A stretch of DNA of 64,000 nt from Pseudomonadota bacterium (GTDB lineage Bacteria; Pseudomonadota; Gammaproteobacteria; Burkholderiales; Thiobacillaceae), in assembly GCA_030684775.1 (NCBI GenBank), contig JAUXXW010000083.1:1-64000 (forward strand), read 5' to 3'. Under the pieces are notes generated by a model. It did not search any database. It had not been told where the DNA came from and saw only the letters and a list, made by a program, of their open reading frames with translations. Made by a program: the position numbers and the translations under genes. Within the stretch, counting starts at the first letter, position 1. Every line of letters starts with the position of its first letter. Positions 1 through 64,000 of the stretch are shown in pieces.

Positions 1-3
1 CCC

Positions 4-78
4 GTAGGGTGGATAAGCGATAGCGCATCCACCATCACCGCTGCCATTGGTGGATGCGCTATCGCTTATCCACCCTAC
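4..78. repeat. REP-like palindrome, family B (GTAGGGTGGATAAGCGATAGCGCATCCACC...GGTGGATGCGCTATCGCTTATCCACCCTAC)
   Basis: Long near-perfect inverted repeat read directly; ends GTAG/CTAC. Confidence 0.9.
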
Positions 79-114
79 GAAATCAACAGGTTGCGTGGAG
101 TTTCTTAAGAGTGC

Positions 115-157
115 GGCGTAACCGGACAATCCACCGCCGCAAGTCGGGTTACGCCTA
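115..157 (-). repeat. REP-like palindrome, family C (GTAGGCGTAACCCGAC...GTCCGGTTACGCC on minus strand)
   Basis: Imperfect inverted repeat ggcgtaaccggac...gtcgggttacgcctac. Confidence 0.7.
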
Positions 158-316
158 CAAAAAAACGTCGGCTAACCTGACCTACGCTGACTACGCTAAT
201 TCGGGCCGCCGCTGAATCCTTGTCTGTATCGGCAAATTCCCGACAGGCGACGGGCCGGGCGCTGGGGAAGCAATCACGGGTAAAATCGCCCCCCTTTTCG
301 CAACGGCTACACCAAC

Positions 317-1234
317 ATGCCCGCTTTCCAGGACATCATCCTCACCCTCCAGCGTTTCTGGGGGGAACAGGGCTGCACCCTGCTGCAACCCTACGACCTC
401 GAAGTCGGCGCCGGCACCAGCCATACCGCTACTTTCCTGCGCTCGCTCGGCCCGGAACCCTGGAAAGCCGCCTATGTGCAGCCTTCGCGCCGGCCCAAGG
501 ACGGCCGCTTCGGCGAGAACCCCAACCGTTTGCAGCATTACTACCAGTTCCAGGTGGTGCTCAAACCCGCCCCGGAAAACATCCTGGAGCTGTATCTCGG
601 CTCCCTCGAAGCCCTCGGCTTCGACCTGAAGCAGAACGACATCCGCTTCGTCGAGGACGACTGGGAAAACCCCACTCTCGGCGCCTGGGGCCTGGGTTGG
701 GAGGTCTGGCTGAACGGCATGGAAGTCACCCAGTTCACCTATTTCCAGCAGGTCGGCGGCATCAACTGCAAGCCGATCACCGGCGAAATCACTTACGGCC
801 TGGAGCGCCTGGCCATGTATCTGCAAGGCGTGGACAACGTGTTCGATCTGGAATATTCGCCCGGCGTCAGCTACGGCGACGTGTTCCACCAGAACGAGGT
901 GGAGCAGTCCACTTACAACTTCGAGCACAGCGACGTCGAATTCCTGCTCACCGCCTTCAACGCCCACGAGAAACAGGCGAAACACCTGATGGAAAGCCAA
1001 CTGGCCCTGCCGGGCTATGAACAGGTGCTGAAAGCCGCCCACACCTTCAACCTGCTCGACGCGCGCGGCGCCATCTCGGTGACCGAACGCGCCGCCTATA
1101 TCGGCCGCATCCGCAACCTGGCGCGCAGCGTCGCGCAGAGCTATCTGGAATCCCGCGCCCGCCTCGGCTTCCCGATGGCGCCCAAGCCCTGGGCCGAGGA
1201 AGTGCTGGCACAGATCGAAAAGAAGGCGGCATGA
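317..1234 (+). CDS. glyQ: Glycyl-tRNA synthetase alpha subunit
   Basis: ORF 305 aa; [36 protein letters not shown] is typical GlyQ. Confidence 0.97.
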
Positions 1235-2457
1235 ACGCAAGTAACGAAATTGCCATCAATTGGGATCGCTTTGATTGGCAGGCATTCCAGAAGGTGCAAT
1301 CCATCCTGTTCAATTTGGTGGAGAAACAAGGGTATCGGGATATTCGACTGGATTTTTCCAACCTGAAACTGGCTTTCCCGAATGGTTTTGTGCCGTTAAT
1401 CGTATTGGCTGAGCGATATAGGCAATTGTCTGCCGTGGATTTTGATGTCATGTTGCCCAATGACGATTTATGCCGCAATTACATCGTGGACTCAAATTAC
1501 GCGGCATGCCTGTGCCCTGATGCGGGGCACCCGATAACAGACAAACCCAATGCATTGCATCGTTTTTCCGATGACGCCAGTCTGAACGAGCTGATCAACA
1601 GCCAGATTCATCAAATATTGGAACGCGCCACCTATGCGCAGGGTGTGTTGCAGTCATTCGAGTGGGCATTGAATGAAGTGGCGGGCAATGTATTGGTCCA
1701 CGCCGGTGTCGATCACGGCTGGATGCAGGTTGTGGTCCACCCAAATACACAACATATGGCGATTGTGGTTGCGGATGGGGGGGTCGGCATACCGACCGCC
1801 ATACGTGAAGCCTTTCCATCACAAGTAATGGACGAAGATGCCATTGCCCATGCCCTCAAGGAAGGCATTACCTCCCGCCCCGATTTCGGCCAGGGGAAAG
1901 GGCTGACCGGTACCTTGCAGATCGTCAAAATCCACCAGGGCGGGCGGCTGTCGATTCATTCCCTGAAAGGCCGGGTGGAGTGGAAGAACGACCGCCTTGA
2001 TATAAAAGGTGACTTCCCCCCATTTCCTGGAACGTTTGTGGACATCCAACTCAATACCGCTGTACCGATAGAAATCGAGCGGGCTTTGTGGGGTGATGTG
2101 CCGGCATATCCCTTCAACGATGCACTTTACGGAAAAGATACAGCCGTTGGTGTGATGCGCATGAAATTGGCCGACGAAGCGGTGGGATTCGGCAATCGGC
2201 TCACTGGATTGAAAATACGCAACAAGATTGAAAATCTCCTGGCAGCCGCGCCCAATGACGTCCTGGAGATTGATTTCACCGGTGTGGACTTGATGGCTTC
2301 GTCTTTCGCTGATGAAGTATTCGGCAAGCTGGCGTTGGTGCTTGGTTTTGTCGGTTTTGGCTCCCGTATCCGCTTCGTCAATATCAACCGGTTCTGCCGT
2401 GGCATCCTCGATGATGTCGTCCAGTCCAGAATCATTCAGTCACACGCAAAAAAATGA
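1231..2457 (+). CDS. STAS-like/HATPase_c/STAS-like (DUF4325-type) regulatory protein
   Basis: 408 aa; HATPase N-box [15 protein letters not shown]1 [10 protein letters not shown]2 [14 protein letters not shown]; flanking STAS-like segments; ATGA overlaps with glyQ and glyS. Confidence 0.75.
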
Positions 2458-4556
2458 CCACATCAAATTCCCTGCTCGTTGAGCTGTTCGTGGAAGAACT
2501 GCCGCCCAAGGCATTGAAGAAACTGGGCGACGCCTTCGCCACTACCCTGGCCGATAGCCTCAAGGCGCAGGGCTTGGCCGGCGCCGACAGCGTTGTCACT
2601 CCCTATGCCTCGCCGCGCCGTCTCGCCGCGCACGTCACCAATGTCGTGGCGCGGGCCGCCGACAAGCCGGTGTCGCACAAACTCATGCCGGTCGGCGTGG
2701 CGCTCACGGCCGATGGTCAGGCCACGCCGGCACTGCTGAAAAGGCTGGGTGCGATGGGGCTGGATGCTTCGGCCGTGGCGCAACTCAGGCGAATGCCTGA
2801 CGGCAAGACCGAGGCCTTGTTCCATGACAGCATCGCCAGCGGCGCGCCGCTCGCCGACGGCCTGCAGAAGGCCCTGGACGAGGCGCTGGCCAAACTGCCC
2901 ATCCCCAAGGTCATGACCTACCAGTTGGCGGACGGCTGGACCTCGGTCAACTTCGTGCGTCCCGCGCATGGCCTGGTGGCCCTGCATGGCGACGAAGTCG
3001 TCGCGATTTCCACCCTCGGCCTCAACGCCGGGCGCGAAACCCGGGGCCACCGCTTCGAGGCCGCCGTCGATCCGGTGTCGATCAAGGACGCCGACAGCTA
3101 TGCCGTGCAGATGCAAGAAGAGGGCGCGGTCATCGCCAGCTTCACCGAGCGCCGTGCCGAGATCGCGCGCCAGTTGCAGGCGGCAGCGGAGAAGGCCGGA
3201 GGCAAGCCGATCGAGGACGACGCTCTGCTGGACGAAGTCACCGCCCTGGTCGAGCGTCCCAACGTGCTGCTGTGCCAGTTCGAGGCGGAATATCTGGACG
3301 TGCCGCAGGAATGCCTGATTCTCACCATGAAGGCCAACCAGAAGTATTTCCCGCTGCTGGATGCCGCCGGAAAGCTCACCAACCAGTTCCTGATCGTCTC
3401 CAACATCAGCCCGGCCGACCCGTCCCAGGTGATCGGTGGCAACGAGCGGGTGGTGCGCCCGCGCCTGGCCGACGCCAAGTTCTTTTACGACCAGGATCGC
3501 AAGAAGACGCTCGCGTCCCGCGTCGAGGCGCTGGACAAGGTGGTCTATCACAACAAGCTGGGCAGCCAGGGCGCGCGCAGCCAGAAGGTGCAACTGATCG
3601 CCGCCGCCATCGCCTCGCTGCGGGGCGGCAAGGATCTGGAGGCTCATGCCACCCTGGCGGCATCGCTGGCCAAGACCGACCTGCTCACCGACATGGTCGG
3701 CGAATTCCCCGAGTTGCAGGGCATCATGGGGCGTTATTACGCGCTCAATGACGGCCTCTCCAGCGAGGTGGCCGATGCCATCGAGGATCACTACAAGCCG
3801 CGTTTCGCCGGCGATGAACTGCCGCGCAACGAGGTCGGCCTGTGCGTCGCCCTGGCCGACAAACTGGAAACCCTGGTCGGCTTGTTCGGCATCGGCCAGG
3901 TGCCGACCGGGGACAAGGACCCGTTCGCGCTGCGCCGCCATGCGCTCGGCGTCATCCGCATCCTGATGGAACGCGATCTGCCGCTGCATTTGGACGCCTT
4001 GCTGGCCGTGGCGGCCGGCGTACGCGGATTTCCGGAAGCGGTGGCCGTTCAGGTCGGCGCCTTCATGTTCGAGCGGCTCTCCGGCTTGCTTCGGGAGCAG
4101 GGCTACACGGCGCAGGAAGTGGACGCGGTGGTGTCGCAGCGCCCGCAACGCCTGGGCGACATCCCCAAGCGCCTCGCCGCCGTGCGCGAATTCGCCGCAC
4201 TGCCCGAAGCCGAGAGCCTGGCCGCCGCCAACAAGCGGGTGGGCAACATCCTGAAGAAGGTCGAAGGCACGGTGGAGCCGGTGACCAACCCCTACCTGCT
4301 CCAGGAAGCGGCGGAGATCGCGCTCAATGCCGCCCTGGCCGAAGTCGAGCCGGTCGCTGACGCAGCCTTCGATTCGGGGGATTACGCCGCTTCCCTGAAA
4401 TCCCTGGCCGCCCTGAAAGCCCCGGTCGATGATTTCTTCGATGGCGTGATGGTGAATGTGGAAGACGTCAATTTGAGAAACAACCGCCTTGGCCTGCTGG
4501 CGCGCCTGCACCGGGCGATGAACCGGGTGGCGGATTTGTCGCGGTTGGCGGCGTGA
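2454..4556 (+). CDS. glyS: Glycyl-tRNA synthetase beta subunit
   Basis: ORF 700 aa; LLVELFVEELPPKALKKLGDAF N-terminus and PYASPRRLA motif. Confidence 0.97.
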   Translation: MTTSNSLLVELFVEELPPKALKKLGDAFATTLADSLKAQGLAGADSVVTPYASPRRLAAHVTNVVARAADKPVSHKLMPVGVALTADGQATPALLKRLGAMGLDASAVAQLRRMPDGKTEALFHDSIASGAPLADGLQKALDEALAKLPIPKVMTYQLADGWTSVNFVRPAHGLVALHGDEVVAISTLGLNAGRETRGHRFEAAVDPVSIKDADSYAVQMQEEGAVIASFTERRAEIARQLQAAAEKAGGKPIEDDALLDEVTALVERPNVLLCQFEAEYLDVPQECLILTMKANQKYFPLLDAAGKLTNQFLIVSNISPADPSQVIGGNERVVRPRLADAKFFYDQDRKKTLASRVEALDKVVYHNKLGSQGARSQKVQLIAAAIASLRGGKDLEAHATLAASLAKTDLLTDMVGEFPELQGIMGRYYALNDGLSSEVADAIEDHYKPRFAGDELPRNEVGLCVALADKLETLVGLFGIGQVPTGDKDPFALRRHALGVIRILMERDLPLHLDALLAVAAGVRGFPEAVAVQVGAFMFERLSGLLREQGYTAQEVDAVVSQRPQRLGDIPKRLAAVREFAALPEAESLAAANKRVGNILKKVEGTVEPVTNPYLLQEAAEIALNAALAEVEPVADAAFDSGDYAASLKSLAALKAPVDDFFDGVMVNVEDVNLRNNRLGLLARLHRAMNRVADLSRLAA

Positions 4557-4566
4557 TTGCCGAAAA

Positions 4567-4803
4567 TTGAAATACACACAATATTTTCTCTCCACACGCC
4601 AACGAGCTGATCGTGACTCGATCCAGGAGTCATGGATCGAGTGCGCGGTGAACTGTCGTGACCATGAATATGTCCAGACGGACGGCCGAATTCGTAGGTG
4701 GGTACAGGTGCCAGAGCAAGAGGGGAAGTGGTTGAGAGTTGTGCTACTTTCCGATGGCGAAACAGTGCACAACGCGTTTTTTGATCGGAGATTCAAGCCA
4801 TGA
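4567..4803 (+). CDS. Small DUF4258-like protein (possible toxin of a TA-like pair)
   Basis: 78 aa ORF with TTG start; ...RVVLLSDGETVHNAFFDRRFKP; overlaps the next DUF2283-like ORF by 4 nt. Confidence 0.55.
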   Translation: MKYTQYFLSTRQRADRDSIQESWIECAVNCRDHEYVQTDGRIRRWVQVPEQEGKWLRVVLLSDGETVHNAFFDRRFKP

Positions 4804-5000
4804 AGATCAAATATTTCACCGATACCGACACGCTCTACATCGAGCTGCGTCCCGCGGACATCACGGACACTCGCGATCTCGACGAGGATACGTTGCTCGA
4901 CCTCGATGCCTCCGGACAGGTTTGCGCCATCACCCTGGAACACGCCTCGGCGCGCGCACGGATTCCCGAGTTTTCCTATGAACTGGTGGCCGCCGCATGA
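4800..5000 (+). CDS. DUF2283 family protein
   Basis: 66 aa; MKIKYFTDTDTLYIELRP pattern typical of DUF2283. Confidence 0.8.
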   Translation: MKIKYFTDTDTLYIELRPADITDTRDLDEDTLLDLDASGQVCAITLEHASARARIPEFSYELVAAA

Positions 5001-5539
5001 AACTCGTCATCCTCGACCGCGACGGCGTCATCAATTTCGACTCCGACCAGTTCATCAAGAGTCCGCAGGAGTGGTTGCCGATTCCTGGCAGCCTGGAGGC
5101 CATTGCGCGCCTGTGCCAGGCGGGTTATCGCGTGGTGGTGGCGTCGAATCAATCCGGGGTCGGGCGCGGCCTGTTCGACATGTCCACGCTCAACGCCATC
5201 CACGCCAAGATGCACAAGCTGGTGGCTCAGGCCGGCGGGCGCATCGACGCGGTGTTTTTCTGCCCACATGCGGCGGATTCGCGCTGCACCTGCCGCAAGC
5301 CCAAGCCGGGCCTGTTCCAGGAAATTTCCGCGCGCGTGCGGCGTGACCTGCGTGGCGTGCCGGCCATCGGCGATTCCCTGCGCGATCTGCAAGCGGCGCT
5401 GGAGGTGGGCGCGCGGCCGATGCTGGTGAAAACCGGCAAGGGCCTGCGCACCCTGGAAGGCGGCCAGATGCCGGAAGGCACGCCGGTCTACGAAGATCTC
5501 GCCGACGCCGTGCAGGCGATCCTGGCTGAGGCGGCTTGA
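4997..5539 (+). CDS. gmhB: D-glycero-beta-D-manno-heptose 1,7-bisphosphate 7-phosphatase
   Basis: HAD motif LVILDRDGVINFDSD; cysteine-rich CPHAADSRCTCRKPKPG Zn motif. Confidence 0.93.
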   Translation: MKLVILDRDGVINFDSDQFIKSPQEWLPIPGSLEAIARLCQAGYRVVVASNQSGVGRGLFDMSTLNAIHAKMHKLVAQAGGRIDAVFFCPHAADSRCTCRKPKPGLFQEISARVRRDLRGVPAIGDSLRDLQAALEVGARPMLVKTGKGLRTLEGGQMPEGTPVYEDLADAVQAILAEAA

Positions 5540-5570
5540 TTCCTGGCGTTCGGGATGCGTTCACCCTGCT

Positions 5571-5600
5571 GTAGCGCCGGCATCCTTGCCGGCGTCTTTT
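5571..5600. repeat. REP-like family D single unit (GTAGCGCCGGCATCCTTGCCGGCGTCTTTT)
   Basis: Same core as copies at 10182, 14959, 33842 and 38323. Confidence 0.8.
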
Positions 5601-5630
5601 AACTCCTCCGTCAACGCCGGCACTACCAAC

Positions 5631-6332
5631 ATGCTCTTCATTCGCTCCCTCCTGTTCTTCCTGATTAAAACGGTGCTGACCATCCCCTTCAGCCTGCTGA
5701 TCCTGCTTGCCGCCCCGGTACCGGCGTTGCCGCGCTATCGCTTCATCACGCTCTGGGGCCGGGTGGTGATCTGGCTGGCGGGCTGGGTGGTCGGTATCCG
5801 TTTCCGCGTCGAAGGCCGGGAAAATCTGCCGCAAGAACCGGCCGTGGTGCTGGCCAAGCACCAGTCCGCCTGGGAGACCATCGCCTTCCAGCAAATCTTC
5901 CCGCCGCTGTCTTTCGTCTTGAAAAAGAACCTGTTGCGCATCCCCTTCTTCGGCTGGGGCCTGGCGCTGTTTTCACCTATCGCCATTGACCGGGGCGCCG
6001 GGCGCGAGGCCTTGAAACAACTGGAAGCACAGGGACGTGAGCGCCTCAACACCGGCTTCTGGGTGCTGGTGTTCCCGGAAGGCACGCGTGTGGGGGTGGG
6101 CGAGAAAGGTGATTACCAGATCGGCGGTGCCTGGCTGGCGGCCAAATGCGGCGTGCCGGTGGTGCCGGTGGCGCACAACGCCGGTCGTTGCTGGCCGAAG
6201 AATGCCTTCATCAAGCGGCCGGGCATCATCACCGTGGTGATCGGCCCCGCCATTCCGACCCAGGGGCGCAAACCGGCTCAGGTTCTGGCGGAAACCGAAG
6301 CCTGGATCGAAGCGGCCATGCAGCGTCTTTGA
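5631..6332 (+). CDS. plsC: 1-acyl-sn-glycerol-3-phosphate acyltransferase
   Basis: AKHQSAWETIA (HX4D) and FPEGTRVG motifs; start moved to 5631 because the upstream ORF extension runs into a repeat. Confidence 0.9.
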   Translation: MLFIRSLLFFLIKTVLTIPFSLLILLAAPVPALPRYRFITLWGRVVIWLAGWVVGIRFRVEGRENLPQEPAVVLAKHQSAWETIAFQQIFPPLSFVLKKNLLRIPFFGWGLALFSPIAIDRGAGREALKQLEAQGRERLNTGFWVLVFPEGTRVGVGEKGDYQIGGAWLAAKCGVPVVPVAHNAGRCWPKNAFIKRPGIITVVIGPAIPTQGRKPAQVLAETEAWIEAAMQRL

Positions 6333-6411
6333 ACCGGGCTTGTTGCGGCGCGCGGAACACCGTCTGCAATCTGAATCGGGCGGGGTAACATTCCCTCCGG
6401 ATACCGATGTC

Positions 6412-7248
6412 ATGAATAGCCCCGATTCCTTCCTCCCTCCCCGCATAGATCCCTGGCCCGCGCGCCTCGATCTGTTGCAGAGCGCCACTGGCCTTGTCCT
6501 TGGCCTGTTCATGTGGCTGCACATGCTGTTCGTTTCATCCATTCTGCTGGGCAACGATGCCATGTGGACCGTGGCGCGCTTTTTCGAAGGCTATTTCTTC
6601 TTCGGCTACCCCTTGCCCTGGCTGGTTTCCGCCTTCGTGGCGATGATTTTCGCCTTGTTCGTGACCCATGCCTGGCTGGCGCTGCGCAAGTTCCCCACCC
6701 ACTGGCGTCAACACATGGCCTACATGCGGCACATGCGCGCCATGCGCCATGAAGACACCTTCCTCTGGTTCGTCCAGGTTCTCACCGGCTTCGCCATGTT
6801 CTTCCTGGCGCCGGTGCATCTTTATCTGATGCTGACCCACCCGGAACTGATCGGCCCCTATGAATCCGCCGACCGGGTCTGGAGCGGGCGCATGTGGCCG
6901 CTCTATCTGGTGTTGCTGTTCCTGGTGGAACTGCATGGCGGCATCGGCCTGTATCGCCTGGCGGTGAAATGGGGCGACTTCAAGGATGCCGTCGCTTCGC
7001 GGCGCAAGCTGAAACGCCTGAAATGGGGCTTGACGGTGTTCTTCCTGGTGCTCGGCCTCGCCACCCTGGCGGCTTACATGAAGCTGGGGATGGAACACGC
7101 TCCGAATGCCGGAGAGCGCTACCAGCCGGCGGTGTCTTTTCTCCCCCCTTTGTCAAAGGGGGGCGGGGGGGGATTTCTCGCCCGAGCTTCCGTGCCACCT
7201 TCGCAAATCCCCCCTAACCCCCCTTTGGCAAAGGGGGGAATGGCATGA
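6412..7248 (+). CDS. frdC: Fumarate reductase cytochrome b subunit (Wolinella FrdC type) with repeat-derived C-terminal tail
   Basis: [29 protein letters not shown]...[28 protein letters not shown] closely resembles W. succinogenes FrdC. Confidence 0.9.
7142..7239. repeat. C/G-run element family E (CCCCCCTTTGTCAAAGGGGGG...CCCCCCTTTGGCAAAGGGGGG)
   Basis: Two short CCCCCTTT-N-AAAGGGGG palindromes separated by ~50 nt; related copies at 9239 and 37194. Confidence 0.85.
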
Positions 7249-9215
7249 AGATCATCCACTCCGACGTGCTGGTGATCGGTGGCGGCCTTGCCGGCCAGCG
7301 GGTCGCCCTGGCGGCGAAGCGGCGCGGGCTGGAGCCTTCCATCCTTTCTCTGGTGCCGGCCAAGCGCTCGCATTCCGTCGCCGCCCAGGGCGGTATGCAG
7401 GCCAGCCTGGCGAATTGTTTCAAGGGCGAGGGTGACAACGAGGACGTGCATTTCGAGGACACCGTGCGTGGTTCCGACTGGGGCTGCGATCAACGGGTGG
7501 CGCGCATGTTCGCCCATGTCGCGCCCAAGGCGATCCGCGAACTGGCCGCCTGGGGCGTGGCCTGGAATCGGGTGCGGGCGGGGGATCATGAAGTGGTCAT
7601 CAACGGCCAGCGGGTGACCCTGACGGAACGCGAAGCCGCGCAGGGCCTGATTACCGCGCGCGACTTCGGCGGCACCCGCAAGTGGCGCACTTGCTACACC
7701 TCGGATGGCACCGGCCACGCCATGCTCTACACCCTCTCCGACCGGGTCATCGCCGAAGCCATTCCGGTACATGAGCGCCAGGAAGCGTTGGCCCTGATCC
7801 ACGACGGCCAGCGTTGCCATGGCGCGGTGGTGCGCGACCTCATCACCGGCGAACTCTCCGCCCACCTGGCGCGCGCCACGGTCATCGCCACCGGCGGTTA
7901 CGGCCGCATCTACGGCATTTCCACCAACGCCCTCATCAACGAAGGCATGGGCGCGGCGCTGGCTCTGGAAACCGGGGTGGCGCGCCTGGGCAACATGGAG
8001 GCGGTGCAGTTCCATCCCACCGCCATCGTTCCCACCGGCATTCTGGTGACCGAGGGCTGCCGTGGCGACGGCGGCGTTCTGCGCGATGTCGACGGCCACC
8101 GCTTCATGCCCGATTACGAGCCGGAAAAGAAAGACCTGGCTTCGCGTGATGTGGTCTCGCGCCGCATGGCCGAGCACATGCGGGCGGGGAAGGGCGTTTC
8201 CTCCCCCTATGGCGAGCACCTCTGGCTGGACATCACGCAACTGGGCGCCGCGCACATCGAGCGCAATCTGCGTGAGGTGAAAGACATCTGCCGTTACTTC
8301 CTCGGCATCGATCCGGCCAAGGACTTCATTCCGGTGCGCCCCACCCAGCATTACTCCATGGGCGGCGTGCGCACCGATTTCCGTGGCGAATCGCCCTGGC
8401 TTTCCGGCCTGTTCTCCTGCGGCGAGGCGGCCTGTTGGGACCTGCACGGTTTCAACCGTCTGGGTGGCAACTCGGTGGCGGAAACCGTGGTCGCGGGCAT
8501 GCTGGTGGGCGAATACGTCGCCGATTTCTGCCAGTCGCCGCATGGCGAGCTGGAGGTTTCCACCGCCCTGGCGCGCGACTTCGTCCAGCGCGAACAGCGC
8601 GGCCTGGAAGCGCTCATTACTCATCCTGGCCGGGAGAACGCCGTGGCCCTGCGCCGGCGTATGGAGCAGATCATGACCGACAAGGTCGGCTTGTTCCGCA
8701 ACGGCCCCGATCTGGAAAGCGCCGTGGCGGAACTGGCCGACCTGCTCGCGCGCAGCCGCGAAATCGCCGTCAGCGGCGGCCTCGACGCCAACCCCGAACT
8801 GGTGCTCGCCTACCGCCTGCCGCGCATGTTGAAAGTCGCGCTCACCGTGGCGATGGGCGCCTTGAACCGCACGGAAAGCCGGGGTGCGCACTTCCGCGAG
8901 GATCATCCCGCGCGCAATGACCGCGACTGGCTCAACCGCACCCTGGCCTGTTGGCGCGAAGGCGACGCCCTGCCGACCCTGGAATACGAGGAACTGGATG
9001 TGATGTCGATGGAACTGCCACCGGGTTTCCGTGGTTACGGCGCCAAAAACATCATCGACCATCCCGAAGCCGCCCCACGCCAGGCCGAAGTGGACGAAAT
9101 GCACGCCGCCAAGCAGGATCGTTATGCCGCCCAGTCCTATCTGATGTCGTTCAAGCAATTCCTGCCGCTGAAATACCGTGGCCGCAACGAGCGTCTGGAT
9201 GAACCGCTGCCATGA
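7245..9215 (+). CDS. frdA: Fumarate reductase flavoprotein subunit
   Basis: [25 protein letters not shown] motif; [13 protein letters not shown]; 656 aa. Confidence 0.95.
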
Positions 9216-9238
9216 CCCTGCTCGCTTGCGGATACCCG

Positions 9239-9365
9239 GAATCCCCCCCAGCCCCCCTTTGGAAAAGGGGGGAGCCAGCGGTAACTCCGCTTCCCCCTGT
9301 GTCACAGAGGGAACGGGCGCCAATGCCACTCCCCCCTTTGGCAAAGGGGGGCCGGGGGGGATTTG
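9239..9365. repeat. C/G-run element family E, compound copy
   Basis: ccccagccccccctttggaaaagggggg...cccccctttggcaaaggggggccggggggg. Confidence 0.85.
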
Positions 9366-9384
9366 AGCGCCACACCGAAGCCCC

Positions 9385-10113
9385 GTGAACACCATGCCGC
9401 GTACCCTCACTTTCCACGTCTTCCGCCACAACCCGCGCGATCCCGGCAGCGAGCCCGGCGTGCGCGAATATCAGGTGGAAGAAGCGTCGGGCATGACCCT
9501 GTTCATCGCGCTCACCCGCATCCGCGAGGAGCACGATCCCGGCCTCTCATTCGATTTCGTCTGTCGCGCCGGGGTCTGCGGTTCCTGCGCCATGCTCATC
9601 AACGGCCGTCCCGGCCTGGCCTGCCGCACGCTGACCAGCGAATTGCCGGGCACGATCAGCCTGTTCCCGCTGCCCGGCTTCGAACTCATCGCCGACCTCT
9701 CGGTGAATACCGGCAAATGGATGCGCGCCATGAGCGAGCGCCTGCAAGCCTGGGTGCACCTGTCCTGCGAGGTGAACCTGAATGAGATCGAAGCGGCGAT
9801 GGACCCGGACCTGGCCGAAGCCGTCTATGAACTTGACCGCTGCATCGAATGCGGCTGCTGCGTGGCCGCCTGCGGCACCGCCCTGATGCGGCCGGATTTT
9901 GTCGGCGCGGTAGGCATGAACAAGCTCGCGCGCTTCCGTCTCGACCCGCGCGACGACCGTTCCGACGCCGAGTATTACCAGCTCATTGGCGACGACTCCG
10001 GCATCTTCGGCTGCATGAGCCTGCTCGGTTGCCAGGATGTCTGCCCCAAGGAACTCTCGTTGCAGACCCAGATCGCCTACCTGCGCCGGGCCATGGCGCG
10101 GCAAGGGCTGTAG
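9385..10113 (+). CDS. frdB: Fumarate reductase iron-sulfur subunit
   Basis: CRAGVCGSCAMLINGRPGLAC and CIECGCCVAAC/CMSLLGCQDVCPK cluster motifs; GTG start. Confidence 0.95.
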   Translation: MNTMPRTLTFHVFRHNPRDPGSEPGVREYQVEEASGMTLFIALTRIREEHDPGLSFDFVCRAGVCGSCAMLINGRPGLACRTLTSELPGTISLFPLPGFELIADLSVNTGKWMRAMSERLQAWVHLSCEVNLNEIEAAMDPDLAEAVYELDRCIECGCCVAACGTALMRPDFVGAVGMNKLARFRLDPRDDRSDAEYYQLIGDDSGIFGCMSLLGCQDVCPKELSLQTQIAYLRRAMARQGL

Positions 10114-10132
10114 CCGCTTGCACTCCGGCAGC

Positions 10133-10930
10133 GTGACTGTTCAGCCCGTCGCAATCGCCTCTTCGACACTGGCCCGCTCGTGTAGCGCCGGCGTCTCGCC
10201 GGCGTCTTTTAAAAAAGCCGGCGAGACGCCGGCGCTACAAGAAAGGCTCAGCCTCAGCCTGAGCGAGCAGACGCTGGAATACGTCCTGCGCCGCAGTTCG
10301 CGCCGTCGCAGCCTGTCGGTCAGGGTTTCCGAGGCCGGTGAAGTGGTGGTCAATGCGCCATTGCGCTTGGCGCAACGCGACATTCACGGTTTCCTATACA
10401 AACACGCCGACTGGATCAGCGCGCGCCTGCAAGCCGCGCGCGAGCACCGTTTTGAATGGCAAGACGGCGCGCAACTGCCTTATCTGGGCGGCCATCTGCA
10501 ATTGCGCCTGCTCGACCAGCCGGGTGCCGCCCGCGCCCGCCAGGATGGCGCGGCGCTGCTGTGCAACGCCTTGCCGGAACAGGCCGCGATCCTGGTGCCG
10601 CGCTGGTATCAGCGCAACGCCCGCGCCCTGTTGGGCGAACGCCTGGCCCATCACGCCGCTCGCGCCGGCCTCGCCATGCCGCCGCTGCGCCTGTCGAATG
10701 CCCGCACCCGCTGGGGCAGCAACTCGGCCAAGGGCGTGATCAGTCTCAACTGGCGCCTGCTCAAGGCGCCGCTTGCAACCATCGACTACGTCATCTGCCA
10801 CGAACTCGCCCACTTCAAGCAGCGCAACCACTCCCCAGCCTTCTGGCGTGAAGTGGAAGCCCTGTTCCCGGATTGGAAAAAAGTCCGGGGCGAACTGCGG
10901 CAGAATGGCCGCCTTTATTTTCAGTTCTGA
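10133..10930 (+). CDS. YgjP-like / M48-type metallopeptidase (DUF45), N-terminus containing a translated REP
   Basis: HELAHFKQRNHSPAFW (HExxH) and TRWGSNSAKGVISLNWRL; GTG start inferred. Confidence 0.85.
   Translation: MTVQPVAIASSTLARSCSAGVSPASFKKAGETPALQERLSLSLSEQTLEYVLRRSSRRRSLSVRVSEAGEVVVNAPLRLAQRDIHGFLYKHADWISARLQAAREHRFEWQDGAQLPYLGGHLQLRLLDQPGAARARQDGAALLCNALPEQAAILVPRWYQRNARALLGERLAHHAARAGLAMPPLRLSNARTRWGSNSAKGVISLNWRLLKAPLATIDYVICHELAHFKQRNHSPAFWREVEALFPDWKKVRGELRQNGRLYFQF
10182..10238. repeat. REP-like family D, full palindrome
   Basis: gtagcgccggcgtctcgccggcgtcttttaaaaaagccggcgagacgccggcgctac. Confidence 0.92.
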
Positions 10931-10938
10931 CGCGACCA

Positions 10939-11141
10939 TGAACGACAACCCCGCTCTTACCCCCAAGCGCGACAAATTCAAACAGTTGCTGAAAACCCTG
11001 TTCCAGTACCAGCAAGACCGCATCAGTCTGGATTTCGGCATCTACCGGGTGTTCATGCGGGCGGTGGAAACTGTGGCTCGCGCTCGCGGCATGCGCACGG
11101 CCGGCGACGAGCACTACCCCATTACGGCTACGCGGGGATGA
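10939..11141 (+). pseudogene. Possible N-terminal remnant of a site-specific DNA-methyltransferase
   Basis: [39 protein letters not shown] resembles the start of type III/adenine methylases (LLKELFQ..ADLDFGIYRI); only 67 codons remain. Confidence 0.45.
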
Positions 11142-11833
11142 TCCCCTGGCTCTACCCCTCCACGCCGTTTCCGCCCCTGGAACAGGCGCTGACGGAACCC
11201 AACGGCCTGCTGGCGGCGGGGGATGATCTGTCGTTGCCGCGCTTGCTGGAGGCTTACCGGCACGGCATTTTTCCCTGGTTCAACGAAGGCGAGCCGGTGC
11301 TTTGGTGGTCACCCGATCCACGCATGGTGCTGTTCCCGGATGAATTCAAAATATCCCGTTCGCTCAAGAAAAGGCTCGCGCGCGCCGATTACGAGGTGCG
11401 GGTGGACACGGCGTTCACCCGGGTGATGCGGGCGTGCGCCGAACCGCGAGACGAGCACGGCGGCACCTGGATCAGCGAGCCGATGATCGCGGCGTATGAC
11501 GCACTACATGAGGCGGGTTATGCACACTCTTTCGAAACCTGGATGGATGGCGAGGACGGTGAAGAACTGGTTGGGGGTCTGTACGGCGTCGCCGTGGGTA
11601 GGGCATTCTTCGGCGAATCCATGTTCACGCGTAAGACCGATGCCTCGAAGATCGCATTGGCGCATCTGGTCGCCACCCTCAAACAGCATGATTTCGGCGT
11701 CATCGACTGCCAGATGAAAACGGCGCATCTCGCCTCCCTGGGCGCGCGCGCGATTCCGCGCGGCGAATTCAGCCGCCTGCTGCAGCAGTTGACGCCGCAA
11801 TCGCAGTTTTTCGGCCCCTGGACTGGCGCATGA
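11138..11833 (+). CDS. aat: Leucyl/phenylalanyl-tRNA--protein transferase
   Basis: [26 protein letters not shown]...[13 protein letters not shown]. Confidence 0.96.
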
Positions 11834-12576
11834 GTTTCGCCGCCGAACTGCCCATCTTCCGACTTCAGTTCTATCTGACGTCGAGTTACCCCTGTAGCTA
11901 TCTCGCCAATCAGAGCGCGCGTTCGCAGGTGGCCGCGCCGAGCGGCATCGTGGATACGGTGGTTTATAGCGAACTGATGCGCGTGGGTTTCCGGCGTAGC
12001 GGCCTGCATGTCTACCGTCCGCATTGCGACCATTGCCAGGCCTGCACGCCGACCCGGGTGGTGGTCGATGGTTTTCAGGCGAGCCGCGCGCAACGTCGCT
12101 GCCTGGCCAGGAACGCGGACCTGGAAATCCGCCTGAAACCGTTGTTGTTCGACGAGGCGCATTACCGCCTGTATCGCCGTTATCAGGCGGCGCGCCATGC
12201 CGGGGGCGGCATGGATCAGGACGACCGCGAGCAATACCGCGGCTTTCTCCTGCAAAGCCGGGTGGACAGCGCCCTGATCGAATACCGGCTGGCCGGCGAG
12301 GTGGTCATGGTGGCGCTGGTGGATCGCCTGCTCGACGGCCTTTCCGCCGTCTACACTTTTTTCGAACCTGGCCTGGAACGGCGCAGCCTCGGGGTATTCG
12401 GGGTGCTGGAACAGATCCGGCTGGCGCGCGAACTGGGCCTGCCCTATCTCTACCTGGGTTACTGGATCGCCGATTGCCGCAAGATGGCCTACAAACGCGC
12501 CTACCGCCCGCTGGAACTGTTGTTGCAGGGGCGCTGGCAAGCCGTGGAGAACGAGCGTGAAAAATGCGCTGACTGA
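11830..12576 (+). CDS. bpt: Aspartate/glutamate leucyltransferase (arginyltransferase family)
   Basis: [36 protein letters not shown]; coupled to aat. Confidence 0.94.
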
Positions 12577-13123
12577 ATTACCGGATGCCGTGGAACAGGT
12601 GCGGCGCATGCACGCGCCCTTCATTCATGCCGTGGTGGGCGCCTTGCGTGACCGCTCGCGCCTGCCGGAACTGATGCAGACCCTGACGACGGCGGAACAA
12701 CAGGGCTGGGCCACGCTGGCCGGCGCCTTGCGCCAGATCGTCGACGGCAAGCGCGACGCGAGCGTGAAGTTGGGGCTTGACGAGGAAGACCGGGTCATCG
12801 TCGAGACCGTGTTGCGCGGCCTGGAGAATCCGGCCAGCCTGCCGGCGCTGGATCAGCAACCGGACGGCCGCGCGGCAGCCCCCGGCCTGGCGTCGATGAT
12901 AAGCGCGGCCGGACACGGCGATGCCAAGGCGCTTGCCGTGCTCGCCGACATGGCGGAACAGATGGTGCGCGCCGGCGGTGACATGGCGCGCCTCGGTGGC
13001 GTCATGCGTCGTCTGGTCAACGGCGAACGCGATGGCGATGTGTTGATGAAAGGGATGGGGCCGCTGGGCCGCCAGTTGTTGCTGGACATCCTCAGCGAAC
13101 TGGGCAAGGCGGGAGTGCATTGA
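12557..13123 (+). CDS. Hypothetical protein with probable internal duplication
   Basis: 188 aa ORF overlapping bpt by 20 nt; two related ~35-aa blocks. Confidence 0.65.
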   Translation: MKNALTELPDAVEQVRRMHAPFIHAVVGALRDRSRLPELMQTLTTAEQQGWATLAGALRQIVDGKRDASVKLGLDEEDRVIVETVLRGLENPASLPALDQQPDGRAAAPGLASMISAAGHGDAKALAVLADMAEQMVRAGGDMARLGGVMRRLVNGERDGDVLMKGMGPLGRQLLLDILSELGKAGVH

Positions 13124-13132
13124 CCGGGCAAC

Positions 13133-13209
13133 GTAGGTTGGGCAAAGCGCAGCGTGCCCAACATGCGCCGGGGGGGGGCGTTGGGCACGCTACGCTTTGC
13201 CCAACCTAC
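13133..13209. repeat. REP-like family A (GTAGGTTGGGCAAAGCGCAGCGTGCCCAAC...)
   Basis: Long inverted repeat, GTAG/CTAC ends. Confidence 0.95.
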
Positions 13210-13250
13210 AAGCTACATGGCCACACGAACGCGGGATTGAAGGAATAGAA

Positions 13251-14168
13251 ATGGTCGAAGACAGTTTCATGGTGCCGGTGCGCAAGGCGGAGATCGAACT
13301 CGGCAAACCCCTGGGGTTCGCGGTCTACGACGCGGACCGCAACCTGTTGTTGAATCGCGGCGTGCTGGTGACCACGGACAATCAGGTCGAGGTGCTGCTG
13401 CAAAAGGGCCTGTTCCGCGAGCGGGTGCGGGAGAAAATCGGCCATGTCGCGGCGCGCCTGGATGACGACAAACCGGCCGAGGTCGGCTACGCCAAGTCGC
13501 AGGAAGAAAACCTCAGTTTCGACGCGATCAAGCTGATGCCGGGCGATGCGTTGCAACTACAACCCATGCTGGAAGGGCAGACCGAGCGCTTCACCGTGCA
13601 TGTGATCGGCGTGATGAAGCCGAAGAGCGTGTTGGTCACCATGCCGGTGGTGGAAGGCAAGCTGATCTTCGTTCGCGATGGCCAGACCTATCTGGTGCGC
13701 GCCTTTTCCGGCCTCAATGTCTGCGCCTTCAAGGCCCGTGTGCTGAAATCGCAGTTGCAGCCCTTTCCCTATCTGCATCTCTCCTACCCCGACTCGGTGC
13801 AGGCCATGCGCATCCGCCGCGCCATGCGCGCGCCCGCCAGCATCATTGTCGCCGTGCAGCAGAGCGAGGAGGGCAAGCAGATCGGCGCCGGCAAGCTGGT
13901 CGACATCAGTGTCGGCGGCGCCAAGATGTTTTCACCCATGAAACTCGGCGAGAAGGGCGAGTCCCTGTGGCTGTCGTTCAAGGTCAAGCTCGGCGACATG
14001 GAGGAATATGTGAAAACCCCGGTGATCATCCGCTCGTCGGGTGAGGAGGACGACGACCAGGGCAAGCGCATGAAGTCCTTCGGCATCCAGTTCGGCGATC
14101 TCAGTCAATCGCAACGGCTCATCATCATGAATCTGGTCTATCAGCATCTCTTGAAGGAAGGCGTCTGA
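13251..14168 (+). CDS. PilZ-domain flagellar brake-like (YcgR-type) protein
   Basis: [12 protein letters not shown] (RxxxR) ... [14 protein letters not shown] (DxSxxG) c-di-GMP binding motifs. Confidence 0.88.
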
Positions 14169-14962
14169 TGCGGCAATACCTCGACTTGTTGAACCATGTG
14201 CTGGCCCACGGTACCCGCAAGGACGACCGCACCGGCACCGGCACCATTTCGGTGTTCGGCCACCAGATGCGTTTCGATCTGCAAGCCGGCTTTCCCCTGC
14301 TCACCACCAAGAAAGTCCACCTGAAATCCATCCTCCACGAGTTGCTCTGGTTCCTGAAGGGCGATACCAATATCCAATATCTGAAGGACAACGGGGTTTC
14401 CATCTGGGACGAATGGGCCGACGAAAATGGCGACCTCGGCCCGATCTACGGCTACCAGTGGCGCTCCTGGCCCGCCGCCGATGGCCGCCACATCGACCAG
14501 ATCAGCGAGGTGCTGGAAACCCTGAAGCAGAACCCGGATTCACGCCGCATCATCGTTTCCGCCTGGAACGTGGGCGAGCTGCCCAACATGCGCCTGCCGC
14601 CCTGCCACGCTTTTTTCCAGTTCTACGTGGCCGACGGCAAGCTCTCCTGCCAGCTCTATCAGCGCAGCGCCGACATCTTCCTCGGCGTGCCCTTCAACAT
14701 CGCCAGCTATGCCCTGCTCACCCTGATGATGGCGCAGGCCACCGGCCTGAAGCCCGGCGACTTTGTGCACACCCTGGGCGATGCCCACATCTACCTCAAC
14801 CACCTGGACCAGGTGAAGCTGCAACTTTCCCGCGAGCCGCGCGCCCTGCCGACGATGCGGCTCAACCCGGAAGTGACCGATCTGTTCGCCTTCAAATACG
14901 AGGATTTCACCCTGGAAGGCTACGACCCGCACCCCGGCATCAAGGCGCCGGTGGCGGTGTAG
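14168..14962 (+). CDS. thyA: Thymidylate synthase
   Basis: [62 protein letters not shown]. Confidence 0.98.
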
Positions 14963-14985
14963 CGCCGGCTGGAAGCCGACGCTAC
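14959..14985. repeat. REP-like family D single hairpin
   Basis: gtagcgccggctggaagccgacgctac. Confidence 0.8.
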
Positions 14986-15167
14986 AGGTTTCCCCACAAC
15001 CAGGCCGCGCCGCGCACGCCTCCGGAGTCGCCATGAGCCGGGGGCAGCAGTCGGGTCGCCACCTGGGCCGAGAAAACATGGCGGCCCCACAGGCGTGGCA
15101 CGTTTTCGTACAAGCGGCTGATCTTGGAGAGGCCGCCGCCGAGGTCGATACCGATGCGTAGGTTCAT
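14982..15167 (-). pseudogene. ROK-family sugar kinase remnant with internal deletion
   Basis: MNLRIGIDLGG (ROK N-terminus) fused in frame to LYENVPRLWGRHVFSAQVATRLLPPAHGDSGGVRGAAWLW (ROK C-terminus), 61 aa in total. Confidence 0.8.
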
Positions 15168-15183
15168 GCTGTCGAGTCGCTCG

Positions 15184-15254
15184 TAGCTTGGGCAAAGCGC
15201 AGCGTGCCCAACAACCGCTGCCATGTTGGGCACGCTGCGCTTTGCCCAAGCTAC
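15184..15254. repeat. REP-like family A variant (GTAGCTTGGG...CCCAAGCTAC)
   Basis: Inverted repeat; both arms carry the complementary change relative to other family A copies. Confidence 0.93.
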
Positions 15255-15305
15255 GATGTTGCATCGGGCGCGACGGGAATGCCCGGAATTGACGGCAGTG
15301 AGTGG

Positions 15306-15333
15306 GATGGGTTGAGCGATAGCGAAACCCATC
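15306..15333. repeat. Short palindrome (GATGGGTTGAGCGATAGCGAAACCCATC)
   Basis: Inverted GATGGGTT/AACCCATC arms. Confidence 0.6.
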
Positions 15334-15339
15334 ATGGCC

Positions 15340-17157
15340 TCACTCCGCCGGCCCCGGCCTGCCGAACAGGTAGCCCTGGCCGCTGCGGCAGCCGAGAGCG
15401 GCGAGGAAAGCCTGTTGATCCGTGGTTTCCACGCCTTCGGCCACCACGGTGAGGCCCAGCGCGTCAGCCATGCCGATGATGGCGGTGACGATGGCGGCGT
15501 CGTCGCTGTCGTGCGGCAGGTCCATGACGAAACCGCGGTCGATCTTGAGCTTGTGGATGGGCAGGCGCTTGAGTTGCGAGAGCGAGGCGTAGCCGACGCC
15601 GAAGTCGTCGAGCGAGAGGCTGACGCCGAGGCCATGCAGTTCGCCCAGGATGTCGACCACTTCCTGTTCGGCGCCCATCAGGGCGGTTTCGGTGATTTCC
15701 AGGTTCAGGTGGCTGGGGGGCAGATTGGTCTCCATCAGGGTCCGGCGCACGCTGTCCACCAGGCCGCGCCCATAGAACTGGCGCGCCGAGACGTTGACCG
15801 AGACGACCACATCGACCCGGCCCTCATCCAGCCAGCGCCGGGTCTGGCTACAGGCTTCCCGCAAGGCGAAGGCGCCGAAGGCGTGGATCAGGCCGGTTTC
15901 TTCCGCCACCGGAATGAATACGGCGGGTGAGACTTCGCCCAGTTCCGGCGAGGTCCAGCGCATCAGCGCCTCGAAGCCGATGTGGCGGCCCGTGCCCAGG
16001 TCGACGATGGGTTGGTAGGCCATGCGCAATTCGTTCCTATCCAGGGCACGGCGCAGGCCGGCTTCCAGGGCGAGGCGGTGTTGCGCCTGTTCATCCATCT
16101 CCGCCGAGAAGAAACGCCAAGTGTGTTTTCCCGCCGCCTTGGCGGCATAAAGGGCGCTGTCGGCGCTGCGCAACAGTTTGTCCACGCTGTCGCCATCGTC
16201 GGGATAGAGCGCGATGCCGATGCTGGCGCCGACGCTGAGTTCATGTCCGTCGATGGCGATGGACTGGTGCAGGGCCTCGATCACATGTTCGGCCACGGCG
16301 CTCGCCTGCTGCTGGCCGGCACCTTCGACCAGGAGGGTGAATTCGTCGCCGCCCAGGCGTGAGAGGTTGTCGGTTTGGCGCACCACCTGGCCGAGTTGGG
16401 CGGCTACCGCCTGGAGCAACTGGTCGCCGACGGGATGGCCGAGGCTGTCGTTGACCACCTTGAAGTTGTCGAGATCGAAGAACAGCAGGGCGGCGCGGCC
16501 CCCGCTGCGGGCCGTGCGCGCCAGTGCCTGGGTGGTATGGGTTTCGAACAGGGCGCGGTTGGGCAGGCCGGTGAGCGCGTCGTAATGCGCCATGTGCACC
16601 ATGTCGTCTTCGGCGTGACGCATGGCCCGGCGCAGGCGCGCCATCAGGGCCTGGGCGATGAGCAGGGCGAGCAAGGCCGCGCCCAGCACCACGGCGATGA
16701 AGGCCAGGATGCGCGCGCGCAGCGGTTCCAGGTCCGCGATCAGGCGTATTTCGGCGATTTTCACGTTCTCCAGGTCAAGGGATTTCTGGTATTCGATGCG
16801 ATCCAGCCCGAGCGGGCCGGCCCAGAGCGGGGCGTCTTCGCTCGCGCCGGGCTTCCGGTAGCTGGCGAAAAGCGTGCCGTCGGGCAGAAGGATGCGGGCG
16901 GAGCGGATTTCCGGGGAATGCTGGAAGGCGTCCAGGTTGTCTTGCGCGGACCGCGCATCCTTGAACACCACGGCTGCCGCGCTGTTGGCGGAGACCAGGC
17001 TGGCCTGGGTGGCGAGGCGATGCTGGAAATCCTTGCGCAGGGTGGCGATTTCGCTGGAGATCAGCAGCAGCGTGGCAATGCCCAGCGCCAGCGCGGTGGA
17101 TAGCCAGTTGAGGCGGTCCCAGCCGCGCCGGTGATCGGTCTTGTCCAGTGCGCTCAT
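15340..17157 (-). CDS. Membrane-associated GGDEF/EAL protein
   Basis: 605 aa; N-terminal TM, LGGDEFTLL GGDEF motif, GFEALMRW EAL motif, DDFGVGYASL. Confidence 0.9.
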   Translation of the reverse strand: MSALDKTDHRRGWDRLNWLSTALALGIATLLLISSEIATLRKDFQHRLATQASLVSANSAAAVVFKDARSAQDNLDAFQHSPEIRSARILLPDGTLFASYRKPGASEDAPLWAGPLGLDRIEYQKSLDLENVKIAEIRLIADLEPLRARILAFIAVVLGAALLALLIAQALMARLRRAMRHAEDDMVHMAHYDALTGLPNRALFETHTTQALARTARSGGRAALLFFDLDNFKVVNDSLGHPVGDQLLQAVAAQLGQVVRQTDNLSRLGGDEFTLLVEGAGQQQASAVAEHVIEALHQSIAIDGHELSVGASIGIALYPDDGDSVDKLLRSADSALYAAKAAGKHTWRFFSAEMDEQAQHRLALEAGLRRALDRNELRMAYQPIVDLGTGRHIGFEALMRWTSPELGEVSPAVFIPVAEETGLIHAFGAFALREACSQTRRWLDEGRVDVVVSVNVSARQFYGRGLVDSVRRTLMETNLPPSHLNLEITETALMGAEQEVVDILGELHGLGVSLSLDDFGVGYASLSQLKRLPIHKLKIDRGFVMDLPHDSDDAAIVTAIIGMADALGLTVVAEGVETTDQQAFLAALGCRSGQGYLFGRPGPAE

Positions 17158-17666
17158 CGGGTCACGCTACGCGCGAGGCGCAGCAGTTTGGCGTCCAGCC
17201 GGAGGCCGCCACGCTGTACCGCTGGCAGGTCGATGTCGAAATAGACACGTTCACCGGAAACTCCCAGGTTGACCATGGCGCCGGGAGCCTGGATGCCGCC
17301 ATTGCCGATGGTCAACACCGGCTGTCCGGCGAGTTGCGCGATGACGCGTCCGCGCGCGGCGTCGTTCATCTCGCCCAGATAAACCATCTGGCAGATGCTC
17401 AGGTCATTTGTCGGCCGTTTGCGCCAGGCCATCAGGCTGACGCCCTTGACCGTCTTGCCGCCGAGTCGGGAAAGCGCGTCCGCCATGCGCTCGTTCTCGG
17501 TCAGCGCGCACAGGTTGAAGCTCTTCTCGCGCAGGCTGCCCGGCGGCCACTCGGCGAACAGGGAGAGGTGGTAGACCACGGCGGCCTTGACCTCGTTTTC
17601 CTCCAGAGCGGCGCGCGCCGGCGGCGCCAGCGTCAGAAAGAGGAGGGCGAGCAGGAGGCCGCGCAT
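17154..17666 (-). CDS. YfiR family (DUF4154) periplasmic protein
   Basis: Signal peptide; KAAVVYHLSLFAEWP...FNLCALTENERMADALSRLGGKTVKG; 4-nt overlap with the GGDEF-EAL gene. Confidence 0.85.
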   Translation of the reverse strand: MRGLLLALLFLTLAPPARAALEENEVKAAVVYHLSLFAEWPPGSLREKSFNLCALTENERMADALSRLGGKTVKGVSLMAWRKRPTNDLSICQMVYLGEMNDAARGRVIAQLAGQPVLTIGNGGIQAPGAMVNLGVSGERVYFDIDLPAVQRGGLRLDAKLLRLARSVTR

Positions 17667-19615
17667 CAGAAATGCCAGGCGAGGCGTGCTTCGATGCTTC
17701 GCCCCGCTTGGGTGATGGCGGTTTGGGTATGTTCGTCTCCGGCCGGGTCGCTGTAGTGGCGGTCGAAAAGGTTGCGGATGCGCAGGGAGAGTTCGCCGCG
17801 GTCGGCCAGGCGTGGCGCGATCAGGTTGAGATGGGCGAGGCTGTAGCCGGCAACCTCGCCACCCGCGTTGTCGCGGCGTGGTCCCACATACTGGCACTCC
17901 AGGCCCAGGTTCCAGCCGCCCAGCGGCAGGTTGGCGGCGGCCTTGGCGAGCAGGTCGGGGGAGAGGCTGACGCGGTTGCCCTGGCCGTCACGCGAGCGGA
18001 GTCGGGACACGCTGAGGCGCAAATGCCCGCCGCCATCCCAGCGCCGCTCGGCCTGCAAGCCGACGCCGCCGGATTCGAGCGTGTCCTGATTGGCGAACAT
18101 GAGCAGGCCGCCGTCGACGACCTGGGTAATCAGGTCGCGGATGCGGTACCGGAACAGGGTGCCGGTCAGCAACCAGTTGCGCGCGGTTTCGTGTTCGGCG
18201 ACGAACTCCAGGGTGCGGATGCGTTCCGGTTTGAGGCCGGCCGGGTTGACCTTCTGGCTGCCGCCTCCGTCGTCGTAATACAGCTCGTAGGCATTGGGTG
18301 CCCGGTAGGCGGTGCCGGCCAGGTATTTCAGGGTGGTGCGCGGCGTGACCCGCTGGATCAGGCCCAGGCGCGGATTGAAGGCGCCGCCGAAGCTGGAATG
18401 ATGGTCGTAGCGGGCGCCCAGGTTGAGCAGCCAGGCATCGTTCAGGCGCCACTCGTCCTGCATGTAGAGGCCGGCCAGGTGGCCGCTCGGGCTGGAATCC
18501 AGATAGGAGGTCGCGGTGGTGGCGTTTTCACTGTGTTGGCGTTTTTCCAGATCCTGTTGCCATTCCGCGCCCCAGACCAGTTTGTGGTCGGCCAGGCGGC
18601 GATCAGTCAGACGCGCCTGTAGATTCAGCCAGCGGCCGCGAGCGCTATCCCGGTTCAGGTCGCTATCCGCCGGCACCGCGGTGCGGTCGCCCGGGTAGTC
18701 GCCCTGGAAGCGGTAATCGCCGTAGTCGGCGAGGAAATCGCCGGTCAGCCCCGCCTTGAACTCGGATTTCCAGGCAAGGGCGAGGTGCCCGTGGCGGTCG
18801 CTGATGCGGCTGCGCGCGTCGCCGATGAGGGTGTCATAGGGCGCGGTCGGGTCAGCCTTGTCGCGCTTCGCCAGCAGCGCCGTCAGCTTCAGTTCACCCA
18901 GGCCGAAGCGGGCGTAGAGGCGGGTGTTTTGCTCGCCGTCGAGCCGGTCGACGTGGCCGACCAGGCCATCCGAGTAGGGGCCGTCGTCGCGGCGGGCGTG
19001 ACTGAGCGAGAGCAGCCAGTCGCGATTGCCGTTGCCGCCGCCCATGCCGGCGCGCGCGCGGCGCCAGCCGGCATTGCCCGCTTCGATGCCGGCCTCGCCG
19101 CCGGGCCGCATGATGGCGTCACGGGTGATGACGTTGACCACGCCGAGAAAGGCGTTGTTGCCGTAGATCGAGGCGCCGGGGCCGGGCACGTATTCGATGC
19201 GTTCCACCAACTCCATATCCAGCGGGAATTCCGCGCCCAGAGGGCCTTGGGTGTAGATGTTGTCGTTCAGGCGCACCCCGTCCAGCATGATCAGCACATG
19301 GGTGTTGTAGTCGGCCGGGCGCAACAGGCCGCGCGGCCCCAGATAGCTGTAGGCGCGGTCGTCGGCCACCAGAACGCCGCGCACGCCGGCCAGCGCTTCC
19401 GCCAGGGTGCGCCAGCCGTGTTCCCTGATCTCGCGCGCGCTGATGACGCTGACGGCGGAGGGCGCTTCCCGCGCCTGCTGGGGAAAACGCGAGGCGGAAA
19501 TGACTTCGCTGGAGAGCAGAGCTTCCAGGGGCAGGGCGGTGAGGTCGGCATGGGCGGTTGTCGCCGGCAGAACCATCGCGCTACCCAGCCATAAGCAATA
19601 TAACTTTAAGTGCAT
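17666..19615 (-). CDS. TonB-dependent receptor
   Basis: Signal peptide; plug domain VLIMLDGVRLNDNIYTQGPLGAEFPLDMELVERIEYVPGPGASIYGNNAFLGVVNVITR; C-terminal aromatic F. Confidence 0.92.
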   Translation of the reverse strand: MHLKLYCLWLGSAMVLPATTAHADLTALPLEALLSSEVISASRFPQQAREAPSAVSVISAREIREHGWRTLAEALAGVRGVLVADDRAYSYLGPRGLLRPADYNTHVLIMLDGVRLNDNIYTQGPLGAEFPLDMELVERIEYVPGPGASIYGNNAFLGVVNVITRDAIMRPGGEAGIEAGNAGWRRARAGMGGGNGNRDWLLSLSHARRDDGPYSDGLVGHVDRLDGEQNTRLYARFGLGELKLTALLAKRDKADPTAPYDTLIGDARSRISDRHGHLALAWKSEFKAGLTGDFLADYGDYRFQGDYPGDRTAVPADSDLNRDSARGRWLNLQARLTDRRLADHKLVWGAEWQQDLEKRQHSENATTATSYLDSSPSGHLAGLYMQDEWRLNDAWLLNLGARYDHHSSFGGAFNPRLGLIQRVTPRTTLKYLAGTAYRAPNAYELYYDDGGGSQKVNPAGLKPERIRTLEFVAEHETARNWLLTGTLFRYRIRDLITQVVDGGLLMFANQDTLESGGVGLQAERRWDGGGHLRLSVSRLRSRDGQGNRVSLSPDLLAKAAANLPLGGWNLGLECQYVGPRRDNAGGEVAGYSLAHLNLIAPRLADRGELSLRIRNLFDRHYSDPAGDEHTQTAITQAGRSIEARLAWHF

Positions 19616-19732
19616 AGGATCTCCTGGCGCGATTCTATCCACCTTACGGCGCGAGGAGAGGTAACTGATGCAACGCAACAGATAGGGCGCGGTGGTATCC
19701 TGCCCCGCCTTGCGCACTGTCCGGCCATTCCC

Positions 19733-20170
19733 ATGACTATCTCTGAAAACACCCCCCGCAACGAAGTCGAGCACCTGTTGATCGAAATGAACGAGGGCCG
19801 TATCGAGGCCGAAAATTTCGCCCGCGCCTTGCTCGACCACCAGATATTCATTCCGATCCAGGATGAAAAACACCACATCGCCGGTTTCCAGCTTTCCACC
19901 AAGGCGCGGCCCATGGTGATCGTGGACGAAGAGGGTAATCGCGTGTTGATCGCCTTCTCTTCTCCCGAGCGGGCCAAGGAATTCACCACGATGTTTCCTG
20001 ACCAAGGCGTCGGCTACGGCGGCGGCCTGCTCATCGAAGCCTCCTGGATGTTGCGTCGCATGGGCGCCGACATGGGCCTCTCGATCAACCCCGGCCAGGA
20101 ATTGGGCTTCGATTTCGATGCCGACATGGTGGCCATGGTGGTCTCGCTGTTGCCCGAGGAAGCGGTGTGA
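19733..20170 (+). CDS. SseB family protein
   Basis: LLDHQIFIPIQDE...VDEEGNRVLIAFSSPERAKEF...LLIEASWMLRRMGADMGLSINPGQE. Confidence 0.75.
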   Translation: MTISENTPRNEVEHLLIEMNEGRIEAENFARALLDHQIFIPIQDEKHHIAGFQLSTKARPMVIVDEEGNRVLIAFSSPERAKEFTTMFPDQGVGYGGGLLIEASWMLRRMGADMGLSINPGQELGFDFDADMVAMVVSLLPEEAV

Positions 20171-20739
20171 AACACCTCCATACCTTCCCGCGCCCGGATG
20201 TCGTGCCGCCGGAACCCACCGTCGGTGAACGCTGGTCGGCCGAGCACCAGCGTTATGACGAGGGCGTGCGCTATGTCTACCGTTACGGAGCGCATGAATT
20301 GACGCTGTTCTGGCCCGCGCCCACGCCGGCGGAAGTGACCGGCCTGCGTGATGCCGACGTGGAAGTGGGCTTGTTCAGCCACGGCCCGGCCGCCTTCCTG
20401 CTGTACAAGGTCAAGAACGTCTGCGAATGGTCCGATGCGTCATTCAACGCGCATCTGGTGCCGGAAGACGAACGCGAACTGCCGAACGAGGCGCCGGGCG
20501 ACCGCGCCCGCCTCAAGATCACGTTGGTGGACAGCGAAGATGGCATCGTGCGCGCGCGCCGCATCCTGTCGCTGGACAAGGTGATGACCCAGGCCTTGAA
20601 ACACGCCCTGCGCGAGCAGATGGCCGCGCCCTTCAATCGTCTGATCTACGATGCCGCCGTGCAGGACGTGCACGCGAAGTATCAGGACTCCGACGCGCTG
20701 GTGGCGGTTGCCGAAGTGGTGGAAGCCGCGCTTGGATAA
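20167..20739 (+). CDS. Hypothetical protein
   Basis: 190 aa ORF, ATG overlapping upstream stop; no family recognised. Confidence 0.7.
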   Translation: MKHLHTFPRPDVVPPEPTVGERWSAEHQRYDEGVRYVYRYGAHELTLFWPAPTPAEVTGLRDADVEVGLFSHGPAAFLLYKVKNVCEWSDASFNAHLVPEDERELPNEAPGDRARLKITLVDSEDGIVRARRILSLDKVMTQALKHALREQMAAPFNRLIYDAAVQDVHAKYQDSDALVAVAEVVEAALG

Positions 20740-20794
20740 ACGTGGACAGGCGAGCGCATTCCGGGATGGGCGTGATTTGAGACAGGAGGTTGAC

Positions 20795-21226
20795 ATGAGC
20801 ACGAGTTACGAAACGGATGTGGTGGCATGGGCCAACGAACAGGCCGGGCTGATTCGTGCCAGGCAGTTCGCCCTGCTCGACCTGGAGCACATTGCTGAGG
20901 AAATTGAGGACGTGGGCAAGAGCGAACAGCGTGAACTGGCAAACCGTATGGCCGTCCTCCTGGTCCACCTGCTCAAGTGGCAATACCAGCCGGATCGACG
21001 CGGGAGCAGTTGGGCACGGACGATAAAAGAACAGCGCAAGCGTGTTCTGATCCGACTGGAAGAAACCCCCAGCCTGTCAGGCAAACTCAACGACGTTAAG
21101 TGGTGGGCCGACGTATGGTCTGACGCTGTTGCTCAAGCGATCTCTGAAACCGGTGTCGATACCTTCCCGGACGAATGCCCCTGGGCTGCCGAGGAAGTGA
21201 TTGAGCCTGATTGGTTGCCGGTCTAA
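20795..21226 (+). CDS. DUF29 family protein
   Basis: YETDVVAWANEQAGLIRARQFALLDLEHIAEEIEDVGKSEQRELANRMAVLLVHLLKWQYQP. Confidence 0.9.
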   Translation: MSTSYETDVVAWANEQAGLIRARQFALLDLEHIAEEIEDVGKSEQRELANRMAVLLVHLLKWQYQPDRRGSSWARTIKEQRKRVLIRLEETPSLSGKLNDVKWWADVWSDAVAQAISETGVDTFPDECPWAAEEVIEPDWLPV

Positions 21227-21260
21227 CACAAATAATCCATCCCGCCGCCTCTCACACTTG

Positions 21261-22655
21261 ATGTTGACACCTTCCCTACTTTCCGAATTCCAGTCCCTCC
21301 TCGGCGAGGAGCGCGCGCGCGCCGATGCCGACACGCTGGCGCTCTATGGCAGCGACGAAACCCCCAAATTCTGCTTGCCCGAGGCGGTGTTGTTTCCCAC
21401 CAGCCATGAACAGGTGGTGGAGATCGTGCGTCTGGCCAACCAGCATCGCATCGCGTTGACCGCGCGCGGCGCCGGTTCCGGCAATGTCGGCGGCGCCATG
21501 CCGGTGCCGGGCAGCGTGGTGGTGAGCTTCGAGTGTATGCAGCGCATCATCGAGATCGACGCGGCGAACCGCCTGGTGGTGGTGGAACCGGGCGTGATTA
21601 CCGACGAAATCGACCGTCTCGCGCGCAAGCATGGCCTGATGTACGCGCCTGACCCCGGTTCCGGGGCTTATTGCCGCATCGGCGGCAATCTGGCGATGAA
21701 TGCCGCCGGCCCCAGGGCGGTGAAATACGGCGCCACCCGCGACCATGTGCTGGGCCTGACCGCCGTTACCGGCGACGGCCGCGTCATCCACACCGGCGGG
21801 CGCACCACCAAATACGCCACCGCTTACGACCTCACCCGCTTGCTGGTGGGTTCCGAAGGCACCCTGGCCTTTATCACCCAGGCCACCCTGAAACTATTGC
21901 CGGCGCCGGAGGCCGTGGCCACCCTGCGCGTCTGTTACGCCAGCAACCAGAGTGCTTGCGAGGCGGTGAGCCGGGTAATGAATCAGCCGACCACACCGTG
22001 CGCCCTGGAATTCATGGATCGCCGTTCCCTCGATGCGATCCGTGAATATGGCGACGGGGTTTTTGAAAACGCGGGCTTGCCGCCGGGCACCCAGGCCGTG
22101 CTCATGGTGGAAGCCGATGGCGACCCCGTAGACGTGCCGCGCCAGATCGTCGCCCTGGAAAAGGCGTTGCTGGGGCCGGAGTTGCTGGAAATTCAGAGTG
22201 GCTTCACCAAGGAAGACACGGTTCGCCTGTGGACCGCGCGCAAATCGCTGTCGCACGCGGTGAAGCGCATCGCGCCGCTGAAAATCAATGAGGATGTGGT
22301 GGTGCCGGTGGGCCGATTGTCCAATCTGGTCAATGCGGTTGACGCACTGGCCGAATTCCACCGCTTGCCCATCGTCGCCTTCGGCCATGCCGGCAACGGC
22401 AACCTGCACGTCAACATCATGGTGGACAACGGCGATGAAGAGGAGATGCAACGCGCCAGTGCCTGCCGCGCCGCCCTGGTGCAAGCGGTGATCGGCCTCG
22501 GCGGCAGCCTCTCCGGCGAGCACGGCATCGGCAGCGAGAAACGCCATTTCGTGCCTCTGGAAGTGGATGCCCCCACGCTGGAACTGATGCGCGGCCTGAA
22601 GCGCCTGTTCGACCCGCTGGGGATTTTGAACCCAGGGAAGAAGTTGCCGGATTGA
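21261..22655 (+). CDS. FAD-linked oxidase (GlcD/D-lactate dehydrogenase family)
   Basis: FAD_binding_4 RGAGSGNVGGAMPVPGSVVVSFE; GSEGTLAFITQATLKLLP; GEHGIGSEKR. Confidence 0.9.
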   Translation: MLTPSLLSEFQSLLGEERARADADTLALYGSDETPKFCLPEAVLFPTSHEQVVEIVRLANQHRIALTARGAGSGNVGGAMPVPGSVVVSFECMQRIIEIDAANRLVVVEPGVITDEIDRLARKHGLMYAPDPGSGAYCRIGGNLAMNAAGPRAVKYGATRDHVLGLTAVTGDGRVIHTGGRTTKYATAYDLTRLLVGSEGTLAFITQATLKLLPAPEAVATLRVCYASNQSACEAVSRVMNQPTTPCALEFMDRRSLDAIREYGDGVFENAGLPPGTQAVLMVEADGDPVDVPRQIVALEKALLGPELLEIQSGFTKEDTVRLWTARKSLSHAVKRIAPLKINEDVVVPVGRLSNLVNAVDALAEFHRLPIVAFGHAGNGNLHVNIMVDNGDEEEMQRASACRAALVQAVIGLGGSLSGEHGIGSEKRHFVPLEVDAPTLELMRGLKRLFDPLGILNPGKKLPD

Positions 22656-22660
22656 TTTAA

Positions 22661-22691
22661 TGTTGGGCACGCTTCGCTTTGCCCAACCTAC
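22661..22691. repeat. REP-like family A half-element
   Basis: tgttgggcacgcttcgctttgcccaacctac, right arm only. Confidence 0.8.
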
Positions 22692-22709
22692 GCTTAACGC
22701 CTCGCGCCA

Positions 22710-23576
22710 ATGACCCTGACTGAACGCCTCTCCCTCTACGAAAAGCTGATGCGCCTGGACAAGCCCATCGGCATTCTGCTGCTCGCTTGGCCGACGCTGT
22801 GGGGGCTGTGGTTGTCCGGCGCCGGCGAGCCGGACCCGCTGGTGTTCTGGATATTCGCCCTGGGCGTGGTGCTGATGCGCTCCGCCGGTTGCGTGATCAA
22901 CGACTATGCCGACCGCCATTTCGATGCGCATGTGGTGCGCACCAAAAACCGCCCCCTGGCCGCCGGCCTGGTGAGCGAGAAGGAAGCGTTGTGGCTGGCG
23001 GGTGGGCTGGCGCTGCTGGCGTTCCTGCTGCTCCTGCCGTTGCAGAACAAGTTGCTGATCGGGCTCTCCTTCGCCGCGCTGTTCCTGGCCGCGACCTATC
23101 CCTTCACCAAACGCTTTTTCGCCGTGCCGCAGGCCTATCTGGGCGTGGCCTTCGGCTTCGGCATCCCCATGGCCTATGCCGCGCAACTGGATTTCATCCC
23201 CGCCGAGGCCTGGCTGCTGATGCTGGCCAATGTGTTCTGGGCGATGGCCTACGACACCGAGTACGCGATGGTGGACCGCGAAGATGACCTGAAAATCGGC
23301 ATCAAGACATCGGCCATCACCTTCGGCAAGCACGATGTGACGGCGGTCATGGCCTGTTACGGCCTCACCCTGTTGACGCTGGCCTGGGTTGGCGCGCGTC
23401 TGCACCTGGGCTGGCCGTTCTACCTCGGGCTGGGCGCGGCCGCCGGCGTGGCCGTTTATCACTGGACCTTGATTCGCGACCGCGACCCCGCGCGCTGCTT
23501 CAAGGCCTTTCTGCACAACAACTGGTTCGGCGGCGCGGTGTTCGCCGGCATCGCGGCCAGCCTGCTGCGCCTGTAA
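22710..23576 (+). CDS. ubiA: 4-hydroxybenzoate octaprenyltransferase
   Basis: [44 protein letters not shown]. Confidence 0.95.
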
Positions 23577-23590
23577 TACAAGGAATTTCC

Positions 23591-24313
23591 ATGGATGCCG
23601 ATCACGCCCTGAGCGACGAAGAGTTCGACGAGCTCGATGCTTTTCTGATGTCGGAATCGCTCTCCGACGAGGCGATGGACCTCTCCACCCTGGATGGCTT
23701 CTTCGCCGCCATCGCCCTCAACCCCGAATTTGTCCTGCCCAGCCAGTGGCTGCCCTGGGTGTGGGACATGGAGGCGGGCGAGGAAACCCCCACGTTCGAC
23801 AACGTCGAGCAGGCCGAGCACATCAACGGGCTGCTGCTGCGCCACTACAACAGCGTGCAGGAAGCGATCAGCGATGGCCGCTACGCGCCGCTGATGTACA
23901 CACTGCACCAGGAAGACGGCAGTGAGTTCTATGACGCCGAAGGCTGGAGCATGGGCTTCATGCTGGGGATGTTCCTGTTCCAGGACATCTGGTTGCCGAT
24001 CCTCGATGACCACCCGGAATGGCTGGCGCCGATGCGCTTGCTGGGTACCGAGGAAGGCTGGAAAGAACTGGAAGAGTCGCACCCGGACCATGCCGACCAG
24101 CGCCCCGCGATCCGCGCCGCCTACGACCGCATTCCCGAGGCGATAGAAGCGATTTTTCTGCATTTCCTGCCACAGCGTGAAGCCGCCGCACGAGAACGGG
24201 TCACCGCCACCCTGCGCCGCGCCGGCGACAAGGTCGGCCGCAACGACCTCTGCCCTTGCGGTTCCGGCAAAAAATTCAAGAAATGCTGTGGCGCCGGGCC
24301 GACGCTACATTGA
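23591..24313 (+). CDS. UPF0149/YecA family protein with SEC-C zinc motif
   Basis: [15 protein letters not shown]...-type YecA core; C-terminal [19 protein letters not shown]. Confidence 0.9.
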
Positions 24314-24355
24314 GCGGACAGGCGTGAATTCCTCCGGCATCAACCGGCTCGGGCA

Positions 24356-24907
24356 TCAACCGGTAATGGCCGGCTTGATCGCCGATTTCGGCCGGAATGC
24401 CTTGAGCACTTCTTCCCGCGTTTCCAGGTAAGGCCCGCCGATCAGGTCGATGCCGTAGGGCACGGCGGCGAAGACGCCATCCAGGGTTTCCTTGATCGCC
24501 TTGGGCTGGCCCGGCAGGTTGAGAATCAGGCAACTACCGCGAACCACGCCGACCTGGCGCGAGAGGATGGCGGTGGGGACGTACTTCAGACTCACCGCGC
24601 GCATCTGCTCGCCGAATCCCGGCAATACCTTGTCGGCCACCGCCAGCGTGGCTTCCGGGGTGACGTCGCGCGGCGCCGGGCCGGTGCCGCCGGTGGTGAG
24701 CACCAAACAGCACTGCGCGGCAAGCTCGATCAGGGTGGCTTCGATGGCCGCCTGTTCATCCGGGATCAGGCGTTCGACGAAAGTGATTGGATTGTGCAGC
24801 GCGCCGACCAGCCATTCCTTCAGGGCGGGCAAGCCCTTGTCTTCATAGACGCCGGAACTGGCGCGGTCGCTGATGGAAACGATGCCGATGCTGGCGGTTT
24901 GGGCCAT
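24356..24907 (-). CDS. mog: Molybdopterin adenylyltransferase
   Basis: IGIVSISDRASSGVYEDKGLPAL; LTTGGTGPAPRDVTPEAT. Confidence 0.93.
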   Translation of the reverse strand: MAQTASIGIVSISDRASSGVYEDKGLPALKEWLVGALHNPITFVERLIPDEQAAIEATLIELAAQCCLVLTTGGTGPAPRDVTPEATLAVADKVLPGFGEQMRAVSLKYVPTAILSRQVGVVRGSCLILNLPGQPKAIKETLDGVFAAVPYGIDLIGGPYLETREEVLKAFRPKSAIKPAITG

Positions 24908-24972
24908 GTGAATTTCCTGTGCGTAAAGCGGGGGCGGTTGTTTACCACGCGGCCCGGCCGGGAGCCAACCCG

Positions 24973-25518
24973 CTATCTCTTGTTTTCACTGGGCGCGCAT
25001 GCCCGCGCCACCCGTGAGATGGCGGCCGGTGGGCCGATCTCGGCCCAGGTTTCCGGGTAATGCCCCTGCGCGATGCGCGCCGGCAGGCTCGACCAGGGGT
25101 ATTCGGCCGCGCGCGTGATCAGCCCGTGCCGTACCGGGTCGTAGTGGATGAAATCCAGGTAGGCCCGCAGGTCATCGGTTGAATTTGCGCCGCGGTATTC
25201 GATGGCGTGTTCCCAGAACGGGGTGATGTTGGGCGCATCGCGTTCCAGCAGCGGAGTCGACTTGCGCCAGGCGCGCTGGAAGCCGGCGCGCAGGTCGTTC
25301 ATGACGGCGGAGTATTCGTACTCGGCGGGCAGGTTGAAAAGAAAATGGGCATGGTCATCCAGCACGACATAGCCGGCGACGGCCAGCTTGAAGCGCTTTT
25401 TGGTTTCCATGAAGCTGTTCAGCAGCAATTTCTTCATGGAAGCCTGGGCCAGGAGTGGTGCGCGGCCGAAAGTGCGCAGGGTCACGAATTGATAGGGGGA
25501 GAAACGGGAGGCGGACAC
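24973..25518 (-). mobile_element. REP-associated tyrosine transposase (RAYT/Y1-HUH family)
   Basis: HxH motif VVLDDHAHFLF; YLDFIHYDPVRHGLITRAAEYPWSSL typical of RAYTs; 181 aa. Confidence 0.88.
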
Positions 25519-25618
25519 GATGTGCTCCAGAACGCACTGACGAAAGTGTGCGCGAGTCTCCGATGTCCGCTGGGCAAGGGCCTATGAAGTCCATCACAGC
25601 GTTTGAAATGGGGTGAGC

Positions 25619-25646
25619 GAAAAAAATGCGCCCGAGATCGGGCGCA
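25619..25646 (-). terminator. Rho-independent terminator of the repeat-protein gene
   Basis: Minus strand TGCGCCCGATCTCGGGCGCA followed by TTTTTT. Confidence 0.85.
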
Positions 25647-25690
25647 TCGAAGTGGCGCCCCGGCGATGCCGGGGCGGTGTCAGGAGTCGA

Positions 25691-27139
25691 TTACTTGGCC
25701 GATACGCCGAGTGCCTTGACCGTCTCCATATTCATATAACCATCCATCGGCAGACCCTTGGCTTTCTGGTAGGCGGCGACCGCGCTCATGGTCTGGGCGT
25801 CCGAGTTTCCGGAGATCGCGCCTTGATAGAAGCCGGCTGCCTGCAAAGCCTTCTGGATTTCCGCGATTTTTTCCGGCGTGGCGTTGACGTCACAGAGGAT
25901 CGGAGTCCAGTACTCCTGCACCGGGCAGACCATGGTTTCCTGCGCGACGTCGTTGTATTCGGCGGGAATCACGGTGCGCACTTCGCGGGCGGGCGACACC
26001 AGCTTGGTGACCTCACGTTCCGCGTATTCAGCCGGAACCGGGATGCGCTTCTCGGTGGCGGGCTGGACCATGGTCATGATTTCACGCTCGTAGTCGACCG
26101 GAACCACCTTGGTAAGGGTGGTGGCGGGCTTGACCAGCTTGGTGACTTCACGCTCGGCATATTCGGCGGGAATCTCGACGGTGCGCGTCGTGGCCGGGGA
26201 CTTCAGTACCTGCTTTTTGACCGTCTTGTATTCCGCCGGGACATCCTCGTAGCGAACGGTCGCCGAGGATTTGACCACCTGGCGGGTGACGTCCTCGTAC
26301 ACAGCCGGAACCTCGACAAGACACATCACCTGACCGGTCTTCTCGTCGATTTTCTGCAGGCTGGTCTGTGTGCCGGGTTTCCAGGTGGTGTAGGCCTCGC
26401 GCACCAGTTTCTTCTCGGTGACGGTTTCATACACGGCGGGGACGTCGATGGCATTCTTCGAAGCCGGCTTGACCAAGACCTTTTCCTCGGCGGCCTCATA
26501 CACGGCGGGAACTTCTTCCAGACGGGTGCTGGCCTCCTTGACCAATACGCGCTCCTTGACCGTCTCGTATACGGCCGGAACCACTTCCTGGATTTCCTCG
26601 CTCTGGACGTGAACCTTCACGGCCTTGTACACGGGCGGAACGATTTCGATGCGCTCGCTGGCTTCCTTGACCAGCACGCGTTCCTTGACGGTCTCATACA
26701 CGGCCGGAATGGTTTCGATGCGCTCGCTGGCTTCCTTGACCATCTTGCGGACATTATCGGTACGGAAGGTGGCGGCTTTGGCTACCTTGGCGAAGCATTG
26801 GCCTGCCTGGGCATTCGACGGCACGCTGTCGCCGGCGATGGAGCCGGCCGGCAGCGGGCAAGGATTTGGTGCCGGCGCCAGCTTGGCGACCGGTTTGGGC
26901 GCGGGCTTGGGCGCGGCTTTGGGGGCGGGCGCCGGAGCCGGTTTGTCGACCGCGCACGGCGCCTCCAGAATGCCCTTGCCTGGGCAGCCGATGGTTCCGT
27001 ACAGGTTGGCCCCGGTCGTGACGCCCGTGCTGCTGGCGGCGTTGGAGGGATCGTAATAGGGGCCGGCTTGCGCGTTGCCGATTCCGGCGGTAGCCAGGGC
27101 GATACTCAAAGAACTCAGAACCAGTAGTGTGTTTCGCAT
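25691..27139 (-). CDS. Secreted tandem-repeat protein with C-terminal peptidoglycan-binding-like domain
   Basis: Signal peptide; Pro/Ala linker; ~11 [VI]PA[VE]Y repeats; C-terminal IAEIQKALQAAGFYQGAISGNSDAQTMSAVAAYQKAKGLPMDGYMNMETVKAL (PG_binding_1). Confidence 0.88.
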   Translation of the reverse strand: MRNTLLVLSSLSIALATAGIGNAQAGPYYDPSNAASSTGVTTGANLYGTIGCPGKGILEAPCAVDKPAPAPAPKAAPKPAPKPVAKLAPAPNPCPLPAGSIAGDSVPSNAQAGQCFAKVAKAATFRTDNVRKMVKEASERIETIPAVYETVKERVLVKEASERIEIVPPVYKAVKVHVQSEEIQEVVPAVYETVKERVLVKEASTRLEEVPAVYEAAEEKVLVKPASKNAIDVPAVYETVTEKKLVREAYTTWKPGTQTSLQKIDEKTGQVMCLVEVPAVYEDVTRQVVKSSATVRYEDVPAEYKTVKKQVLKSPATTRTVEIPAEYAEREVTKLVKPATTLTKVVPVDYEREIMTMVQPATEKRIPVPAEYAEREVTKLVSPAREVRTVIPAEYNDVAQETMVCPVQEYWTPILCDVNATPEKIAEIQKALQAAGFYQGAISGNSDAQTMSAVAAYQKAKGLPMDGYMNMETVKALGVSAK

Positions 27140-27292
27140 TGTTGCTCTCCTTGAACGTAGAAAACTTGCCTAATGAAATAGCGGTAATTGTGAATCGTGA
27201 TTGTGAACCGAAAGCCGCCTGTTCTCAGTGGCGGCCATCACCCAACTTCAGTGTCAGCCTGGTTATTCCCGGAATGACACAGCCAACCTGCC

Positions 27293-28018
27293 TCATGAGG
27301 TCAACGCCTCGCGGAACAAAGCATCCGAGTTCAGCACGATCAAGGTGCCGTGGTCATATTCGATGAGGCCGGTTTCGACCCAGAGGCGCAACTGGCGGTT
27401 CACGCTTTCCCGCGAGACGCCGACCAGATGGCCGAGTTCTTCCTGTGACAATTTGAGGCCAATGACGATGCCTTGCGGGGTCACCTTGCCATATTGCTGA
27501 ACCAGATTGAGAAGGATTCGCGCCAGCCGCGCCGAGAGGTTGAGGAAACTCAGATTGCCCACCAACGTATTGGTGGCGCGCAGCCTTTGGGACATTTCCG
27601 CGATCAATTCCAGCATCACATGCGGGCGATTTTCCAGAAAGGGCAGAAAAGCCTGGCGGCGCAGCACCAGAAACTGGCAGCGCTCCATCGTGGTGACCGT
27701 GGCGCTGCGCGGCTCGCCATCGAACAGGGACATTTCGCCGAATACCTCTCCCGTGCCCAGAATGCTGAGGATGGCTTCCTTGCCTTCCTCGGATAGCAGA
27801 CTGACCTTGACTCGTCCTTCCAGGACGATGTGCAGGCTGTCGCCCGCCTGCCCCACCTGATAGATGTCTTGCCGCGCGGACGCATATTCCTGGCGGGAGA
27901 GCCCGATCAGTTCCCAGGCTTCTTCATCGGTCAGCGCCGCGAAAAGCACGCTCTTCTGGCGCAAGGCGGCCAGATCGACCAGCTTGGCCGTAACAGGGGA
28001 TTGGAGGTCGCTTGTCAT
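27293..28018 (-). CDS. Crp/Fnr family transcriptional regulator
   Basis: cNMP fold GDSLHIVLEGRVKVSLLSEEGKEAILSILGTGEVFGEMSLFDGEPRSATV; HTH SQEELGHLVGVSRESVNRQLR. Confidence 0.93.
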   Translation of the reverse strand: MTSDLQSPVTAKLVDLAALRQKSVLFAALTDEEAWELIGLSRQEYASARQDIYQVGQAGDSLHIVLEGRVKVSLLSEEGKEAILSILGTGEVFGEMSLFDGEPRSATVTTMERCQFLVLRRQAFLPFLENRPHVMLELIAEMSQRLRATNTLVGNLSFLNLSARLARILLNLVQQYGKVTPQGIVIGLKLSQEELGHLVGVSRESVNRQLRLWVETGLIEYDHGTLIVLNSDALFREALTS

Positions 28019-28119
28019 CGGAGGTCTGCAAGAAAGAAGATCATGTATATAGGTTGATTGAATTACTCGGGTAAGGGGCGCAGTCTACACCCGCCCTCCG
28101 GCAAGTCATGTGAGCTGCG

Positions 28120-29214
28120 TCATAGGTCGGTTCGGACCGCTCCCCAGTCGACCGGGAGAGGGTGGATGTCATAAGCCGGGTTGATCGCCATGGCCGCGCG
28201 CAGGGTGGTGAGGCGTTCCTTGCCGGCGGGGTGGCGGGCGAGAAGGTGAAGCAGCGCGTTCTCTCGCGCTGCCATTTTGCTGAAGAAGGTTTCCATTCCG
28301 TTTGCCGGTATCCCCGCGCGGTGCAGGCTTTTCAGGCCTTCCAGATCGGCCTCACTTTCCAGTTCATGGCTGTAGTTCAAGCTGTCCAGGTGTTCCGCCA
28401 GATTGCCCCAGACGCCTGCGGAATAGTTGCCCAGCAGCACCCCGAGAAGCGCGCGCGGGCCAACCGAATGGACCATGTTGCGCAGGGCGTGGCGCTGTTC
28501 CACATGGCTGATTTCATGGGCCAACACGCCTGCGGCTTCGCCCGCGTTGTCCGCCGCTTGGAGCAGCCCGGTGTAGACCACGATATGGCCGCCGGGCAGG
28601 GCGTAGGCATTGATCCGCGGGTCCACGGCGACATGGAATTGGTAGCGGTAGCGCGATTCGTCCGTCAGGCGTTTGCCGATTGCCGTTACTGCGGCGGATG
28701 CCGGGCCCTGTTCGGCCAGCTTGAGCGAGGGGCGCATTTGGGCGAAGACGAGATCGCCCAGGCGCTGTTCCTGTTCCAGGCTGATATGGGAGACGGCCCA
28801 ATCGCCAAGGCGGTCGGCATTGGCCCGGAACAGCCCCAGAGCCAGCAATGCCAGAAGCAGGACAACGGCGAGCAAGACCAGGCTCGGTTTGAAGCGGCGC
28901 CCCTGGCTTTTTCGCACCCGCAGGAGTTGCTGGCCTATCTCCGCCGGGGCGAGTTGCGCGAAGGCTTCCAGCGCCTCCTCGCCCTGAAGCATGGCCGAAT
29001 AGGCGCCATCGCTTGATTGCCAGGTGACCAGCCACTGACGGCCATCGTATCCCCCGGTTCGCAAAGAGAGCAGATGTGGCGGCACCAGGAACGAACCCTT
29101 GCGCAACGAAATCGCCAACGAGCCGTTCTCGAAGCGTGCCCGCGCCTTGATTCCCGCCGGGTTGAACGAGGGGCCATAGAGCAGAACTTTGAACTCGGGT
29201 ACGGGAATGCCCAT
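28120..29214 (-). CDS. M48 family metallopeptidase
   Basis: AGVLAHEISHVEQRHAL (HExxH); N-terminal membrane segment. Confidence 0.88.
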   Translation of the reverse strand: MGIPVPEFKVLLYGPSFNPAGIKARARFENGSLAISLRKGSFLVPPHLLSLRTGGYDGRQWLVTWQSSDGAYSAMLQGEEALEAFAQLAPAEIGQQLLRVRKSQGRRFKPSLVLLAVVLLLALLALGLFRANADRLGDWAVSHISLEQEQRLGDLVFAQMRPSLKLAEQGPASAAVTAIGKRLTDESRYRYQFHVAVDPRINAYALPGGHIVVYTGLLQAADNAGEAAGVLAHEISHVEQRHALRNMVHSVGPRALLGVLLGNYSAGVWGNLAEHLDSLNYSHELESEADLEGLKSLHRAGIPANGMETFFSKMAARENALLHLLARHPAGKERLTTLRAAMAINPAYDIHPLPVDWGAVRTDL

Positions 29215-29274
29215 CTGTCGGTATCAGTTATGCGCGGGCGCGTAGAATGCCCCGCTTTGGCCGAGTCTTCCAGC

Positions 29275-29883
29275 ATGAAACAGCAACTACTCGAACTATT
29301 TAATAAACGCTTCGCCTGCCACCTGTTTCAGGCTGACCGATTCATTGCCGCCGCCGACCTGGCTTATGTCCTGGAGGCGGGCCGGTTATCGCCGTCTTCC
29401 TTCGGTCTGGAGCAATGGAGATTCGTGGTGCTGACCGAGCCGCGCCACAAGCAGGATTTGCAGGCCGCCTGTTTCAATCAGCCGCAGGTGGGGAGCGCCG
29501 GCGCGGTGGTGGTGATCCTGGCCAAACTGGCCGACATGGACCCGGATTCCGACTATGTCCGCCGTCTGCTGGCGCGCGAGTATCCGGGTGACCAGTTCGA
29601 GGGCGCGTTGAAGAATTACCGTGGCTTCCATGCCGCCACCGACGTCAAGGCCTGGAGCGTCACCCAGTGCCATATCGCCGCCGCCAACATGATGACCGCC
29701 GCGACTGCCGCGGGGCTCGATTCCTGCGCCATCGGCGGTTTCGATCCGATCGAGGTGCGGCGCCAACTCGACATCGACCCGAGCCGCTTCGAGCCGGCCC
29801 TGATCCTGGCATTCGGCTATTGCGCGGCGGACGGCGGCGAGAAACAGCGCCTGCCATTGGATGAACTGGTGGAATACCGCTGA
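29275..29883 (+). CDS. Nitroreductase family NAD(P)H oxidoreductase
   Basis: LEAGRLSPSSFGLEQWRFVVLTEP...AAATAAGLDSCAIGGFDP. Confidence 0.9.
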   Translation: MKQQLLELFNKRFACHLFQADRFIAAADLAYVLEAGRLSPSSFGLEQWRFVVLTEPRHKQDLQAACFNQPQVGSAGAVVVILAKLADMDPDSDYVRRLLAREYPGDQFEGALKNYRGFHAATDVKAWSVTQCHIAAANMMTAATAAGLDSCAIGGFDPIEVRRQLDIDPSRFEPALILAFGYCAADGGEKQRLPLDELVEYR

Positions 29884-30248
29884 TGCCGCTGGCCAGGTAC
29901 AACACCTGGCTCGTCCTGGGCTGGGCGCTGGCGCTGGCGGTGGTCATCCTGTCGCTGACGCCGAAACCGCCCTCGCCGGATGTTTCCCAGATAGACAAAG
30001 TCGGCCATTTTCTCGCCTACGCGGCGTTGATGGGTTGGTGGAGCCAACTCGATACCCGCCACTGCCGCCTCGCTTTGATCTTCGTGCTCATGGGCCTGGC
30101 GCTGGAGATCGCGCAGAGCTTCACCGCCACGCGCGATGCCGATGTATTCGACATGGCGGCCAACTGTTTCGGCACCGCCGTCGGCTGGTTCGCCACCTGG
30201 CTGAAACCCGGCTGGCTGCGCGGAATCGATAACCGGCTCGCCGCATGA
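29883..30248 (+). CDS. VanZ-like membrane protein
   Basis: SQIDKVGHFLAYAALMGWW...ALEIAQSFTATRDADVFDMAANCFGTAVG. Confidence 0.88.
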   Translation: MPLARYNTWLVLGWALALAVVILSLTPKPPSPDVSQIDKVGHFLAYAALMGWWSQLDTRHCRLALIFVLMGLALEIAQSFTATRDADVFDMAANCFGTAVGWFATWLKPGWLRGIDNRLAA

Positions 30249-31027
30249 ACGTCCACGCCGCCGCCCGTGCCGTGTTCGAAGAATGCGCGGTGGAAGCCAA
30301 GCTGGCCGGTGCCGCGCGCCTGTGGGCAGCGTGGCGGGCCGGCGATCTTGCGGTGGCTGAATCGGGTTGCCCGCTCGATACCCCCGGCCGACCCGCGCGG
30401 CCCGAATTATTGCCGCCGCAAGCCATGCCCCGACGCCAGCTCAACGGCCGGGAGAACCACGCCGCCCTGATTCACGCCCTCGCGCACATCGAATTCAACG
30501 CCATCAACCTGGCCCTCGACGCGGTGCAGCGCTTCCCCGGACTGCCGCCCGAGTTCTACGCGGACTGGTTGCAAGTGGCCGCCGAAGAGGCCTATCACTT
30601 CACCCTGCTGCGCGACCACCTGCGCGCGCGGGGCAAGGAATACGGCGACTTCCCCGGACACGACGGCCTCTGGGAAATGGCATTGAAAACCGCGTATGAC
30701 CCGCTCGCGCGCATGGCCCTGGTGCCGCGCCTGCTGGAAGCGCGCGGCCTCGATGTGACGCCGGACATCCAGCGCAAGCTGAAAGGCTTTGGCGACGCGG
30801 CCGGCGCCGCCATCCTCGACATCATCCTGCGTGACGAAATCGGCCATGTCGCGGCGGGAGATCGCTGGTTCCGCTCTCTTTGCGCTGAACGTGGCCTGCA
30901 ACCGGAAACGACGTTTCGTGAACTGCTGGCCACGCCGGGTGTGCCGCGACCGCGCGGCCCATTCAACGAAACGGCGCGCCTGGCGGCCGGTTTCAGTGAA
31001 CAGGAACTCGCGGCCCTGAACAACTGA
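30245..31027 (+). CDS. DUF455 family ferritin-like protein
   Basis: ENHAALIHALAHIEFNAINLALDAVQRF...EEAYHFTLLRDHL...RDEIGHVAAGDRWF. Confidence 0.9.
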   Translation: MNVHAAARAVFEECAVEAKLAGAARLWAAWRAGDLAVAESGCPLDTPGRPARPELLPPQAMPRRQLNGRENHAALIHALAHIEFNAINLALDAVQRFPGLPPEFYADWLQVAAEEAYHFTLLRDHLRARGKEYGDFPGHDGLWEMALKTAYDPLARMALVPRLLEARGLDVTPDIQRKLKGFGDAAGAAILDIILRDEIGHVAAGDRWFRSLCAERGLQPETTFRELLATPGVPRPRGPFNETARLAAGFSEQELAALNN

Positions 31028-31123
31028 AAACGCGAAGGTGCGCGCGTCATGATTCCGCCATGGCCGAGGCATCCCTTCGGCCCATCGCGCCGCATCTGTA
31101 GCGGCTTGGTGGATGGCCTGTCC

Positions 31124-31198
31124 GTAGGTTGGGCAAAGCGCGGCGTGCCCAACAAACTGTGCGGAAATGTTGGGCACGCTTCGCTTTGCCCAACCTAC
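31124..31198. repeat. REP-like family A
   Basis: gtaggttgggcaaagcgcggcgtgcccaac...gttgggcacgcttcgctttgcccaacctac. Confidence 0.95.
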
Positions 31199-31340
31199 GT
31201 TTTTCATCCCTGTCGAAGCCTCGTCAATCTGCCGAGCGCTCAACGGTACTGATTGACCATTCAATAAAACAGCAATTTCGCCGTTAATTCACTACGTTGG
31301 TTATATATCGACCGTACTGGGTGAATGGACGTGACTTGAA

Positions 31341-32282
31341 ATGGCGACACTCTTCTGGATTCAGACCGGTGCCTGCGGTGGCGACTCGCTCGCCATCCTG
31401 AGCGCCGAGGCGCCCAGCCTGGAGGGGCTGCTGGCGGAACATGGCGTGGAACTGCTCTGGCATCCCTCCCTGTCGCACCGGCCCACGCGTCATTACGACC
31501 GACTGATTGAGCGCATCCTGGCCGGCGAACAGGCGCTGGACATGCTCTGCGTCGAAGGCAGCATCGTCACCGCGCCGCGCGGCACCGGGCTGTATGACAG
31601 CTATCACGGCCGCGCCAAGATGGATCTGGTGCGTGATCTCGCGCAACACGCCGGCGCGGTGGTGGCGATGGGTACCTGTGCCGCATTCGGCGGCGTCCAC
31701 GCGGCGCCGCCCAACCCCAGCGACTGTATCGGCCTGCAATTCGACAAGGCCGCGCCGGGCGGGCTGTTCCCGCCGGAGTGGCGTTCGCGCCGCGACCTGC
31801 CGGTGATCAATGTGGCCGGTTGCCCGGCGCATCCCCACGCCATGACCCAGACCCTGGCCTGGCTTGCCGGCGGCCTGCCCTTGCGTCTGGACGCACTGAA
31901 TCGGCCGGCGGCGCATTTCAGCACCGTGGTGCACCAGGGCTGCACGCGTAACGAGTATCACGAGTACGACGTCGAGGAGACCGAGTTGGGCGGGCGCGCC
32001 TGCCTGTTCTTCAATCTGGGTTGCCAGGGGCCGATGACTCAGGCGGTGTGCAACAGCGACCTGTGGAACGGCGTGAGCAGCAAGACCCGCGCCGGGGTGC
32101 CCTGTTTCGGCTGCACCGCGCCCACCTTCCCGCGCGATGAAGATCTGTTCCGCACCGAGAAGGTCGGCGATGTGCCCCTGCGTTTGCCGCTGGGCGTCGA
32201 GCGGCCGCGCTATATGGCTTACAAGAACCTGGCGCGGGCGGCGGCACCACGGCGGGTGAAAGACAAGAAAATGGAAACCTGA
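31341..32282 (+). CDS. [NiFe]-hydrogenase small subunit (group 2-like, no signal peptide)
   Basis: LFWIQTGACGGDSLAILSAEAPS; MGTCAAFGG; NVAGCPAHP; NLGCQGPMTQAVCNSDLWN...VPCFGCTAP. Confidence 0.93.
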   Translation: MATLFWIQTGACGGDSLAILSAEAPSLEGLLAEHGVELLWHPSLSHRPTRHYDRLIERILAGEQALDMLCVEGSIVTAPRGTGLYDSYHGRAKMDLVRDLAQHAGAVVAMGTCAAFGGVHAAPPNPSDCIGLQFDKAAPGGLFPPEWRSRRDLPVINVAGCPAHPHAMTQTLAWLAGGLPLRLDALNRPAAHFSTVVHQGCTRNEYHEYDVEETELGGRACLFFNLGCQGPMTQAVCNSDLWNGVSSKTRAGVPCFGCTAPTFPRDEDLFRTEKVGDVPLRLPLGVERPRYMAYKNLARAAAPRRVKDKKMET

Positions 32283-33799
32283 TGGCCCGCATCGAACTCA
32301 AACTTGACCTCAACCGGGTGGAAGGCGACCTGGAAATCGGTGTCACCCTGGAAGATGGCGTGGTCGTGGATGCCCGCACCATCGGCACCCTCTATCGTGG
32401 TTTCGAGCAGATTCTGGTGGGCCGCGCGCCGCGTGATGCGATGGTGATCACCCCGCGCGTGTGCGGCATCTGCGGCACCGCCCACCTTTACGCGGCGGTG
32501 CTGGCCCTAGAGCAGGCCTGGAACCTGCCGGTGCCGGCCAACGCCACGCGCATCCGCAATCTCTGCCTGATGGCCGAGGGCATCCAGAACGACCTGCGCC
32601 AGACCTTCCTGTTCTTCGCGCCGGATTTCTGCAATCCGCGTTATCAGGACCACCCCTTGTTTGCCGACCTGATGGCCGCGTTCGAGCCATTCAAGGGCAG
32701 CCTGCACCGGGAAACCTTGCGGGTGACAAGGCAGGCGGTGGAGATCGTCGCCCACTTCGGAGGGCAGTGGCCGCATTCCTCCTACATGCTGCCGGGCGGC
32801 GTGGTGACGCCGCCGGACGAGCGCCGGGTGTTGGCCTGTCGCGCGGTATTGGATGAGGTACGCGCCTGGTACGAGCGGCGCATCCTCGGTGCGCCGCTGG
32901 ACGAATGGCTGGCGCTGGATAGCGCCGAGGCTTTGTTCCTCTGGCTGGATGCGCCGGAACGCGCCGCCGGCGCGCTTGGCCTGATGACCCGTTTCGCCCG
33001 CTCGCTGGACATGCACCGCCTCGGCGCCGGCACCCCGCACATGATCAGCTTCGGTTCCTGGTGCGACCCACAAAGTCCAGGTGCACACCTGCTGCCGGCC
33101 GGTTTCTACGACGGCGATACAGGGGAAATCCAGCCGCTGGATCAAGCCCTGGTCAATGAACATGTGCGCCATTCCTGGTTCCGTCCCTACGCCGGTGGTT
33201 TGCATCCCTTCGTGGGCGAGACCGTGCCCGACTATCAGCCTGATAGCGACCGCTACACCTGGGCCAAGGCGCCGCGCTACGGCGGCCGGGTGGTGCAGAC
33301 CGGTCCCCTGGCGGAATTGCTGATTGCCGGCGACCCGCTCATCACCAGCCTGCACGCCGCCGAGGGCGGCAACGCCTGGTTGCGCCAGTTCGCCCGCGTG
33401 CGCCGAGCCGGCGTGGAGTTGCTGCGGGCGCGGCAAATGCTCGAAGAATTGGCCGCCAACCTCGACGCGCCGCATTATCTGGCGCCGCCGCCGGGCGCCG
33501 AGCGCGACGGCCAGGGTTACGGTCTGGTCATGGCCGCGCGTGGCGCCCTGGGCCACTGGGTGAAGATCAAGGATGGCGTGGTGGAGAAATATCAGATCGT
33601 CACCCCCACCGCCTGGAATGCCTCGCCGCGCGACAGCTCCGGCGAGATGGGGCATTGGGAACGCAGCCTGCTTGGCGTGAAAGTGAGCGATCCGGACGAC
33701 CCGGTGGAAATCGGCCATTTGATCCGCTCCCACGACCCCTGCCTGGTCTGCACCGTGCACATGCTGGGCAGCGGCAAGAAACTGCGTTTTGCGCCGTGA
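32282..33799 (+). CDS. [NiFe]-hydrogenase large subunit
   Basis: L1 motif RVCGICGTAH; C-terminal HDPCLVCTVHMLGSGKKLRFAP. Confidence 0.95.
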   Translation: MARIELKLDLNRVEGDLEIGVTLEDGVVVDARTIGTLYRGFEQILVGRAPRDAMVITPRVCGICGTAHLYAAVLALEQAWNLPVPANATRIRNLCLMAEGIQNDLRQTFLFFAPDFCNPRYQDHPLFADLMAAFEPFKGSLHRETLRVTRQAVEIVAHFGGQWPHSSYMLPGGVVTPPDERRVLACRAVLDEVRAWYERRILGAPLDEWLALDSAEALFLWLDAPERAAGALGLMTRFARSLDMHRLGAGTPHMISFGSWCDPQSPGAHLLPAGFYDGDTGEIQPLDQALVNEHVRHSWFRPYAGGLHPFVGETVPDYQPDSDRYTWAKAPRYGGRVVQTGPLAELLIAGDPLITSLHAAEGGNAWLRQFARVRRAGVELLRARQMLEELAANLDAPHYLAPPPGAERDGQGYGLVMAARGALGHWVKIKDGVVEKYQIVTPTAWNASPRDSSGEMGHWERSLLGVKVSDPDDPVEIGHLIRSHDPCLVCTVHMLGSGKKLRFAP

Positions 33800-33841
33800 T
33801 GGCTGTTCATGAATGCCAGGCCCGACCCTTTGGCGGTTTAT

Positions 33842-33908
33842 GTAGCGCCGGCATCCCGGCCGGCTCTTCCGGGCATGCCAAGGACGCCGGCAGGGATGCC
33901 GGCGCTAC
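33842..33908. repeat. REP-like family D, full palindrome
   Basis: gtagcgccggcatcccggccggc...gccggcagggatgccggcgctac. Confidence 0.9.
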
Positions 33909-33942
33909 ATCCCCCGCGCGTTCAGGCAAGGATTACAAGTTC

Positions 33943-34392
33943 ATGCGCCACCTGATCGGCTTCGGCAACGACCTGCACGGCGACGACGGTTTCGGCATCG
34001 CCGTCTGCCAGCGCATGGCGGAACTGCCGTTGCCTGACGATGTACGGGTGTTCGCGGCGGGAACGCGCGGACTCGATGCGCTCGCTCTGTTCGAGGGTTG
34101 CGACGAAGCCATCATCATCGACGCCTCCGAGCCCGCCGGTCGGCCCGGCCATCTTGCTTTCCCCGATCCGGAGACTTGCGCCGAGGATTCCAGCCTGCCA
34201 GGACATGGGGCCGGTGTCGGTTACCTGCTGCGCGCGTTGTCGGCGCTGGGAACGCCTCCGCATTTGCGTGTCATCGCCGCCGAAGCGGCGGCGCTGACGC
34301 CATTCCACACGGAGCTTTCACCGGAAATGCAGGGGGCGGTGGAGGAAACCGTGGCGTTGCTGCGCGGCTGGCTGGGGGTGGACGGTGTCTGA
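33943..34392 (+). CDS. Hydrogenase maturation protease
   Basis: HLIGFGNDLHGDDGFGIAV; DASEPAGRPG; start placed after the REP. Confidence 0.88.
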   Translation: MRHLIGFGNDLHGDDGFGIAVCQRMAELPLPDDVRVFAAGTRGLDALALFEGCDEAIIIDASEPAGRPGHLAFPDPETCAEDSSLPGHGAGVGYLLRALSALGTPPHLRVIAAEAAALTPFHTELSPEMQGAVEETVALLRGWLGVDGV

Positions 34393-34423
34393 CGAGATGG
34401 AACGCTTCCACCACGATGCAAAC

Positions 34424-34496
34424 GTAGGTTGGGCAAAGCGCAGCGTGCCCAACAACCCGCCACAATGTTGGGCACGCTGCGCTTTGCCCAACCTAC
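34424..34496. repeat. REP-like family A
   Basis: gtaggttgggcaaagcgcagcgtgcccaac...gttgggcacgctgcgctttgcccaacctac. Confidence 0.96.
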
Positions 34497-34505
34497 GGTC
34501 AGGGA

Positions 34506-37148
34506 TTGGCCATGACTGACGAACTGCAACGCCTGCGCACCGAAGTCGAGGCCCTGCGCCTGGCCAATACCGCGCTCGAAGCGCAGATGCTGGCCGGCGC
34601 CGAGCAGAGCGATGCCATGCTGTGCGAGGTCGAGACGCAGCGTAATGCGTTGCGAACCGCGCATCAGGGGCAACGTACCCTGAGTGGCTTCGTGCAACGG
34701 GTCATGGATACCGCCGGCAGCCTGGTCATCGTGCTCGGGCCGGATGGCCGGGTACGCCTGGCCAACCGTCGTTGCGAGGAAGCACTGGGCGAGGCCGCCC
34801 GGGACCTGGAAGGCCGGGTGCTGGACGAGTTGTTGCCGGTCGATGAACGGATGACCCTGGCAACGGGGTTGCCGCCGTTACCCTGGCAAGTGCTCTCGCC
34901 CCTGTTCGAGACGGTGCGGCGCCAGGGTAATTACTCCGCCGAACACCGGCTGGCCGGCTGCAACGGCCATTACCGGCATTACCTGTTCGACGCCGCCATG
35001 CTGCACGACCCCCAGGGCAAGGAAGAGGGCGCGGTGGTCAACGCCACCGACATCACCCTGCTCAAACAACAGGAATCCCGCCTCCGTCGCAGCGAGTTCC
35101 TGCTCAAGGAGGCGCAGCGGCTGGCCCTCATGGGCAGTTGGGAACTGGACCTCACCAGCAATAATTTGTCCTGGTCCGACGAAGTGTTTCGCATCTTCGA
35201 GATGGACCCGAAATTCTTTGGCGCCTCCTATGAAGCCTTCCTCGCGGCTATCCACCCGGACGACCGGGAGCGGGTGAACCGAGCCTATACGGACTCCTTA
35301 CGCACATGCCGGGAATACGACTTCACGCATCGGCTGTTATTCGCCGATGGCCGGGTGAAATGGGTGCACGAGCGTTGCGCCACGCATTACGCTGAAGACG
35401 GCAGCCCTTTGCGTTCCATCGGCACGGTGCAGGATGTATCCGCCCAGCGCGAGGCCGACGAAAGCCTGCATCTGGCCGCTACCGTGTTCGATAGCAGCCT
35501 CAACGGCATTCTCATCACCTCGCCGGAGGGCACCATCCTTCGGGTCAACCAGGCGTTCAGCGAGATCACTGGCTATACCGCGGCGGAAGCGGTGGGGCAG
35601 TCGCCGCGCCTGCTCAAATCGGAACAACATGAACCGGCGTTCTATCAGGCGATGTGGGCATCACTGAAACACACGGACAGTTGGCAAGGTGAAATCTGGG
35701 ACCGCCACCGCGATGGCCGCGTCATTCCTGTGTGGCAAAGCATCACGGCGGTGCGCGATGCGCAGGGCGAAGTCAGCCACTACATCGGCATCTTCTTCGA
35801 CATCACCGAACAGAAACGCGCCGCCGAACACATCGACCGTCTGGCGCACTACGACGCACTCACCGACCTGCCCAACCGCCTGTTGTTCAACGAACGCTGC
35901 ACCCATGCCCTGGAGCGCGCGCGCCGCGAGCACGGCCAGATGGCCTTGCTATTCCTCGATCTGGATCATTTCAAGCATGTCAACGACAGCCTCGGTCATC
36001 CGGTGGGCGATGCCTTGTTGCAGGCCGTGGCACAACGCCTGAAACAGCAGTTGCGTGAGGAAGACACCGTGGCGCGCCTGGGTGGCGACGAATTCGTCGT
36101 CATCCTTGAGGAAGTGGCCTCGGCGGCCGATGCCGAATGGGTGGCGCGCAAACTGCTGGAAGCCTTCGCCGAGCCCTTCCCGGTGCGCGGCCACGACCTC
36201 TCGCTGGGGCTTTCCATCGGCATCAGCATCTACCCGGAAGACGGCGAGGACGTCACCAGCCTGGTCAAGAACGCGGATATCGCCCTGTATCGCGCCAAGG
36301 AGCACGGGCGTGGCAATTTCCAGTTCTTCGAGGCCCACCTTACCCAAGTCGCCGCCGAGCGCCTGTACATCGAAGGCGAATTGCGCCAGGCCATCCGGCG
36401 CGGCGAACTGAGCGCCTACTATCAACCGCAGCACAATCTGACCGACAGCCGTCTGGTCGGCGCGGAAGCGCTGCTGCGCTGGCGTCACCCCGAGCTCGGT
36501 ATGGTGGCGCCGGATCGCTTCATCCCCATCGCCGAGGATTCCGGCCTCATCGTTTCCATCGGCGAATGGATACTCGCCACCGCCTGCCGCCAGGCCAAGG
36601 CCTGGATGGACGCCGGGCACCCGCTGGAACGCATGGCGGTCAATCTCTCCGGAGTGCAGATCCAGCGCGGTGACATCGTCGCCACGGTCAGCCGCGTACT
36701 CGCCGAGACCGGCCTGCCGCCCGAGTTGCTGGAACTGGAAATCACCGAGACCTACATCATGCGGCAGGCCGAACGCGACATCCGCGTCCTGGAAGATCTG
36801 CGCGACCTCGGGGTGAAACTGGCCATTGACGACTTCGGCACCGGCCAGTCCTCACTCGGTTACCTCAAGCGCCTGCCGGTGGACAAACTCAAGATCGACC
36901 GCTCTTTCGTCATGGACATCCCCCAGGACGCCGACGACGCCGCCATCACCCGCGCCATCGTCGCCCTCGGCCAAAGCCTGCGCCTGAAAGTACTGGCGGA
37001 AGGTGTGGAAACCCCGGAACAGGAAGCTTTCCTCAAGGAACTCGGCTGTGACGGCGTGCAGGGTTACTACTACAGCAAGCCGGTGGATGCCGCGGCGTTC
37101 GAGGCGTACCGGGACCGACCACTACCTGACGGCCAAGTCAGGCAATGA
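34506..37148 (+). CDS. PAS(x3)-GGDEF-EAL protein
   Basis: PAS ITSPEGTILRVNQAFSEITGYTAAEAVGQ; LGGDEFVVILEE; GAEALLRWRHPELG; IDDFGTGQSSL. Confidence 0.93.
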   Translation: MAMTDELQRLRTEVEALRLANTALEAQMLAGAEQSDAMLCEVETQRNALRTAHQGQRTLSGFVQRVMDTAGSLVIVLGPDGRVRLANRRCEEALGEAARDLEGRVLDELLPVDERMTLATGLPPLPWQVLSPLFETVRRQGNYSAEHRLAGCNGHYRHYLFDAAMLHDPQGKEEGAVVNATDITLLKQQESRLRRSEFLLKEAQRLALMGSWELDLTSNNLSWSDEVFRIFEMDPKFFGASYEAFLAAIHPDDRERVNRAYTDSLRTCREYDFTHRLLFADGRVKWVHERCATHYAEDGSPLRSIGTVQDVSAQREADESLHLAATVFDSSLNGILITSPEGTILRVNQAFSEITGYTAAEAVGQSPRLLKSEQHEPAFYQAMWASLKHTDSWQGEIWDRHRDGRVIPVWQSITAVRDAQGEVSHYIGIFFDITEQKRAAEHIDRLAHYDALTDLPNRLLFNERCTHALERARREHGQMALLFLDLDHFKHVNDSLGHPVGDALLQAVAQRLKQQLREEDTVARLGGDEFVVILEEVASAADAEWVARKLLEAFAEPFPVRGHDLSLGLSIGISIYPEDGEDVTSLVKNADIALYRAKEHGRGNFQFFEAHLTQVAAERLYIEGELRQAIRRGELSAYYQPQHNLTDSRLVGAEALLRWRHPELGMVAPDRFIPIAEDSGLIVSIGEWILATACRQAKAWMDAGHPLERMAVNLSGVQIQRGDIVATVSRVLAETGLPPELLELEITETYIMRQAERDIRVLEDLRDLGVKLAIDDFGTGQSSLGYLKRLPVDKLKIDRSFVMDIPQDADDAAITRAIVALGQSLRLKVLAEGVETPEQEAFLKELGCDGVQGYYYSKPVDAAAFEAYRDRPLPDGQVRQ

Positions 37149-37193
37149 AAAGGCTCTTTTTTCGTTAACTGGTGATGCGGTCGGCGCAGCGGT

Positions 37194-37291
37194 CCCCCCC
37201 TTTTTCAAAGGGGGGTTAGGGGGGATTTCTGAGACGGCTGCACAGGCAAACGTCGCTAAATCCCCCTCATTCCCCCTTTGAAAAAGGGGGA
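37194..37291. repeat. C/G-run element family E
   Basis: ccccccctttttcaaaggggggttaggggggattt...tccccctcattccccctttgaaaaaggggga. Confidence 0.85.
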
Positions 37292-37334
37292 GGCCACTCG
37301 CATGGGCGCTTTCCCTCGCACCTCCGGCTAAGGC

Positions 37335-37361
37335 GAAAAAACGGACCCGTTTCGGGCCCGT
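37335..37361 (-). terminator. Rho-independent terminator
   Basis: Minus strand ACGGGCCCGAAACGGGTCCGTTTTTT, downstream of the 37403-37636 gene. Confidence 0.75.
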
Positions 37362-37402
37362 CGTTAATCCGGCGCGGAGCTGGCGGAGAGGTGGCGTACC
37401 CG

Positions 37403-37636
37403 CTACATCCCCACCAATTGCGCGTGCATGCCGCGATCATGGAATTGATGCATGAAGGTCGATGAACGGGCGACCGACGAGTCATAAGCCACCAGCAACA
37501 AGTGCGGGTGCTTCGGATTGTGGCCCACCGACACGACGCCTTGATCTCCGCGCATCGCGTCTTCCAGGGCGTTCAACGTGAATTCATCCATGCTTTCGTT
37601 TACATGGACCATGACATTGGTGATTTCATCTTGCAT
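37403..37636 (-). CDS. Small heavy-metal-associated-domain-like hypothetical protein
   Basis: 77 aa VMVHVNESMDEFTLNALEDAMRGDQGVVSVGHNPKHPHLLLVAYD; own terminator. Confidence 0.65.
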   Translation of the reverse strand: MQDEITNVMVHVNESMDEFTLNALEDAMRGDQGVVSVGHNPKHPHLLLVAYDSSVARSSTFMHQFHDRGMHAQLVGM

Positions 37637-37776
37637 GACAGTCTCCTGGTTGTCTGATGGGGAACGGCGTCAGCCGGGCCTGGAGTTCCAACTATAGAAG
37701 CTGAAAGCTATTTGTCGACAAAAATGCTCAAGTAAGCAAGAAAGGGCGTTTGCCTGCCGGAAGGTCGCCCGCCACA

Positions 37777-38262
37777 ATGGCGCGCATGTCTTCCGCGCCC
37801 TCCTTCGCCGCCATCCTGCCCGCGCCATTCGGCACGCTGGGCGTGCTGGCATCGGCCGAGCGGCTGTTTACCCTGGCGTTTCTGGCGCCCGGAACCGTGT
37901 TGTCGGCGCCAACTTCTCCCTTGCTCGAACAGGTGGCGGCGCAGCTCGATGCCTATTACGCCAACCCCCGCCATCGCTTCGAGCTCCCCATCGAAGCGCG
38001 CGGCAGCGATTTCCGTCTCCGTGTCTGGCAAGCCCTGCTCGACATCCCTTCCGGCCACACCAGCACCTACGGTGAACTCGCCCGCCGCCTCGGCTCCAGT
38101 GCCCGCGCGGTCGGACAGGCGTTGGGAGACAACCCGTTGCCCATCGTCATCCCCTGCCACCGTGTATTGGCGGCGCATGGCTTGGGCGGCTTCAATCATG
38201 CCTGTGACGGCCACGCGCTCGACGTGAAACGCTGGTTGCTCAGGCACGAAGGTGTTTTGTGA
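37777..38262 (+). CDS. ogt: Methylated-DNA--[protein]-cysteine S-methyltransferase
   Basis: IPSGHTSTYGELARRLG...NPLPIVIPCHRVLAAHGLGGF. Confidence 0.94.
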   Translation: MARMSSAPSFAAILPAPFGTLGVLASAERLFTLAFLAPGTVLSAPTSPLLEQVAAQLDAYYANPRHRFELPIEARGSDFRLRVWQALLDIPSGHTSTYGELARRLGSSARAVGQALGDNPLPIVIPCHRVLAAHGLGGFNHACDGHALDVKRWLLRHEGVL

Positions 38263-38322
38263 GCGCGGTAATCGGCCCGCAGCCGAAAATCGCGCCGAAG
38301 AAACGCGGCCGATGCATCGCGT

Positions 38323-38399
38323 GTAGCGCCGGCTTCCAGCCGGCGTCTTTACAGCAGGTGTCGGTATTAAAAAAGACGCCGGCTGGAAGCCGGCGCTAC
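38323..38399. repeat. REP-like family D, full palindrome
   Basis: gtagcgccggcttccagccggcgtctt...aagacgccggctggaagccggcgctac. Confidence 0.95.
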
Positions 38400-38464
38400 A
38401 TGGTGCGCGCTACGCACCATGTGGAATCAGCAGGTTGCGTGGTGTTTCTTGAGAGCGGCGTGCG

Positions 38465-39367
38465 GTGAACCCGTCGCCCTTCGACGCCGAACTCGACCGC
38501 TTCTGCGACATCCTCTGGCTGGAAGACGGACTCGCCCCCCTCTCGCTGGAAAGCTACCGGCGCGACCTCATGCAGTTGTTCACCTGGCTGGCAAAACAAG
38601 GCATCGCCCCGGAGCAAGCCGGCGCCCACCAGATCCAGGCCTTCCTCGCCCACCGCAGCCTCGACCAGAAAGTCGTCGCCCGCAGCCTCGCCCGCCAACT
38701 CACCGCCATCAAGCGTTACCACCGCTGGCTCCTGCGCGAAGGCCGCCGTGACGACGACCCCACCCTCACCGTCGACCCGCCGCGCCTGCCCAAACCCCTG
38801 CCGAAAAGCCTCTCCGAAAGTGACGTCGAAGCCCTGCTCGCCGCCCCCGACATCGACACCCCACTCGGCATGCGCGACCGCGCCATGCTGGAAACCCTCT
38901 ACGCCGCCGGTCTGCGCGTCAGCGAACTGGTCAACCTGCCCAGCGCCGCCGTCAGCCTCAGCGACGGCATCGTCCGCATCTTCGGCAAAGGCGGCAAGGA
39001 ACGCCTGGTGCCGCTGGGCGAGGACGCCCAGGACTGGATCAAACGCTACGCCCTGGAAACTCGCCCCCTCATCCTCAAAGGCCAGCGCAGCGAAGCCCTG
39101 TTCGTCACCGACCGTGGCGGCGCCATGACCCGGCAAATGTTCTGGTACCTCATCAAACGCCACGCCAGCACCGCCGGCATCACGAAAGCCCTCTCGCCCC
39201 ACACCCTGCGCCACGCCTTCGCCACCCACCTCATCAACCACGGCGCCGACCTGCGCACCGTGCAAGAACTCCTCGGCCACGCCGACATCAGCACCACCCA
39301 GATCTACACCTACGTCGCCCGCGAACGCCTGAAAACCCTGCACGCGAAACACCACCCGAGAGGGTAG
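38465..39367 (+). CDS. xerD: Tyrosine recombinase XerD
   Basis: LYAAGLRVSELVNL; LSPHTLRHAFATHLINHGADLRTVQELLGHADISTTQIYTYV. Confidence 0.94.
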   Translation: MNPSPFDAELDRFCDILWLEDGLAPLSLESYRRDLMQLFTWLAKQGIAPEQAGAHQIQAFLAHRSLDQKVVARSLARQLTAIKRYHRWLLREGRRDDDPTLTVDPPRLPKPLPKSLSESDVEALLAAPDIDTPLGMRDRAMLETLYAAGLRVSELVNLPSAAVSLSDGIVRIFGKGGKERLVPLGEDAQDWIKRYALETRPLILKGQRSEALFVTDRGGAMTRQMFWYLIKRHASTAGITKALSPHTLRHAFATHLINHGADLRTVQELLGHADISTTQIYTYVARERLKTLHAKHHPRG

Positions 39368-39505
39368 GGCGCCACCCTTCTTCCACTGGGAGAGGGCGGG
39401 GGGGGATTTCTCCAAGACCTCCAAGCCCACGAACGCCTCACCCGTGTAAACCGGCTTCCAGCCCGCTGTTTTCAACCTGAATCCAGCAATTGCAGCCGTA
39501 GAAGC

Positions 39506-39579
39506 GTAGGTTGGGCAAAGCGATAGCGTGCCCAACAACCCGTCGCCATGTTGGGCACGCTGCGCTTTGCCCAACCAAC
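39506..39579. repeat. REP-like family A, degenerate right end
   Basis: gtaggttgggcaaagcgatagcgtgcccaac...gttgggcacgctgcgctttgcccaaccaac. Confidence 0.88.
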
Positions 39580-39619
39580 CCCAGGTTTAACAGCCTCAAA
39601 AAATATTTCAAAAAATTAC

Positions 39620-39646
39620 TAAAGTTTTTGCGGCCATGGCCGAAAA
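39620..39646 (+). promoter_or_regulatory. Sigma28 (FliA)-type promoter of flagellin
   Basis: TAAAGTTT-N11-GCCGAAAA, versus consensus TAAAGTTT-N11-GCCGATAA. Confidence 0.88.
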
Positions 39647-39725
39647 CGGAGCAAGGCAAGGAAGTTCATCCAAGCCTCGGAGGCAGAAGCCCTCCCTCAA
39701 TCGACCCTAGAAAAGGAGTTTCATC

Positions 39726-40649
39726 ATGGCAATCGGCGACATCGGCCTTACCTCTTCAATGCGTTCCAACTTGATGGGCCTGCAAAATACATCAAGGCTG
39801 TTGGCTAGCACCGAGGAACGTCTTTCCACCGGCAAGCGCGTCGGCACCGCAGTCGACAACCCCGCCAACTTTTTCGCGGCGCAAGGCCACAATGTTCGCG
39901 CCAACCTGCTGACCGGCCTCAAGGACAACATCAGTGAAGCCATTCAGACGGTGAAGGCGGCGGATTCCGGCATCAAGGGTGTGCTTTCCACCATTGAAGC
40001 CCTGCGCGGTATCGTCACCCAGGCGCGTTCCGCCATCAACGACACGGTCAATAGCGGGACGATCATCGCTGGCTCGAATGCGGTGGATGCATCTGGTGGC
40101 TTCAGCGGGGCCAGTGGCCTGACCGGACAGTACAACCGCCTGGTCGAGCAACTGAACAACCTGGTGAACGATGCCAGCTACAAGGGCACCAACTTCCTGG
40201 CCGGCACGGGCGTTACGCTGACGGTGAACCTGAATGAGAACGCCACGACCAAGATCGTGATGTCCGGCTTCAACTCCGGCGCCAGCGGTCTGGCCATCTC
40301 CGGTGGTGGTACTTCTCTGACCGTGGCGGGCACGACCGGCAACATCACCGCCCAGGATCTCGATACCGCGACCGAACTGAACGCCATGGAGGCCACGCTG
40401 AATACCGCGATCGCGACCTTGCAAACCAAGGCTTCCGAACTCGCGGCCAACCTCAACACGTTGACGACCAGGCAGACCTTCATTACCGACATGGTGAACA
40501 CCTTGGCGGTCGGCGCGACCAAGTTGACCGAGGCGGACAGCAATGAGGAGGGGGCGAATCTGCTCTCGCTGCAAACCAAGCAGCAATTGGGGACTACCGC
40601 GCTGAGTATCTCCTCGCAGGCTGAACAGTCGATCTTGAGACTGTTCTAA
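39726..40649 (+). CDS. fliC: Flagellin
   Basis: N-terminal SSMRSNLMGLQNTSRLLASTEERLSTGKRVGTAVDNPANFFAAQ; C-terminal GTTALSISSQAEQSILRLF. Confidence 0.93.
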   Translation: MAIGDIGLTSSMRSNLMGLQNTSRLLASTEERLSTGKRVGTAVDNPANFFAAQGHNVRANLLTGLKDNISEAIQTVKAADSGIKGVLSTIEALRGIVTQARSAINDTVNSGTIIAGSNAVDASGGFSGASGLTGQYNRLVEQLNNLVNDASYKGTNFLAGTGVTLTVNLNENATTKIVMSGFNSGASGLAISGGGTSLTVAGTTGNITAQDLDTATELNAMEATLNTAIATLQTKASELAANLNTLTTRQTFITDMVNTLAVGATKLTEADSNEEGANLLSLQTKQQLGTTALSISSQAEQSILRLF

Positions 40650-40673
40650 TCCGGTGATGCTCGGTAACTTGGT

Positions 40674-40699
40674 CCGTGTGAGTCTACGGACTCACACGG
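40674..40699 (+). other. Perfect 11-bp hairpin with cUACGg tetraloop
   Basis: CCGTGTGAGTC-TACG-GACTCACACGG between flagellin and the next ORF. Confidence 0.85.
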
Positions 40700-40711
40700 G
40701 AGGAGGGTGAA

Positions 40712-41488
40712 ATGGTCACTGAAATCTCAGGGGCTGGTCTTAGTCACTCGGTAGTCAGTCAGGCTGGCGCAACGGCCTCGCAACGAGTTGTCGGGACGGT
40801 TCGTCCGGATAGTTCCGGGGTGCCGCGGTCCGATGTCGCACGTGACAAGCAGGTGTCCGCCTCCACGCAAGTGGCGGGTGAATATGCTCAACTGCGTGCT
40901 CGTCAGGATGTTCTGAACAAGGCTGCGTCGGTGGTGCGCGAAGTGAGCGATACGGTTGAGAAGGCAAGTCAATTGCTGGACAAGATCGAGAACAACATAG
41001 GCGAAATCGTGAAAATGTATCCGCCTTACCCGATCGACAGCCCGCAACGAATCTCGCTACTCAACAATATCGACGGTCTGCGCAAGCAGATCGACGATCT
41101 GACTTTTCCGCCGCCTGAATCCGTCGATGCTGTAGAGCGTCTGCTGGGAAACCAGGCTGACGCGGTCGACAAGGAAGGCAAAGGTGCCGCCAGGCAGGAT
41201 GTACTCGCGGTCGTCAAGGAACAGATGTGGGATATCCCCACGCTTGATCCCCGCGCGGCCAGCGATGCGGAAGTGAGCAAGGCGCTTGATCAGGTCAAAG
41301 CCATGAAGTCGTCCCTGGAAGATTTGAAAGAGGGGATGTGGAATGACGTGGTCAGCTTTGTGAAGCAGGCGCAATCGCCCGAAGCGCAAAACGAAGCTGT
41401 CGGTGTCCGCGAGCAGTTGGCCGATATTGGCGATCGCGGCATCGGCAGCAATGCGCGCCAGTTGGTACAGGCTGCGGAATTGAAGTAG
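40712..41488 (+). CDS. Hypothetical flagellar-locus protein (coiled-coil-rich)
   Basis: 258 aa ORF with SD gaggaggg; between flagellin and flbT. Confidence 0.75.
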   Translation: MVTEISGAGLSHSVVSQAGATASQRVVGTVRPDSSGVPRSDVARDKQVSASTQVAGEYAQLRARQDVLNKAASVVREVSDTVEKASQLLDKIENNIGEIVKMYPPYPIDSPQRISLLNNIDGLRKQIDDLTFPPPESVDAVERLLGNQADAVDKEGKGAARQDVLAVVKEQMWDIPTLDPRAASDAEVSKALDQVKAMKSSLEDLKEGMWNDVVSFVKQAQSPEAQNEAVGVREQLADIGDRGIGSNARQLVQAAELK

Positions 41489-41505
41489 CGGAGTGGTAAG
41501 GCAAA

Positions 41506-41904
41506 ATGCCTCTAAAACTTGATTTGCGGCCCCACGAGAAGTTGTTTCTTGGCGGGGCCGTTCTCGTTAATGGCGACAGTCGCTGTCAGTTGACTGTCCT
41601 GAACGATGTTCCGGTATTACGCGAGAAAGACATCCTCAAGGAAGAGGATGCCGACACACCCTGCAAGCGCATCTATCTGGCGGTCCAGATGATGTACATG
41701 GATGCCCCCGCTCTGGCGCGCTACCACCAGTATTACTGGGAGCAGGTGAAGGCCGTGATCGAGGTGGCGCCCAGCACCACGGAACGCATCGAAAAAGTGA
41801 GTGAATTCGTGCTGGAAGGGCAGTATTACCAGGCGCTGAAGGCGGCACGCGAATTGATCAATTACGAACAGGAGTTGCTCAGCAATGCCCGCAAACCCGC
41901 TTGA
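41506..41904 (+). CDS. flbT: Flagellar biosynthesis regulator FlbT
   Basis: MPLKLDLRPHEKLFLGGAVLVNGDSRCQLTVLNDVPVLREKDIL. Confidence 0.9.
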   Translation: MPLKLDLRPHEKLFLGGAVLVNGDSRCQLTVLNDVPVLREKDILKEEDADTPCKRIYLAVQMMYMDAPALARYHQYYWEQVKAVIEVAPSTTERIEKVSEFVLEGQYYQALKAARELINYEQELLSNARKPA

Positions 41905-42262
41905 TGCCTACCGCAGCGTGGAAAAAGCCACGTTGTCGCAACGCGATCTGGAGGCGACCGTGTTGACCAAGGCGGCCCTGCAATTGCAGTCGCTCAGGGA
42001 TAACTGGACGCGCGAGAACCACGACGCGCAACTCGAAGATGCGCTCAGTTACAACCAGCGGGTCTGGTCCTTCTTCCAGGCCGAATTGTCGGTTGACGAA
42101 AATCCCTTGCCCGAGGAAATCAGGCGCAATCTGTTAGCCCTCAGTTTTTTCGTGGATCGCCGTTCCTTCGACATGCTGGCCTACCCGGCCCCCGAGAAGC
42201 TCGATGTTCTCATCAGCATCAACAACAACGTCGCGGCGGGATTGCGCGGTGATGCCGGCTGA
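41885..42262 (+). CDS. flaF: Flagellar biosynthesis regulator FlaF
   Basis: LDAYRSVEKATLSQRDLEATVLTKAALQLQ...ALSYNQRVWSFFQAEL. Confidence 0.88.
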   Translation: MPANPLDAYRSVEKATLSQRDLEATVLTKAALQLQSLRDNWTRENHDAQLEDALSYNQRVWSFFQAELSVDENPLPEEIRRNLLALSFFVDRRSFDMLAYPAPEKLDVLISINNNVAAGLRGDAG

Positions 42263-42267
42263 GGTAA

Positions 42268-44467
<2,200 letters not shown>

Positions 44468-44471
<4 letters not shown>

Positions 44472-45169
44472 AGCTCTGCGTGATTCCCGCGCGTGGCGGC
44501 AGCAAGCGCATCCCGCGCAAGAACATCCGCCTGTTCGCCGGCCGTCCCATCATCGCCTGGTCGATTCAGGCCGCGCTGGAAACCGGTCTGTTCGACCGCG
44601 TGATGGTGTCCACCGATGACGAGGAGATCGCCGAGGTGGCGCGCGCCCACGGCGCCGAAATCCCCTTCCTGCGTCCCCGCGGGCTGGCCGACGACCACAC
44701 CGGCACCAACGCCGTGGCGAAACAGGCGATCCGCTGGCATGGCGAGCAAGGCGTGCCGGTGGACTATGCCTGTTGCCTGTATGCCACCGCCCCGTTCGTG
44801 CGAGCCGCCGATTTGCACGCGGGGCATGACCGCCTGCTCGACTCCGGCAAATCCTTCGTCTTCTCCGTCACCAGCTTCCCCTTTCCCATCCAGCGCGCGC
44901 TGCGCCTCAACGAACACGGCGAAGTGGAGGCGATGTACCCGGAATACCGCGCCTCCCGCTCGCAAGACCTGGAGCCGGCCTGGCACGACGCCGGCCAGTT
45001 CTACTGGGGCCGGGCGGCGGCCTTTATGAACGACGAAATCCTGTTCTCGCCGGCCTCCCTGCCGCTCATCCTGCCGCGCCATCGGGTGCAGGACATCGAC
45101 AGCGAGGAAGACTGGCGGCGCGCGGAGTTGATGCACCAGGTGTTGTTGCTGTCGGAAAATGTAGGGTGA
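44468..45169 (+). CDS. pseF: Pseudaminic acid cytidylyltransferase
   Basis: KLCVIPARGGSKRIPRKNIRLFAGRPIIAWSI. Confidence 0.94.
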
Positions 45170-45272
45170 TTTGTGAGGCCACAAAGGCGCCAGCGGGGAG
45201 TCAACTGACTCATCATGAATTACACTTCCGATGTAACACGTGTACACATATAACGGGTTTTGAGGATAAAAC

Positions 45273-45542
45273 ATGTCAACTCATCAAGTTTCCGTGCGTG
45301 ATCTGAGAAGCCGGCTATCCGACTGCCTTCATGCAGTCGCTGCGGGTGAGACGCTGCTGATTACATCGCGCAATCGCCCGGTAGCCCGTTTGCTGGCTGT
45401 TCAGGCAAGCCCGGAAGGGCTGCCCGATATACCTGGAGTGGCCTGGTCAACCGCGTCCCCGCAGGTGAGCCGGCCGGTTGCGGAATGTCCGGCCATCACC
45501 GGTGAAACATTGGCAGATTGGGTGATTGCCAACCGTCGCTAA
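45273..45542 (+). CDS. Phd/YefM-family antitoxin
   Basis: HQVSVRDLRSRLSDCLHAVAAGETLLITSRNRPVARLLAV. Confidence 0.85.
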   Translation: MSTHQVSVRDLRSRLSDCLHAVAAGETLLITSRNRPVARLLAVQASPEGLPDIPGVAWSTASPQVSRPVAECPAITGETLADWVIANRR

Positions 45543-45702
45543 GGGCCTGTTCATGAATAACTCGAACATTCCGGCTGCACTGGTGGGCGCACTGCTGCGT
45601 TGCCGGGCGCTTGCATGGAATGGCCAAGCGGCGCGACCGGCGCCTTGCATTGCATCCCACCAGCACACCCGTAACTGTCCAATTTATCCATGAACAGGCC
45701 CC
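45543..45702. mobile_element. MITE-like element with terminal inverted repeats, ~160 bp
   Basis: GGGCCTGTTCATGAATAA ... TTATCCATGAACAGGCCCC; no ORF. Confidence 0.7.
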
Positions 45703-45715
45703 AAGGAATGAGTGA

Positions 45716-46165
45716 ATGTCTGCGCCGATCTGCTATTTCGACACTTCTGCTCTGGTCAAACTGTACGTTTTTGAAGCGGGCAGTAGCGAGATTGCCGCGT
45801 TGTTTGGCAGTTCAGAACGATGCGCATGCCATGAAATCGCCTATGTGGAAACACGCGCGGCCCTGGCCAGTGCGTTGCGCGGTGGGCGTCTGGATAGCGT
45901 CGCCCACGCCGCTTGCGTCAGCCGTTTCGTTTCTGACTGGCAGACTTCCATTTCCTATGTGAGAACTGACCCGGACCTGTTGCTCCGGGCTGCGGAGTTG
46001 GCGGAAGGCTTTGCCTTGCGGGGCTACGATGCCATGCATCTGGCCAGCGCAGATCGTTTGCTTACCGTTTTACCTGCAACCTTGTTCGTGAGTTTCGATC
46101 AGGCGTTGAATCGGGCAGCCAAGCTACTCGGATTTACCTTGCCGCCCTTTGTGCCCCTCGCCTGA
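45716..46165 (+). CDS. PIN-domain VapC-like toxin
   Basis: ICYFDTSALVKLYVFEAGS; LRGYDAMHLASADRL. Confidence 0.88.
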   Translation: MSAPICYFDTSALVKLYVFEAGSSEIAALFGSSERCACHEIAYVETRAALASALRGGRLDSVAHAACVSRFVSDWQTSISYVRTDPDLLLRAAELAEGFALRGYDAMHLASADRLLTVLPATLFVSFDQALNRAAKLLGFTLPPFVPLA

Positions 46166-46185
46166 TGCCGGTGAGCCTTACGAAC

Positions 46186-47202
46186 ATGAAAATCGCCTTC
46201 CGTGCCGATGCCTCCGTCCAGATTGGTGCCGGCCATGTCATGCGCTGCCTGACCCTGGCCGATGCTTTGCTGGCGGCAGGCGCCCGGACGCGATTCCTCT
46301 GCCGGAAACTGCCGGGACATCTGGGCGAGCTGATCCAGGCGCGCGGGCATGGCCTCGACTGGCTCGCGGATTCTGGGGTGGATGCCGCCGACAGCGCGGC
46401 GGCGCTCGCCCACGAGGCGCCTTGGGACTGGCTGGTGGTGGATCATTACGACCTCGCCTCGGATTGGGAAACGGCGCGGCGTGGCCTGGCAAGAAACATC
46501 CTGGCCATCGACGACCAGGCGGATCGCCCTCACGACTGCGACCTGTTGCTCGACCAGAACCTGCAAACCGAAAATCGCTATGACGGCCTGCTTCCGAGTG
46601 CCTGCCGCGCGCTCATCGGCCCGCGTTATGCCTTGCTGCGTCCCGAATTCCAGCGTCTCCGCCTGGTGGCGAAACCCGACGCGGCGGGGGCCACGGATCT
46701 GCTGATCTGTTTCGGCGGCAGCGATCCACTCGATCTGACCGGCTTGACCCTCGATGCCCTAGATGGCCTGGGCCGTACCGGACTGCGCGTCACCGCCGTG
46801 GTGGGGCAGGGCTACCCCCATCGCGAACGGCTGCGGGTACGCTGCGCCGGCCGGCCCGGCACGCAATTCCATTGCCAGGCCGACAACATGGCGGAATTGA
46901 TGGCGCGCGCCGATCTGGCGGTCGGGGCTTCCGGCGGGGTGACCTGGGAGCGCGCCTGCCTGGGGTTGCCGGCCGTGGTCGTCAGCTTCGCCGAGAACCA
47001 GCGTCCCATCGCCCGCGCCGCCGAGGCGGCGGGCATGCTGGTCTGGCTCGGGGACGCGGCGGAAATCAACGCGGCACGCCTGGGCGAAGCCATCGCCGCG
47101 CTGCTCGACGCGCCCGCGCAACGCCAGGCCATGCGCCGGGCCTGCCTGGAGCAGGTCGATGGCGCGGGTTGCGGCCGGGTGATGGAGGCCATGTCGGCAT
47201 GA
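46186..47202 (+). CDS. pseG: UDP-2,4-diacetamido-2,4,6-trideoxy-beta-L-altropyranose hydrolase
   Basis: IAFRADASVQIGAGHVMRCLTLADAL; GASGGVTWERACLGLPAVVV. Confidence 0.92.
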   Translation: MKIAFRADASVQIGAGHVMRCLTLADALLAAGARTRFLCRKLPGHLGELIQARGHGLDWLADSGVDAADSAAALAHEAPWDWLVVDHYDLASDWETARRGLARNILAIDDQADRPHDCDLLLDQNLQTENRYDGLLPSACRALIGPRYALLRPEFQRLRLVAKPDAAGATDLLICFGGSDPLDLTGLTLDALDGLGRTGLRVTAVVGQGYPHRERLRVRCAGRPGTQFHCQADNMAELMARADLAVGASGGVTWERACLGLPAVVVSFAENQRPIARAAEAAGMLVWLGDAAEINAARLGEAIAALLDAPAQRQAMRRACLEQVDGAGCGRVMEAMSA

Positions 47203-47846
47203 GAATCTCCGTGCTTTGCTCCGACCATAACCACCCCATCCACCCCCTTCTCGTGCGCTGGTGTGAAGCGCTACGCCCCGCGCATACGGTGGAACTGGCG
47301 TATCGCAAGGCCGAGTTGAGCGGTGGCGATCTGCTGTTCCTGATTTCCTGCCAGGAAATCATCGATGCCGATACGCGCGCGCGTTACCGCGCCAGTCTGG
47401 TCATCCATGCCAGCGACCTGCCGCTGGGGCGCGGCTGGTCGCCGCTGGTCTGGCAGTTGCTGGAAGGCCGCGACGACATCGTCGTCACGTTGCTGGAAGC
47501 CGTGGACGAGGTGGACGCCGGCGCCATCTGGCACCAGGAACAACTGCATTTCGCCGGCCATGAACTGGTGGACGAGATCAACGCCGCGTTGTTCGATGCC
47601 GAGTTGGCCCTCATGGATTACGCCGTCGCCAACCTGGAAACTATCCGGCCCCGGCCACAGACTGGCGCGCCCAGCTACTACCGCAGGCGTATGCCGGAAG
47701 ACAGCCGGATCGACCCGCGACGCTCCCTCGCGGATCAATTCAACCTGCTGCGGGTGGCGGATGCGGCGAGGTATCCCGCATTCTTCGATCACCTCGGGCA
47801 GCGTTACGAGATCATCTTGAGAAAAGCCGAATCCCATGAGCCATGA
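47199..47846 (+). CDS. Formyltransferase family protein (methionyl-tRNA formyltransferase-like)
   Basis: LVIHASDLPLGRGWSPLVWQLLEGRDDIVVTLLEAVDEVDAGAIWHQ. Confidence 0.8.
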   Translation: MRISVLCSDHNHPIHPLLVRWCEALRPAHTVELAYRKAELSGGDLLFLISCQEIIDADTRARYRASLVIHASDLPLGRGWSPLVWQLLEGRDDIVVTLLEAVDEVDAGAIWHQEQLHFAGHELVDEINAALFDAELALMDYAVANLETIRPRPQTGAPSYYRRRMPEDSRIDPRRSLADQFNLLRVADAARYPAFFDHLGQRYEIILRKAESHEP

Positions 47847-48885
47847 GATCGCCATCGCTGGCCGCGCCATCGGCCGCGAGCAGCCCCCCTTCCTCATCGC
47901 CGAAATGTCCGGCAACCACAATCAGTCGCTGGCGCGGGCGCTGGAAATCGTCGAAGCGGCGGCGCGCGCGGGCGCCCATGCCCTGAAGATCCAGACCTAT
48001 ACCGCCGACACCATGACCCTCGATCTGGATGAAGGCGAATTCCATATCGAACATCCGCTCTGGGGCGGGCAGTCGCTGCACCAGCTCTACCAGCAGGCCT
48101 ATACCCCCTGGGAATGGCACCAGCCGATTTTCGAACGGGCGCGCGAACTGGGCATGATCGCCTTCTCCACCCCGTTCGATGAAACCGCCGTCGATTTCCT
48201 GGAAGGGCTGGAGGTTCCCGCCTACAAGATCGCCTCGTTCGAGAACAGCGACCTGCCGCTGATCCGCAAGGTGGCCGCCACCGGCAAGCCGATGATCATT
48301 TCCACCGGTATGGCCACGGTGGCGGAACTGGACGAGAGCGTGCGCGTTGCCCGCGCGGCCGGTTGCCGCGACCTGGTGCTGTTGAAATGCACCAGCACCT
48401 ACCCTGCCACGCCGGAGAACTCCAACCTGCTCACCCTGCCGCACCTGCGCGACCTGTTTGCCTGCGTGGTGGGCCTGTCCGACCACACCATGGGCATCGG
48501 CGTCAGCGTCGCCGGCGTCGCTCTGGGCGCCACGGTGATCGAAAAGCACTTCACCCTGCGCCGCGCCGATGGCGGCGTCGATGCCACTTTCTCGCTGGAA
48601 CCGGAGGAGTTCGCGCAACTCCGCGTGGAAACCGAACGCGCCTGGCAGGCCCTGGGGCGGGTGCGCTACGGCCCCAGCGAGGCGGAACGGCCCTCCATCA
48701 TCTTCCGCCGCTCGCTCTATGTGGTGCGCGACATGCGCGCGGGCGAGGCGTTCAGCCGCGACAATCTGCGCGCCATCCGCCCGGGCCTGGGTCTACCGCC
48801 CGGAGAACTGGATACGCTGTTGGGCAAGCGGGTGGCGCGCGACGTGAAACGCGGCACGCCGGCATCCTGGGAGCTACTGGGTTAA
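47836..48885 (+). CDS. pseI: Pseudaminic acid synthase
   Basis: PFLIAEMSGNHNQSLARALEIVEAAARAGAHALKIQTYTADTMTLD. Confidence 0.95.
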   Translation: MSHEIAIAGRAIGREQPPFLIAEMSGNHNQSLARALEIVEAAARAGAHALKIQTYTADTMTLDLDEGEFHIEHPLWGGQSLHQLYQQAYTPWEWHQPIFERARELGMIAFSTPFDETAVDFLEGLEVPAYKIASFENSDLPLIRKVAATGKPMIISTGMATVAELDESVRVARAAGCRDLVLLKCTSTYPATPENSNLLTLPHLRDLFACVVGLSDHTMGIGVSVAGVALGATVIEKHFTLRRADGGVDATFSLEPEEFAQLRVETERAWQALGRVRYGPSEAERPSIIFRRSLYVVRDMRAGEAFSRDNLRAIRPGLGLPPGELDTLLGKRVARDVKRGTPASWELLG

Positions 48886-48933
48886 CGTGATCGTGAAACA
48901 ATATGCCGCGATCCGAATGCGGTCGGGGGCTAT

Positions 48934-50016
48934 ATGACAATCACCAGCGAGGAGACCATGCACTGTCCGAAAATACTGGAGTGCACCCTGCGCGACGGCA
49001 GCTATGCCATCGACTTCCGGTTCACTGTCGCGGATACCGAGTCCATCGGCGGCGCCCTGGGTCAGGCCGGGTTTCCTTATATAGAGGTGGGCCACGGTAT
49101 TGGCCTTGGCGCCTCCGAACAGGGTCGCAACGTTGCCGCCGCCACCGATCTGGAGTACATGCGGGCGGCGGCACGCTCTATCCAGAAGGGCAAGTGGGGC
49201 ATGTTCTGCATCCCCGGCATCGCCAATCTCGATCATGTGCGCCTGGCCGCCGACCAGGGTATGGATTTCATCCGCATAGGCAGCAACGTCACCGAGATCG
49301 ACAGTTCCGCGCCCTACATCGCCTTGGCGCGGGAGCATGGCATGGAGGTCTATGCCAATTTCATGAAGTCTTACGCCCTGGCGCCGGAAGCGTTTGGCCG
49401 GCTGGTGGCGCGTTCCGCCGGTTTCGGCGCCGGCATGGTCTATCTGGTCGACTCCGCCGGCGGCATGCTGCCCGGCGAGGTGCGCCGCTATCTTCAGGCT
49501 GCCCGCGCCGAGGCGCCCGGCGTGGCCCTGGGTTTCCACGGACACAACAATCTAGGTCTGGCGGTCGCCAATTCGCTGGTCTGCGCGGAGGAGGGCGTGG
49601 CGATGGTGGATACCTCACTGCAAGGTTTCGGCCGCAGCGCCGGCAACACCCCCACAGAGCAGTTTCTCAGCGTTCTGGCGCGCGCTGGCTGTGAACTCGC
49701 GATCGATCCCATAGAGGCCATGCACCTGGGCGAAACGCTCGTTCGTCCGCTGATTGAGCGGCGCGGCCTGAGTTCGCTCGACATCGCCGCCGGCCAGGCC
49801 CAGTTCCACTCCAGTTATATGCCGGCGGTTCTGAGCGCGGCCAAACGGCATCGCATCGACCCGCGCGCCCTCATCATCGAACTGTGCCGGCACGACAAGA
49901 TCAACGCGCCGGACGACCTGCTGGAACGTCTCGCCGCCGACCTGGAAGATCGCCATGTCGCCACGCGCGCGCTGCCCTGGGGTGCCTACTACGGCGAGGA
50001 ACAGAGCCGCACATGA
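48934..50016 (+). CDS. DRE-TIM (HMGL-like) aldolase/acyltransferase family protein
   Basis: ILECTLRDGSYAIDFRF; FHGHNNLGLAVANSL. Confidence 0.85.
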   Translation: MTITSEETMHCPKILECTLRDGSYAIDFRFTVADTESIGGALGQAGFPYIEVGHGIGLGASEQGRNVAAATDLEYMRAAARSIQKGKWGMFCIPGIANLDHVRLAADQGMDFIRIGSNVTEIDSSAPYIALAREHGMEVYANFMKSYALAPEAFGRLVARSAGFGAGMVYLVDSAGGMLPGEVRRYLQAARAEAPGVALGFHGHNNLGLAVANSLVCAEEGVAMVDTSLQGFGRSAGNTPTEQFLSVLARAGCELAIDPIEAMHLGETLVRPLIERRGLSSLDIAAGQAQFHSSYMPAVLSAAKRHRIDPRALIIELCRHDKINAPDDLLERLAADLEDRHVATRALPWGAYYGEEQSRT

Positions 50017-51434
50017 GCGCCAGCGGGCAACTCAACCGGATATTCGCCGCGCGCTGGCGGGAGGCGGCCTTACGCTGCGACCAGCGCGGTTTTACCTATG
50101 GCGAACTGTATGGTCAGGCGGCGGGTATGGCTGCCTGGATATCGGCGCAAGGCTGCCACGCCGGAGACAGCGTGGCTTTGCGTCTGCCCAATGGCTGGCC
50201 GTTCGCGGTGGCTTATCTAGCCTGCCTGCTGGGCCGGTACCGCATCATCCCGGTCAACCCGGAACTCAATCCCGACGACCAGACTTACCTCCTCGAACGT
50301 ACACAACCGCGCATCGTGCTGGAAGATGCCGATTTCCTGGCTGGGCTGCCGGCACAGCCAAGCTCGCGACCGGCTTTCGACTACCCGGTCGGCGCGGTGG
50401 CGGCGGTGTTTTTCACCTCCGGTACCACCGGGCGTCCGAAAGGCGTCTGCCATACCCTGGATGCGCTGGTCGGCAACGTCACCGCCTTCAACGAAAGTCT
50501 GGGGCTGGGCAACGACACTCGGCTCTACCACGTCCTGCCGATGGCCTACATGGCCGGTTTTCTCAATACCCTGCTGGGGCCCTGGCTGGCCGGCGGCACG
50601 GTACTGCTGGGGCCGCGTTTTCGTCCCGCCGACGCGCTGCTTTTCTGGAAGAGGCCGCTGGACTGGAACGCCAATGCCATCTGGCTTACTCCCACCCTGG
50701 CCACCATCCTGGCGCGCATGAACCGCGATCCTGAAATCGCCCGCCGGGTAGGCGCCAGCCTGCGCCATGTGTTTTGCGGCACGGCGCCTCTGCCGGAAGC
50801 CACGCGCCGGGCGTTCCGTGATGCCTTCGGCTGTGTCCCGCAAGAGAGCTATGGCATGAGCGAAGTGCTGCTGGTGGCCGCGCAGACCCGCAAAGAAGCG
50901 GAAAAGGAAACCGGGGTCGGCCGCCTGCTGCCGGGCGTGACCGCCTCCTTTCGTGAAGCCCCTGAAATGAATGCGGAAGAACTGGTGATCCACACGCCCT
51001 GGGCACTGACAGGCTATCTGATGGAACAGGGCGAAGGTTCGCCCTTGCTGGAGGATGGTGGCATGCCCAGCGGCGACCTGGGTGAACTGGTTGAAGGCCA
51101 TCTCGCCATCACCGGCCGTTTGAAAGACCTCATCATCCGCGGCGGCCTCAATGTTTCGCCGTTGGCGCTGGAAGACGTGCTGCTACGCGAGCCCGGCCTG
51201 CTGGAAGTGGCGGTGGTCGGGCTGCCACACGATTTCTGGGGTGAGACCATCGCCGCCTGTCTGGTGGCGGATGGCGATGTCGATACCGCCACCCTGCAAA
51301 CTGCCTTGCAGGCGCGTTGCGCGCGCGAACTCGGCGAGGGTATGCGGCCTGATCGATATGTCTGGCTGGATGCCCTGCCGCGCGCCAGTACCGGCAAGAT
51401 CCAGAAGTATCTGCTGCGGGAGCAATTGGCGTGA
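50013..51434 (+). CDS. AMP-dependent acyl-CoA/ACP synthetase
   Basis: AVFFTSGTTGRPKGVCHT; SYGMSEVLL; GRLKDLIIRGGLNVSPLALEDVL; ASTGKIQKYLLR. Confidence 0.93.
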   Translation: MSASGQLNRIFAARWREAALRCDQRGFTYGELYGQAAGMAAWISAQGCHAGDSVALRLPNGWPFAVAYLACLLGRYRIIPVNPELNPDDQTYLLERTQPRIVLEDADFLAGLPAQPSSRPAFDYPVGAVAAVFFTSGTTGRPKGVCHTLDALVGNVTAFNESLGLGNDTRLYHVLPMAYMAGFLNTLLGPWLAGGTVLLGPRFRPADALLFWKRPLDWNANAIWLTPTLATILARMNRDPEIARRVGASLRHVFCGTAPLPEATRRAFRDAFGCVPQESYGMSEVLLVAAQTRKEAEKETGVGRLLPGVTASFREAPEMNAEELVIHTPWALTGYLMEQGEGSPLLEDGGMPSGDLGELVEGHLAITGRLKDLIIRGGLNVSPLALEDVLLREPGLLEVAVVGLPHDFWGETIAACLVADGDVDTATLQTALQARCARELGEGMRPDRYVWLDALPRASTGKIQKYLLREQLA

Positions 51435-52054
51435 TCCTCGGATTCGCCCACTTGGCCATCAATTGCGGCGACCTCGCACAGGCCGAAGCCGAATGGCGGG
51501 CGCTTGGCTATGCGCGCGGCGCGCTGCATCAAGGGGTTCCCAATCACCCCGCCAAGCGCGCCTTCAGCAGCCACTACCAGCCCGAACACGATCTGCTGCT
51601 GCTCAACGGCCCCGGCCTGTGGCCGCTGGAACTCACCTGCCATGGGCCAACCCAGGGGGAAAACCGGCAACTGGCCTGGACGCGGGAAGCCATCACCCTG
51701 ACCCTGGCCGACCCCGAGCCGATGCGGCGCTTGCTGATCGATGGACTAGGCTTTCGCGCGAGCGACAACGGTGTCCTGGCCCTGGACTGTCGCCTGCCAA
51801 CCTGGTCCTGCCGATTGCATCCGAGGACAGGCGAGAGCGAGCCGGTGCGGCTCGATGCCGCCGGCCCCACCTGTCTGGCCTTTTACTGCAACCGCGTCGA
51901 AGAGGACGCCCAACGTCTCCTTGGCCTGGGCGCCTCCGACTACAGCGGCGTTTTTGATCTCACCCTGGGCGAGCGCGCCATGAGTATCGCCATGCTGCGC
52001 GCGCCCGGCGGCCCCTTGTTGGAACTTATCAGCCCGAGGACTCAAACCCCATGA
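51431..52054 (+). CDS. Glyoxalase/VOC-like protein
   Basis: GFAHLAINCGDLAQAEAEWRALGY; C-terminal second half CLAFYCNRVEEDAQRLLGLGA; GTG start overlapping upstream stop. Confidence 0.65.
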   Translation: MILGFAHLAINCGDLAQAEAEWRALGYARGALHQGVPNHPAKRAFSSHYQPEHDLLLLNGPGLWPLELTCHGPTQGENRQLAWTREAITLTLADPEPMRRLLIDGLGFRASDNGVLALDCRLPTWSCRLHPRTGESEPVRLDAAGPTCLAFYCNRVEEDAQRLLGLGASDYSGVFDLTLGERAMSIAMLRAPGGPLLELISPRTQTP

Positions 52055-52716
52055 CCCAGCGCATCGTCGATCTCACCATGCACCTCGAAGAAGGCATGCA
52101 GACCTTCCCGACCCACTGGCACCCCTTTGTGGAAATCACCCAACTCGGTCGTCTTGGTCTGGAACATCGGGAGACCCGGAAATTGGTGCTGGGTACCCAC
52201 ACCGGCACCCACATCGACGCCCCGCGCCATTTCATTCCCGGCGGCATCACGGTCGACCAGATTCCCCTGGAGCAACTGGTCGGCCCGGCTTCGGTGCTCG
52301 ATCTCACCGCCTTCGGTCCGGGCGCGGAAGTCGGTGTCGACGATCTCGCGCGCGCGCTCGGCGAACGTTCGGCGACGCGCGTGCTGATGCGCTTCGACTG
52401 GGATCGCACCCTGGGCACGATGGGCTACTACAACGATTCCCCTTACCTCTCCGAGGAGGCCGCGCAATGGCTGGTCGACCACGGTTGCCGCCTGCTCGGC
52501 ATGGATACCGCCATGCCGGACAACCCGAAGAACGGCCGCGGCTGCGCCAAGGATTCACCCAACCACAAGATACTGTTGGGCAATGGCGTCATCCTGCTGG
52601 AATACATGGTCAACCTGGCCGCTCTCGATCAGGACGTGGTGCAATTGGTGGTCGCGCCGCTCAAGGTGCGCGACGGCGACGGCGCCCCGGTGCGCGCCTT
52701 CGCCATCCTGGAGTGA
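52051..52716 (+). CDS. Cyclase family protein (kynurenine formamidase-like)
   Basis: LGTHTGTHIDAPRHFIPGGITVDQIPLEQLVGPASVLDL. Confidence 0.9.
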   Translation: MTQRIVDLTMHLEEGMQTFPTHWHPFVEITQLGRLGLEHRETRKLVLGTHTGTHIDAPRHFIPGGITVDQIPLEQLVGPASVLDLTAFGPGAEVGVDDLARALGERSATRVLMRFDWDRTLGTMGYYNDSPYLSEEAAQWLVDHGCRLLGMDTAMPDNPKNGRGCAKDSPNHKILLGNGVILLEYMVNLAALDQDVVQLVVAPLKVRDGDGAPVRAFAILE

Positions 52717-52720
52717 GCGC

Positions 52721-52960
52721 ATGACTGACCACAGTGCCTGGCTGTTCGACTGGTTCCGGCAACGCGCGGCGCACATCACCCTGGCGCCCGACGACAATTA
52801 TTTCAATGCCGGCGCCATTGACTCTTTTGGCGTGATCGAACTGATCGAAGACATGGAGCGGGCCTTCTCGGTGCGCTTTAGCCAGGACGATTTCCAGGAT
52901 CGCCGCTTCTCCAGCGTGGCCGGCCTGGCGGCCCTGCTGGCCGAGAAAATGGGCGCGTGA
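52721..52960 (+). CDS. Acyl carrier protein
   Basis: 79 aa; NYFNAGAIDSFGVIELIEDMERAFSVRFSQDDF with phosphopantetheine Ser in DSFG. Confidence 0.85.
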   Translation: MTDHSAWLFDWFRQRAAHITLAPDDNYFNAGAIDSFGVIELIEDMERAFSVRFSQDDFQDRRFSSVAGLAALLAEKMGA

Positions 52961-53790
52961 TGCCGCAAACCAGGGCGCACTACACCGCGGCCGACCTCGA
53001 CGCGGCGCTGAATCGCTTGCCGCTGGAACGGGGCGACGTACTGTTTCTGCACAGCAACCTCGGTTTCTTCGGCCGTCCCGAGGGCTGTACCGGCAGCGCG
53101 GATGTTTGCCACCTGTTCTTCGACACCCTGATGCGGCGCCTGGGCGGCAACGGCACCCTGGTGGTGCCCACCTTCACCTATTCCTTTCCGCGCCGCCAGT
53201 TGTTCGACCCGGCCGAGACGGCCTCCGGGATGGGGGCCTTCGCGGAATGGCTGCGCCTGCATCCGGATGCACAGCGTTCCCACGACCCCTGCTATTCGGT
53301 GGCGGCGGTGGGGGCACATGCCGAAACATTGACCGCCCACGCTCCGGAAAACAGCTTCGCCCCGGAGGCGTTCTTCGGACGATTCCTGAATGCGGACGGC
53401 GTGGTGCTCAATCTCAATTTCGATGCCGGCTCCACTTTCCTGCATTACCTGGAACGGCAATTGGGCGTGCCTTACCGCTTCGACAAGACCTTCGAGGGCC
53501 ACATCCGCGAACGCGGCGAAACCCGGCGGGCGAAGAGCACGATTCATGTACGCTATCTGAGCAGCGAGGCCACTGTTCCGGTGTTCGAACCTTTCCACGC
53601 GCTGGCGACCGAGGCTGGCCTGTTCGTGACGGAAAAGCTGGGGCGTGGCCGGCTCGGCTGCATCCGTGCGTCAGATTGCCGGCACCTGCTCACCGAAACC
53701 TTGCCCCGGCGCCCCTGGTTGCTCACCCGCGCCGAAGCCCTTGGCGTCATCCCCGAGTTGATTCCTGAACCCACCTATCAGGCCTTATGA
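52957..53790 (+). CDS. AAC(3)-family N-acyltransferase
   Basis: GDVLFLHSNLGFFGRP; TLVVPTFTYSFPRRQLFDP; RSHDPCYSVAAVG. Confidence 0.88.
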   Translation: MMPQTRAHYTAADLDAALNRLPLERGDVLFLHSNLGFFGRPEGCTGSADVCHLFFDTLMRRLGGNGTLVVPTFTYSFPRRQLFDPAETASGMGAFAEWLRLHPDAQRSHDPCYSVAAVGAHAETLTAHAPENSFAPEAFFGRFLNADGVVLNLNFDAGSTFLHYLERQLGVPYRFDKTFEGHIRERGETRRAKSTIHVRYLSSEATVPVFEPFHALATEAGLFVTEKLGRGRLGCIRASDCRHLLTETLPRRPWLLTRAEALGVIPELIPEPTYQAL

Positions 53791-54491
53791 ATCCAACTGA
53801 CTACCAGGCCGGCAACCAGTGGGCTGGCCACTTCGCCAGCCAGTCTCTGGCTTATCCCGCGGAGTATGTGATTCGCATCTTCCGCGGCAGCTACCCCAAC
53901 CTGACCATGCCCAAGCCGCAGCCGGGGCAATCGGTGCTGGATGTCGGTTGTGGTGATGGTCGTCATCTGCCGTTCTTCCAACGCCTTGGCCTGGAGGCGC
54001 ACGGCGTCGAGATCGCCGTGCCCATCATCGAACAATTACGCGAGCGCCTGGCGCCGCTGGGCATCGAGGCGAACCGGTTGCATGTCGGCAGTTGCTCGTC
54101 GCTCCCCTTCGCCGATGCCAGCTTCGACCATGTGATGGCCTGGAATTCCGCCTATTACATGTCGCGCGACGGTGCCGACTTCGCCGCCCACGCGGCGGAA
54201 CTCACCCGCGTGCTACGCCCCGGTGGCTGGCTGGTCGTCTCGGTGCCCAAGCCGAGCGCCTTCATCTTCGCCGGCAGCGAAGCCGCCCCGACACCGGGTT
54301 GCCGCATCGTGCGCCAGGACCCGTTCGGAATCCGCAACGGCGAAATGTTGCGCGTGTTCCAGGATGGCGCCGAACTGGCCGCCGCCTTCGAGGCCGATTG
54401 CGACACCTTCTGCCACGGCGACATTCACGACGACTGTTTTGGCTTTGCTTATCACTGGTTTCTCCTGGTCGCGCGCAAGGCGGCCGCATGA
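53787..54491 (+). CDS. Class I SAM-dependent methyltransferase
   Basis: QSVLDVGCGDGRHLPFFQRLGLEAHGVEIAV. Confidence 0.88.
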   Translation: MNPTDYQAGNQWAGHFASQSLAYPAEYVIRIFRGSYPNLTMPKPQPGQSVLDVGCGDGRHLPFFQRLGLEAHGVEIAVPIIEQLRERLAPLGIEANRLHVGSCSSLPFADASFDHVMAWNSAYYMSRDGADFAAHAAELTRVLRPGGWLVVSVPKPSAFIFAGSEAAPTPGCRIVRQDPFGIRNGEMLRVFQDGAELAAAFEADCDTFCHGDIHDDCFGFAYHWFLLVARKAAA

Positions 54492-55813
54492 CGCCAGGCG
54501 AGGCCATGCATGCCCTGGCGCGTCGGCTCTGGCCGCTCAATCGCAGCCTGAGCGGCGACGGTGTGAGGCAGACTCTGGCGATATTGAGCGAATACCTGCC
54601 CGGCTTGCGGGTGCATGAAATCCCCAGCGGCAGCGCCTGTTTCGATTGGACCGTGCCGCGCGAATGGCGGGTGCGCGAAGCCTGGGTGAAGAACGCGGCG
54701 GGCGAGAAGGTGATCGACTTCGCCGCCAACAACCTGCACCTGATGGGCTACTCGACGCCCGTCGACGCGGAAATGCCGCTGGCGGAACTGCAAGCCCACC
54801 TGCATTCGCTGCCGGAGTCGCCGGATGCGATTCCCTACGTCACCTCCTACTACAAGGAACGCTGGGGTTTCTGCGTCAGCCAGCGTCAGCGCGAGTGCTT
54901 GCCGCCCGGCAACTACCGGGCGCATATCGACAGTGAATTGTTCGCCGGCAGTCTGAGCTACGGCGAGCTGCGCATCCCCGGCGAGACGGATCGGGAAATC
55001 CTGCTTTCCACTTACGTCTGCCATCCCTCGATGGCCAACAACGAGTTGTCCGGGCCTTGTGTCGTCACCTGGCTGGCGCGCTGGTTACTGGAGCAACCCA
55101 CGCGTCGTTATGGCTACCGCATCCTGTTCCTGCCCGAGACCATCGGCTCCATCTGCTACCTCTCGCGCCATCTGGAAGAACTCAAGGCGCGCGTGGCAGC
55201 GGGCTTCGTGGTGAGCTGCGTGGGCGACGATCGCGCTTATTCCTATCTGCCTTCGCGCCAGGGCGACAGCCTCGCCGACCGCGTGGCCCTGCATGTGCTG
55301 CGCCATACCGATCCCGCTTTCCAGCGCTACACCTTCCTCGATCGCGGCAGCGACGAGCGGCAGTATTGCAGTCCCGGTGTCGACTTGCCGGTGTGCAGCC
55401 TGATGCGCTCCAAATACGCCACCTATCCCGAGTACCACACTTCGCTGGACGATCTGAATCTGGTCACGCCGGCCGGGCTGGAGGGCGGCTATATGGCGCT
55501 GCGCCGCGCCCTGGAATGCCTGGAACAGGATTGCATCCCGCGCGCGACCACGCCGTGCGAGCCGCAACTGGGCAAGCGCGGCCTCTATCCCACGCTGAGC
55601 ACGCGCGAGTCGGGGCTACAGGCGCGTGACATGATGAATCTGCTCGCCTACGCCGATGGCCATCACAGCCTGTTGGAGATCGCCGAGATCATCCAGGCGC
55701 CGATGTGGACGTTGGTTCCGCTTGCCGGAAAACTGGCCGAGCATGGCCTGCTGGAAATTCGTCGTACCGAAGATAAGGAAAAAGAGAAGGAAAACTCATG
55801 GAAAAAGACCTGA
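54488..55813 (+). CDS. DUF4910 (M28-like aminopeptidase-fold) protein with C-terminal winged-helix-like tail
   Basis: LWPLNRSLSGDGVRQTLAIL; LLSTYVCHPSMANNELSGPCV; YHTSLDDLNLVTPAGL. Confidence 0.82.
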   Translation: MTPGEAMHALARRLWPLNRSLSGDGVRQTLAILSEYLPGLRVHEIPSGSACFDWTVPREWRVREAWVKNAAGEKVIDFAANNLHLMGYSTPVDAEMPLAELQAHLHSLPESPDAIPYVTSYYKERWGFCVSQRQRECLPPGNYRAHIDSELFAGSLSYGELRIPGETDREILLSTYVCHPSMANNELSGPCVVTWLARWLLEQPTRRYGYRILFLPETIGSICYLSRHLEELKARVAAGFVVSCVGDDRAYSYLPSRQGDSLADRVALHVLRHTDPAFQRYTFLDRGSDERQYCSPGVDLPVCSLMRSKYATYPEYHTSLDDLNLVTPAGLEGGYMALRRALECLEQDCIPRATTPCEPQLGKRGLYPTLSTRESGLQARDMMNLLAYADGHHSLLEIAEIIQAPMWTLVPLAGKLAEHGLLEIRRTEDKEKEKENSWKKT

Positions 55814-57024
55814 TCGACTGGAAGACCCATGCCTGGCAGGACCCGAGGATGGCGGCCTGGTATCAGCAGCGCATGGTGGAAAACCGGGGCACCAACCGGC
55901 TGAAAAACCAGGTCGAGGTGGCGTTGTGCGCCCACCACATCGCCGGCAACAAGTTGCTCGATGTCGGTGTCGGCGGTGGTCGCGCCTCTCTGCCGCTGGC
56001 GCGCGCGGGGTTTGATGTGACCGGCGTCGACAGTTCCCAGGCCATGCTCGATCAGACCCGCGCGCAGGCCGGGGAGACCCCCATCCGCTTGGTGCAAGGC
56101 GATCTTGCCGACCTGAAGTTCGCCAACGATGAATTCGACACCGTGATGTCGCTCAACGTGCTGGTGCATTTCCCGCACTGGCAAGAAATCCTGGCCGAGT
56201 GGCAACGCGTGTTGCGACCAAATGGACGCATCGTCTTCGACATCCATTCCCAGGATCACGAAGATGCCGCGTGCGCCGCCAGGGGATTGCCGGCCAGGCC
56301 GCAAGACGAAGACAATTTCGCCGATTACCACTCTCGCATCCACGTCGCCGAACTGGTGGAAACCGCGAATCGGCTCGATCTCGCCGTGGTTGCCGTGATT
56401 CCCTACAACGGCGGCAACGTCAACACTTGGTTGAGCGGCACCCTGGCGGATGGGCCGCGCTTCAATCGCCTTTTGTCCTGGCTGATGAGCGACTCGCACC
56501 TGTACGAATTCGTTCTGTTCATCGAGCAGGAAATCTACGCTCACCTGAGCAGTCGGGTGACCGGCCGTTTCATGGTGGTGCTGGACAAACGCTCCGACCC
56601 GGACGGCAACCAGGCCTGGCTGGAGCACGATACGGCGCTGAATCGGGTACTCGACGGGCCACTCGATTTCGCCAGCCTGGCCGCCCTGGAACCGAGTTTC
56701 GACGCGAACTGGCGCGAGCGACTGAACGCGCATCTGGATTGGCCGCGCAATCGGGTGCTGCTCTACAACCTGCTTTCCGCCTGGGATGCCTTCCCCGCGC
56801 ACCTCGATCTGGCCTCTTTCCTGGATCAACGCCATGTGGATGCCTTGCTGACCTGGCGCCGGCAGGCGATGACCGACGCGGCTACCACTCGCGCCCTGCG
56901 CGATCTGGTGGCGCTACCCGGCTTGAACGGCTGGCTACGGCATCAAGAGGTGCCCTTGGCCGGCGGCCTCGAATATGACCTGACCCGTGCCATGCTGGCC
57001 CGCTACTTTCACGCCTTCGATTGA
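55798..57024 (+). CDS. Class I SAM-dependent methyltransferase, long form
   Basis: NKLLDVGVGGGRASLPLARAGFDVTGVDSSQAML; 408 aa. Confidence 0.87.
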   Translation: MEKDLIDWKTHAWQDPRMAAWYQQRMVENRGTNRLKNQVEVALCAHHIAGNKLLDVGVGGGRASLPLARAGFDVTGVDSSQAMLDQTRAQAGETPIRLVQGDLADLKFANDEFDTVMSLNVLVHFPHWQEILAEWQRVLRPNGRIVFDIHSQDHEDAACAARGLPARPQDEDNFADYHSRIHVAELVETANRLDLAVVAVIPYNGGNVNTWLSGTLADGPRFNRLLSWLMSDSHLYEFVLFIEQEIYAHLSSRVTGRFMVVLDKRSDPDGNQAWLEHDTALNRVLDGPLDFASLAALEPSFDANWRERLNAHLDWPRNRVLLYNLLSAWDAFPAHLDLASFLDQRHVDALLTWRRQAMTDAATTRALRDLVALPGLNGWLRHQEVPLAGGLEYDLTRAMLARYFHAFD

Positions 57025-60000
57025 GTACTCCGATGACACAGCCAGCGATTCTTTATTTTTTCTGGGGCCGAAATAACCACACCCTGCGCCTGTACCTGGA
57101 GGGCAGGCCGCGCGTGGTTCTGGTCGTGGAGGGTGTATGCACCGAGGAACTGAGATTGATGGTCGAGGAGGTCGGCAGCCGGATCGTGACCCTGACTAGC
57201 CTGGTTCCGGAAACGCGCCTGGAATCCTTCCGGCAATCGGCGGCCGCACTGGTGGCGACGTTCGCCACCAGGAAGGCCGAGCCAGAATGGCGCGACCTTC
57301 TGGCCCGCCACGGATTGGAGGCCGATCGTTTCGATCCGCTGCTGGAGGCAGACCTGGAGCGTCACCTGTTCGATTCGATCCATCTGGTGGAAACGCTGGA
57401 TACCGCCCGTGAGCAGTTTCAGATCGAATTGGTGGCGCTCAATGAAGACCTCATGCTGCATGGCCATTGCATCGCCGAATGGGCGCGTGCCCGTGGCGTA
57501 CCCAGTCTGCATCTGGTGCATGGGCTGGCGCTGGGCGCGCCCTACACGGTACATGGCGCCCTGCATTGCGATGCGATGGCGGTGTTCGGCGAACGTGACG
57601 CGGAGGCTTATCGTGGCGTCGGTATTCCCGCGGAACGCATCCACATCACCGGCAACCCGGCCTGGGACATCTACGCCGAACTCAAGTTGAAAAAGGCGGG
57701 TGTCCGCGAGGAGGCATACGGCAAGTACGACCTGAATCCCGAGGCGCCCCTGCTGTTGTTCGGCACCACTTGGGCGGCATCCATGACGGCTTTGTCCAAC
57801 CGCGATGCCCACGACGAAACCCTGGCGATGTTTTTCCGGGGCTGCGTGGAATGGATGAATGCCGGGCATGCCGCCAATATTGTCGTCAAGGATCGTGTCT
57901 CCAATACGGAGCATGGGCGCGAGGGGGCGGATCGTATCGCGCTCGAAGCCGGCCTGAACCCGTCGCAATACGTCTACACCACGGACGACACCAGACTCCT
58001 GGTGACGGCGGCCGATGTGCTGGTGTCGGTGGACTCCAATCTTTCGGTCGAGGCCATGCTGGCGGGAACCCCGGCGATCAACCTGATGACTGAACTCGGG
58101 CTGCGCATGGGCCCGAGTTTCGATGCCGAGTGCGGCATGCTGGAAGCTGGCCCGGGTGAGCTGTCGTTGTTGCTGGATTTCGTGCTGGGCGACGCGGATC
58201 TGCGTGGCGGTTTGATCGAACTGATGTCGCTCAAGGTATCCGGCTACAACTTTGCCGTGGATGGCTCCGCCGCCGAGCGGGTGGCGAACTTGATGCGAGA
58301 GATGGCGCGTGGCGTGGTCGAGTCACGGGTTTCACAGCGCCCGCCGGGCGGCTATGTCTGGGAACAACTCTCGGAACTGGAGGATGCCGACCTCAAGGGC
58401 GCCTACCACGACCACGCGCGCAAGGAACTGCTGCTGCTGCTGGAGCGGCCGCCACGCCGGGTGCTCGATGTCGGTTGTGCCACCGGCGCCACCGGTGAAC
58501 TGATCAAGACCGCGTGGCCCGAGTCGCATGTCACCGGGATCGAACTCAACCGCGCGGCGGCGGCGCGCGCCGAGGAGCGCATCGACAAGGTTTTGGGCGA
58601 GAAACTGGAGGACATCGACTTCGCCGCCGAAGGCATCGCGCCGGGTTCCATCGATACCGTGCTGCTGGCCGATGTGCTGGAACACCTCTACGACCCCTGG
58701 GATGCCCTGCTGCGCATCCGTCCGCTGCTGACCGAGGATGCCCAGGTGCTGGTCAGCCTGCCCAACGCGCGCAACCTCTGGCTGCTCAACGAACTGGCCG
58801 GCGGCCGCTTCCCCTATGCCTCGGAGGGCTTGCTGGACATCACGCATATCCGCTGGTTCACCCGCGCCGAGATGGAAAAGATGCTGCGCGAGACCGGCTA
58901 TCGCGTGGTGAAAAGCAGCCGCACCCCGACGGCGGGCTTGCAGGATCTGACCCGGCCGGCCGGCAGCACCACGGTGGAAACGGAAAAGATCGTCCTCAAG
59001 GATGTGGACGATGAGGAATTCGAGGACCTCAAGGCCTTGCAGATCATGTTTCTGGCGAAGCCGCTCAAGGACGGCGAAGCGGGCGTGTCGCCCCAGGATT
59101 TCTACCACCTCTGGCAACTCGGCCACGCCTACCAGAAGCGCGACGCGCTGTGGATCGCGGAGCGCATGGATGCCCTCTCTCGCCACCCGGTCCATCACCT
59201 CGTGGTGATCGTTCCGGCGGGGGGCGAGGATCGCCTGGCCAATAACATCAAATCGCTCGGCCACCAGTTCTATCAGCACTGGAAGCTGACCGTCGTTTCC
59301 AGCGAAGCCGCGCATCCCGCCCTGGCCGACACTGCATCCATCGCCTGGATACAGGCACCCGCCGAGCAGCATCTGGAGGCGGCCAATCGCACCCTGCTGG
59401 AGACCGAGGCCGACTGGGTAGGCATGTGGGAGGCCGGCGACAAGCTGGCGCCGCATGCCTTGTTCACCTGCGCCGACAAGGCGGCGCGGCATCCGGAATA
59501 TCAGGTGCTGTACAGCGACGAAGACCGGGTGGATGGCGAGGAGGCGCATTCCGCGCCGTTCTTCAAGACCGATTTCAACCTGGAAATGCTGCGCGCGGCA
59601 CCCTTCGCGGTGGGCGGCCTGTTGTTGCTGCGGCACGATCTGTTCACCGCCTTGAACGGCTACGACCTGGAGATGGAGGGCGTGGAGGCCTTTGATCTCA
59701 CCCTGCGCGCCTGGGAGAAAGTGGGCCATGCCGGCATCGGCCACCTCGCCGACGTGCTCTACCACCGTCACGCCGAAGGCGGCCACGGCCACTTGAGCGG
59801 CGAGGAAATCGCCGCCGTCCACCGGCGCGCGCTGGAACGGCATCTGGCGCGTTGCGATCTCGCCGCCCGGGTGGAGGAGGGCGCGCTGCCCGGCACGCTG
59901 CATGTGCGTTATTCGGTGAGCGGCGATCCTCTGGTGTCCATTCTGGTGCCGACGAAAAACCAGGTCGATTTCCTGAAACGCTGCCTCACCTCGCTGATCG

Positions 60001-61790
60001 ACGGCACCGGTTACGCCAACTGCGAAATTCTGGTGCTCGACAACGGCAGCGACGAAGCCGAGGCGGTGGCCTACCTGGCCGAACTGCGGGCGCTGAACTC
60101 GCCGCGCCTCAAGGTGCTGGACTGCGCCGGGCCGTTCAATTTCTCCGCCATGAACAACCGGGGCGCGCGTGAGGCGCAAGGCGAATACCTGGCGCTGCTC
60201 AACAACGACACCGCCGTGCTGCACGAGGAATGGCTGGAAGAGATGCTCGGTATCGCGCAACAGGCGGATGTCGGCGCGGTGGGGGCGAAACTGTTCTATC
60301 CGGACGGGAAAATCCAGCATGCCGGGGTGATTCTGGGCATGAACGACGCCCCGGCGGAGCACCCGTTCATCGGTCTGGAGGCCGATGCAGACGGCTATTT
60401 CGGCCGCCTCAAGCTCACCCAGGAATACTCTGCGGTCACCGCCGCCTGCATGCTGGTGAAGCGCGAGCGCTATCTGGAAGTGGGTGGCCTGGACGAACAG
60501 CGCTTCCAGGTTTCGTTCAACGACGTGGACTTCTGCCAGAGGCTGCGCCACCAGGGCTACCGCAACGTGTTCACGCCGCATGCGCGCCTGCTGCACGAAG
60601 GCTCGGTGAGCCAGTCCGGCGGTGTGGAAACGCGCGCGAAGGAGGCCAAACATGCGCGCTTTCTTGAGGAGCAGAACCGCTTTTATGACACCTGGCGCCA
60701 CGATGTCGCCTTCGACCCGGCATTCAACAGGAATCTGTCCACGCACGGCCGCGATTTCCTCGTGGAAATCGCCCCCGCCCTGGCCTGGGACCCGGAATGG
60801 CGGCCGCGTCCGCGCATCCTCGCGCACCCGGCCGACCGTTTCGGTTGCGGCGAGTACCGCGTCATCGCGCCCATGCGCGCCCTCAATGACGCCGGCCACA
60901 TCATGGGTTGGGAAACCAGCAACTACCTGTCGCAGCCGGAACTGTTCCGGATGGAACCCGACACCATCCTGCTGCAACGCCAGGTGGACCCGCACCAGAT
61001 CGAGTTCATCGAACGCTACATCCGCCACAGCAAGGCGTTCCGTGTCTACGAGATCGACGACCTGATCACCAACATCCCGATCCAGAACATCCGCAAGAAG
61101 CATTTCGTCGAACAGAAAGACCTGCACAAGCGCTTCCGCAAGGGCATCTCCCTGTGCCACCGCTTCATCGTCTCCACCGAGTACCTGGCGGAGCATTACC
61201 GGGGCTATATCGACGACATCGTCGTGGTGCCCAATTACATCGAACGAGGCCGCTGGGGCAATCTGAAGCCGGCCCGCCGGCACGGCGCCAAGCCGCGCGT
61301 GGGCTGGGCCGGCAGCATCACCCACGATGGCGACCTGGCGGTGATTTTCGATGTGGTGAAAGCCACCGCCAAGGAAATCGACTGGGTGTTCCTCGGCATG
61401 TGTCCGGATGAAATCCGCGCCTGTGTCGCGGAGTTCCATCCGGGTGTCGGGCTGGAGGATTACCCCGCCAAGCTGGCCAGTCTGGGTCTCGATCTGGCGG
61501 TTGCGCCGCTCGAAGACGTGCCCTTCAATCACGGCAAGAGCCACCTGCGCCTGCTCGAATACGGCGTGCTCGGCTACCCGGTGGTGTGCAGCGACCTCAC
61601 CCCCTACCGCGGCGACTACCCGGTCACCCGCGTGCCCAACCGCTACAAGAATTGGGTGGAAGCGATTCGCGGCCATGTTGCCGACCGCGACGAACTGGCC
61701 CAACGCGGCGATGCCCTGCGCGATTACATCCGTGCCGAGTGGATGCTGGAAGACCATCTGGACGTCTGGCTGAAGGCGTGGTTGCCATGA
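57021..61790 (+). CDS. 1589-aa multidomain glycosyltransferase: N-terminal capsule-type GT-B-like, methyltransferase, GT2, C-terminal GT-B
   Basis: RVLDVGCATGATGELIKTAWPESHVTGIELN; VSILVPTKNQVDFLKRCLTSLIDGTGYANCEILVLDNGS; C-terminal PRILAHPADRFGCGEYRVIAPMRAL...VGWAGSITHDGDLAVIF. Confidence 0.9.
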   Translation: MSTPMTQPAILYFFWGRNNHTLRLYLEGRPRVVLVVEGVCTEELRLMVEEVGSRIVTLTSLVPETRLESFRQSAAALVATFATRKAEPEWRDLLARHGLEADRFDPLLEADLERHLFDSIHLVETLDTAREQFQIELVALNEDLMLHGHCIAEWARARGVPSLHLVHGLALGAPYTVHGALHCDAMAVFGERDAEAYRGVGIPAERIHITGNPAWDIYAELKLKKAGVREEAYGKYDLNPEAPLLLFGTTWAASMTALSNRDAHDETLAMFFRGCVEWMNAGHAANIVVKDRVSNTEHGREGADRIALEAGLNPSQYVYTTDDTRLLVTAADVLVSVDSNLSVEAMLAGTPAINLMTELGLRMGPSFDAECGMLEAGPGELSLLLDFVLGDADLRGGLIELMSLKVSGYNFAVDGSAAERVANLMREMARGVVESRVSQRPPGGYVWEQLSELEDADLKGAYHDHARKELLLLLERPPRRVLDVGCATGATGELIKTAWPESHVTGIELNRAAAARAEERIDKVLGEKLEDIDFAAEGIAPGSIDTVLLADVLEHLYDPWDALLRIRPLLTEDAQVLVSLPNARNLWLLNELAGGRFPYASEGLLDITHIRWFTRAEMEKMLRETGYRVVKSSRTPTAGLQDLTRPAGSTTVETEKIVLKDVDDEEFEDLKALQIMFLAKPLKDGEAGVSPQDFYHLWQLGHAYQKRDALWIAERMDALSRHPVHHLVVIVPAGGEDRLANNIKSLGHQFYQHWKLTVVSSEAAHPALADTASIAWIQAPAEQHLEAANRTLLETEADWVGMWEAGDKLAPHALFTCADKAARHPEYQVLYSDEDRVDGEEAHSAPFFKTDFNLEMLRAAPFAVGGLLLLRHDLFTALNGYDLEMEGVEAFDLTLRAWEKVGHAGIGHLADVLYHRHAEGGHGHLSGEEIAAVHRRALERHLARCDLAARVEEGALPGTLHVRYSVSGDPLVSILVPTKNQVDFLKRCLTSLIDGTGYANCEILVLDNGSDEAEAVAYLAELRALNSPRLKVLDCAGPFNFSAMNNRGAREAQGEYLALLNNDTAVLHEEWLEEMLGIAQQADVGAVGAKLFYPDGKIQHAGVILGMNDAPAEHPFIGLEADADGYFGRLKLTQEYSAVTAACMLVKRERYLEVGGLDEQRFQVSFNDVDFCQRLRHQGYRNVFTPHARLLHEGSVSQSGGVETRAKEAKHARFLEEQNRFYDTWRHDVAFDPAFNRNLSTHGRDFLVEIAPALAWDPEWRPRPRILAHPADRFGCGEYRVIAPMRALNDAGHIMGWETSNYLSQPELFRMEPDTILLQRQVDPHQIEFIERYIRHSKAFRVYEIDDLITNIPIQNIRKKHFVEQKDLHKRFRKGISLCHRFIVSTEYLAEHYRGYIDDIVVVPNYIERGRWGNLKPARRHGAKPRVGWAGSITHDGDLAVIFDVVKATAKEIDWVFLGMCPDEIRACVAEFHPGVGLEDYPAKLASLGLDLAVAPLEDVPFNHGKSHLRLLEYGVLGYPVVCSDLTPYRGDYPVTRVPNRYKNWVEAIRGHVADRDELAQRGDALRDYIRAEWMLEDHLDVWLKAWLP

Positions 61791-61914
61791 ACGCCATGCG
61801 CCCGCTTCAGGTTGCCCAGGGCAGCAAAGACGACATGGGCCGGCTATTGACCCCGCTGTCGTCCGGGGGAAATATTCGGGCCACGTTCACAAGCTGATTG
61901 CGGGAGATCTGGTG

Positions 61915-62190
61915 ATGAAGCCTTGCAAGCCAATCGGATACCGTCGTTCGACCCGGCAAACACGCCGCGAATGCGCCCGTGATTCCATCGCGGATGTGGA
62001 CCCGATGAGTATCGATGTCCGCATCGGCGACCACTCGGAGGCGCCGCTGGAACACTGGCAGGACCACCTGAAGGAAAAGCGCCGCAAACGCGGGCCGCAC
62101 CCCGCGCAGCCCGAAACACCGGCAACCCCCGGCCGGAAGTCGCCGCCGGATGCCCTGATCGACGATTACGCCGGGCCGCGCGCCGCGTAG
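61915..62190 (+). CDS. Small hypothetical protein
   Basis: ~91 aa basic ORF in the flagellar/glycosylation locus. Confidence 0.5.
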   Translation: MKPCKPIGYRRSTRQTRRECARDSIADVDPMSIDVRIGDHSEAPLEHWQDHLKEKRRKRGPHPAQPETPATPGRKSPPDALIDDYAGPRAA

Positions 62191-62304
62191 CCCGGTAGCG
62201 ACTTGTTTCACGCCAACACCGGCGTGCCACCCTAAAGAAAATCCCGGTTCGGGCCGTAATAGCCTCCGTACCCCTGTTGCCCGCCGGCACGGAATCCATG
62301 CTCC

Positions 62305-62673
62305 ATGCTTGAACACCTCACCTTCACCGGTTTTGAACTGCTCGTTTTCGTGATCCTCGCCGTGGTGCTCGCCACGGTCGTCTATCTACTGGAAGCGTTG
62401 CTGTTTTCCCGCCGCCGCAAACCGGTCGCCACGCCGGAACCGGACGCGCGCGTCGAAGCCTTGCAAGCTGACCTGGCCGCGCTCAAGGCGCGAGTCGAGG
62501 GCCTGGAAGCGAAGCCGCCGGTGGAGTCCGCGCTCGATACTCAGGCCGTCACCTACGGCGAGGCCATGCGCCTGGCGCGCGAGGGCGCCACGCCACAGGA
62601 ACTCGCCGGGCAACTCGGCATATCCCGCAGCGAAGCCGAATTAATCATCGCCTTGCAACGCGCCGATTCATGA
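62305..62673 (+). CDS. DUF2802 family protein
   Basis: N-terminal TM then AVTYGEAMRLAREGATPQELAGQLGISRSEAELIIAL. Confidence 0.85.
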   Translation: MLEHLTFTGFELLVFVILAVVLATVVYLLEALLFSRRRKPVATPEPDARVEALQADLAALKARVEGLEAKPPVESALDTQAVTYGEAMRLAREGATPQELAGQLGISRSEAELIIALQRADS

Positions 62674-62703
62674 AACAGAAACCCTCGGCTGAATTCGCAA
62701 CGC

Positions 62704-62776
62704 GTAGGTTGGGCAAAGCGCGGTGTGCCCAACATCATGGTGGTTCGTTGGGCACGCTACGCTTTGCCCAACCTAC
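62704..62776. repeat. REP-like family A
   Basis: gtaggttgggcaaagcgcggtgtgcccaac...gttgggcacgctacgctttgcccaacctac. Confidence 0.95.
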
Positions 62777-62813
62777 GACCACGACATTGCAGCGCATTTA
62801 TTCATGAATCTGT

Positions 62814-64000
62814 CCGCCTTGCCGCAGTTGCTCGCCTCCTGGTTGAAGACCCAGGGCGCGGAGTTGCTGGAGCCGGGCAAGGGCACGCCGCCGCCTGCCA
62901 AGGACAACTTCCAGCCCGGCGCCAGCTACCAGGGCAAGGTGCTGGAGAATCTGGCGGGCGGGCGCAATCTGGTGCAGGTCGGCGGGCAGCATCTCAACAT
63001 GGCGCTGCCGCGCGGCACTCAGGCCGGCGACAGCGTCCGCCTGACCTATCTGCACAGCGTGCCGCGTCCCACTTTCGTCATGGAGCGCTCCGCGATCAGC
63101 GCGGTGCAGCCGGTACGTCTGTCCCAGAGCGCGCAGCAACTCACCGCCCTGGCGCAATTGGCGCGGCCGACGGCCACCACCCAGGCCGGCCCGCCGCCCA
63201 CCACACCCAGTGCCGCCCAGCTTGCCCAGGCCGGGGTGGCCGCGCAGCGCCCCATCCTCAGCAACACCGCGCCGCTGGCCAACCCGCCCTCGCAGTCCGG
63301 CGGCGGCAGCCTGCCCATGACCGCGCTGACCGGCGCCTTTGCCAGCGCCACCGCGCTGACCGGCGGCACGCCGGTGGATGCCACCCGCGCCGGGCTGGCG
63401 TCCGGCCCCTCCACCTCCAACCTGGCCGCGTTGCAAACGGGCGTGGCGGACAGCCAGACCGCGCTGCCGCAGCGTCTGCATCAGACCCTGCGCGAAAGCG
63501 GCTTGTTCTATGAATCGCATCTGGCGCGCTGGACGCGCGGCACTTTTGCACTGGCCGACCTGCGCCGCGAGCCGCAGGCGCGGCTTGCCAGCGGCGCCCA
63601 CAACATGGCCACCGCCGCCGGCCTGACCAACATGCCGATCGATGCCGCGCGCCTCGCCGGCCAGCAATTGTTGATGCTGGAAGGCTCGCCTTTCCTCTGG
63701 CAGGGTTTCGCCTGGCCGGGGCAGTGGCTGGAATGGCAGGTACGGGAACAGACCGGCGAGGGCGTCGGGCCCGTGGAGGAAGCCAATCCCTGGGTGACGG
63801 AACTGCGCCTGACCCTGCCGCGTCTGGGCGGAGTGACCGCCAAGCTATCGCTGGTTGGTGACCGACTTGCCATCGGCATGAGCGCAAGCGAAGTGGGCGC
63901 GGGGGAGGCCATGAGCGCGGCCTTGCCCGCCCTGGAGCAGGCCTTGCTGGCCGCTGGCCTGAAACCGGCGGGGCTGAGTGTGAACCCCGGTGTCGGCCAA
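62814..64000 (+). CDS. fliK: Flagellar hook-length control protein FliK-like (truncated by window end)
   Basis: Pro/Ala/Thr-rich middle; C-terminal VTELRLTLPRLGGVTAKLSLVGDRLAIGMSASEVGAGEAMSAALPALEQALLAAGLKPAGLSV. Confidence 0.75.

Follow-up and report, generated by a model that had tools for sequence, protein, structure and literature searches.

A candidate pseudaminic acid N-acyl-exchange system of the Cj1295 type with an exchangeable acid-supply module

The window analysed here, a 64,000-nucleotide stretch of contig JAUXXW010000083.1 from a bacterium of the Thiobacillaceae, carries a block of nine genes (48934-57024) beside its pseudaminic acid (Pse) biosynthesis genes. We propose, with a probability of about 0.68, that it encodes a pseudaminic acid N-acyl-exchange system of the Cj1295 (DUF4910) type for flagellar Pse, with a new, exchangeable acid-supply module. 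Gene content, conserved gene order, association with pse genes, replacement of the module between relatives and fusion of AAC(3) to FkbH were all observed.

Layout and recurrence of the gene block

The genes 5' of the block encode flagellin, FlbT, FlaF, PseB/C/F/G, a formyltransferase and PseI, with the pse genes at 42307-48885 (Table 1). The preliminary description reported nine consecutive same-strand genes, and indeed all nine are intact, lie on the + strand and end in a single terminal stop. The 4-nt ATGA/GTGA overlaps that it placed at 50013, 51431, 52051, 52957, 53787 and 54488 are all six exact, and the run does continue into the giant glycosyltransferase (GT), which begins 8 nt after the second methyltransferase (MT2). 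At the other junctions, 4 nt separate the cyclase and acyl carrier protein (ACP) genes, and the DUF4910 and MT2 genes overlap by 16 nt. The aldolase, ligase, cyclase, ACP, AAC(3), DUF4910 and both methyltransferase assignments exceed curated cut-offs, but the VOC assignment is weak: Glyoxalase_4 matches the window protein at E=0.0014 and an orthologue at E=2e-4, both below cut-off, a profile search of the PDB gave no match, and the AlphaFold model is unreliable (pLDDT 48).

Table 1. Genes of the pse operon, the nine-gene block and the adjoining glycosyltransferase
Feature	Position	Strand	Basis
PseB, UDP-GlcNAc 4,6-dehydratase (inverting)	42307..43308	+	homologues 51-96% identical, first in pse operons of related loci; same-name gene and context in NZ_CP074394
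PseC aminotransferase	43311..44471	+	comparison with related loci
PseF, CMP-pseudaminic acid synthetase	44468..45169	+	comparison with related loci
PseG hydrolase	46165..47202	+	allele unlike G016/G010 (47% identity)
Formyltransferase, PseH slot	47199..47846	+	PF00551 31.3 > cut-off 26.1; homologues in L030, L037, L039 pse operons
PseI, pseudaminic acid synthase	47836..48885	+	left border of exchangeable block
DRE-TIM aldolase, DmpG/BphI-like, swapped dyad Tyr24/His292	48934..50016	+	NF006049 286 > 229 bits
AMP-forming carboxylate ligase	50013..51434	+	PF00501 and PF13193 over cut-off
Putative VOC (glyoxalase-fold) protein	51431..52054	+	sub-threshold Glyoxalase_4/3; orthologues in L012, L013, L037, L105
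Cyclase-family metal hydrolase	52051..52716	+	PF04199 over cut-off; HTGTHIDAPRH motif intact
Acyl carrier protein (ACP)	52721..52960	+	PF00550 over cut-off; conserved DSFG serine
AAC(3)-fold N-acyltransferase	52957..53790	+	PF02522 104 bits; catalytic LHxxE motif retained
SAM methyltransferase MT1, inside exchanged module	53787..54491	+	family profile over cut-off; G010/G016 comparison
DUF4910/DUF2172/HTH_47 protein, Cj1295/CA_C2195 type, NNE metal-site variant	54488..55813	+	PF16254 352, PF09940 129, PF16221 91 bits, all over cut-off
SAM methyltransferase MT2, constant part outside exchanged block	55798..57024	+	family profile over cut-off; G010/G016 comparison
Giant glycosyltransferase (GT) with internal methyltransferase domain	57033..61790	+	profile matches; constant part

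The preliminary description had proposed co-occurrence of the nine families across genomes as a check. The order aldolase-ligase-VOC-cyclase-ACP-AAC(3) recurs in two congeners (G007 and G016), in Roseobacter sp. SK209-2-6 (54-74% identity) and in G789, a genome from the same family as SK209-2-6 (35-63%), each time accompanied by a DUF4910 protein. With this six-gene order recurring in two classes of Proteobacteria at 35-74% identity, chance does not account for the gene set. Versions of the cassette that lack the VOC gene occur in pse loci of Nitrosomonadaceae and OM43. The cassette or DUF4910 gene is sited with pse genes in the window, G007, G016, SK209-2-6 and loci L033 and L039.

A probable acyl module exchanged between constant flanks

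The congeners G010 and G016 provide a natural swap experiment. Between them pseG is 100% identical, pseH 97%, pseI 94%, the DUF4910 gene 95%, MT2 92% and, over the compared stretch, the GT 95%, and in the slot between pseI and the DUF4910 gene G010 has, in place of the genes from aldolase to MT1, another set of acyl enzymes: a ligase, an aminotransferase, a methyltransferase, an AAC(3) and an ACP, all different from those of G016. Flanks that are 92-100% identical around a replaced interior mark the block as an acyl module that can be exchanged. The view of the nine genes as one cassette should be amended in that MT1 lies inside the exchanged block and MT2 outside it. Both genomes carry a GNAT (PseH-like) gene where the window has the formyltransferase.

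The enzymes and their known relatives

No characterised pathway with this gene set was known to the preliminary description, which missed two precedents. C. jejuni needs Cj1295 to carry 5-N-(2,3-di-O-methylglyceroyl)-pseudaminic acid on its flagellin (PMC3068675). CA_C2195 of Clostridium acetobutylicum (PDB 3k9t) has an N-acetyltransferase and an ACP as neighbours, and the authors of its study proposed sugar-amide transacylation or de-acylation (PMC4000134). The pathway type is therefore not without precedent, and the corresponding features, a DUF4910+DUF2172+HTH_47 protein, pse linkage and a linked ACP and N-acyltransferase, are all present in the window. As in the Cj1295 system (PMC3068675), in which flagellar pseudaminic acid receives an altered N5 acyl group and the product is O-methylated, a DUF2172-type protein (Cj1295; PMC6321876) adjoins the pse genes; unlike in that system, compared by its published description, an aldolase, AMP ligase, cyclase and VOC protein replace the glycerate route. 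The CA_C2195 locus likewise combines a full-length DUF4910 homologue with an ACP and an N-acyltransferase. It has a NeuB-type synthase and aminosugar N-acetyltransferases, one of them HAD-fused, but the aldolase/cyclase/ligase trio is not listed there.

The window DUF4910 protein matches 3k9t over its full length (E 1e-104). Of the Zn ligands His189, Asp195 and His324, both histidines are kept, whereas Asp195, a feature of CA_C2195 that is not proven to define the Cj1295 system, is Asn in the window and in every NNE-type member, with a Glu adjoining this Asn in the window's subgroup. DUF4910 lacks canonical peptidase residues (PMC4000134). Given this and the missing Asp195 ligand of the NNE subgroup, hydrolysis of the Pse acetamide group by DUF4910 is uncertain.

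Of 30 loci with an NNE-type DUF4910, 21 have a neighbouring AAC(3) gene, against 0 of 15 loci with other DUF4910 forms. The His and Glu of the AAC(3) H..E motif are present in 8/8 aligned sequences. We rejected a reading of this enzyme as an antibiotic resistance determinant because its best score against AAC(3) resistance models is 65 bits, far below the cut-off of 270, and because of its locus context; the aminoglycoside resistance annotation of such genes is probably wrong. An AAC(3)-FkbH fusion lies beside DUF4910 in four loci (L081, L093, L095 and L098), and AAC(3) and FkbH are adjacent in L030. The FkbH (HAD-IIIC) motif D.DNT[LVI]W is present in L030, L081 and L093, FkbH was recognised by profile in L095 and L098, and the motif does not occur in the window region. 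FkbH makes glyceryl-ACP (PMC7489565), so the fusions connect AAC(3) enzymes of this family with acids carried on an ACP. The window cassette resembles FkbH/glyceryl-ACP pathways (TIGR01686), in which an ACP-bound small acid supplies the transferase, but it lacks FkbH and has an AMP ligase predicted to activate the acid. The DSFG serine of the ACP is retained in every aligned homologue.

The aldolase can be aligned over its whole chain with the 4-hydroxy-2-oxovalerate aldolases DmpG/BphI (PDB 1nvm, 8ih7). It exceeds the cut-off of the subfamily model but scores 263 against a cut-off of 286 for the equivalog TIGR03217. The metal and enolate residues Arg17, Asp18, His200 and His202 have their equivalents in R20, D21, H202 and H204, which occur in 10/10 clade members. 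The His21/Tyr291 pair of DmpG/BphI, however, is reciprocally swapped: Tyr24 and His292 are found in 10/10 clade members, as against His and Tyr in 4/4 DmpG-like comparators. For this reason we did not file the enzyme as DmpG. Its specificity loop also differs (FCIPG rather than LLLPG), and the adjacent acylating acetaldehyde dehydrogenase gene of DmpG/BphI is missing: no such gene was recognised next to the window aldolase or, by inspection, among the ORFs at related loci. A plasmid search with the aldolase returned mostly catabolic DmpG matches; the best, from Pseudoroseomonas cervicalis (41%), has an ATP-grasp gene and a transaminase nearby but is outside any such cassette. Distant aldolase relatives (31-35%) within the same taxonomic order lack all the other cassette genes, and a literature search found no paper joining oxovalerate aldolase with O-antigen and glycosylation. 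The PDB relatives of the cyclase-family hydrolase are kynurenine formamidase and isatin hydrolase.

Proposed function and alternative readings

The steps of the pathway, the C5 site, the structure of the acid and flagellin as target are predicted from sequence. PseB, PseC, the formyltransferase, PseG, PseI and PseF would yield CMP-Pse with an N5 acetyl and an N7 formyl group. A dedicated carboxylic acid would be made by the aldolase and the cyclase-family hydrolase, together with the VOC protein in cassettes that have one. The AMP ligase would load this acid onto the ACP, and MT1 would probably O-methylate it; we infer only that it may be a hydroxy- or methoxy-acid. DUF4910 would free or activate the Pse C5 amide, as proposed for Cj1295, with the C5 acetyl group removed first, and the AAC(3)-fold enzyme would then take the acyl group off the ACP and attach it to the C5 nitrogen. 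The giant GT, with MT2, would handle the finished sugar for flagellin. The earlier idea of dedicated acyl synthesis, ACP loading and transfer tied to pseudaminic acid is upheld by pse linkage, same-slot module replacement and the AAC(3)-FkbH fusions. Its attachment to an unspecified amino position can be narrowed: the formyltransferase most likely formylates the amine that becomes C7, and since C7 is served in this way, C5 is the likely site of exchange.

Could the acceptor of the acyl group instead be some other amino sugar that the giant GT adds to the flagellar glycan? The GT has several transferase domains, so the glycan may contain more than one sugar; several AAC(3)+DUF4910 loci have no pse genes nearby, and the G789 cassette, which an MT1 orthologue (50%) adjoins in divergent orientation, lies >10 kb from any pse gene. 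G789 nevertheless still encodes PseI, in the window, G007, G016, SK209-2-6, Nitrosomonadaceae and OM43 the pse operon either contains the block or directly adjoins it, no second amino-sugar pathway was recognised in the block, and DUF4910 acts on Pse in the sole case characterised (PMC3068675). We therefore consider a different acceptor sugar unlikely. Less likely still is that the AAC(3) enzyme competes with the formyltransferase for the UDP-4-amino sugar before PseI, so that its acyl group takes the place of the C7 substituent. AAC(3)-fold enzymes are established to acylate free amines, and the UDP-sugar 4-amine is already free, which would make de-acylation unnecessary. Yet a formyltransferase or GNAT gene is retained in the window, G016, G010, L030, L037 and L039, the conserved DUF4910 would be left without a role, and in C. 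jejuni the modification is on N5 (PMC3068675).

That the aldolase, ligase and cyclase form a catabolic or secondary-metabolite operon adjoining the pse genes by accident seems very improbable. The three belong to families named after catabolic enzymes (4-hydroxy-2-oxovalerate aldolase, kynurenine-formamidase-like), and a Rhodospirillaceae MAG, which also counts against the N-acyl-exchange reading, holds the trio with no pse genes nearby and no DUF4910 in its entire assembly. The reading frames, however, overlap into AAC(3) and DUF4910, pse linkage is repeated in unrelated taxa, the block is exchanged precisely between constant pse and GT flanks, and the acetaldehyde dehydrogenase partner was not recognised beside the aldolase.

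What might an N-acyl exchange on flagellar Pse mean more broadly? We suggest tentatively, at somewhat less than even odds, that whole acyl modules swapped beneath a constant DUF4910 exchange step diversify flagellar Pse, that the window module, by way of a new aldolase subfamily whose active-site His/Tyr pair is reversed, makes an acyl group not described before, and that NNE DUF4910, rather than being a peptidase, exchanges amides together with an acyl-ACP transferase of the AAC(3) fold. Roseobacter sp. SK209-2-6, a named, non-MAG genome, is open to testing. The proposal would join three loose ends: the role of DUF4910 (Cj1295), the AAC(3)-fold "resistance" genes in surface-sugar loci, and the unusual N-acyl groups on flagellar nonulosonic acids.

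The cassette and its distribution

We found all nine same-strand genes of the preliminary description intact on the plus strand at 48934-57024, with the six claimed 4-nt ATGA/GTGA overlaps exact. Its family assignments held for eight proteins, which score above curated Pfam cut-offs: HMGL-like aldolase, AMP-binding ligase, cyclase, ACP, Antibiotic_NAT (the AAC(3)-family acyltransferase), methyltransferase (MT1), DUF4910/DUF2172/HTH_47 and a second methyltransferase (MT2). The assignment of the third protein as VOC-like did not reach that level, as its glyoxalase profile matches are all sub-threshold. Upstream, the gene order is flagellin, FlbT, FlaF, pseB, pseC, pseF, a PIN-domain gene, pseG, a formyltransferase (assigned by PF00551) and pseI. 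The flagellin-FlbT-FlaF group is kept in the congeners G007 and G016, and at lower identity in genome G110.

Features with coordinates in the window and in two other loci
Feature	Coordinates	Context	Remark
Flagellin, FlbT, FlaF	window 39726-42262	directly 5' of pse operon	
PIN-domain (VapC-like) gene	window 45690-46165	between pseF and pseG	small ORF 5' of it
Giant glycosyltransferase, 1585 residues	window 57033-61790	downstream of cassette	internal methyltransferase domain
335-residue protein	locus L029 15586-16593	opens alternative acyl module of congener G010	no Pfam/NCBIfam match
AAC(3) gene	locus L096 9974-10627	adjoins pse genes and DUF4910	Agrobacterium conjugative plasmid

Within the genus sample, the aldolase is present in only three genomes, those of the window, G007 and G016, and the series that begins with pseB and ends with the giant glycosyltransferase is kept in the latter two, except for the formyltransferase and PIN genes. 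Scanning 85,462 species genomes for the pattern returned only 8 loci. Co-occurrence across genomes, proposed earlier as a check, was seen for the ordered six-gene set aldolase-ligase-VOC-cyclase-ACP-AAC(3). In Roseobacter sp. SK209-2-6 (54-74% identity), pseB, C, F, G, formyltransferase, pseI and DUF4910 directly follow it. In G789, of the same family (35-63%), the set keeps the window's order between a divergently oriented MT1 and DUF4910, with PseI encoded elsewhere. Nitrosomonadaceae and OM43 loci combine pse genes, aldolase, ligase, cyclase, ACP and DUF4910 with another methyltransferase and another AAC(3), and are missing the VOC gene. A Chlorobiaceae contig ends within an aldolase directly 3' of pseI. 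The cassette is rare (2/397 in the Roseobacter family sample, 2/398 in the order sample), and its patchy presence across proteobacterial classes and in Chlorobiota is what horizontal transfer would be expected to produce.

Exchange of acyl modules

G010 and G016 are closely similar in pseG (100% identity), pseH (97%), pseI (94%), DUF4910 (95%), MT2 (92%) and the giant glycosyltransferase (95%), which follows DUF4910-MT2 in both and in G007. Between pseI and DUF4910, G016 carries the same aldolase-to-MT1 block as the window, whereas in G010 this interval is filled by the 335-residue protein, a ligase with 28% similarity, a PLP aminotransferase and a different methyltransferase, AAC(3) and ACP. 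Separately, the window encodes a formyltransferase where G016 and G010 have a GNAT; therefore, the two N-acyl determinants appear to have been swapped independently. The window pseG is an allele distinct from theirs. G016 and G010 share the PIN-domain gene at 97-98% identity; G007 lacks it.

Other loci tie the AAC(3) fold to ACP-bound acids, because AAC(3) is fused to FkbH in DUF4910 loci L081, L093, L095 and L098 and adjoins an FkbH gene in L030, and FkbH produces glyceryl-ACP (PMC7489565). Such fusions beside NNE-type DUF4910 (defined below) are likely a glyceryl-transfer version of the same system. Locus L075, with pse genes, ACP, AMP ligase, FabG-like reductase, AAC(3) and DUF4910, is one more acid-supply module. 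The L096 AAC(3) gene is annotated 'response to antibiotic'; its neighbors argue for sugar acylation instead.

Aldolase, DUF4910 and the probable acylation site

Residues of the window aldolase were aligned to 1nvm and 8ih7. Its clade (10 members) preserves the metal and enolate residues, with DmpG His21 replaced by Tyr24 and Tyr291 by His292; four DmpG-like comparators from the same order keep the His/Tyr pair. The catalytic base of BphI is His20. In BphI, Tyr290 controls stereochemistry and Leu87/Leu89 shape the aldehyde pocket (PMC3962088), a stretch that reads FCI in the window. The swapped pair and FCI suggest that the aldehyde or stereochemistry likely differs from acetaldehyde/(4S).

Synthesis of 5-N-(2,3-di-O-methylglyceroyl)-Pse requires Cj1295, for which a role in taking off the C5 acetyl group was proposed in the same study (PMC3068675). 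The window DUF4910 protein is homologous to CA_C2195 (3k9t), which lacks peptidase catalytic residues and holds one Zn through His189, Asp195 and His324 (PMC4000134). Unlike CA_C2195, it has Asn in place of Asp195, with Glu as the next residue (CHPSMANNE). This NNE form occurs in every pse/AAC(3) locus examined, while dTDP/CDP-sugar loci keep NDN. AAC(3) lies near NNE forms in 21/30 loci and near other forms in 0/15 (Fisher p = 4e-6, which is optimistic since loci are partly non-independent and some were selected for having the cassette); the phylum sample alone gives p = 0.0097.

Since the C7 nitrogen of Pse would presumably be formylated by the pathway's own formyltransferase, the C5 amide would be left for acyl exchange, in agreement with the C. 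jejuni system. Three observations count against this model: a strain that makes the modified sugar has Cj1296/7 out of frame (PMC3068675 Table 1), another paper ruled Cj1296-Cj1310 out of flagellar glycosylation (PMC13317340), and aldolase, ligase and cyclase occur as a trio in one MAG that lacks DUF4910. Altogether, the cassette is a real, rare acyl module that has probably spread horizontally, and it belongs to the Cj1295/DUF4910 type of system as a variant with an undescribed acid-supply pathway.
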